From the NCBI GenBank assembly GCA_024693925.1, contig JAILKH010000115.1:1-38024 (forward strand): a stretch of 38,024 nt of DNA, given 5' to 3'. This document shows positions 1 through 38,024 of the stretch, piece after piece. Below the pieces are notes generated by a model that was not told where the DNA came from, ran no database searches, and worked only from the letters and a program-made list of their open reading frames with translations. The translations under genes were made by a program, and so were the position numbers. Numbering within the stretch: position 1 is the stretch's first letter; the number at the start of each line of letters is the position of its first letter. Source of the DNA: Lachnospiraceae bacterium. GTDB lineage: Bacteria > Bacillota > Clostridia > Lachnospirales > Lachnospiraceae.

Positions 1-1
1 G

Positions 2-79
2 CTGCATCCTACAATTGCAGTAGATGAGTTTTCAAACGAATGCATGAGAAATATAGTCACCTATATCGGAATTGATTAA
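2..79 (+). pseudogene. C-terminal fragment of an unrecognised gene
   Basis: An open frame enters from the left edge and stops at a TAA at 77-79, giving about 25 residues that end in YIGID. I do not recognise the family. The same frame stays open past the stop and would read FAGEKLKQVVAEIQKY, so the stop could be a lesion in a longer decayed gene. The broken genes immediately downstream make decay plausible, but this could equally be the normal end of an intact gene that lies mostly outside the window. Confidence 0.35.
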
Positions 80-144
80 TTTGCGGGAGAAAAACTGAAA
101 CAAGTTGTTGCAGAAATTCAAAAGTATACCAGAGGTTTTCGTAC

Positions 145-294
145 ATGGATGAGAAGAGGACAAACATTAAACTTAAGTCTGTTGCAAAGCAGGATATTGA
201 GACAGTCTGGAGGATGCAGGTCGAAGCATTCTCTGAGCTTTTGGAAAAGTATCAGGATTATGATATCAGAGAGATGTCGGGGAGTATATGGTAG
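145..294 (+). pseudogene. GNAT acetyltransferase, N-terminal fragment only
   Basis: ATG at 145 opens a 49-codon frame ending in TAG at 292-294. Residues 12-40, including the segment VWRMQVEAFSELLEKYQDYD, read like the first helix region of a GNAT-family N-acetyltransferase. The acetyl-CoA binding core is missing. Similarity stops around base 260, and the sequence then becomes the next fragment in another frame. This looks like a gene truncated by a deletion or rearrangement. It should have no acetyltransferase activity. The family call rests on the short N-terminal motif only. Confidence 0.45.
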
Positions 295-681
295 GTGAAG
301 ACGTGGTATTGGCCATCAGAGTTCCTCGCGCAAATCGCTATCAGAAGCCTGTTTTTATAAATAGCGACGTATTTGGCTCTACTTTTCGTCGTAATCCTGA
401 AGGCGACTATAGTTGTACAAAACCCGAAGTAAAAGCCATGATCCGGGATGCATCTGAAGAAAGTCCGGACGAAAGGGTGTTCACCCGCAAACCGGATTTT
501 GACCAGGAAACAATTAAGTCTTACAGGAGCCGTTTTCTACCAGCCTTGGAGTGTAATTATCGAGAAATATCTTGACAAGATTATACTTGCTAACCCCGGA
601 ACGATCATAGCCGGGAAGTATCATTTCTATGTGTTCTGCATTCGGATCCAGGCATATGTCCTGTTATGGGTTTCAAAATAA
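264..681 (+). pseudogene. Decayed AlbA-type ATP-binding/transcriptional regulator gene
   Basis: Two pieces of one family lie in different frames. The first piece (about 264-540, with an internal ATG at 288) carries VLAIRVPRANRYQKPVFIN, a YRRN-like FRRNPEGDYSCT stretch and IKSYRSRF. These are typical of the AlbA_2 putative DNA-binding domain proteins often annotated as ATP-binding proteins. The second piece (about 562-622, one frame over) reads YLDKIILANPGTIIAGKY, resembling the downstream strand of the same family where KIVLSNPG is common. Roughly two hundred residues that normally separate them are absent, and a frameshift joins them. I read this as an internal deletion plus frame loss. No complete product is possible. 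The sequence after about 622 has no recognisable match. Confidence 0.55.
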
Positions 682-815
682 TCGTCAAGGTATATGAGGA
701 GCCCGAGATACAGAATCTTAATATGGTATTTTTTAAAATATCGATATTATATTTGCATATTTTGAAAGAATCAATTTAATGAAAAAATTCCGGTCTTAAA
801 ATTCGCGTAGTATTT

Positions 816-846
816 TTGACAAAATATGAGAATAATAAAATATATA
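816..846 (+). promoter_or_regulatory. Possible upstream sigma-A promoter
   Basis: A perfect TTGACA lies at 816-821 and a TATATA at 841-846, with a 19-base spacer. The spacer is longer than ideal. The site is in the AT-rich gap 682-1046, which carries no gene. It would serve the adhesin at 1047, but the site at 921-950 is the better candidate. Confidence 0.3.
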
Positions 847-920
847 CTGTCACAAATAATAAATGAAGTATATTAAGGAAAAAATTAATTAAATTTAATT
901 AAAAATATTCCATTTAGGTA

Positions 921-950
921 TTTACTTTTCTTAAAGAATAGTATTATAAT
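921..950 (+). promoter_or_regulatory. Sigma-A promoter of the adhesin gene
   Basis: TTTACT at 921-926 and a perfect TATAAT at 945-950 are separated by 18 bases. The predicted start of transcription near 957 leaves a leader of about 90 bases before the ATG at 1047. Apart from this and the site at 816-846, I see nothing in the AT-rich gap from 682 to 1046. Confidence 0.55.
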
Positions 951-1046
951 GTGATTGCATTCAATAAATAAATAATACTTAATTTTAAACCGATATCACA
1001 AATGTATTTTAAAGTGACATGCGGAAAAAGAAAAGGAGAGATAGGG

Positions 1047-4001
1047 ATGAAAAGAGGAAAAGTATTAAAATCAGTAGCCGCAGTTTTGGCATCGGTTTCT
1101 ATGCTGGCCGGCAGCTCTACGCAGGCATTGGCTTGTCCGATAGTCAACGCTTGGGGATGTGGTTACAACTATGGAAGTATTTGTGTAACAGGAGACACTC
1201 AGGGTTGCGGGAGTGAAACATCAGGTGATGTGATAGTAACCGAAACCGAAACAGAGATCATTGAAGATGAAGAGATTATTGAAGGCGAGGGCATCGTTGA
1301 AGGTGAAGAGATCGTTGAAGGCGAGGAAATAGTTTCCGAAGATGAAATAATAGACGAGTCAGTTGTTGAAAATGAAGATGAGATCCTTGGGGATGATGAA
1401 GAAGTAATAGAGGAAGAAGCAGAAGAGACAGAAGATATTGCAGAAGATGACAAAGTAAATACTTATCTTGAAGATGGTGGAATGTATTCTGTAGGATATA
1501 TTCTTAACAACTTCAATTTGTTTGTAAAACATGAGATCAAAGATACAAATCATACAATGGGACCTATCGCTGTAGGCGGAGATGCAGAGATCACCTGGTG
1601 GGGACTTAGAGGAGTTAAATTTGATGCCAACAGTTATGTAAAGGGAGTGTTAACTCAGAATGACTGGTATGCTTCCGTTGGTGGTAAAGATTTATATCTT
1701 GGTAATGTAAATAAAGGCAGATATGAGTGGAGAACCTGCAGCTACGACGATGATGATAACGGTGGTTGCTTCGTAGATACAACTACAGGGTACGGTATTC
1801 ATAATACAAAGAATATTTTCTACTCTGATAATTACATTGATTTTGATGAAGCTTTCAATACAATAACAAGTGAAGTTAACGTATTGGATGTTGATTATGT
1901 TATTGACAGAGAACTCTCAACAGATAATTACAGTATTAATTCGGTTAATGGTACGGTAACCCTTAATATCAGATCCGGCAGCACCTACAGCATTGATTCA
2001 TTGGATGGTATAGCAAGAATCAATATATACGGAGCAGATATCCAGTCAGCGGTTGATACCATCCTTATGGTACAGAGCTCTTCGGATGTAAGTATGTTCC
2101 CGGATGTTAAGGTTAACGGAAGTATTCAGGAATCATCAGAATATGGTAAGAATTCAAGTATAGTATTTATACTTCCCAATACAGAAAACATTACAATGCG
2201 TGCATCACACGCTCACTTCGGACATATTATTGCACCTAATGCATTTGTAAACTTCCCCGGTGGTGGTGATTACAACGGATGTATAATATGTAAGGATTTC
2301 CAGAGTGAAAGACAGGAAGGTCATATGTGGCCTTACAACGGTAAGAAATTTGAAGGTGCAGCTACAGGCTTTAAACTTACTAAGACAGTGAACGATAAAA
2401 CACCTGAAGAAAATGAAGTATTTGAATTTACACTTGATGAAGCTGTAAATAATGAATGGGTAAATGTTCAGACAGTAAATAATAATGGTTCGGAAGCTGC
2501 TTTTGATACAATTGCATATGGTATGGCAGATGACGGAAAGCATTATTACAGAGTAAGTGAAACAGGCAATGTTGACGGATATGAAATGGATGACACAGTA
2601 TATCTTGTAGAAGTCAATATTGAAAACGTAGATAATGGTTATGCAATAAATCAGAACAAGACAGAGAGATATTTTAAGGTAGATAAAGATTTAGATGCTT
2701 CTATGTGTGAGGCGGTTTGTTCAGAAGAAAATCTTGTTGATGCGATCAGTTTTAATAATAAGAAGGAATCAGGAACTATCAAGCTTTCAAAGAAGGTTAA
2801 TGTAAAAGATGATGCAAAGACTTCTTACGATTTTACGGTAAAGAATTCAAACGGTGAATATTATAATGAAGAACTTGCTGATTTTACAGCAGATTACAGC
2901 GTAGTTAAGGTCGATGTAAACAGCGAGAAAGTATTATCTGATATCGCGTATGGTACATATACAATAGAAGAAGTTGATGTAACTGATGCTTATGGTAACG
3001 ACTATGAAGTTGTTTATAACTATAACGGAGACAAGAAGGTTTGTGAGGCAGGTACAGAAGACAGAAGTCTGGAAGTTGTAGTCGACGGAGAAGAAGAAGT
3101 TAAAGTCACAAACAACGTATATCCTGAGATTAAGGTTGTAAAGAATTATTGTGATAAAGATGGTAATGCAATAAATGATGGTTCAACTTTCTATGTAGTT
3201 CTTTCAACAACAACAGGTTATTGCTGGTGGACAAAGACTGTATATTATGATCTTGAAGGTAATACATATTGCGGAAAGAAGGTTATTCCCATTAAAGCCG
3301 GTGAGACACTGACCTTTAAGAATCTTGATGCAGGAAGATCATACACAGTAACTGAAACAGATAAGTGCGGTAATGTTCAGTGTTCTACAACAGAGTTTGA
3401 TGTTGTTAAAGGTACAGAAACAGTTTGCTTATCAGATAAGTCTGCTAAAGACTTGATCAAGACAGTAGAAATAAAGAATGTTGCTAAGAAAGTATCCGGT
3501 AGGATCAACATCTTAAAGAAGGATTACAGATACGGTTCATACGTAGACGGAGCTAAGTTTGTTCTTAAGAATGCAGATGATTGCTCGGTAATATATGTTA
3601 CAGGACAGGCAGGTGCATATACATATTCTTCAACTTGTACAGGAATTAAGGAACTTGAAACAAGCTGCGGAGCTCTTTATGTAGACGGTTTACCTTGCGG
3701 TAATTACAAAATTGTAGAAGCTTCAGCTCCTTGCGGATATGAAAAGTGCTGTGAAGTTATCAGATTCTCGGTAACTAAGTCAGGAATTGTAAATTATACA
3801 AAATCTGTATGTGGTTCACTTATTAATTCATCGGTTAAATGCGGTTCTTTCGAAGGAACATATACTGTATATAATAAGCAGAAAACTTCATGCTGCATTT
3901 TCGATAAGAAATATAGCTGCTGCTGGTCTTATAAATGGAATTTCTGCTGCAATACATATGTTAAATGTTATACACCCTGCTTCAGCTTTTGTGGTTGGTA
4001 A
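1047..4001 (+). CDS. Secreted choice-of-anchor-A/CnaB adhesin with Cys-rich tail
   Basis: A large exported surface protein of 984 residues, probably a stalked adhesin. The ATG at 1047 is chosen over one at 1002 because AAGGAGAG lies 6-7 bases upstream and a clean signal peptide follows (MKRGK, hydrophobic core, cleavage after ALA near residue 29). Residues 60-140 are an acidic Glu/Ile/Val linker. Residues about 149-436 match the choice-of-anchor A domain, with an early FNLFVKH and the late pattern GHIIAPNAFVNFPGG...NGCIICKDF. Four CnaB/pilin-like domains follow (about 440-570, 575-690, 690-815, 820-945). Each has a Lys near its start (such as IKLSKKV) and a late Glu in a Y-x-x-x-E setting (YYRVSE, YTIEE, YTVTE, YKIVE), as expected for internal isopeptide bonds. 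No LPXTG motif or C-terminal membrane segment exists. The last 39 residues contain nine Cys and many aromatics. About 35 Cys occur in total. An AxA site directly before Cys leaves a lipoprotein N-terminus possible but atypical. Confidence 0.8.
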   Translation: MKRGKVLKSVAAVLASVSMLAGSSTQALACPIVNAWGCGYNYGSICVTGDTQGCGSETSGDVIVTETETEIIEDEEIIEGEGIVEGEEIVEGEEIVSEDEIIDESVVENEDEILGDDEEVIEEEAEETEDIAEDDKVNTYLEDGGMYSVGYILNNFNLFVKHEIKDTNHTMGPIAVGGDAEITWWGLRGVKFDANSYVKGVLTQNDWYASVGGKDLYLGNVNKGRYEWRTCSYDDDDNGGCFVDTTTGYGIHNTKNIFYSDNYIDFDEAFNTITSEVNVLDVDYVIDRELSTDNYSINSVNGTVTLNIRSGSTYSIDSLDGIARINIYGADIQSAVDTILMVQSSSDVSMFPDVKVNGSIQESSEYGKNSSIVFILPNTENITMRASHAHFGHIIAPNAFVNFPGGGDYNGCIICKDFQSERQEGHMWPYNGKKFEGAATGFKLTKTVNDKTPEENEVFEFTLDEAVNNEWVNVQTVNNNGSEAAFDTIAYGMADDGKHYYRVSETGNVDGYEMDDTVYLVEVNIENVDNGYAINQNKTERYFKVDKDLDASMCEAVCSEENLVDAISFNNKKESGTIKLSKKVNVKDDAKTSYDFTVKNSNGEYYNEELADFTADYSVVKVDVNSEKVLSDIAYGTYTIEEVDVTDAYGNDYEVVYNYNGDKKVCEAGTEDRSLEVVVDGEEEVKVTNNVYPEIKVVKNYCDKDGNAINDGSTFYVVLSTTTGYCWWTKTVYYDLEGNTYCGKKVIPIKAGETLTFKNLDAGRSYTVTETDKCGNVQCSTTEFDVVKGTETVCLSDKSAKDLIKTVEIKNVAKKVSGRINILKKDYRYGSYVDGAKFVLKNADDCSVIYVTGQAGAYTYSSTCTGIKELETSCGALYVDGLPCGNYKIVEASAPCGYEKCCEVIRFSVTKSGIVNYTKSVCGSLINSSVKCGSFEGTYTVYNKQKTSCCIFDKKYSCCWSYKWNFCCNTYVKCYTPCFSFCGW

Positions 4002-4023
4002 ATAAGACAAACAAATAGAATTT

Positions 4024-4056
4024 AAAAAGAGGACATCTCGATGTCCTCTTTTTCTT
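4024..4056 (+). terminator. Rho-independent terminator after the adhesin gene
   Basis: A 12-base-pair stem (arms 4025-4036 and 4041-4052) with a CTCG loop is preceded by an A-run and followed by T-rich sequence. It starts about 23 bases after the adhesin stop codon. Confidence 0.9.
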
Positions 4057-4082
4057 GCTCTTTATAATAGTTATGCTAAAAT
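4055..4082 (+). promoter_or_regulatory. Candidate promoter of the histidine kinase gene
   Basis: TTGCTC at 4055-4060 and TAAAAT at 4077-4082 are 16 bases apart. The -10 is preceded by TGC, an extended -10 signature, which may compensate for the weak -35. It overlaps the T-run of the preceding terminator. Confidence 0.35.
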
Positions 4083-4149
4083 AATATAGGTTATATTTGA
4101 ATCTACGATTGTATATAAAGGAAAATGATCAGGTGACTAAGGAGCTGAA

Positions 4150-6375
4150 ATGATAAGATACGAATTATCGGCGTTGGTATCGTTTATTCTTTTTTTTATG
4201 GGTACAGTTGCACTGTTGATGGGGTATAGTACGTATGGTGGTAACAAATCCTCAAAATCAGGAAAAAGGATGTTTGTTGCCTGTATAAGTATTTTTGTAT
4301 GGGATTTTGGCTATGGATGGATGGGCTTATGTTATAACAGTGATTTCGCATATATCCCTCGTGCCATGGCTCTTTTGTCGATAATTTCATACATGTGTGC
4401 GGTACTTACATATTTGGCATATTTGTCGGGTTTTTCTAAATCAATTACTAACACTGTTTGTACAGTGAGTTCACTTCTGTATTTCATTGCATGGTGGTTT
4501 ATTATACAAAAAGATGCTGTGACTTTTAAGATTACTCCCTGGGGATATTGGTATGTCAGCAAATCATCACCTGCAAGATACCTTCAATTTTTATCAATAA
4601 TCATTTCTCTTATATTGTTTTATGTTATTCTTTCGTGGTGGAATAGGAATTTAGAATATAAAAGAGAAAAACATTTGATAAAACGTTTTAGCTGGTTTGG
4701 CCCGATTCTGATTTTGGGCTTGTTGCTTGATACACTGATTCCCACATTTTTTGGCACAGCCGCAGTTCCCGGAAGTGCAATAGCCGCGTTTGCTTCTGCT
4801 ATGCTTTTGTTTTTTATATCAAGACGTTATATGACTTTTGGTATTTCTACAAGAAATGTATCTGAATATGTATTCAGAGAGGTCAATGTGCCGGTTCTGA
4901 TTCTTGATCCTAAAGGGAAAATAGAACTTTATAATGAAATAGCCGAGAGTACTTTTGCAAGGATGGGAAGTTTAAAGGGTAGAATGCTTGAAGAAATAGT
5001 GGAACCGGTAAGTGATCTTAAACATGTGTCTGAAGAATATAAATCCAGATTGTTGGCTATCAAGGGAAGGGAATCTTATTGCAGGCTGATCAGGTCTATA
5101 ATATATGATGATTTTAATGAAGTAAGGTGTGAAATTATATTCTTGCCGGATATAACAGATGCCATATTATCTATGCAGATAGCGGATGAAAGCAGCAGGA
5201 TCGCAGAAAATGCAAATAAAGCAAAAAGTAATTTTCTTGCCAATATGAGTCATGAAATAAGAACGCCTATGAATGCTATTATCGGTATGAGCGATATTAT
5301 ATTAAGAGACGGAGATGTGAATGAAGAAGTCAGAGGTCAGCTTAATGTGATAAAATCTGCCGGTAACGGATTGATGGAGATCATTAATGATATTTTGGAT
5401 ATATCCAAGATTGAATCCGGTAAATATGAGATTATAGACGATGAGTATGATATAGCCGAGCTCATAGCTGAGGTAAGCGTGCTTATACGTACAAGATTGC
5501 AGGGTACAGGTATAGATTTCAATATAAAGGTAAGCCCGGATATACCTAGAAAAATAATAGGAGATAAGCCTCGAGTTAGACAGATACTGGTTAATCTTCT
5601 TGGTAATGCCGTAAAATTTACTCAAAAAGGAAAGATCGAGTTTATATGCAATTGTAAACGGTTAAGTGATGATTATTTATTTTTCTTTGATGTAAAAGAT
5701 ACAGGAATCGGAATACGAGAGGAAGATATTAATAGTATTTTTGGAGTATTTAATCAGGTTGATACGCGCAAAAATAGGAATATTCAAGGTACGGGGCTGG
5801 GGCTCGCCATCAGTAAAAACCTGGCCATGATGATGAATGGTAATATAACGGTCGAAAGTGAATATGGTAAGGGGTCCACTTTTTACGTAACTATACACCA
5901 GAGAATAGTAAATAATGAAACTATCGGAGAGGAAGTTGCCGATAAACTTGAGAAATTTAAATTACTATCGATTGACGAAGATAATGAAGAGAAGTATCCT
6001 GATTATAAAAATAAAAATGTGCTGGTAGTGGATGATAATATAGTAAATCTTCATGTAACCAGGGGGTTGTTGGGATATTATTATATGTCGATCGATCTTG
6101 CCGAAAATGGTAATAAAGCTATTGAAATGGTTAAAAACAAAGATTATGATCTTATTTTCATGGATCATATGATGCCTGAAATGGATGGAGTTGATACTAC
6201 GCGGATAATAAAGACAATGGAAGATGGTAAGTATAAGAATATACCTATTATTGCGTTAACCGCAGATGCTGTGAAGGGTACTAAAGAAATGCTGATCAAA
6301 GCCGGAATGCAGGATTATCTGGCTAAGCCCATAAATAAAAATGAATTAAGGCAGGTGCTTTCCAAATGGTTGTAA
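4150..6375 (+). CDS. Membrane hybrid histidine kinase with receiver domain
   Basis: A 741-residue sensor that autophosphorylates on His and passes phosphate to its own receiver Asp. AAGGAG lies 7 bases before the ATG. Residues 1-230 hold about seven hydrophobic segments, resembling the 7TM sensor region of some histidine kinases. A PAS-like segment follows (about 245-330, VPVLILDPKGKIELYNE). The HisKA domain has the H-box NMSHEIRTPMNAIIG with the phosphoacceptor at His368. The ATPase domain shows the N-box (NLLGNAVKF), DTGIGI and GTGLGLAIS. The receiver starts near residue 625 (NVLVVDDN), has the acceptor Asp672 in FMDHMMPEMDG and the conserved Lys in LAKPI. All catalytic motifs look intact. 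No separate response regulator or HPt gene is adjacent, so it is an orphan and its output partner must be elsewhere. The signal it senses cannot be told from sequence. Confidence 0.93.
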   Translation: MIRYELSALVSFILFFMGTVALLMGYSTYGGNKSSKSGKRMFVACISIFVWDFGYGWMGLCYNSDFAYIPRAMALLSIISYMCAVLTYLAYLSGFSKSITNTVCTVSSLLYFIAWWFIIQKDAVTFKITPWGYWYVSKSSPARYLQFLSIIISLILFYVILSWWNRNLEYKREKHLIKRFSWFGPILILGLLLDTLIPTFFGTAAVPGSAIAAFASAMLLFFISRRYMTFGISTRNVSEYVFREVNVPVLILDPKGKIELYNEIAESTFARMGSLKGRMLEEIVEPVSDLKHVSEEYKSRLLAIKGRESYCRLIRSIIYDDFNEVRCEIIFLPDITDAILSMQIADESSRIAENANKAKSNFLANMSHEIRTPMNAIIGMSDIILRDGDVNEEVRGQLNVIKSAGNGLMEIINDILDISKIESGKYEIIDDEYDIAELIAEVSVLIRTRLQGTGIDFNIKVSPDIPRKIIGDKPRVRQILVNLLGNAVKFTQKGKIEFICNCKRLSDDYLFFFDVKDTGIGIREEDINSIFGVFNQVDTRKNRNIQGTGLGLAISKNLAMMMNGNITVESEYGKGSTFYVTIHQRIVNNETIGEEVADKLEKFKLLSIDEDNEEKYPDYKNKNVLVVDDNIVNLHVTRGLLGYYYMSIDLAENGNKAIEMVKNKDYDLIFMDHMMPEMDGVDTTRIIKTMEDGKYKNIPIIALTADAVKGTKEMLIKAGMQDYLAKPINKNELRQVLSKWL

Positions 6376-6421
6376 AAGAGTTAAATATACGATCATAGAA
6401 ATGTTTTCCATAATACGGGTA

Positions 6422-6465
6422 AAAAGAAAAAGCATCACTTAACAGCCTTCTGTTAAAATGATGCT
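6422..6465 (-). terminator. Terminator of tRNA-Lys
   Basis: Read on the minus strand, a long imperfect stem (AGCATCA...TGATGCT with the inner pair TTAACAG/CTGTTAA and an AAGG loop) begins just after the tRNA and ends in a T-rich run at 6431-6421. On the plus strand no T-run follows the hairpin, so it acts for the tRNA and not for the kinase gene. Confidence 0.85.
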
Positions 6466-6469
6466 ATAC

Positions 6470-6542
6470 TGCGCGATCAGGGGCTCGAACCCTGGACACC
6501 CTGATTAAGAGTCAGGTGCTCTACCAACTGAGCTAATCGCGC
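6470..6542 (-). tRNA. tRNA-Lys, anticodon CTT
   Basis: The minus strand folds into a full cloverleaf: acceptor GCGCGAT/ATCGCGC, D arm with AGTTGGTA, anticodon stem CCTGA/TCAGG with loop CTCTTAA, a five-base variable loop, and T arm CAGGG/CCCTG with loop TTCGAGC. The loop gives anticodon CTT, reading Lys AAG codons. The discriminator base is A, as usual for tRNA-Lys. CCA is not encoded (GTA follows), so it must be added enzymatically. It is a single tRNA gene with its own promoter and terminator, opposite to its neighbours. Confidence 0.97.
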
Positions 6543-6563
6543 ATAATCCGCGACACAACTGTG

Positions 6564-6592
6564 ATTATATTACAAGAATTATTAATTTGCAA
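6564..6592 (-). promoter_or_regulatory. Promoter of tRNA-Lys
   Basis: On the minus strand, TTGCAA (6592-6587) and a perfect TATAAT (6569-6564) are separated by exactly 17 bases. The -10 ends 21 bases before the mature tRNA 5' end. Confidence 0.8.
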
Positions 6593-6627
6593 TAGTTTTT
6601 TTGAAAAAAATAGGGTGGAATAAAAAA

Positions 6628-7404
6628 ATGATATATGAAACGCATGCACATTATGATGATAAAGCTTTTGAGAGTGACAGGGACAGTCTTTTAAAGCTTT
6701 TAAAAAAAGAAAATATAAATCCTGTTATTAATATCAGTTCATCTATGGAAAGTATTATAAGAACACTGGAGTTATGTGAAAAATATGACCATGTATATGC
6801 GGCTGTCGGGATCCATCCGAGTGATTGCGAGAATCTTAGAGAAGAGGATATTAAGTGGATTGAAGAGAAATGTAAGAATCCTAAGGTCGTAGCTATCGGG
6901 GAAATAGGTCTTGATTATCATTATGATGAACCATCTAAAGACATTCAAAAAAAATGGTTCATAGCTCAGCTTAAATTAGCATTAAAGATCGGATTGCCGA
7001 TATCGGTACATAGCAGAGATGCAGCCAATGATACTTTTAATATACTGAACGATCCTGAATTTGACTCCCTAAAAGGGGTAATACATTGCTTTTCTTATTC
7101 GGCAGAAATGGCAAAAAAATATGTAAATAAGGGATATTTTATAGGTGTAGGCGGAGTGGTGACTTTTAAAAACGGACGCAAATTACATGAAACCGTAAAA
7201 GAGATACCTATTGAGAAAATAGTGATAGAAACAGATTCGCCTTATCTTGCACCGGTTCCGTACAGAGGTCATCGTAATTCATCGGTGTATTTAACTTATA
7301 TAATTGAGCAGATAGCTCGGATAAAGCAGCTTTCATATGATGAGGTTGAAAGAATTACTTATGAAAACGGATTTAAATTATATGGGGTAAGAGCTGATGG
7401 GTAA
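6628..7404 (+). CDS. tatD: TatD family metal-dependent deoxyribonuclease
   Basis: A 258-residue TIM-barrel hydrolase of the TatD family, cytoplasmic, with 3'-5' exonuclease activity on DNA in studied members. The ATG at 6628 is preferred to an in-frame TTG at 6601 because AGGGTGG lies about 9 bases upstream and the protein then begins at the normal place, MIYETHAHYDD. The metal-binding HxH is His6/His8. The other family motifs are present: GEIGLDYH, SVHSRDA, HCFS and the late ETDSPYLAP. Length is normal. The end overlaps the start of rsmA by 8 bases, so the two are translationally coupled. In many Firmicutes rnmV lies between tatD and rsmA; it is absent here. Confidence 0.95.
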   Translation: MIYETHAHYDDKAFESDRDSLLKLLKKENINPVINISSSMESIIRTLELCEKYDHVYAAVGIHPSDCENLREEDIKWIEEKCKNPKVVAIGEIGLDYHYDEPSKDIQKKWFIAQLKLALKIGLPISVHSRDAANDTFNILNDPEFDSLKGVIHCFSYSAEMAKKYVNKGYFIGVGGVVTFKNGRKLHETVKEIPIEKIVIETDSPYLAPVPYRGHRNSSVYLTYIIEQIARIKQLSYDEVERITYENGFKLYGVRADG

Positions 7405-8278
7405 CTTGATCAATGCCGGAAATACAATAGAGATCATAAAGAAGTATAATTTTACATTTCAGAAAAGATATGGGCAGAATTTTCTTATAGATAATCATGT
7501 GTTGGAAAAAATCTGTAATGCGGCAGATATTTCCGGGGAAGATCACGTGATCGAAATAGGACCGGGGATCGGTACAATGACTCAGAATTTGTGTGAACGT
7601 GCCAAAAAAGTAACAGCTATAGAGATAGATAAAGAATTGATTCCTATATTGAAGGAAACTTTAGCAGAGTATGATAATGTTGAAATAATAAATGAAGATG
7701 TTTTAAAACTGGATCTGAAAAAGCTTATAAAGGATAAAGCACAGGGGATGAAAACAAAGGTTGTGGCAAATCTGCCGTATTATATTACCACTCCCATAGT
7801 TATGTATTTGCTTGAGGAACGTATTTCGTTAAGTAATATAACGATAATGATACAGAAGGAGGTTGCGGATAGAATGCAGGCAACTCCGGGAGGGAAGGAA
7901 TATGGGGCATTAAGTCTTGCCGTCAACTATTATTCTTCTCCAAAAGTGGTTTCAAATGTTCCTCCCAATTGCTTTATTCCAAGACCTAAGGTTGCGTCCT
8001 CGGTAATATGTTTGTCGGTTTATGATGAGCCTAAAGTTAAAGTTAATGATGAAAGAATGATGTTTAAACTTATACGGGCTTCTTTTAATCAGAGACGAAA
8101 AACACTTGTAAACAGTTTGATCAATGCTTCGGATATAAATTATAAAAAAGATGATATTATACGTGCTTTAAAGGAAATGGAACTTAATGAAACTATACGA
8201 GGGGAGGCGTTAAGTGTAGAACAATTTGCTGTTTTGACGAATATTCTTTTAGATAGAACAGATTTTGACAAGTCATAA
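7397..8278 (+). CDS. rsmA: 16S rRNA dimethyladenosine transferase RsmA (KsgA)
   Basis: This 293-residue enzyme would dimethylate the two adjacent adenines in the 3'-terminal helix of 16S rRNA (A1518/A1519 in E. coli numbering), using S-adenosylmethionine during small-subunit maturation. Visible motifs are the family N-terminus FQKRYGQNFLID, the SAM-binding VIEIGPGIGTMT, the acidic EIDKEL after the second strand, and the catalytic NLPYYITTP. The C-terminal part has the usual FNQRRKTLVNSL. Length and motif order are normal. It starts inside the end of tatD. A 114-base gap separates it from the next gene, and I see no clear terminator in that gap. Confidence 0.97.
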   Translation: MGNLINAGNTIEIIKKYNFTFQKRYGQNFLIDNHVLEKICNAADISGEDHVIEIGPGIGTMTQNLCERAKKVTAIEIDKELIPILKETLAEYDNVEIINEDVLKLDLKKLIKDKAQGMKTKVVANLPYYITTPIVMYLLEERISLSNITIMIQKEVADRMQATPGGKEYGALSLAVNYYSSPKVVSNVPPNCFIPRPKVASSVICLSVYDEPKVKVNDERMMFKLIRASFNQRRKTLVNSLINASDINYKKDDIIRALKEMELNETIRGEALSVEQFAVLTNILLDRTDFDKS

Positions 8279-8392
8279 TGCCTATGATAAACTTAACCTT
8301 GTATGTTTTATTATAGGGGTAAAATTTGTATCGGGAAAAAATAACGTTTTAATTGTTAAATTAATCAGTTTATTTACGTTGGGAGAGATACA

Positions 8393-11300
8393 GTGGATAA
8401 ATACGAGTATCAGGTTCATGCTGATCAAATAAAAAAGCTTGTAGCTGAAAGAAGATATGCAGAAGCTATGAATATAGCCGATGATATAGATTGGCGTAAG
8501 GTTAGGAGCGTTACCATGCTCCAGATTGTAAGTGAAATATATAAATTTAATAAAAAATATGAAGAAGCAAGGGAGATACTCTTGCTTGCTTATGATAGAC
8601 ACCCTGAAGGGCGTATGATTGTATACGCATTGTGTGAACTCGCTATAAAATTAAAGGATTATGTTCAGGCAAAGCTTTTATATGAAGAATATGTACGACT
8701 TGCACCTGAAGATACTGCAAGATATGTTTTATTATACAGATTATATGAAGAGCTTGATGTTTCCATTGAGGAAAGAATAGATCTTTTGGAAGAGTTCAAA
8801 ATAAAGGATTACAGAGAACGTTGGGCATATGAACTTGCTTTGTTGTACCATAAAGCAGGCCAGGAGACAAAATGTGTTGAAGCCTGCGATGAACTGATAT
8901 TATGGTTTGGAGAAGGAAAATATGTAAAAAAAGCAATGGAACTTAAGATGAAGCATACAAGATTGTCCAAAGAGCAGCAGCTTAAGTATGAGGGTAAAGA
9001 GGAACCTATTCCGGTTGCCGATAAATTTATGAATCGCTCTCAAATGCCGGTACAGCAGATTTATGATACAGACCCAAGAGCCGGGGGCTTACAACAGATT
9101 CCCATGACTCCGTATGATAATAATAACAGTTATAATATGGATGTAAAAGATTCTCTGTTTAATAATCAGTTTGATGCTCAGGTTTCAAATATTTATGGTA
9201 ATGATACGAGGGATGTTCAATATGCCCCGGGAGAAGATGAATTTCAGGATAAAAACGGATTTTCCGGTACAGAAGCTGAAAGTCCGGATATGCAGATTTA
9301 TACTGAACCTGTACAAAAAAATATTCAACATACAACTCAGATGTTATCTACTTCGGAAATAGATAAAATAGAGATACAGCCTGTTAATGTGGGTATGTAT
9401 AATACAATGGATCTGCAAAACGGGTTATCCGAAAATATTAAAAAGTTTTTTGAAAGTGAACAGGCAAAGGACATTCCGACCAATGTAGTTCATAGTGCGG
9501 ATCCCCAGGCATACAGTAAACTATATGAAGAAGATGCCTTTGAAATGACCAACAGTAATGGTCCTGTTATATCTGTAAAGCCTTTGGATCCTTCGGAGAA
9601 AGAATTGGATGAGATTCCGGGAGCGGAAGAGGATGCGCAGATAACTACTTATATGCCTATGCAGGAATCATTTGTCAATAATTCGGAAAATTTATATATA
9701 GATGAAAATCCGGAAACTGAAGAGTATTATGAAGAGCCAAAGCAGGAGCCGGAAGAAACTGTAGAAGAAAGTGCATATGAAGATGAGTTGGAAGAAGAGC
9801 CAAAGCAAGAGCCGGAAGAAGTTGTAGAAGAAAGTGCATATGAAGATGAATTGGAAGAAGAGCCAAAGCAGGAGCCGGAAGAAACTGTAGAAGAAAGTGC
9901 GTATGAAGATATACAGGAAGAAGCTTTAGGGGATACTGAAAAGGAACAGGATAAAGAAATGGATCCAATTATCCGAAATGTTTATGATAATTGGGAAAAA
10001 ATGATCAAGAAAAATGAAGAAAGACGTATTGAGGAAGCAAAATTAGCTTCTTTATTACAGACTTCCGATATAATGGCTCAGCTTAAAGGAGTTTTACCGG
10101 AGATTAATGATATAATGAGTCCGGTACCTTCAAGATCATTAAATAATAAAAAGCCCCTTATTAAATTGGATGAAAGTATCGGTAAAGACACCGGAATATC
10201 CGAAGATCTCAGAGCAAAAGAGATAGATTTTTCAAAAAATTCAGAAGTAACAGATAATAAAGATATTGTTTTAAGTGCTGATTCCGATGAAGATGAAGTA
10301 GAAAAGGCTGTTAAAGCTGCTATCTTGATGCATGACAGTAATTCTGTAAGGGATGATTCACAAAATCATATAATATCAGAGGAAGATACTGATGTATTGA
10401 AGAATGAGTCAAATGAAGAGAAGAAAGAAAAGATTGTAGACGAAAACAGAGCAGGGCTTAAAGAAGAGTTAAAGGAAGAGATAAAAGAAGAACTTAGAGA
10501 AGAGATAAAAGAAGAGATAAAAGAAGAATTAAAAGAAAGATATCAGGCAGAACCGGAAGAGGAGATCGAGGAAGAACCGGAAGAGGAGATCGAGGAAGAA
10601 CCGGAAGAGGAGATCGAGGAAGAACCTGAAGAGGAGATCGAGGAAGAACCGGAGGAGGAGATCGAGGAAGAACCGGAAGAGGAGATCGAGGAAGAACCGG
10701 AAGAGGAGATCGAGGAAGAACCGGAAGAGGAGATCGAGGAAGAACCGGAGGAGGAGATCGAGGAAGAACCGGAAGAGGAGATCAAAGAAGAGTCCGATTC
10801 ATCATATCCTGAAATAGTTGATTTTGCCGATGAAGTTCTGGAAGACGAAGAAGCCAAGGGAAAAACTGAAGAGATTCCGGTAAAAGAAGTGGTATATGAA
10901 CCGGAGATCGAACCGGTGGATATTAAGACTGTCGAAGAAGCAGCTATAACGGAAAATGATAAAAATTCTGATATAAATGATGAATTATATTTAAAGGAAA
11001 TAATGGAGATAGAAGATCCGGATGATGAGGCTTTTAAGCCGGATTCCGGTCAAACAGACAAAGATCAGGATGGATTTTCATATTCTGAAGATGATGAAGC
11101 TGTCGAAAAGGCCGCATTTGAGGTGACTTCGGAACTACCCAAATATCCTTATGAAGGATTGGATGATTATGGTGAAGTCGAAGAAATGGAGATTATCGAG
11201 CAACCGGATGGGCTTGAAGGTATATTAAAAACCGAAGATATGCCCATTGATGAAATAGCAAGGGCAAATTATGAGGCAGGAATTGAATTTGATTATGAGG

Positions 11301-12142
11301 ATATTAATGAGCCTGTTAATGTGCAAAAGGTAAGGGAAGTTGTTTCTAAGAAGCGACCGGGTTATATGAAACTTGAAAAATCACCTGAGAGCAAAAGAGA
11401 GTTTGATGAAGATGAAAAGATCGTGTTTAGAAAAATTGAGCAGATTACCTGGTTAAAAGCTCAAATAGTTGATTGTCTTGATACTATGAGTATGGAGCCT
11501 TCATGCGGAAATGTGATCGTAATGGGGAGCGAATCCTCCGGGAAAAGAAATATTGCAATTAATCTTGTTAAGATCATGCAGTCTACGGATGTAAAATTTA
11601 AAGGTAAGGTGGCAAAAATATCAGGAGTTGCGCTTAATAAGAAGGATATACCTTTAACTATTAAAAAACTTCACAAGGGTGCTTTGATCATAGAAAATGC
11701 CGAAGATCTTACTGCTTCTTCCTTAAGACTTGTAGCGGAAGCTTTGGAATTGGAGAGTGAACCGGTTCTTGTAATAATGGAGGGTGATAAGCAGAAACTC
11801 AGTGAGATTATTGGTTCATCCAAAGAAATAATGGACAGAGTATTTAATGCCCGTATAGATATTAAGGATTATACTATTGATGATCTTGTGGCATACGCTA
11901 AAGGATATGCAGCTGAATTGGGATATGTGATAGATGAGATGGGTGTCTTGGCATTATATAGAAAGGCCGGAGAGCTTCAGACATTGGAGCATAATCCTAC
12001 ACCTGATGAAGTATGTGAAATAGTAGATAATGCCATTAAACATGTTGATAAAAAGAATATGTCACATTTTATGGACCTTTTGCTGGCAAAGAGGTATGAT
12101 AAAGATGATTGTATTATTATAAGAGAAAAGGATTTCGGTTAA
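8393..12142 (+). CDS. Giant TPR / acidic-repeat / degenerate AAA protein
   Basis: An unnamed 1249-residue protein with no signal peptide, so probably cytoplasmic. It starts at a GTG with GGGAG about 7 bases upstream. Residues 1-200 are helical TPR-like repeats (for example YEEAREILLLAYDRHPEG and KLLYEEYVRLAPED). Residues about 200-1000 are low-complexity and very acidic. They include three copies of an EEPKQEPEE..VEESAYED unit (bases 9735-9920) and ten copies of PEEEIEEE (bases 10552-10791). Residues about 1010-1230 resemble an AAA+ module of CbxX/SpoVK type, with a lid-like DYTIDDLVAYAKGYAAELGY. The P-loop GSESSGKR (1045-1052) keeps Gly and Lys1051 but has Arg in place of Ser/Thr. The Walker-B-like strand reads GALIIENAEDL, without a clear DE pair. 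I infer a scaffold or pseudo-ATPase. Its position before glgB gives no firm functional hint. Confidence 0.7.
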   Translation: MDKYEYQVHADQIKKLVAERRYAEAMNIADDIDWRKVRSVTMLQIVSEIYKFNKKYEEAREILLLAYDRHPEGRMIVYALCELAIKLKDYVQAKLLYEEYVRLAPEDTARYVLLYRLYEELDVSIEERIDLLEEFKIKDYRERWAYELALLYHKAGQETKCVEACDELILWFGEGKYVKKAMELKMKHTRLSKEQQLKYEGKEEPIPVADKFMNRSQMPVQQIYDTDPRAGGLQQIPMTPYDNNNSYNMDVKDSLFNNQFDAQVSNIYGNDTRDVQYAPGEDEFQDKNGFSGTEAESPDMQIYTEPVQKNIQHTTQMLSTSEIDKIEIQPVNVGMYNTMDLQNGLSENIKKFFESEQAKDIPTNVVHSADPQAYSKLYEEDAFEMTNSNGPVISVKPLDPSEKELDEIPGAEEDAQITTYMPMQESFVNNSENLYIDENPETEEYYEEPKQEPEETVEESAYEDELEEEPKQEPEEVVEESAYEDELEEEPKQEPEETVEESAYEDIQEEALGDTEKEQDKEMDPIIRNVYDNWEKMIKKNEERRIEEAKLASLLQTSDIMAQLKGVLPEINDIMSPVPSRSLNNKKPLIKLDESIGKDTGISEDLRAKEIDFSKNSEVTDNKDIVLSADSDEDEVEKAVKAAILMHDSNSVRDDSQNHIISEEDTDVLKNESNEEKKEKIVDENRAGLKEELKEEIKEELREEIKEEIKEELKERYQAEPEEEIEEEPEEEIEEEPEEEIEEEPEEEIEEEPEEEIEEEPEEEIEEEPEEEIEEEPEEEIEEEPEEEIEEEPEEEIKEESDSSYPEIVDFADEVLEDEEAKGKTEEIPVKEVVYEPEIEPVDIKTVEEAAITENDKNSDINDELYLKEIMEIEDPDDEAFKPDSGQTDKDQDGFSYSEDDEAVEKAAFEVTSELPKYPYEGLDDYGEVEEMEIIEQPDGLEGILKTEDMPIDEIARANYEAGIEFDYEDINEPVNVQKVREVVSKKRPGYMKLEKSPESKREFDEDEKIVFRKIEQITWLKAQIVDCLDTMSMEPSCGNVIVMGSESSGKRNIAINLVKIMQSTDVKFKGKVAKISGVALNKKDIPLTIKKLHKGALIIENAEDLTASSLRLVAEALELESEPVLVIMEGDKQKLSEIIGSSKEIMDRVFNARIDIKDYTIDDLVAYAKGYAAELGYVIDEMGVLALYRKAGELQTLEHNPTPDEVCEIVDNAIKHVDKKNMSHFMDLLLAKRYDKDDCIIIREKDFG
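9735..9920 (+). repeat. Three-copy 63-66 base acidic repeat
   Basis: Three near-identical in-frame copies of a unit encoding EEPKQEPEE(T/V)VEESAYED, joined by ELE. Copies differ at only a few bases. It lies in the acidic middle of the TPR/AAA protein and probably arose by tandem duplication. Confidence 0.8.
10552..10791 (+). repeat. Ten-copy 24-base tandem repeat coding PEEEIEEE
   Basis: Ten consecutive 24-base units (GAACCGGAAGAGGAGATCGA plus GGAA) stay in frame inside the TPR/AAA protein gene. Copies 5 and 9 share the variant GGAGGAGGAG and copy 4 has CCT, so the variants recur with a four-unit spacing. That suggests a block of four units was duplicated. It is a coding minisatellite, not a CRISPR array: there are no spacers. 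Confidence 0.9.
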
Positions 12143-12186
12143 TTGTTAAGCTGTAAAAAATTCAGGGATGAAGAAAGGAGAGGGTT

Positions 12187-14100
12187 ATGGCAGGAAATCA
12201 GATCGTGTCTCCGTTTATTACGGATATGGACAGATATTTATTCGGAGCCGGGACGCATTATGATATTTATAAGAAGCTGGGGGCACATATAACCCAGAAA
12301 GATAATGTAAAAGGTACATATTTTTCTGTATGGGCACCGAATGCATCCAAGGTGTTTGTTATAGGTGATTTTAATGGATGGAATGAAAGTTCCGATGAAA
12401 TGGAAAGAACCGGAGAAATAGGTATATTTGATCTGTTTATTCCCGATGTAAAAGAAGGTTCATTGTATAAATATCTGGTAATATCAGAAAAAGGAGATAA
12501 ACTTTATAAAGCAGATCCTTATGCAAATTATGCTGAGTTAAGACCCGGGACAGCTTCTATAGTAACTGATATTAATCGGTTTAAATGGACGGATTCCTCC
12601 TGGATAAAAAAGAGGGATGAGAGTAATGTTGTAGAAATTCCCATGGCTATATATGAATGTCATATAGGATCATGGATGAGACATCCGGGCAGGGAAGATG
12701 AAGGCTTCTACACATATAGACAGTTTGCAGACAGAATAGTTGATTATTTAATAGATATGCATTATACGCATATAGAACTGATAGGAATAGCGGAACATCC
12801 TTTTGATGGTTCCTGGGGATATCAGGTAACAGGCTATTATGCGCCTACTTCCAGATACGGTACTCCGGATGATTTTATGTATTTGGTGAATAAATTACAT
12901 AAAAACGGAATCGGTATTATACTGGATTGGGTGCCGGCACATTTTCCGAAGGATGCCCATGGATTGGCAAATTTTGACGGTGGATGTGTATATGAATATG
13001 CAGACAGCAGAAAAGGAGAGCATCCTGACTGGGGAACAAAGATATTCGATTACGGTAAGAATGAAGTAAAGAATTTCCTTATAGCAAATGCTCTGTTTTG
13101 GATAAATGAGTATCATATAGATGGATTGAGAGTTGATGCGGTAGCTTCAATGCTGTATCTTGATTATGGTAAGCAGGACGGACAATGGGTAGCCAATAAG
13201 TATGGCAGTAATGAAAACCTGGAGGCTATTGAGTTCTTTAAACATCTTAATTCATTGGTATCCGGCCGTTATCCGGGTGTAATGATGATAGCCGAGGAAT
13301 CAACAGCCTGGCCAAAGATAACGGCGAAACCCGAGGATGATGGTTTAGGCTTTACTTTTAAATGGAATATGGGATGGATGCATGATTTTTGTGATTATAT
13401 GAAGCTTGATCCCCTGTTTCGTAAGGATAATCATCATAAGATGACCTTTGCAATGAGTTATAATGATGCAGAGAATTATATTCTGGTATTATCTCATGAT
13501 GAAGTTGTTCATTTAAAGTGTTCAATGCTTAATAAGATGCCCGGTTATTATGTAGATAAGTTTGCAAATCTCCGTGTCGGATATACCTTTATGATGGGTC
13601 ATGCCGGTAAGAAACTTTTGTTTATGGGTCAGGAATTTGCTCAGGACAGTGAATGGAACGAGGAAAAAGAATTGGACTGGCAGCTTCTGGATGATCCTTT
13701 ACATGCCGGGATGCAGGCTTATGTAAGAGAACTTCTTAAGATATATACTAAATATCCTGCAATGCATGAGGTAGATAAAGGTTTTGGCGGTTTTAAATGG
13801 ATAAACGCAAATGATACATATAAGAGTATTTACAGTTTTATAAGAAACGGTAAAAACGAAAAGAAGAACCGATTGGTTTTCGTAATGAATTTCACACCGA
13901 TAGAAAGAAGCGATTACCGTGTAGGTGTTCCTGAGAAAAAGAAGTATAAATTGCTGCTGGACAGTAATGAAGAGCGTTTCGGCGGTACGGGACAGGAGAG
14001 AGAAAAAATATATCAGGCCGAGGAAATGCCCTGGGATGGGCAGCCTTATTCAATAGCTTATCCCCTTGCGCCCTATGGTGCTGCAGTTTTTCTGTTTTGA
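12187..14100 (+). CDS. glgB: 1,4-alpha-glucan branching enzyme
   Basis: This 637-residue GH13 enzyme forms alpha-1,6 branches in glycogen-type storage polymer. AAGGAGAG lies about 6 bases before the ATG. An N-terminal CBM48-type domain (about 30-125, with FSVWAPNASKVFVIGDFNGW) is followed by the catalytic barrel (about 145-520) and a C-terminal beta domain. The four conserved regions are visible: DWVPAHF, GLRVDAV with nucleophile Asp317, IAEEST with acid Glu370, and LSHDEV with Asp438. The branching-type SWGYQVTGYYAPTSRYG is also present. Length is normal. It starts 44 bases after the TPR/AAA gene with no terminator between, so co-transcription is likely. No other glycogen genes are nearby. 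Confidence 0.95.
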   Translation: MAGNQIVSPFITDMDRYLFGAGTHYDIYKKLGAHITQKDNVKGTYFSVWAPNASKVFVIGDFNGWNESSDEMERTGEIGIFDLFIPDVKEGSLYKYLVISEKGDKLYKADPYANYAELRPGTASIVTDINRFKWTDSSWIKKRDESNVVEIPMAIYECHIGSWMRHPGREDEGFYTYRQFADRIVDYLIDMHYTHIELIGIAEHPFDGSWGYQVTGYYAPTSRYGTPDDFMYLVNKLHKNGIGIILDWVPAHFPKDAHGLANFDGGCVYEYADSRKGEHPDWGTKIFDYGKNEVKNFLIANALFWINEYHIDGLRVDAVASMLYLDYGKQDGQWVANKYGSNENLEAIEFFKHLNSLVSGRYPGVMMIAEESTAWPKITAKPEDDGLGFTFKWNMGWMHDFCDYMKLDPLFRKDNHHKMTFAMSYNDAENYILVLSHDEVVHLKCSMLNKMPGYYVDKFANLRVGYTFMMGHAGKKLLFMGQEFAQDSEWNEEKELDWQLLDDPLHAGMQAYVRELLKIYTKYPAMHEVDKGFGGFKWINANDTYKSIYSFIRNGKNEKKNRLVFVMNFTPIERSDYRVGVPEKKKYKLLLDSNEERFGGTGQEREKIYQAEEMPWDGQPYSIAYPLAPYGAAVFLF

Positions 14101-14165
14101 TCAATATAAGTATCAAGAGTTAAATTCAGTTTGATTTTATTATATTTGCAGAGTTGTGATATGTT

Positions 14166-14211
14166 TAATAAGAGGTATTCCGTATTTATGGAATACCTCT
14201 TATTATTTTTG
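14166..14211 (+). terminator. Terminator after glgB
   Basis: A perfect 16-base-pair stem (14166-14181 with 14190-14205) and an eight-base loop are followed by a T-run. It closes the tatD-to-glgB block and separates it from the motility cassette. Confidence 0.95.
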
Positions 14212-14231
14212 TTTGCATATATCTCAAGGGT

Positions 14232-14259
14232 TAAGGTTTTTAGCTTATATGTCGAAATA
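14232..14259 (+). promoter_or_regulatory. Possible sigma-D (flagellar) promoter
   Basis: TAAG at 14232-14235 and GTCGAAAT at 14251-14258 are 15 bases apart. The Gram-positive sigma-D pattern is TAAA, about 15 bases, then GCCGATAT; this matches 3 of 4 and 6 of 8 positions. It sits about 40 bases before a flagellar gene block, which supports it. No good sigma-A promoter is visible in this gap. Confidence 0.45.
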
Positions 14260-14299
14260 AATAACAGTTAAATAAACATTCTGAATGTGGGAGATGGGT

Positions 14300-17200
14300 A
14301 TGAAAATAGAAACAAATAACCTGCATAATAATAAGAATGTTGACATGGAAAAAATTACATACGGTAACTCTTATCAGAAAAGTACGGTAAAGACAGCCGA
14401 TCTGATGGGAGGAATATCAGTAGACATTTCTGGCACAGTTACGGATAACGCTGCATACGGAATGGGCGAGCTTAAATCGGTCGAGGAAGTAATGCAGGAT
14501 GCAGGGCATAAGGATATAGCCTTACAGAGAAACTATATGGCGGTAATGTCTAATTCTATGTCAGCAGAGGATTTTGCAAAATTACAGGATGAAGGTTTTT
14601 CGGTATCTGATACAGATATTGAAACGCATGTTACTTCTCTGGATAAAATAAAGGTGAAGCTCGCTCAATCGGGTACCATAATAGCGGGTTATAATGATGA
14701 TTTTACGGATGAGCAGATAGATGCTATAGCCGGTACCGATATAGCGGCAGGACAATTAAGAGAGATATTTGCAAAAAGTGATATTCCGTTAAATGAGGAT
14801 AACATAAGGGGGGTCAGGGACGGTTTGGATATGGCGTCAACTCTGCAGCCTTTAAGTGATGATGTGAAAAAATACATGGTCATAAATAATATAGAACCCA
14901 CGGTCGCCAATGTATATAAGGCAGAGCACAGTGCCGGTACGGGTAATGCCAGACAGTCTAAGGGATATTATCGTGACAGTACGGATGGTTACTATGCCAA
15001 AAAAGCCAATGATCTTAATATGGATCAGATAAAGGATCAGGTAGAAAATATTATAAAGAAAGCTTCTCTGCCGGTTAATGACCGGACCATGGAAGAAGCT
15101 GAATGGATAATAAAGAATGGAATACCCATAACGGAACGATCGATTAATATGCTAAACAGGCTGAATGATATTTCTCTTCCTTTATCAGATGAATCGGTAA
15201 TAGACATAGCCGCAGTGGCAATAAATGACGGACGAAGCCCGCTAAACGGCATAATAGATAAAAATGAACCGGATAGTGTAATAGCGGTAAAATTACAGAA
15301 TGAGATAAATTCAATAACAAATGAAGGAATAGATAAAACAGTTTTATCCGGGAAAGAGATCAATTTAAAGAATTTATATGACAGTTCCATAAATGAGGGT
15401 TCTGTTGATGATAATATAAGTACCGGTAATAACAATACATATTCCGAGGATATAATAACAGCCAGAAGACAGCTTGAAGAAGTTAGGCTTATGATGAGTA
15501 CGGAGGCAAATCTTAAGCTGTTAAAAAAAGGGATATCTATTGATACCGAACCATTAAATAAACTGGTGACGGAACTAAAAGAGGCTGAAAGATCCTATTA
15601 TGAGCCGATGCTTTTAAATATAAATGAAAGAGGAGAAAAAAGGGATATTGCTCTTCTGGATGATCGTATAGATATTTATAAGCAGAATCTGGATGTTTTT
15701 GAAAAGTTAAGAACCGTACCGGCGGAAATACTTGGTCGTATAAATACGGGAGCCCGTGATTTTACGGTCAGGAATTTAAGTGAAATGGGTGATCCGCTTC
15801 GTGCAGCCTATGTAAAAGCAGGAAGGTCTTACGAAACACTTATGACTCAGCCCAGATCGGATATGGGGGACAGTATAAGGAAGGCCTTCGGAAATGTTGA
15901 TGATATCCTTAAGGATAACGGTTTTGAATTAAATGATATAAACAGAAAAGCAGTAAGAATACTCGGATATTCGCAGACAGAAATAAATGAAGAGAATATA
16001 AACCGGATGAGAAATGCCGACAGGGCGGTTGAGAGGGTAATGGAACTTATGACTCCGGCAAAAACTCTTGAAATGATCCGGAACGGCGAAAATCCCATGG
16101 ATATAAATATTTATGACCTAAGGCAGCAGCTTGAGCAAAACAGTGAAAATACGGGAACAAATGCCGAAAGATATTCCCGTTTCTTGAGAAAACTTGAGGA
16201 TAATAATGAAATAAATGACAGGGAAAAATCAGCTTTTATAGGTATTTACAGGCTTTTAAGACAGGTTGAAAAGAGCGATGGAAAGCTTATAGGAAACGTA
16301 GTGTCAAGCGGTGAGGAACTGACTCTTAGAAATCTATTATCGGCGTCCAGAAGTAACAGGGCTCGAGGTATGGATGTATCTGTAGATGATGATTTCGGGG
16401 TACTTACCGAGCTTAATACAAAGGGTGTTTCAATATCCGAGCAGATTGACAGTGGTTTTAGGACAGGGGACGGAGTTAAAGTGGAGTATTTGGATTCCCT
16501 GGTCTATGAAGCTCTTAATAAGATAAGTCCGGAGGGAATGATAAAGTCCGGAGTAGATCTTGATGAAACAGTAGAGAAATTCTCAAATGATATAATATCC
16601 GGATATGATAAAGCTCAGGATAACAGACTTAAATTAAGTGAAGATATGGCTTTGTTGGACCAGGCTCGTAATGTAAGTGATGAAGTTATAGAAATGCTTA
16701 GATCCAATGATCAGCCGGTAACCGTGAACAGTCTTCTGGCAGCCTCGGAAATGATGAAAAACAGAGGCGGAATGTTTAAGAATCTGTTTGATGAAAGCCG
16801 TAAAGCCGGTGGACAATCTGAGAACAGACTGGAAAAGGAAGCTTTAGAGCTTGTTGAAAAATTTACATCCGAAGAGTCGGTAAAGGATAGTTATGACAGT
16901 TTGAGAAATGAAGCCGAAAGACTGATAAACAATTCGGTGGAAAAATCCGATAATCTGCTTGATGTGGAGGCATTAAGACTTCTTCATAAGGAGATAGGTA
17001 TAGCCCATTCTTTATCGAGGCAGAATAATTATGAAGTACCGGTGAATATTGACGGTGAATGGACATCAATAAATCTTAAGATAATAAGCGGCGAAGATGA
17101 AGAGGGCAGTGTATCAGCAACCATGCAGACAGATAAATACGGTAAAGTTGCCGCAAAGTTTATTCTTGACGGGCGGGAATGCAACGGATATGTAACATCG

Positions 17201-17431
17201 GACAGGCAGGATAGTGTAGACAGTCTCGGTAATCTTAAGGATGAGCTTAAAGGTTTGATAGAGGATAAAGGTATTTCGGTAAAAGAACTTAGCTATGTAA
17301 GAAATGACAGATTGGATCTGAACAGTTTCGGCGGAAATGAAACTGAGAGAATGTCCGTAACCGATTCGGATCTGTATGAAGTTGCTAAAGCATTTATAAC
17401 TGTGGTAGGAGGAAGAAGATATGAAGATTAA
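14300..17431 (+). CDS. DUF6240-like protein with FliK-like C-terminus
   Basis: A 1043-residue helical protein without signal peptide or membrane segments. Of three nearby ATGs (14285, 14294, 14300) I choose 14300, because GGGAG lies 6 bases upstream and MKIETNN follows directly. It resembles the DUF6240 family of Lachnospiraceae; this assignment is from memory and should be tested. The middle shows loose helical repeats built around phrases such as IPLNEDNIRGV, ISLPLSDESV and SQTEINEENINRM. Residues about 900-1010 have a pattern like the C-terminal domain of the flagellar hook-length protein FliK: KVAAKFILDGRECNGYV, then a helix and GISVKELSYV. The gene overlaps the flagellin gene by 11 bases and carries the flagellin ribosome binding site in its last codons, so production is coupled. 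A role in flagellar export or length control is inference. Confidence 0.6.
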   Translation: MKIETNNLHNNKNVDMEKITYGNSYQKSTVKTADLMGGISVDISGTVTDNAAYGMGELKSVEEVMQDAGHKDIALQRNYMAVMSNSMSAEDFAKLQDEGFSVSDTDIETHVTSLDKIKVKLAQSGTIIAGYNDDFTDEQIDAIAGTDIAAGQLREIFAKSDIPLNEDNIRGVRDGLDMASTLQPLSDDVKKYMVINNIEPTVANVYKAEHSAGTGNARQSKGYYRDSTDGYYAKKANDLNMDQIKDQVENIIKKASLPVNDRTMEEAEWIIKNGIPITERSINMLNRLNDISLPLSDESVIDIAAVAINDGRSPLNGIIDKNEPDSVIAVKLQNEINSITNEGIDKTVLSGKEINLKNLYDSSINEGSVDDNISTGNNNTYSEDIITARRQLEEVRLMMSTEANLKLLKKGISIDTEPLNKLVTELKEAERSYYEPMLLNINERGEKRDIALLDDRIDIYKQNLDVFEKLRTVPAEILGRINTGARDFTVRNLSEMGDPLRAAYVKAGRSYETLMTQPRSDMGDSIRKAFGNVDDILKDNGFELNDINRKAVRILGYSQTEINEENINRMRNADRAVERVMELMTPAKTLEMIRNGENPMDINIYDLRQQLEQNSENTGTNAERYSRFLRKLEDNNEINDREKSAFIGIYRLLRQVEKSDGKLIGNVVSSGEELTLRNLLSASRSNRARGMDVSVDDDFGVLTELNTKGVSISEQIDSGFRTGDGVKVEYLDSLVYEALNKISPEGMIKSGVDLDETVEKFSNDIISGYDKAQDNRLKLSEDMALLDQARNVSDEVIEMLRSNDQPVTVNSLLAASEMMKNRGGMFKNLFDESRKAGGQSENRLEKEALELVEKFTSEESVKDSYDSLRNEAERLINNSVEKSDNLLDVEALRLLHKEIGIAHSLSRQNNYEVPVNIDGEWTSINLKIISGEDEEGSVSATMQTDKYGKVAAKFILDGRECNGYVTSDRQDSVDSLGNLKDELKGLIEDKGISVKELSYVRNDRLDLNSFGGNETERMSVTDSDLYEVAKAFITVVGGRRYED

Positions 17432-18530
17432 TTCTAATATTCAGGCAATGATAGCAGGGAGTGTGCTAAGGTCAAATGAAACAAAACAGTCGGAATCTAC
17501 GGAAAGAATGAGTAGCGGATACAGGATCAATAATGCAAAGGATAATCCTGCAGGCATGGCAATTTCAAACAGAATGAGAGCACAGATAGCAAGTCTTAAT
17601 AAGGCTAATCAGAATGCTTCAAATGCGATAAATGTTGTTGAAACTGCAGAGGGAGCATTATCGGAAATTCAGGATATGGTGCAGAGAATAAGCGAATTAT
17701 CCGTAAAAGCAGGGAATGAAACTAATAGCGCTGAGGAACTTCAGGCAATTCAGGATGAAATAAATGCACTTAATAAGGAGATCGAGAGAATAGCAAATGA
17801 GACGGAATATAATTCCCAGAATCTTCTGGGAGGAGAACAACAGCTTAAAGGATATTCGGATGTAGTAGGGCTGGATGTGATAAATTATGATCCTGATTTT
17901 CCTACGGGAAAAGATTATGAGATAAGTTTTGATAAGACGACCGATTCGGATGGTAATGTAACAATAGATAAGGACAGTATTGTATACAAAGTTAACGGTG
18001 AAGAAGGTGTATGTGATATAGACGTTGTTAACGGAGATAAGATCGTGATCACGAATCCGGACGGTTCCACTCTTTCCCTTAAAGCAGACAGTTCTCTCCC
18101 CGACAGTGTTGCATCAAAGCTTGATATCAACGGAGTCGGCGGTATGAAGATTCAGGTGGGTTCCGCGGAGGGCCAGGAAATAAACCTGGTAATACCTAAG
18201 ATATCTCTTGATAATTTAAGTCTTTCGGGTATAGATGTAAGGGAAGAAAATGGTCCCCAGGATGCAATGGATAACGCAAAAAAAGCTCTTAAATTTGTTT
18301 CGAATGTAAGATCCAGACTGGGGGCATATGAGAATCGTTTTGAAAAAGCGGTATCAAATCTTGATGTTACAACAGAGAATCTTACAAAATCATATTCGAC
18401 GATCAAGGATGTTGATATGGCGGAGGAGATGGTTCAATATACTACCGCACAGGTGCTTGTACAGGCAGGGACATCTATGCTGGCTCAGGCTAATGAACAG
18501 CCGCAGCAGGCACTTCAGCTGCTTCAATAG
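17421..18530 (+). CDS. Flagellin
   Basis: A filament subunit of 369 residues, exported without a signal peptide by the flagellar type III system. The N-terminal D0/D1 helices (residues 1-140) show RMSSGYRINNAKDNPAGMAISNRM in slightly shorter segments, INVVETAEGALSEIQDMVQR and the EYNSQNLL turn. Residues 145-275 are a small beta-rich variable domain. The C-terminal D1/D0 (about 285-369) has ENRFEKAVSNLDVTTENL and ends QQALQLLQ, as in Hag/FliC. It starts at ATG 17421 with GGAGG 9 bases upstream, inside the end of the preceding gene. The N-terminus (MKINSNIQAM) differs somewhat from common MRINHN-type starts, so it may be a minor or alternative filament protein. Confidence 0.93.
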   Translation: MKINSNIQAMIAGSVLRSNETKQSESTERMSSGYRINNAKDNPAGMAISNRMRAQIASLNKANQNASNAINVVETAEGALSEIQDMVQRISELSVKAGNETNSAEELQAIQDEINALNKEIERIANETEYNSQNLLGGEQQLKGYSDVVGLDVINYDPDFPTGKDYEISFDKTTDSDGNVTIDKDSIVYKVNGEEGVCDIDVVNGDKIVITNPDGSTLSLKADSSLPDSVASKLDINGVGGMKIQVGSAEGQEINLVIPKISLDNLSLSGIDVREENGPQDAMDNAKKALKFVSNVRSRLGAYENRFEKAVSNLDVTTENLTKSYSTIKDVDMAEEMVQYTTAQVLVQAGTSMLAQANEQPQQALQLLQ

Positions 18531-18569
18531 TAAGAAAGAACATTAAGAAAGATGTAGAGGGTAAATAAT

Positions 18570-19043
18570 ATGGATAAAGAACAGATTCAGGAATATACCT
18601 TAAGGATCACAAGGGCAAATAAAAGCGAATTGGTTGTAGTAGTATATGATCTTGCAATATATTATTTAGAGGCTGCATTAAAAGCTTATGACAGTAAAGA
18701 TTATGAATTATTCAGTGCAAATGCCAGATATGCGAATAAATGCGTAGGGGATCTTCTGGGAGCACTTGATTATGATTATGAACTTTCGTTTTCCCTTATG
18801 AGGATATATGCTTTTGTAAGTAAGCAGATTTCTCTGGCACCGATAAAAAAAGACAGGGAATTACTGGATTCCTCCAGAAGGATGTTAGAGAAATTGAGGA
18901 AGTCTTTTGAAGAGGTTGCCAAAGCAGATGATACCGCACCCCTTATGTCAAATACTCAGGAAGTGTATGCGGGATTTACTTATGGAAAAGGCAGTCTGAA
19001 TGAGAATATAGGAGGAGTATCAAACCGGGGATTTACTGTGTAG
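18570..19043 (+). CDS. fliS: FliS-like flagellin chaperone
   Basis: 157 residues, mostly helical. QEYTLRITRANKSELVVVVYDLAIYYL and the following helices (KDYELFSANARYANKCVGDL, LDYDYELSFSL) match the FliS pattern, in which this protein binds the C-terminal helix of flagellin and stops it polymerising in the cytoplasm before export. It is somewhat longer than typical FliS (about 125-135) because of a C-terminal extension after residue 125 that I cannot assign. It lies 39 bases after the flagellin gene with its own AGAGGG site, and a terminator follows. Sequence divergence suggests it is dedicated to this flagellin. The symbol is a family-level call. Confidence 0.75.
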   Translation: MDKEQIQEYTLRITRANKSELVVVVYDLAIYYLEAALKAYDSKDYELFSANARYANKCVGDLLGALDYDYELSFSLMRIYAFVSKQISLAPIKKDRELLDSSRRMLEKLRKSFEEVAKADDTAPLMSNTQEVYAGFTYGKGSLNENIGGVSNRGFTV

Positions 19044-19083
19044 GAATCTGAAAAAAATAATAGTCGAATTAACTGTGAAAGCC

Positions 19084-19116
19084 AAAAAAGTCCTTAATAT
19101 GAGGACTTTTTTATTT
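19084..19116 (+). terminator. Terminator of the motility cassette
   Basis: An 11-base-pair stem (AAAAAAGTCCT with AGGACTTTTTT) and a seven-base loop end in a T-rich run, about 40 bases after the FliS-like gene. Confidence 0.9.
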
Positions 19117-19168
19117 GTTATGAAAAATTCGGCAAGTATATTTACGCTGTCTTAACCTTTTGTCGGGA

Positions 19169-19197
19169 TTGATTGCAATTTTAATATATGCTATACT
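19169..19197 (+). promoter_or_regulatory. Sigma-A promoter of the envelope cluster
   Basis: TTGATT at 19169-19174 and TATACT at 19192-19197 are 17 bases apart, and the -10 has a TGC extension. It lies about 60 bases before the first YfhO-like gene. Confidence 0.75.
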
Positions 19198-19257
19198 TTC
19201 TCTGAATTTAAAGTCCGGATTTAGAAATATTATCTGGTGGAATAGTAGGAACAGATT

Positions 19258-21987
19258 ATGAATATTACCATAAAATTATATAGGAAAATCACATCTGTAA
19301 AAACCTGGCGTGATACGCTTCTCTGTATTTTGTTTTATTCTATTCTATGGCTTTTACTTACTTCTATTGTATTAACGATCTTTCATAGGGAAAATAGAAC
19401 TCTTTTGTGGGCTGTTGACGGTCTTTATCAACATTATCCTGCATTTAATCACTTGTGTAGTTATGTTGAGTCTTTGTTGAATAATGAACCTGTATCATGG
19501 TTCAATTTGGGAATAGGGCCGGGATTAGATGTATTAACTACTCTTAATTGCTATGATTTTACGGATCCTGTGAGTATAATTGCGGCTCTTTTTGTTCCAT
19601 TAAGCAGATCGGTCAGATATGAATTAATGATAATTCTTAAGTTGTATCTTATTGGAATATCTTTTTTTGTGTTTTGTCGTTCAATAGGCAGGGATAATGG
19701 AATATATATAATTTCAGGTGCTTTGGCATATACCTTCAGTGGAAATGTTCTGATTACTCTTACACGGCATCCGAATTTCATTAACTGGGCATATTTTTTT
19801 CCCCTTATTCTGGCAGGGGCTGAACTGTACAGGCGAAGAAAAAAACCGGGATTATTTGTAATATCGGTTTTTTTAAATATTCTGACAAACTATTATACTT
19901 ATTATATAAATGTTGTATTGCTTATAGCTTATTTATTTATATATGCGATTAGTGAACTGATAACCTCAAGGGAAAAAGGACAGTTGCTTAACACGTTTAA
20001 GTTTTTTATTAACCTTATATTGTATGGTACTGTCGGAGTTTTTCTTTCAATGTTCTCTATGCTTCCAACTATCTATGCTTATTTATCAAATACAAGGGTT
20101 ATGCAGAGGACTGGTTACTTGGATTCTTTGTTTAGGTATGAGATTTCTTATTACTTGACGTTTTTTAGTAATATTTGCTCTTTTAGTGAGGGACCACATC
20201 TTGCAGTTACGGGAATGAATGCAGTTTCTTTCACAGCCTTAATAATGTTTTTATTAATTCTTCATAAACAGCGAAACAATCTCAAATATAAGTTTAAAAG
20301 AACTTTCTATCCAATGCTGTTTATTATTTTGTTACTCTTTTTGTGTATGCCTATTGCAGGGTCTGTTTTTAACGGTTTTGGATATGCTACTAACAGATGG
20401 TCATATGCTCTTTTTTTCTTTTCCAGTATTGTATTGGTTGAGTTGCTTTCTTTTTTTTCAGATATGGATAAACGGTCATGTATATTTTCTTTAATCATAA
20501 TAACAGCATATGTTTTTATTGTATATTTTTTTCTTAATGGGAACGAAACCCATATTACTTCAATGGGGTTGATCACGCTTATATTACTGGCTTTTTTAAT
20601 GATGATTACCTTTAGGTTGGGGAAAAAATATAAGGGGATTATTATTTTGTTTTTGACTGTAATAGGATGTGTATTTCAGATATTGTTCCTATATGATACG
20701 TCTTATCATGCATTTGTTAAGGAACATATAAGCGTTGATGAACTTGTTTATCGCGAGGCTGATTCGTCATTTGATTCGGTTTTGACTGATGATCCTACTT
20801 TTTTCCGCACTGCAAAAACTTCTTTAATTCCTTCTCAGAATCAGGAAGTTTTGGAGGAGCGGCATGGAATATCCTTGTATTGGAGCATTATTCCTAAATG
20901 GGTTTATGAATATTATTTTACATTTGAACTTCCCGATATGATAAATCCCTGTAATGTGGGGGGAGTTGATTCAAGAACTGCGCTTATGGAGCTGGTCGGT
21001 GTTAAGTATTTTTTTAAGCCGGATAATATAGAGGCTCCGATTCCCTTTGGGTATAAAAAAATAGCTGAAAAACCTAATGAAGATAAAAACGAATTATATG
21101 AAAATGAATATTCTCTTCCTATAGGGTATTTTTATGATGCCTGTATATTGCCGGAGGAATTTTGGGGTATGAATCCTGTAGATAAGCAGCAGGCTATGAT
21201 GGAGGGGATATTTGTTGATAGTATACCTGAAAATATGCGTATGCTGGATTACAAATCCGCTATTAAAGATATTTCCTATAAGATTAAAAATATTAATGAC
21301 GTTGAATTGACTGACGATATGATAAAGAGTAAAGAGACTGGTGGAAATATTACATTAGAGACCGATATTCCTTCCGGCTGCGAAATATATCTGTGGATAG
21401 ACGGTGTGAAGCTGTCAGGTGATAAAGGAATATGTTCAATTAATGTATCACGTATGCTTAATAATAAGATTATTACACAGTCGCATGCACCTATTCACAA
21501 TCAGCACTTCGCGTGGCCTATAATCAGGGATGGAATTATATATAATCTTGGTTATGGCAATGAAGGTATAAACGAAATAAATATCATTTTTTCATCAACG
21601 GATCCGATAAGCTATAAATCAATCAGGATATTGGCGGTTCCAATGTCTGATTATTCTGAAAAAGCAGATAAATTGAAGAATTCGGGATTAAAGGATGTTT
21701 TAATCGAAGCTGATAGAGTTTCCGGTCAAATAAATGTAAGTTCATCGGGTTTTTTGCAGTTTTCCATTCCTTATAGCATAGGTTGGTCAGCTTATGATAA
21801 TGGTGTTAAGATGGAACTTATAAGGTCGAATATTATGTATATGGCTCTACCTCTTGAAGAAGGGGAGCATTTCATTGAACTTGAATATCATATTCCGTAT
21901 TTTAAACAAGGTTTGTTTATTTCACTTGCAACGGTTATTATATTTTTCTTGATCCAAGTATTTAAATTTTTCCGGAGGAATATATGA
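19258..21987 (+). CDS. YfhO family membrane protein (GT-C type), copy 1
   Basis: A 909-residue integral membrane protein with about a dozen hydrophobic segments across residues 20-470, then a large outside domain and one last membrane helix near the C-terminus. The YfhO hallmarks are an early DGLYQHYPAF, which supplies the acidic loop after the first membrane helix, YATNRWSYALF, and the late beta domain with PYSIGWSAYDNG and GEHFIELEYHIPY. Studied YfhO-type proteins add sugars to lipoteichoic acid or related polymers from a lipid-linked sugar donor. Here the substrate is unknown. It overlaps the MBOAT gene by four bases (ATGA), so they are translated together. It is a diverged paralogue of the gene at 27794-30652. 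Confidence 0.85.
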   Translation: MNITIKLYRKITSVKTWRDTLLCILFYSILWLLLTSIVLTIFHRENRTLLWAVDGLYQHYPAFNHLCSYVESLLNNEPVSWFNLGIGPGLDVLTTLNCYDFTDPVSIIAALFVPLSRSVRYELMIILKLYLIGISFFVFCRSIGRDNGIYIISGALAYTFSGNVLITLTRHPNFINWAYFFPLILAGAELYRRRKKPGLFVISVFLNILTNYYTYYINVVLLIAYLFIYAISELITSREKGQLLNTFKFFINLILYGTVGVFLSMFSMLPTIYAYLSNTRVMQRTGYLDSLFRYEISYYLTFFSNICSFSEGPHLAVTGMNAVSFTALIMFLLILHKQRNNLKYKFKRTFYPMLFIILLLFLCMPIAGSVFNGFGYATNRWSYALFFFSSIVLVELLSFFSDMDKRSCIFSLIIITAYVFIVYFFLNGNETHITSMGLITLILLAFLMMITFRLGKKYKGIIILFLTVIGCVFQILFLYDTSYHAFVKEHISVDELVYREADSSFDSVLTDDPTFFRTAKTSLIPSQNQEVLEERHGISLYWSIIPKWVYEYYFTFELPDMINPCNVGGVDSRTALMELVGVKYFFKPDNIEAPIPFGYKKIAEKPNEDKNELYENEYSLPIGYFYDACILPEEFWGMNPVDKQQAMMEGIFVDSIPENMRMLDYKSAIKDISYKIKNINDVELTDDMIKSKETGGNITLETDIPSGCEIYLWIDGVKLSGDKGICSINVSRMLNNKIITQSHAPIHNQHFAWPIIRDGIIYNLGYGNEGINEINIIFSSTDPISYKSIRILAVPMSDYSEKADKLKNSGLKDVLIEADRVSGQINVSSSGFLQFSIPYSIGWSAYDNGVKMELIRSNIMYMALPLEEGEHFIELEYHIPYFKQGLFISLATVIIFFLIQVFKFFRRNI

Positions 21988-23441
21988 GTTATACATCTTT
22001 GACATACTATGTTATGGTCATTTTTCTTCTGCCGTTATACTATTTTGTGCCGAGAAAGATAAGATGGATTGTTTTGTTGGTTGGTAGTATATTTTTCTAT
22101 ACACAGATTATAACGGATGTTAAGCAATTTTATTTTTTGGTATATTCTGTTATTTTAAGTTATTTGGCAGGAATAATACTTCAGATGGTGAGAACAACCG
22201 ACCGATTGATTACAAAAAAATTCATTCTTTTTGCAGGAATAACGTTGTCTTCATTGCCATTGATATTGGAAAAGATTCGAGATATTTCATCCGGAGTATT
22301 ATTTGGTCAAGCGTTTAGTTCGCTGGTAATTCCCGTGGGTTTATCTTTTTATACATTACAGCTTATTGCTTATCTTGTTGATATTTACAGGGGAGTGATT
22401 GATGCACAGAAAAATCCGCTTAAATATTGCCTGTTTATAACTTTTTTTCCACAGATAATTCAAGGTCCAATTCCCAGATATGACCAATTGGGCAGTTTTT
22501 TATTTAATGGAAATGAATATAATTTTAATAATATAATTAAGGGTGTTCAACTTGTTATATGGGGTTTTTTTCTTAAATATATGATAGCTGATAAGGCTGC
22601 AATAGTTGTTAATAATGTTTTTGGGAATCCTCACGTATATGCAGGAGGATACATATGGGTTGGCACAGCTCTTTATTGTATGCAATTGTACTCTGACTTT
22701 ATGTCCTGTACTACTATTTCGAAGGGCATTGCCGAGATGTTTGGGATAAAACTTTCAGATAATTTCAATCATCCATTTTTTGCTACGTCGACTAAGGATT
22801 TCTGGCGAAGATGGCATATATCTCTGAGTTATTGGTTGAGGGACTATATTTATATACCACTTGGAGGGAACAAACGGGGGAGAGTATTTAAATGGATTAA
22901 TCTCACTATCACATATGCTGTCAGTGGCCTATGGCACGGAGGAAGTATTAAGTATCTTATTTGGGGTTTGTGTCAGGTTTTCTATCAGATTGTAGGAGAG
23001 ATAAGGAATATTATTGTGACCGACTTTGGTCTTGAAAAATATAGCATGAAGAACAAATGGCTGAGCACACAGATTAACAGGCTTGGTACAACTGTTCTTT
23101 TTATGCTGTCAGTTATTATTTTTAGGGCTGATACATTGCAGGACGGCTTGACTCTTATTAAAAATATGCTGACAGTATTTAATCCTTGGATATTCTTTGA
23201 TGATTCATTGTTTTTGTTGGGACTTGACAGTAAGGAATATCTGATATTGATTCTTTCAATAATGATATTGTTGTTGGTAAGTATAAAACAGGAATCAGGT
23301 ATGAAACTCCGTGATCGATTCATGGAGCAGAATATTGTTATAAGATGGGTTGTATATCTCCTTGCAATATGGACAATATGGATATTCGGTTCCTATGGCT
23401 TTGGATTTAATTCAAATGATTTCCTTTACGGAGGCTTTTAG
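21984..23441 (+). CDS. MBOAT family O-acyltransferase
   Basis: A 485-residue multi-pass membrane enzyme of the DltB/AlgI type, which moves acyl groups across the membrane to secreted polymers. GGAGG is 5 bases before the ATG. Key features are PVGLSFYTLQLIAYLVD, the middle FPQIIQGPIPRY, KDFWRRWHISLSYWLRDYIYIP, and the catalytic-histidine region SGLWHGGSIKYLIWG. Length is typical. The membrane partner of such enzymes is often an SGNH protein, and one starts 6 bases downstream. The acyl donor cannot be read from the sequence; acetyl or alanyl are usual in the family. No DltA or DltC gene is nearby, which argues against a standard D-alanylation operon. Confidence 0.93.
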   Translation: MSYTSLTYYVMVIFLLPLYYFVPRKIRWIVLLVGSIFFYTQIITDVKQFYFLVYSVILSYLAGIILQMVRTTDRLITKKFILFAGITLSSLPLILEKIRDISSGVLFGQAFSSLVIPVGLSFYTLQLIAYLVDIYRGVIDAQKNPLKYCLFITFFPQIIQGPIPRYDQLGSFLFNGNEYNFNNIIKGVQLVIWGFFLKYMIADKAAIVVNNVFGNPHVYAGGYIWVGTALYCMQLYSDFMSCTTISKGIAEMFGIKLSDNFNHPFFATSTKDFWRRWHISLSYWLRDYIYIPLGGNKRGRVFKWINLTITYAVSGLWHGGSIKYLIWGLCQVFYQIVGEIRNIIVTDFGLEKYSMKNKWLSTQINRLGTTVLFMLSVIIFRADTLQDGLTLIKNMLTVFNPWIFFDDSLFLLGLDSKEYLILILSIMILLLVSIKQESGMKLRDRFMEQNIVIRWVVYLLAIWTIWIFGSYGFGFNSNDFLYGGF

Positions 23442-23446
23442 AAATA

Positions 23447-24922
23447 ATGAAACACATAAAAATAGCAATAAAATGTGCGGTTTTTCTTTCTATATTAATA
23501 GTTTCACTTTATTTTATAAATAAAATTTTGGAGTCTAAGTATATAATAAAAAACAGCCGTTGGCCCACAACTTCTTCTTATAATCAGTTTTACAGGATGG
23601 AGAAAGATAGTATCGATGTCCTTTTTTTGGGATCAAGCGTGGTTGTAAACAGTTTTATTCCGCAGGAAATATATAATGATTATGGCATTAGAAGTTATAA
23701 TCTTGGAAGTGAACAGCAAAGTTTATTTATTAGTTATTATTGGCTTAAGGAGGCTTTAAGATACCAGAAACCGAAGGTTGTTGTTTTAGATGTTTTATTC
23801 ATGTGGGATCTTCATCCGGAGAGTTCTGTTAATATGTCAGAGGGTCTTATTCGTAAGTCCCTTGATCCTATGCGATGGTCCTCTGTAAAGCAGGAGGCTG
23901 TCCGTAGTCTTTGTAAACTTGATAATTCTAATTCGGAGATGAGTTATTATTTTACCAACCTCAGGTATCATTCTAGATGGTCTGATCTTAAGGAATATGA
24001 TTTTAAACCCAGTATGGTGGTTGATAATCCTTTGTTTGGATATGCGCCTATTGTAGGTGACGGTCCTGATTCCTATACAGCTTTTTTTAAGCCGGATGAT
24101 ACTAAAGCAATTATGGAATTTCAGCCTTTTATGCAGGAATATTTGGATAAAATAGTTCAGCTGTGTAAGGAGAATGACATTCGGCTTATAATGATTGATA
24201 TGCCGGGAAATGGTATGCATGACGGAGTTAATAATGCACATGTTCTTTATTCAAAAGAGAATGATGTAGATTATTTAAATTTGTGTACTCAGGAATACTA
24301 TGATAAAATAGGCGGAGATTTGCCAAAAGTAAATATTATTGGTCATTCTAATGTCTTGGGAGCCGTTAGGATGAGTCGGTTTATGGGAAATCTGCTGCAT
24401 GATTTTTATGGTCTTCAGCCTGTACATGATGAACAGTATGAGAATTCTAGAAGATACTATGAACATATGTTAAAGAATTCTTCTCTTTTTAATATAGATG
24501 ATCCTGCAGAATATTTTAATACCATAAATGATGATGATTATGCAGTGTTTATGGCTGCAAAAGGGGATTCCTCGTTAACGCTTAATGATAAAAATGTAAA
24601 AGATGCCTTACGGCAGCTCGGACTTACCTTAAGTTACGAAAATGATCCTTCGTCTTCATACATGGCAGTAATCATCGGTGGGAAAGTTATTACCGAAGAA
24701 GTATCTTCCGAACAAATTAGTTATATCGGGAGTATTAGGGATTATAATTCGATTTATTCCATAATAAGCGGCAATAAGAAGTCCGGGAATTTAAGTTCGA
24801 TTCTTATTGAGGGAGAAGAATACAGCATAGACTCAGTCGGTCTTAATGTAGTTGTGTTTGATCTTGTTACGCAAACAGTTGTTGATAAGGCTGTTTTTTC
24901 AGGCGCAAGCATAATACGATAA
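23447..24922 (+). CDS. SGNH-type protein with ILEI/FAM3-like C-terminal domain
   Basis: A 491-residue protein with one N-terminal membrane anchor (about 10-28), so the rest faces outside. Residues 55-330 resemble the SGNH/DltD/AlgJ-like partners of MBOAT enzymes: IDVLFLGSSVVVNSF holds the GSS at 62-64, with nucleophile Ser64 if the family rule holds, then YNLGSEQQSLFISYYW. The distal histidine block is GHSNVLGA with His300, but the Asp expected three residues before it is not visible. Residues about 361-491 look like an interleukin-like EMT inducer (ILEI/FAM3) domain: YAVFMAAKGDSSLTLND, then ALRQLGL, then SSILIEGEEYS and GLNVVVFD..TQTVVDKAVF. The usual order of the halves seems swapped. Its GGAGG lies in the end of the MBOAT gene. 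It is likely the transferase or acceptor-binding partner of that enzyme. Confidence 0.72.
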   Translation: MKHIKIAIKCAVFLSILIVSLYFINKILESKYIIKNSRWPTTSSYNQFYRMEKDSIDVLFLGSSVVVNSFIPQEIYNDYGIRSYNLGSEQQSLFISYYWLKEALRYQKPKVVVLDVLFMWDLHPESSVNMSEGLIRKSLDPMRWSSVKQEAVRSLCKLDNSNSEMSYYFTNLRYHSRWSDLKEYDFKPSMVVDNPLFGYAPIVGDGPDSYTAFFKPDDTKAIMEFQPFMQEYLDKIVQLCKENDIRLIMIDMPGNGMHDGVNNAHVLYSKENDVDYLNLCTQEYYDKIGGDLPKVNIIGHSNVLGAVRMSRFMGNLLHDFYGLQPVHDEQYENSRRYYEHMLKNSSLFNIDDPAEYFNTINDDDYAVFMAAKGDSSLTLNDKNVKDALRQLGLTLSYENDPSSSYMAVIIGGKVITEEVSSEQISYIGSIRDYNSIYSIISGNKKSGNLSSILIEGEEYSIDSVGLNVVVFDLVTQTVVDKAVFSGASIIR

Positions 24923-24966
24923 TTAAATATCATTGAGAAATTGGCCTTGGCTGAGTGGAGGAAAAA

Positions 24967-26061
24967 ATGCGCGAAAATAAAATAGTATACTTTGAAGCAA
25001 TGAGAATATTGGCATGTGCTCTGGTGCTTTTCAATCATCTTCCTGCATATTCTTTATTTTATTCTACAACAGGTAAAAGGCAGTTTCTCTATATGTGCAT
25101 GTCTATGATAACACGTATTAATGTCCCGTTGTTTTTTATGATAAGTGGTGCATTGTTGCTTGAAAAGAATGAAGAATGGACGTATGTTTTTAAAAAACGT
25201 TTTATACGAGTAGCCCTTTTGTTACTATTTTTTAGTTTTATTTTGTATTCTTTGTTTAAGTTGAAAAATGTTATTTATGGAACTGAATATGAGTATACCT
25301 TATTAAAATTCTTGTATGGTTTTTTGAATGATCAAATGGAAGGCGTTATGGATGTCATTGCCTATTGGTACCTATATAGCTATTTGGGTCTGTTATTTGT
25401 ACTTCCTTTGATTCAGCGTATCGCGAAAGGATTTACAAGAACGGAGTTTTTCGCTCTGTTGATACTTCACTTTATTATTTCATCACTGTTTCCGTTAGTA
25501 AATATTTTATTAAGTATCCGACAGCTTCCTCCATTGATTTTAACCGGACGGTTTAGCGAACCTTTTGCCGTTGACAGGGCTTTCTTTTATCCTCTTATAG
25601 GATATTATCTTGATAAAAAGTTAGATATATACAAAGTATCATATAAACATATTGTAGGCATGGTTTTGACAGCAGCGACTGGAATTATTCTGTCAGATTT
25701 ATGTACTTATTTTGATGCCGGTCAAAATGGAGTATTTTCACAGAATTATGTTATGTTGTTTGATTATGTAACAAGTATTGTTGCATTTATTCTTATTAAG
25801 TATTTTTTTGTGGTTTCATTTCCTAAATTAAACAGTGGGAAAAGTGGTAGGATTATATGTTTTATGGGATCAATGACTTTGGGAATATATTTATGGGATC
25901 CTTGTCTTAAAATTTCAATATATGAAAAATATGAAGCATACGCGGAATCCGTTTTATCCACTATATTGGTATCACTCGGATGGATAGTGATCAGTATGGT
26001 ATTTGGAACATTATTGACCTTGATGTTAAGGAAAATACCGTTTATTAGGAAACTTGTTTAG
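24967..26061 (+). CDS. Acyltransferase-3 family membrane protein
   Basis: This 364-residue protein has about ten membrane segments. The ATG at 24967 is preferred to a GTG at 24955 because GGAGG sits 5 bases before it. The N-terminus has the usual acyltransferase-3 layout: IVYFEAMRILACALVLFNH, with a conserved Arg and the His of FNHLP in the first helix, then RINVPLFFMISGALLL. The C-terminal ITLGIYLWDPC-like helix (here MTLGIYLWDP) also fits. Members transfer acetyl or succinyl groups to sugars of surface polymers. It follows the SGNH gene by 44 bases on the same strand, giving the cluster a second possible acyltransferase. The acyl group and sugar cannot be predicted. Confidence 0.88.
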   Translation: MRENKIVYFEAMRILACALVLFNHLPAYSLFYSTTGKRQFLYMCMSMITRINVPLFFMISGALLLEKNEEWTYVFKKRFIRVALLLLFFSFILYSLFKLKNVIYGTEYEYTLLKFLYGFLNDQMEGVMDVIAYWYLYSYLGLLFVLPLIQRIAKGFTRTEFFALLILHFIISSLFPLVNILLSIRQLPPLILTGRFSEPFAVDRAFFYPLIGYYLDKKLDIYKVSYKHIVGMVLTAATGIILSDLCTYFDAGQNGVFSQNYVMLFDYVTSIVAFILIKYFFVVSFPKLNSGKSGRIICFMGSMTLGIYLWDPCLKISIYEKYEAYAESVLSTILVSLGWIVISMVFGTLLTLMLRKIPFIRKLV

Positions 26062-26069
26062 TTTTTTGT

Positions 26070-27689
26070 ATGGGGGAAAACATTTTGCGAGATAATTTAA
26101 AAAATCATAGTAACTTATTTTCAGGTATTTTTTTAGTGTTGACAGTATTGATATGCTTTGTGTTAACCTTCCCCCTTGAAGGAATCGGTCTGAGAAATTT
26201 GGCAATATCCTCTGCCGAGAACGATGAGCTTATATATTATTATGAAACGTCAGGAGTAGTTGATTATGGAATCCCGCAAGGTTATTTTGGATACACTGAG
26301 ATAACGGCGCGTACGGGTCCTTTTGGTGCATGGTCGCCGGTTCTTCTGATCAACTTCTGTATATTGGGGAAGTTGTTTGGTTGGTCTCTTACAAAAGCTG
26401 TTTTTTATAATCTTATTTCCCTTATGCTGGCTGTTTTTCTTTTTGGTATTTTTGCAAGACCGAACAAGACACAGACGGTACTGCTTGCCGTTTTTCTTGC
26501 GTCATACACTTTTCTTATGTATGGAGTGTTATCGATAGTTCCGGAGATTACCTGTTATTCGTATACAATCATTTTTGTGGGATTGATATATTCGGCTTTC
26601 AAGGATAATAAAACATATAAAATTATATTTATGTTTATTATTGCTATTTTGCTTACTCTTATGCGGCCTTATTATGCAGGCTTTATGATCGCAGCATCCT
26701 TCTTTTTGTATCGTAAGTATGGTAAAAAGAGTCTTTTTTGTTCGGTACCCCTATTTATCGCGACTTTTTATGGCTTCTTCTTTATCGGTATTAATTTCTG
26801 TGCAGGAAATCCTATTAGTGGATGGTTTTCTCGCTATATCATAAAGGTAGAAAAAAATATCGGAAATATGTTTATGTGTTCCGGTATATCGGTGACATTA
26901 TTGTCGGGTTTAGGTTCTTTTGTCAAGCGTTTATTGTCTGGGTTTTATTTAATGGCCCAGCAGTTAAAAGTTTTTTTTGTTGACAGGATATGGGGTCGTA
27001 ATTATTTTATGTTTTTTTACATTTTTATTCTTCTTATCGTTACTTATTTACGATCTGACAGTAAAAAGAGAGATGACGCATATATAAGAAGGCTCTTTTT
27101 TCTTGTTTATTTTTTTCTTATGACTATTGCCGTTGCGCTATATTTTTCAGGTTGGGTGGCTGACAGGCATCTGGCTGAATTTGTGGTCATGGGGATTGTA
27201 TTTATTGCTATGGAAGCTGGCGAGGCTTATGAAACAGATAATAATGTAAAAAGTATATATATACATCCTCTTGCTCTCGCGCTTGAGATAGGACTTATTT
27301 TTTCTGTAATCATGGTACCAAACAGAGAAAGAGAATATGTTACTGAAAATTTTACAAGAGAAGTTGAAGAAACAAGAGAATTGCTTAAGAAAGAAATGCC
27401 TGTTGTCCCGACAAAGGGCAGACCCTCATGGGATAACACTGTTTTATGGGTATACACGGATACCGTAGACGGTGAGGAGGTAATAGTACCCTGGCGTTCC
27501 CTGTATGCCATACCTTCGGGTTATGCTTTTAATCTTGTATTTAAAGATGATTGGTTTGATGAGGGTTATAAACTGTCCTCTAAATATATTGCTGCGGCAT
27601 CGGGTTCGAATACAGAAGATCGCTGCATAGGTTGGGGAGCAGAAAAAATAGCAGATTATTGCGGAGTCGTTATATATCGTTTAAGATAA
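26070..27689 (+). CDS. Multi-pass membrane protein, GT-C-like
   Basis: A 539-residue protein with about ten or more hydrophobic segments and a C-terminal soluble stretch (about 420-539). I do not recognise a named family. The layout with an acidic pair in the first outside loop (SSAENDELIYYY) and repeated membrane helices resembles lipid-dependent GT-C glycosyltransferases, but this is inference. The start is uncertain. The ATG at 26070 has no ribosome binding site; a TTG at 26085 has GGGGGA about 7 bases upstream and may be the real start, shortening the protein by five residues. It begins 8 bases after the acyltransferase stop, so it belongs to the same transcript. Confidence 0.65.
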   Translation: MGENILRDNLKNHSNLFSGIFLVLTVLICFVLTFPLEGIGLRNLAISSAENDELIYYYETSGVVDYGIPQGYFGYTEITARTGPFGAWSPVLLINFCILGKLFGWSLTKAVFYNLISLMLAVFLFGIFARPNKTQTVLLAVFLASYTFLMYGVLSIVPEITCYSYTIIFVGLIYSAFKDNKTYKIIFMFIIAILLTLMRPYYAGFMIAASFFLYRKYGKKSLFCSVPLFIATFYGFFFIGINFCAGNPISGWFSRYIIKVEKNIGNMFMCSGISVTLLSGLGSFVKRLLSGFYLMAQQLKVFFVDRIWGRNYFMFFYIFILLIVTYLRSDSKKRDDAYIRRLFFLVYFFLMTIAVALYFSGWVADRHLAEFVVMGIVFIAMEAGEAYETDNNVKSIYIHPLALALEIGLIFSVIMVPNREREYVTENFTREVEETRELLKKEMPVVPTKGRPSWDNTVLWVYTDTVDGEEVIVPWRSLYAIPSGYAFNLVFKDDWFDEGYKLSSKYIAAASGSNTEDRCIGWGAEKIADYCGVVIYRLR

Positions 27690-27708
27690 TCAAACACTCA
27701 TACAATAC

Positions 27709-27737
27709 TTGAATTCTTTATATCAGTATGGTAGAAT
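27709..27737 (+). promoter_or_regulatory. Internal sigma-A promoter before YfhO copy 2
   Basis: TTGAAT at 27709-27714 and TAGAAT at 27732-27737 are exactly 17 bases apart, in the 104-base gap before the second YfhO gene. It allows that gene to be transcribed separately from the five genes upstream. Confidence 0.65.
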
Positions 27738-27793
27738 TACACGACAAATTTTGATACAAGCAAATTTAGGGTTTCGAGCAACCCGGGAGGTGA

Positions 27794-30652
27794 ATGAGAT
27801 TGCTTAGGTCTGTTAAATGGATAGATAGGATAATAAAGGGACGCCATGGAATATACAGAGTCTATACAATGTTTTTTCTCATTCTTTGTTTGTTATGCTA
27901 CGGGTTGCACATTATGTTTGGAAGATCCTTTATTTGGAGTGCAGACGGGTGGAACCAACATTATAAGGCTTTGATATATTATTCAAGGTATATAAGAGAA
28001 ATTATTCTAACTTTTATAACAGAGTTTCGGATTGTAATACCTCAGTGGGATTTATATATAGGGGAGGGGTCGGATATAATACAGACACTTCACTATTATG
28101 CAATTGGAGATCCATTTAATATTTTATGTTTTTTGGTGCCGACAGCATATATGCATATTTATTTTGACTTTGCTATTATACTTAGAATATATGTAGCTGG
28201 TCTTATTTTTATTAAGCTTATTCGATATGAAGGGATTACTGATGAATACGGTATCCAAGTTGGTGCGATAAATTATTGTTTTTGTCAGTACATAATATGC
28301 ATGATGTCTTATCATCCCTATTTTCTGAATCCCATGGTTTTTTTGCCATTGCTTGTCTTTGCTGTTGAAAAGGTACTCTATGAACGTCGTTATTCCTGGA
28401 TGATCGTTTCTGTTGCGCTGGCAGGTGTCAGTAATATCTATTTTTTCTACATATATGTTATTATGATAATAATTTTTGTGATAGTAAGGCTCCTGACATT
28501 TAAATTTGCATCACTTAAGGCAGCTTTGGGTTTTTTATTTGGAATCGTGTGGTCGTCTGTTTTTGGTGTTATGCTGGGGGCTGTTATCATTTTCCCGGTT
28601 GTTTTCAGCTTTATGAATGATTCCAGATTGGGATCGGGTAACAGTATTCATCTTTTCTATCCGATCGAGTATTATCTGTCACTTCCCAAGGTTCTCTTTA
28701 TGGATAGTAATAAGTTATATGAACTATATGTGGGAGTTTCTGCGATAGGTGCTGTGATATTGGTTTATAAGTTTGTTACAGGTATTCGTGGAATAAAGAA
28801 GGATAAATTAAGATATTTTAAAAATAATCCAATTGCATGTTTGGCGTTCATATCGTTTATATTCATTATTTTTCCCTTTTTTGGTCAGATGATGAATGGG
28901 ATGACTTATAGATGTAATAGATGGAGTTTTGCTCTTGAACTTCTCATATCCTTTATTGTAGCCAAAGAGTGGAACAATATTATGGACATTGAGAAAAAAG
29001 ACGGACTGTTGGTTGGCGTGATACTGTCAGTTTATTTGATTTTTATTTTTTTTATAGAGCAATCAAGAGATATCTATGTAATAGAAGAAACAGCTTTGTC
29101 GTTATGTACGCTTGTATTTTTAGTTTGTATAAAAGATAAAACCGAAATAAAACAACGTGTATGCTTCCTACTGTTGATAGCCAGTGTTGTGGTATTATCT
29201 CATCACAGATTTTCAATATCACTAACCGGTGGTACAGAAAATAGAGCCGGTATTAATTTTAGGTTACATAGTAATGAAGCTTTTGCAGTTAAGGCAATTG
29301 CAGAAAAAGATGGAGTAAATGAACCATTTCGGTACGCTTCTAATCCTCCAACAATGAATGCCGGTATGTTGGAAAAGGTGTCAGCGACCAATTTCTTTTT
29401 TTCAAATGCTAATCCATATCATGTGAAATATGAGAAAAATATGGGAGTTTCCAATGACATGGATTTTTTTCATATTGATTATAATGAACGAGATATTCTT
29501 CTTGAAATGGCAGCTGTTCGTTATTTTGCTACACAGGATGAGCAACTTGTTCCTGATGGTTACTTTTTCAAAGAAACATATACTGATGGTAAGTATAAGG
29601 AATGGTATATATATGAAAACGCTTTTCCCTTGAGTCTTACATATTCGTATCCATTAAACGGAGGATTTCTTGAGGAAGAAGTATGGAACAGCTTTACTGA
29701 AACACAAAGACAGGAGGCAATGCTTAAATATGCGCTTATTGATAAACCACTGGAAGTTAAGAGTGAAGGAACTAAAATCGAAAGGTTAGAAAATGTTGAG
29801 GAATTGGATTATGAAATAAATAGCAATCATGATGGGATTATTATGGATAATAATGCTTTCTATGTTATGAAAGATGATGCTGTGCTTGTGATTCATACAA
29901 ATTGTTCGAAGGGTAAGAATTTGTATCTAAATATTAAAAATGTGTCCAATGAGAAAATAAATGATTATGATTTATATCATACATATAGTGAATTAAGCAC
30001 CAGAGCGGGTGTAAGAAGTATGGATTGGAAAGATTGTCATATTGAAGATAAATGGTCGATGATAAAGGATAAGTTTTTTTATGACAATTCTAAAAATGGT
30101 GCTGTTATGATAGCTACATCAGATTCCGGTAAAGGAAATGCTATGGCAATAGCAAATCCGGATTCATCATGGTATAGTGGAAGTCGTAGTTTTGCAATAG
30201 ATTTTGGAGTTCAGCCTGATTATAACGGAGATATTTATTTAAGATTTCCGACAAAAGGTGTATATTCATTTGAAGATATAAGAGTTTATAGTGTCAGTCG
30301 TTCATCTTATAGGGAATCTATAGAAAATTTATCAAAAATAGGACTAGATAATCTGCATATGGAGACTAACAGGATAAGTGGAAATATAATTTGTGATGAC
30401 GATCGGCTTTTGTGTTTTTCTATTCCTTTTCTTGAGGGATGGAGTGCATATATAGACGGACAGAAAACAAAGGTATATAATACTAATATTTTATACACAG
30501 GTATTGTAGTTCCTAAAGGGGAACATAGTATCGTACTTGAGTATAATACTCCATTTCTGCAGCTTGGAATAATTGTGTCTATAATCAGTTTTTCTTTGTT
30601 CATATTATATTATTATTTATGTGTTCGTAAGAGAGAAAAAAATGCGGTTTAG
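27794..30652 (+). CDS. YfhO family membrane protein (GT-C type), copy 2
   Basis: 952 residues with the same plan as the gene at 19258: about a dozen membrane segments in residues 25-480, an outside domain, and a final membrane helix. Matching signatures are ADGWNQHYKAL, TYRCNRWSFAL, EEVWNSFTETQRQEAML (compare EEFWGMNPVDKQQAMM in copy 1) and PFLEGWSAYIDG with GEHSIVLEYNTPF near the end. Similarity to copy 1 is clear but diverged, pointing to an old duplication with different substrates. GGAGG lies only 3 bases before the ATG, which is short. It has its own promoter. The stop is 33 bases from the convergent glycosyltransferase, and I see no strong terminator between them. Confidence 0.87.
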   Translation: MRLLRSVKWIDRIIKGRHGIYRVYTMFFLILCLLCYGLHIMFGRSFIWSADGWNQHYKALIYYSRYIREIILTFITEFRIVIPQWDLYIGEGSDIIQTLHYYAIGDPFNILCFLVPTAYMHIYFDFAIILRIYVAGLIFIKLIRYEGITDEYGIQVGAINYCFCQYIICMMSYHPYFLNPMVFLPLLVFAVEKVLYERRYSWMIVSVALAGVSNIYFFYIYVIMIIIFVIVRLLTFKFASLKAALGFLFGIVWSSVFGVMLGAVIIFPVVFSFMNDSRLGSGNSIHLFYPIEYYLSLPKVLFMDSNKLYELYVGVSAIGAVILVYKFVTGIRGIKKDKLRYFKNNPIACLAFISFIFIIFPFFGQMMNGMTYRCNRWSFALELLISFIVAKEWNNIMDIEKKDGLLVGVILSVYLIFIFFIEQSRDIYVIEETALSLCTLVFLVCIKDKTEIKQRVCFLLLIASVVVLSHHRFSISLTGGTENRAGINFRLHSNEAFAVKAIAEKDGVNEPFRYASNPPTMNAGMLEKVSATNFFFSNANPYHVKYEKNMGVSNDMDFFHIDYNERDILLEMAAVRYFATQDEQLVPDGYFFKETYTDGKYKEWYIYENAFPLSLTYSYPLNGGFLEEEVWNSFTETQRQEAMLKYALIDKPLEVKSEGTKIERLENVEELDYEINSNHDGIIMDNNAFYVMKDDAVLVIHTNCSKGKNLYLNIKNVSNEKINDYDLYHTYSELSTRAGVRSMDWKDCHIEDKWSMIKDKFFYDNSKNGAVMIATSDSGKGNAMAIANPDSSWYSGSRSFAIDFGVQPDYNGDIYLRFPTKGVYSFEDIRVYSVSRSSYRESIENLSKIGLDNLHMETNRISGNIICDDDRLLCFSIPFLEGWSAYIDGQKTKVYNTNILYTGIVVPKGEHSIVLEYNTPFLQLGIIVSIISFSLFILYYYLCVRKREKNAV

Positions 30653-30684
30653 GTTAGATGGGGCAAAGAATGATAATATAATTG

Positions 30685-31908
30685 TTAGTTATTGATTAGT
30701 TTTATTAAAAGATTATAGTATTTTTCTCCTATGATTTCATTTTTGTTCTTTTTAATTCTTATATCGCGGGCTTTTTTGCACATGTTTTTCTTATTATTTG
30801 CACAATAAATTATCCCTTGACAGAGTTGATCAGTGTTAGCGAATTCAGCTATATATCCGTCTTCCTTATGCGATATGATTTCAGGCATTCCACCTATATC
30901 AAAGGCTGTGACCGGGGTACCGCATGATAAGGCTTCAAGTGCTACACCGGAGTAATTCTCCTGTTTTGAGGGTACAGTAACGACATCTGCTGTACTGTAT
31001 ATTTTTGCCAGCAGAGACCTGTCATTAATAAATCCTGTATATATTACCTTTACTTTGCCTATGCTTGTGATATCATCGTTTTTATTATCTCCGCATATCA
31101 ATAGACTATAGTTATCTGTATCTATTTTTTTCAGTGCTTCTTTAAGATATCCGAATCCTTTATTAATACTGCGGGTAGCATTGAAAGCGCTGAATATGAT
31201 AAGTTTATTTTCTGCTGGGATTTTGTATTTTTTTCTGATTGCCATTTTTTCTATGTCAGGGTAAGTGCAGAAAATTTCTGTATCAACAGGATTGTTAATC
31301 ACATATTTTCTATATTGTGTTGTTATTTTTGAGCTGTTTGCCATTCCTCCTAGCCATTTACTTGGTGTTACAATTACAGGGTTTATAAATTTAAGTATCT
31401 CTTTTTTCTTAAGAAACGAATTCATTGCCAGATACTTTTGATAATGGTTTTTGGCATAGGGGCAATCGATACATGCGTTTTTGTATCCCGAACAATAATT
31501 ATCTATATGACAACCTCCTGTCATAAGCCACATATCATGCATGACATATACTATAGGTTTATTCAGTTTAGCAAGGTTTTTTATTGATTTGTATGATAAA
31601 AATGAGTTTGTCCAATGAAGAAAGATTACATCAGCTTCTTTTATTTCCTTTTCATTTAATATGTTTTCTCCTAAATAGTCAGTCTGTACGTTTTCAAAAG
31701 AGAGTTTAAGATTAAGATAGTTTTTGATTTTTGAAATTAAACGTCTGTACCCTGTACAAACAACTCTTCCTATGCTTTTGTCATTTCTTTTATTTCTTAA
31801 AAGAATACTTGAATCGACCCCCTTAAGTGTAAGACATTCACTTATTCTTACCATTGCACCGTAGGCACCGCCTTCGTCTGTTGTTCCAATATGAACTACC
31901 TTGATCAT
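30685..31908 (-). CDS. Family 4 glycosyltransferase (GT-B fold)
   Basis: A 407-residue cytoplasmic or membrane-associated sugar transferase that probably uses a nucleotide-sugar donor. The N-terminal half begins IKVVHIGTTDEGGAYGAMVRISECL, and the C-terminal half holds the retaining-GT4 donor motif EALSCGTPVTAFDIGGMPEI with the two Glu. Between residues about 125 and 160 a Cys cluster (GGCHIDNYC, then ACIDCPYA) follows HDMWLMTGG. The same arrangement occurs in a GT4 subgroup of polysaccharide gene clusters and may bind metal. GGAGG lies about 9 bases before the start, read on the minus strand. It is convergent with the YfhO cluster, so it is separately expressed, but its content fits the same envelope-polymer theme. 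Confidence 0.9.
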   Translation of the reverse strand: MIKVVHIGTTDEGGAYGAMVRISECLTLKGVDSSILLRNKRNDKSIGRVVCTGYRRLISKIKNYLNLKLSFENVQTDYLGENILNEKEIKEADVIFLHWTNSFLSYKSIKNLAKLNKPIVYVMHDMWLMTGGCHIDNYCSGYKNACIDCPYAKNHYQKYLAMNSFLKKKEILKFINPVIVTPSKWLGGMANSSKITTQYRKYVINNPVDTEIFCTYPDIEKMAIRKKYKIPAENKLIIFSAFNATRSINKGFGYLKEALKKIDTDNYSLLICGDNKNDDITSIGKVKVIYTGFINDRSLLAKIYSTADVVTVPSKQENYSGVALEALSCGTPVTAFDIGGMPEIISHKEDGYIAEFANTDQLCQGIIYCANNKKNMCKKARDIRIKKNKNEIIGEKYYNLLIKLINN

Positions 31909-32051
31909 TTTTTAGAGCCTCCGTTAATCTTTCCATACTTTATGAATGTATACATCATTGAACAGACTAATAATTCTGTGTATTTATTTGATTAACAGAT
32001 AATATGCCAGTTCGTAAGTATGAAAAACACTGTGAGTTTTATTCATTCATA

Positions 32052-32098
32052 CATTTACCGTAAGTAAGTGTAAATGTCAATATTTGTTCGTACAAATA
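32052..32098. promoter_or_regulatory. Two adjacent inverted repeats in the divergent intergenic gap
   Basis: CATTTAC (32052-32058) pairs with GTAAATG (32070-32076) across 11 bases, and TATTTGT (32081-32087) pairs with ACAAATA (32092-32098) across 4 bases. A minus-strand TTGACA (32080-32075) overlaps the first repeat, but its best -10, TAAATG, is poor. These are operator-like sites between the glycosyltransferase and the LRR gene. The rest of the 328-base gap holds only the promoter at 32151. Confidence 0.35.
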
Positions 32099-32150
32099 AT
32101 GGAAAAGTTAATGTATAACGAATCAGTTTTTTGAAATTTTTAATAACTTC

Positions 32151-32179
32151 TTGTGAGATATGTGACAGCATGATATAAT
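32151..32179 (+). promoter_or_regulatory. Sigma-A promoter of the LRR surface protein
   Basis: TTGTGA at 32151-32156 and a perfect TATAAT at 32174-32179 are separated by 17 bases, and the -10 carries a TGA extension. It is about 57 bases before the ATG at 32237. Confidence 0.8.
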
Positions 32180-32236
32180 AAAAATGTTATATTATATGAA
32201 TAAAATGACGTATCGAATTAGAAAGGATGAAAAAGT

Positions 32237-35200
32237 ATGATACTTAAAAAAAGAATTGCAATAATAATGATCATAGCACTTATCGGAACATCTTTTTTTC
32301 CGGGGGCATATCCTGTGTATGCTGATACTGATCAAATCCTGGTTACCGGTGAAGATAATCTTTTGATCAGTGATGAGATATCTGATCATATAAATGATAC
32401 AGTGATATGTGAGGAGACGGATAATATTGTTGAAATGACAGAGGTTTTAGAACAAGTCGAGATATTGCAAGAAGACAGTACAATCCTTGTTGAAGAGGAT
32501 GTTTCCTTAAGTGATGATAACGTATTGATAGAAAACAGTGATGAATATTTTCCGGACACTTTGGAATTAAGCGGGGAAAGTACCGGGAATAATGTGTCAA
32601 TAAACGGAATTCATTATATGATCACAGATAAAGATTGGAGTGCAACGGTCATTTATTGGGATGGCAAGGGTGTATTGGAGATACCAAGTGAAATAACTCT
32701 GGATAAGAGTTACGAAAGCGACTGGGGAGATGAAGAAACCTATGTAAGGAAGGTTGTTGCAATTGGAAGTGAGGCATTTAAAGATAATTCTGATCTGACA
32801 GGAATTAAAATCCCATCATCTGTTAAAAGTATAAATAAAAATGCATTTCAAAATTGTATAAATCTGGTTTCCGTTGAATTACCATCTGATATGACTCTTT
32901 TGGGTGAGTATGCATTTAATGGCTGTACTTCATTGAACAGTGTTAAACTTCCTGATAAATTGGATACGATACAAATATGTGTTTTTAACGGGTGCACGGA
33001 TTTAAGTTCTATAACTATACCTAAAAATCTTGAATTGAATAAGGTTGTGGTTGATGATGAGCGAAATTATACAAAGGGACCTTTCAGCGGTGTACCAAAC
33101 CTTAAGGAAATCAGATTTGAAGAAGGATTTGATATAATTCCGGCACGTTTATTTACTGCTTGTGATTCTATCGAAAATGTTGATATTCCGGCAGGTGTTA
33201 CAAAAGTACTTGATCATGCATTTATAAATTGTAAAAATCTTAGAAGTGTTACCATGACTGAGGATATTGAAAGTATCGGTGAAGCTTCTTTCCAGAATTG
33301 TACGAGTTTGGAAAAAATAGATCTGTCCAAAAATACAAATAATCTCGGGGTAAGAGTTTTTCAAGGCTGTACTACGTTAAGTGAGTGCAGAATTCCCGAT
33401 AGTGTAGATAATATCGGTTCATATGCGTTTGACAATTGTAAAGGCCTTAAAAGTTTGACCTTTTTTAGTGGTGTCAGCGCTAAATCTAAAAACGGTGTTA
33501 TAGGCGAATATGCATTTAGAAATTGTTCAGCTCTTGAAAGAATTATAATACCTAACAGTTTTAAAGAGATAAAGAGATCTGCTTATGAGAAGTGTACCTC
33601 TTTGGAAAGCATGAAACTTGAAAACAGATATCCGGAAGTGACTTTTGATATTATAATAGGAGACTATGCTTTTAAAGAATGTTCAAATTTGACTGAGGTT
33701 ATTTTTGAAAATAAGATACGTTTAAAATCAATAGGAAAAGAAGCATATAAATTATGTATAAACCTTACGGATTTAACTTTTGGAGAAGAGGTATATTTAA
33801 ATTCAATAGGTGAAGAAGCCTTTTATATGTGTAATAATCTTATAGATATAAATATTCCGAATGATGTTGAATTTATTGGAAGATCAGCATTTGAAAAATG
33901 TTTATCATTAAAGAATGTTACTTTACCAAGAAATTTAAAAAAATTAGGTGCAGCAGTTTTTAGAGAAGATACTGCAATAGAAAAAATAGAAATACCTAAA
34001 AATATAGATACTGTATCGGTATCTAAGGCTACAGATGGTATATTTAGCGGATGTGAGAAACTAAAAATAATAACATTCGAAGGAGGAATCACCAAAATTC
34101 CTGACAATTTATTTTGGGGAACCGGTTCTTTGGTGAATATTGATATCCCTGATGGTGTAACAGAAGTCGGATTAAATGCATTCAGAGAATGTGTAATGTT
34201 AAAAAATGTTAAAATACCCGAGAGTGTAGTGGGTATAGCGGATTATGCATTTTATAAAGATCAGAATATTGTTGATTTAAAGGATGGTTCCGGATTAATT
34301 CCCGAAGGGGTTCAGACTATTGGAAAATACTCCTTTGATGGATGTGAAGCTTTAAACACCCTGATTTTGCCGGACGGTATAGAAAAAATCGGTGAATCGG
34401 CTTTCGCAAACAGCGGAATTCAGATTGCTGTGATACCGGAATCCGCATCCGATATAGGAGCTTCGTGCTTTGAAGGATGTGAAGAACTTAAGGAGATACA
34501 GTTACCTAAGAACCTTAATGAAATAAAAAACAGGCTGTTTTATGATTGCAAAAAGCTTTATAAGGTTAACCTGTCGGAGGATATACTCGGTTCTATAGGT
34601 AATAGTGCATTTTATAATTGTAATGCTCTTGAATCCTTTGATGATTCGGGTAAAATTGATTTTTCAAAATTCAGAGTGCTTAAATCAATTGGAAAAAATG
34701 CTTTTCAGGAATGTGACAGCCTGTCTTCGGTGACTTTGTCGGCAGCTACAGAGAATATCGGAGAATATGTATTTGATCATTGCCAGAAACTATCCGAAAT
34801 TAATCTTGGAACGGGACTTAGTGTGATTCCGAAGAATGCTTTTTCGAACTTAAATTCTTTGGTGAAAATGATAGTTCCCAGAAATGTGATCGAAATAAAG
34901 GCAGGAGCGTTTGAATATGATCCGTCTTTCAGAGAAATTCATATTCCGAAAGAGACAACAAACATAGAACGCGGAGCATTTACAAAGTGTGATGATCTTT
35001 ATACATATGTTGTTGATGGCAGTGAGGCTCATAAGTATTCTGTAAAAGAAGGTATTAAATATGAATTAGAGGTGGTTTATGCAGACAGTATTAATTACCT
35101 TCCGGAAAAGATAAGTATAAATCCCAATGAAACAAACACTCCTTCATTGGAAATTCTGCCGGTCCATTATTCGGTGGATGTAAATTACAGCTCAGGTAAT

Positions 35201-37894
35201 GATGAAATATTTACTGTAGATAAAACGACAGGTAAGATTACCGCGATTAAACCGGGAGATGCGGTATTAAAGGCAAGTATCAGTGCCAATGAAACCGGAG
35301 CTGAAATAGAAGATACGGTTGAGGTACATGTTAAGGTTCCGGTAACTGATATAACATTAAATAAAACCGCTGTTCAGATGAATGTCGGAGAGAGGATCAG
35401 GATCAATGCCACGGTTCTTCCGGAAAATGCGGATAATAAGGAAATCGTATGGACGAGCAGTAATGAAGAAATAGCTTATGTTAATGCAAAAGGAATGATA
35501 TATGCCAAGTCTAAGGGTAATGTATCAATATGTGCCGAATCAAAAGAATATAATATTAAAAAATATTGTAATGTATCCATTACAAGTATACTTAAAGATG
35601 CTCCCCAAACATGGACCGATACGCTTAACAGTCCTACCGTAAGTCCCCTGGCGGGTATCGTTAATAAAGGTACAAGGATCAGTATTAACAGTGAGGCTGC
35701 AGGAGCAAGTATTTATTATACTACGGACGGAAGTACTCCGGTTGCCGACTACACGGGAAGGGTTGCAGGCACAACCAGGCATTATACAATGCCTGTGGTA
35801 ATAAATAAAAATACGACGATCAGGGCATTTGCCATATGTCCGGGATATAAGTATAGCGATGTTGCCGAATATGAGTTCGTTGTGGATGACGGATGGGGTG
35901 ATATTGGTTCGGATCTCAGAAGCCGGTTTTTAAATGATCCGGATAAGGTTCCCGAAGGTTTGTGGTATGTATTTGATGGAGATGATAATTATTATACCCA
36001 ATCCGGTAACACAGGTGTAGTTAAAGAGTATAAGGGAAGCAGTATTACATTTAACAGTGAAATCGGCGTATATTATGGGTGTACAAAACTTATTGAGAAT
36101 CGTGATTATAATATAAGTTATAAGTATAATAAAGCTGTTGCAGGTCTTAATGACAGGGAGGTTCCGACAGTCTCCGTTAAAGGTAAGGGAAATTATAAGG
36201 GTAAGGTTGCTTTTGGCTTTGAAATCAGTGCGGTTGATATTAATAAAGCTGATATAGTATCGGGTACGGAAGCAACGGTTATTTCCGGCAATAAAATAAG
36301 TGAGGTAAAGCCCGTTATTGTCTATAACGGGACCATTCTTAAAGAAAGGATCGATTATACGGTTGTTTACTATAAGGATTCAAAACCGGTTGTTGCGGCA
36401 ACGAAAGTCGGAGAAGGTGTATATACGGCTGAAATAAAAGCAGCCGCAGGATCTGATTATACCGGAGTAATGACTCGGAAAATCATAATAAAAGCAGTTG
36501 AAAATGTTGCCGGTAAATCAGTGGACATGAAGTATACTACAGTAACTCTTCCGGATATCGAATGGAGAAAAGAAGGAGTTGATATTAAAAAGTTATTTGA
36601 TAATTCCGCAACAGACAGTCCGTATGCCATAGTTAAGTATGGTTCTAAGAGCGGTGAGGTTCTTAAATACGGAGTTGATTATACAGTGGATGATATTGAT
36701 ACAACTATATATCCTGATTATCCTGCAGCGGGAAAATATATCGTCAGATTACATGGTACGGCGAATAATTCCTCCGACGGAAAATTTTATGTGGGTGAAC
36801 AGACGGCAACTCTTACCATAAGCGGAATTGATGCATCTAAGATCAGTATCGGCGGAATCAATAAGAAACCTGTATATACCGGTAATGTGATAACATTAAG
36901 TGATCTTAATGATACAGATGGTAAGGAATTTAATGAAGTAACCTTATATACGGGATCAGACGGTGTTAAAACAAAGCTTACGGAAGGAACAGATTATGAT
37001 GTTGATATGTCGGCAGCGACGGATTATGGCAGGTTTTATGTATATTTCAATCTTAAAGGACAGTATACCGGTACAAAGAAGATAAGGATAATTGTTGCAA
37101 AGGCTGATATAAATAAAGCAACTATAAGTACAACAGATGCAACATATTGTAAGTCCGGATCGGTGCCACAGACTTATGTTTCTTTTGATGGTAAAGTTCT
37201 TAAAGAGGGAATAGATTATAAAATATCATACAGCAATAACAGGAAGATAGGTACAGCAAATGAGCCCACAGTTAAATTGAAGGGAATCGGATGTTTTAAA
37301 GGAACGGCTGAATCAACATTCAAAATATACAGTACGGATATTTCCAAACTGGCTCTTTCCGTTAAAGATATTAAGTATAAAGAGGGAAAGAAAGGCAAAT
37401 ACTATAAAAAGACGCTTAGAGTTGTTGATGATGGCAGGACAGTTTCAAAAACCAAAGATATTCTTAAATACAGCTATGGTGATATTAAATATTATAATGC
37501 CGAGACGGGTAAAGAGATTGGTGATGAGGATGCTGTCAATATAGGTACTGTTATAGAAGCCAGAGTAACAATAACTGCAAGGGAAGAAGGCGGATACACG
37601 GGTTCCGGAGTTGTATCGGGCTTATACAGAGTCATTGATCCTCAGAAATATCTAAGCAGCGCTAAGGTTAAGGTAAATGATCTTGTATATGCAAATGGTG
37701 AAGAGGTATCTGTTATCAAATCAAGTGATATTACGGTAACTATCGGAGAAACGGTACTGAATCCATCGGATTATGATATAGTTTCGGTCACCGATAATCG
37801 TTTCCTCGGAACTGCGAAAATTGTTATTGCCGGTAAGGGTGAATATGGCGGCATAAAGAAATGCAGTGTAAAGATCAATAAGAAAGATCTATAG
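32237..37894 (+). CDS. Secreted leucine-rich-repeat (BspA-like) Ig-like surface protein
   Basis: 1885 residues with a signal peptide (cleavage likely after residue 29, PVYA). AAAGGA lies upstream of the ATG. A Glu/Asp-rich stretch (30-115) leads into BspA-type LRR_5 repeats from about 120 to 925, with the recurring pattern AFxNCxxLxxVxLP and I.P..V..IG. A Big_2-type Ig-like domain (about 1033-1115, ITLNKTAVQMNVGERI) is followed by a chitobiase/FN3-associated-like domain (about 1133-1217, GASIYYTTDGSTP and TTIRAFAICPGYKYS). The rest holds about six divergent beta repeats of roughly 100 residues marked by G.DY.V.Y phrases (for example GIDYKISYSNN, NRDYNISYKYN). It should be an extended adhesin or binding protein. 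No LPXTG, C-terminal membrane helix or SLH domain is visible, so anchoring is unexplained. It has its own promoter and terminator. Confidence 0.9.
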   Translation: MILKKRIAIIMIIALIGTSFFPGAYPVYADTDQILVTGEDNLLISDEISDHINDTVICEETDNIVEMTEVLEQVEILQEDSTILVEEDVSLSDDNVLIENSDEYFPDTLELSGESTGNNVSINGIHYMITDKDWSATVIYWDGKGVLEIPSEITLDKSYESDWGDEETYVRKVVAIGSEAFKDNSDLTGIKIPSSVKSINKNAFQNCINLVSVELPSDMTLLGEYAFNGCTSLNSVKLPDKLDTIQICVFNGCTDLSSITIPKNLELNKVVVDDERNYTKGPFSGVPNLKEIRFEEGFDIIPARLFTACDSIENVDIPAGVTKVLDHAFINCKNLRSVTMTEDIESIGEASFQNCTSLEKIDLSKNTNNLGVRVFQGCTTLSECRIPDSVDNIGSYAFDNCKGLKSLTFFSGVSAKSKNGVIGEYAFRNCSALERIIIPNSFKEIKRSAYEKCTSLESMKLENRYPEVTFDIIIGDYAFKECSNLTEVIFENKIRLKSIGKEAYKLCINLTDLTFGEEVYLNSIGEEAFYMCNNLIDINIPNDVEFIGRSAFEKCLSLKNVTLPRNLKKLGAAVFREDTAIEKIEIPKNIDTVSVSKATDGIFSGCEKLKIITFEGGITKIPDNLFWGTGSLVNIDIPDGVTEVGLNAFRECVMLKNVKIPESVVGIADYAFYKDQNIVDLKDGSGLIPEGVQTIGKYSFDGCEALNTLILPDGIEKIGESAFANSGIQIAVIPESASDIGASCFEGCEELKEIQLPKNLNEIKNRLFYDCKKLYKVNLSEDILGSIGNSAFYNCNALESFDDSGKIDFSKFRVLKSIGKNAFQECDSLSSVTLSAATENIGEYVFDHCQKLSEINLGTGLSVIPKNAFSNLNSLVKMIVPRNVIEIKAGAFEYDPSFREIHIPKETTNIERGAFTKCDDLYTYVVDGSEAHKYSVKEGIKYELEVVYADSINYLPEKISINPNETNTPSLEILPVHYSVDVNYSSGNDEIFTVDKTTGKITAIKPGDAVLKASISANETGAEIEDTVEVHVKVPVTDITLNKTAVQMNVGERIRINATVLPENADNKEIVWTSSNEEIAYVNAKGMIYAKSKGNVSICAESKEYNIKKYCNVSITSILKDAPQTWTDTLNSPTVSPLAGIVNKGTRISINSEAAGASIYYTTDGSTPVADYTGRVAGTTRHYTMPVVINKNTTIRAFAICPGYKYSDVAEYEFVVDDGWGDIGSDLRSRFLNDPDKVPEGLWYVFDGDDNYYTQSGNTGVVKEYKGSSITFNSEIGVYYGCTKLIENRDYNISYKYNKAVAGLNDREVPTVSVKGKGNYKGKVAFGFEISAVDINKADIVSGTEATVISGNKISEVKPVIVYNGTILKERIDYTVVYYKDSKPVVAATKVGEGVYTAEIKAAAGSDYTGVMTRKIIIKAVENVAGKSVDMKYTTVTLPDIEWRKEGVDIKKLFDNSATDSPYAIVKYGSKSGEVLKYGVDYTVDDIDTTIYPDYPAAGKYIVRLHGTANNSSDGKFYVGEQTATLTISGIDASKISIGGINKKPVYTGNVITLSDLNDTDGKEFNEVTLYTGSDGVKTKLTEGTDYDVDMSAATDYGRFYVYFNLKGQYTGTKKIRIIVAKADINKATISTTDATYCKSGSVPQTYVSFDGKVLKEGIDYKISYSNNRKIGTANEPTVKLKGIGCFKGTAESTFKIYSTDISKLALSVKDIKYKEGKKGKYYKKTLRVVDDGRTVSKTKDILKYSYGDIKYYNAETGKEIGDEDAVNIGTVIEARVTITAREEGGYTGSGVVSGLYRVIDPQKYLSSAKVKVNDLVYANGEEVSVIKSSDITVTIGETVLNPSDYDIVSVTDNRFLGTAKIVIAGKGEYGGIKKCSVKINKKDL

Positions 37895-37911
37895 TTTTAT
37901 AAAATATAAAC

Positions 37912-37943
37912 AAAAACAGCCTCTTTTAAAGGGGCTGTTTTTT
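37912..37943 (+). terminator. Terminator after the LRR gene
   Basis: A hairpin with stem CAGCCTCTT/AAGGGGCTG (one G-T pair) is flanked by an A-run and a T-run, 17 bases after the stop codon. Confidence 0.9.
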
Positions 37944-37993
37944 GATGAATACTGTATAGAATTCACAAATATAATTTTTTGATCTAAAAAGTA

Positions 37994-38022
37994 TTTACAA
38001 AGGGTATTCTAAATTCTATAAT
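37994..38022 (+). promoter_or_regulatory. Near-consensus promoter for a gene beyond the window
   Basis: TTTACA at 37994-37999 and a perfect TATAAT at 38017-38022 are 17 bases apart. The gene it drives lies past the right edge. Confidence 0.75.
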
Positions 38023-38024
38023 TC

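Follow-up and report, generated by a model that had tools for sequence, protein, structure and literature searches.

The window, a 38,024-nucleotide stretch of DNA from a Lachnospiraceae bacterium, encodes a choice-of-anchor-A (CAA) adhesin of 984 residues that contains 35 cysteines and ends in a short tail rich in cysteine, lysine and aromatic residues. The tail is a real, lineage-specific variant in a known adhesin family. As judged from alignments, the gain of cysteine reaches beyond the tail, into the upstream CnaB-like domains and the mature N-terminus; the sequence-only reading, which drew attention to the tail, did not mention the gain in the CnaB-like domains. We tentatively propose, with a confidence somewhat short of even, that thiol-based (disulfide-type) self-association holds the adhesin at the cell surface.

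The adhesin is read from the ATG at 1047 to the stop codon at 3999-4001 on the plus strand (Table 1); the mechanical open reading frame opens earlier, at an in-frame ATG at 1002. Membership of the CAA family is indicated by curated cut-offs, which are exceeded by PF20597 in the window protein (69.9 bits against a cut-off of 23.8, E 4.3e-19) and by TIGR04215 in both of the orthologues scanned (56.7 and 52.8 bits against a cut-off of 29 bits); an NCBIfam scan of the window protein at E 0.1 gave no match, TIGR04215 included. The Pfam SpaA family covers residues 818-914 (61.6 bits against a cut-off of 23.1). A 299-residue model of residues 686-984 has a mean pLDDT of 62, with one of five models above 40. 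In a Foldseek search of the PDB, the two C-terminal domains of this model match CnaB pilins, including GBS52 and LGG SpaA, with E values down to 2.6e-8 and TM-scores of only about 0.3, and the single CnaB domain 8bdw_H gives a TM-score of 0.80 by target length. Modelling of the whole protein gave a poor result (mean pLDDT 48), and the tail is modelled as disordered (pLDDT about 30). The adhesin is predicted to be Sec-exported.

Table 1. Features of the CAA adhesin gene and its 3' flank (positions within the window)
Feature	Positions	Strand	Basis and remarks
CAA adhesin gene	1047..4001	+	ORF and translation; Pfam PF20597 and SpaA over cut-off; orthologues in four other genomes
Signal peptide, residues 1-29, cleavage site between ALA and C	1047..1133	+	Read by eye; like giant-adhesin signal peptides, which have S/T/A at +1
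Cys30 (N-terminal Cys) and acidic linker	1134..1484	+	117 residues: 43 D/E, 1 K/R
Choice-of-anchor-A domain, PF20597 pAdhesive_15	1485..2351	+	Best stretch residues 152-425
Middle isopeptide-type domains	2352..3125	+	Alignment; second one absent from four orthologues; FctA (PF12892) match in two orthologues
DUF7601/CnaB-like domain, 6 Cys	3126..3482	+	Pfam match under cut-off; CnaB pilin fold in 299-residue model
SpaA (CnaB) domain, 9 Cys	3483..3878	+	Cys positions without Cys in aligned giant-adhesin SpaA repeats
C-terminal tail, Cys-, Lys- and aromatic-rich	3879..3998	+	40 aa: 9 Cys, 11 W/Y/F, 5 K/R, 1 D/E
Terminator-like hairpin directly 3' of gene	4024..4053	+	13-pair stem, T tail

Translation of codons 3882-3998, which lie in frame and specify residues 946-984 (KTSCC...FCGW), bears out the sequence-only reading that the last 39 residues contain nine cysteines, mostly as CC pairs: six of the nine sit in three such pairs. 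The chance of at least nine cysteines in 39 residues is about 3e-10 at a background of 1.09% Cys, taken from the 15 other plus-strand ORFs of the window. The most cysteine-rich 39-residue stretch contains three cysteines in the 15 other window ORFs and two in nine giant-adhesin sequences. A sequencing error or frame slip is unlikely because the reading frame runs on unbroken into the tail, the gene is followed by a terminator-like hairpin (a scan of positions 600-4200 found five such sites against 1.2 expected) and five genomes encode Cys-rich tails. The sequence-only claim that there is no LPXTG or other sorting end was confirmed. The window protein contains no LPXTG-like motif and, in its last 80 residues, no hydrophobic 19-residue stretch (maximum Kyte-Doolittle value 0.54, versus 2.63 in the giant relative L147), and none of the known sorting signals sought (LPXTG, PEP-CTERM or membrane segment) is found at the C-terminus of any of the five orthologues. 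Given that the C-termini of the CAA family vary, this lack does not exclude CAA membership. In two orthologues (G036 and G021), a loose LPXTG pattern picks out LPNTS within the CAA domain, far from the C-terminus. As an identity for the tail, a known small Cys-rich fold was rejected: the five orthologue tails have no Pfam match at E 5, and a PDB profile search with the tail returned a folate receptor as its sole match at E <= 5, which at E 4.8 is noise.

Orthologues occur in five of the 37 genomes of the genus (the window's own genome, G009, G021, G032 and G036). Judging by the flanking ORFs, the adhesin gene is located upstream of tatD and ksgA in all five, and a hybrid histidine kinase gene separates it from them in every genome except G021. 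The same neighbourhood in 29 other genomes with a ksgA match contains no CAA match (BLAST, E 1e-3); the stretches L084, L085, L088, L103 and L107-L109 stop within about 1.5 kb upstream of tatD, so these seven are uninformative. The other four proteins span 760-773 residues from their Met, show 60-61% identity to the window protein over the first 573-575 residues, have no counterpart of the second middle domain or of the SpaA domain in the alignment and end in Cys-rich tails of 50-53 residues. The five tails share a length of 40-53 residues, 18-23% Cys (9-12 Cys), 5-7 K/R, 0-2 D/E, 5-11 aromatics, a net charge of about +4 to +7, no His and a final W or F. Composition is thus conserved in the tail while the sequence has turned over: the distant pair G009-G036 is 33% identical in the tail, compared with 82% in the CAA domain and 73% in the DUF7601 domain. 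In the close pairs (G036-G021 and G009-G032), conservation extends to 20 of the 21 Cys columns of the tail, with synonymous codon changes in five of these, and to 67 of the 82 other tail columns, a difference that is not significant (Fisher P = 0.18; P = 0.56 when the DUF7601 domain is added).

The sequence-only reading had suggested a new attachment or cross-linking signal. Within the reach of profile searching, a general C-terminal sorting signal is not supported by searches of genus, family and class genomes with a profile (A1) that was built from the five orthologue tails and could miss tails of the same composition but other spacing. Among the 37 genus genomes, A1 finds only the five orthologues at E <= 5e-15, and each of the 18 weaker matches (L115-L132; E 0.018 to 5.4) overlaps a longer ORF that runs in a different frame or on the other strand. 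Three other matches pass 0.01 among 397 family genomes (E 0.005-0.008) and one passes 0.001 among 391 class genomes (9.5e-4), none of which is a secreted-protein tail; L134 and L183 likewise overlap longer ORFs of a different frame or strand, L135 falls within a frame of 321 residues resembling an AraC-type regulator, and L133 is a 37-residue frame. Restriction of the tail to orthologues of this one protein is, as far as a profile can detect, the outcome that the sequence-only reading itself had named as refuting its suggestion. What stands of the earlier suggestion is a thiol-based link, as an unproven possibility.

Cysteine is scarce in the giant SpaA-repeat adhesins of the genus, in which nine sequences contain 73 Cys in 29,836 residues (0.24%); several of the nine are cut by contig ends, and L001 overlaps G009 C67, so that their independence is incomplete. 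The two C-terminal CnaB-like domains of the window protein have 15 Cys positions, at which cysteine occupies none of 235 aligned giant-adhesin cells (0 of 201 at the nine positions of the SpaA domain and 0 of 34 at the six positions of the DUF7601-like domain), the aligned repeat rows being non-independent and L001 lying on the same contig as G009 C67. The aligned giant-adhesin SpaA repeats hold eight cysteines at other positions. This comparison over all aligned repeats is clearer than a test in which the window SpaA domain is set beside a single L001 domain (9 of 130 versus 2 of 126 residues are Cys, Fisher P = 0.06). Furthermore, the alignment columns of one Cys pair differ between the window protein (1105/1145) and the other four orthologues (1108/1146), a shift that a relocated disulfide would allow and that is suggestive only. 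Of eight stretches taken from further members of the genus, two reach the C-terminus of a giant SpaA-type relative (L146 and L147 from genomes G010 and G029; CAA content not established), and both proteins close with a membrane segment and then basic residues.

How might such a protein be retained at the surface? Because the cysteines are dispersed and loosely placed, the basic end is unstructured and no standard anchor is seen, we propose thiol-based self-association. The adhesin would be exported by Sec without a membrane or sortase C-terminus, and its dispersed cysteines would then form disulfides within and between molecules, with the basic tail perhaps drawn towards a neighbouring molecule's acidic N-terminal linker. 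This would hold the adhesin in an insoluble layer or fibre at the surface, with its CAA domain perhaps binding a polymer. In this scheme, export, disulfide chemistry, oligomers, surface retention and ligand are all predicted. Loose Cys positions with a kept number would fit cross-linking better than one defined site, and the putative self-assembly would resemble that of Cys-rich exosporium proteins such as CdeC, as described in an excerpt of PMC7677010.

We count for self-association the Cys-rich tails of all five orthologues, the turnover of the tail relative to the CAA domain, the Cys columns kept in close pairs, the cysteines of the CnaB-like domains at positions where giant-adhesin repeats have none, the low Cys content of the giant adhesins, the shifted Cys pair, the membrane-segment ends of the giant SpaA-type relatives in G010 and G029, and the CAA fusions to Cys-rich regions in Jonah(1) lectins and eight complete Lachnospiraceae proteins. 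Against it stand the eight cysteines elsewhere in the giant SpaA repeats, the disorder of the tail in models, the non-significant Cys conservation in the tails and the tail-profile search, which gave no partner protein. Moreover, exported proteins are usually poor in cysteine in many low-GC Gram-positives, an avoidance that also counts against self-association.

A spore coat or exosporium protein is disfavoured by the signal peptide and by the single marker SpoIVA_ATPase (PF09547), which matches in none of the five genomes (two of 14 control genomes match, B. subtilis among them, and one exceeds the cut-off); the adhesin is probably not a spore protein. Sortase matches are present in all five genomes (6-8 each at E <= 0.001, most over cut-off). 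A more far-reaching version of self-association, which we consider rather unlikely, is that in an apparently non-sporulating Gram-positive genus with Cys-poor giant adhesins the Cys/Lys/aromatic tail replaces the sortase anchor and locks the adhesins into a disulfide-linked surface polymer, with selection acting on Cys density rather than position, as one of several independent CAA fusions to thiol-rich assembly regions. That the tail replaced a sortase-type end is a prediction, because the CAA-bearing giant adhesins of these genomes run off contigs before the C-terminus. Since those C-termini are not seen, we place both self-association and its polymer version lower than we otherwise would.

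The main rival to self-association is a metal-thiolate role, which we judge unlikely, in which the cysteines of tail and domains would remain as thiols and coordinate soft metals (Zn, Fe or Cu), stabilizing the adhesin or bridging molecules. It ranks as the main rival because a DsbA match is missing and the habitat is probably reducing. DsbA-family proteins match in none of the five genomes (8 of 14 control genomes match), and L001 was recorded from goat rumen; both observations count against self-association, given that a reducing habitat would oppose disulfides and keep thiols stable. CC pairs in the tail of the window protein and CxP units repeated in that of G009 are also consistent with metal binding. 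However, Cys spacing and number vary by lineage (9-12 in the tail), His is absent from all tails, and the tail resembles no PDB profile beyond the noise-level folate receptor.

Electrostatic retention, lipid anchoring and neutral decay are weaker than the metal-thiolate role. A basic aromatic tail could adhere to anionic polymers of the wall or to glycans from plants or mucin, and its cysteines would then serve only to compact it. The charge and aromatic content that all five tails share point in this direction, and no other anchor was seen, but electrostatic binding leaves the cysteines of the CnaB-like domains and the N-terminus unexplained and is quite unlikely as the principal mode of retention.

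The N-terminal cysteine brings in the lipid anchor that the sequence-only reading had named as a competing explanation. Read by eye, the mature N-terminus may begin with Cys after an AxA site, as that reading had suggested (ALA followed by C at residues 27-30), and a cysteine directly follows an AxA- or VxA-type site in all five orthologues. If Cys30 were lipidated, it would be the anchor, the acidic linker could span the wall and the tail would have another role. Of three lipobox patterns, a loose one fits four of the five orthologues and a stricter Gram-positive one fits two, but the classic [LVI][ASTVI][GAS]C fits none, and the window protein itself agrees with no pattern of the three. Pro at +2 also argues against lipidation. 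In seven giant adhesins whose start was read, the place of Cys30 is taken by S, T or A, and therefore a plain signal peptidase I site is likelier. Lipid anchoring is a weak competing explanation, which we regard as improbable. It is just as improbable that the tail is the functionless, low-complexity remnant of a lost SpaA repeat: its start aligns with that of the next SpaA domain in L001, its first residues resemble that strand, and the conservation of Cys over other residues in close pairs is not significant, but 18-23% Cys tails in five species, tail cysteines kept in close pairs despite synonymous change and the Cys gain in adjoining folded domains speak against neutral decay.

Self-association therefore remains our preferred, tentative reading of one shorter adhesin that is Cys-enriched in its tail, folded domains and N-terminus relative to its Cys-poor giant sister adhesins. 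Such an enrichment points to a thiol-based holding of surface proteins without sortase or lipid, and it raises the question of how thiols would be oxidized or used in a bacterium without a DsbA match. The adhesin is a lineage-specific variant whose proposed chemistry is unusual and testable.

Among the closest known systems is the choice-of-anchor A family itself (TIGR04215/PF20597). The window protein shares its CAA domain, signal peptide and variable C-terminus, and differs in ending with a Cys-rich tail that is neither LPXTG-like nor a membrane segment. CAA matches at E <= 1e-5 occur in 37 of 397 Lachnospiraceae genomes (48 matches in total), with one to three in each of the five orthologue genomes. 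We read 29 of the 46 CAA matches outside the window's own genome, of which 20 reach a stop and nine run off the locus. LPXTG-like ends are present in four of the 20 complete proteins (L155, L166, L175 and L182), and the incomplete L172 has an LPXTG-like motif before it runs off; L165 and L173 have other membrane-segment ends. Eight complete proteins (L157-L164) contain 17-44 cysteines, mostly in Cys-Pro repeats, and the cut-off L167 resembles them; L171 and L176 contain 12 and 13 cysteines, and L154, L156, L169 and L170 contain 4-8. The CAA domain is thus joined to unrelated Cys-rich regions more than once. L157-L164 and L167 are like the window protein in combining a CAA domain with a dense Cys region, and they differ in that a signal peptide is not recognizable by eye and in having CPxCP repeats and another C-terminal domain. 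Their genomes have no tail-profile match at E 0.01, the family-search matches being limited to four other genomes, and our guess is that these are spore-surface proteins.

A literature search on choice-of-anchor A, Cys-rich tails, pAdhesive/SpaA, cysteine exclusion and spore cysteine, of incomplete coverage, listed no such bacterial tail among its matches. The CnaB/SpaA isopeptide pilins and fibrillar adhesins are comparable in that both C-terminal domains of the window protein give matches to pilin structures, one of them with a Pfam SpaA match as well; in contrast, the window protein has many added cysteines and no sorting signal. The actinobacterial pilins FimP and SpaA have single disulfides in CnaB domains according to an excerpt of PMC3485203, which does not describe the Cys density and Cys tail of the window protein. 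CdeC, CotY and ExsY are Cys-rich spore-surface proteins that oligomerize partly via disulfides, with 9% Cys in CdeC, according to an excerpt of PMC7677010. The window protein may be likened to them as a Cys-rich surface protein, by description rather than by sequence, and it differs in its signal peptide and in a setting of five genomes without SpoIVA. Finally, the Acanthamoeba Jonah(1) lectin, as an excerpt of PMC6541295 describes it, joins a Cys-rich region to a CAA domain, binds cellulose and sits in the cyst wall; compared by description only, it differs in being eukaryotic and in carrying the Cys-rich region N-terminal to the CAA domain. Unrelated Cys-rich regions thus lie beside CAA domains in both Lachnospiraceae and Acanthamoeba cyst walls, which makes the idea of thiol-based retention testable across groups.

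Cysteine is very scarce in the giant SpaA-repeat adhesins with a choice-of-anchor-A (CAA) domain from the same genus, whose open frames of 2,660 to 7,167 residues are truncated at contig ends. In the window, the BspA-type protein carries Big_2 and chitobiase C-terminal type domains, and the end of the DUF6240 protein overlaps the start of the flagellin gene. A Pfam scan at E 0.001 yielded no match for the 1249-residue frame.

Features and their locations
Feature	Length (aa)	Location
ORF	1249	window 8393-12142
DUF6240 protein + flagellin gene	1048 (DUF6240 protein)	window 14285-18530
BspA-type leucine-rich repeat protein	1885	window 32237-37894
Giant SpaA-repeat adhesin + CAA domain		L043 (G009 C67)
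Giant SpaA-repeat adhesin + CAA domain		L036 (G000 C94)
Giant SpaA-repeat adhesin + CAA domain		L046 (G036 C123)

In other Lachnospiraceae, the CAA proteins of nine loci (L157-L164 and L167) contain long CPxCP repeats, with 17-44 cysteines in each of the eight complete proteins (L157-L164). No signal peptide is visible in any of the nine, and all share a C-terminal region that found no match in Pfam scans of L158, L160 and L161. These CPxCP-repeat proteins are perhaps spore-surface proteins.
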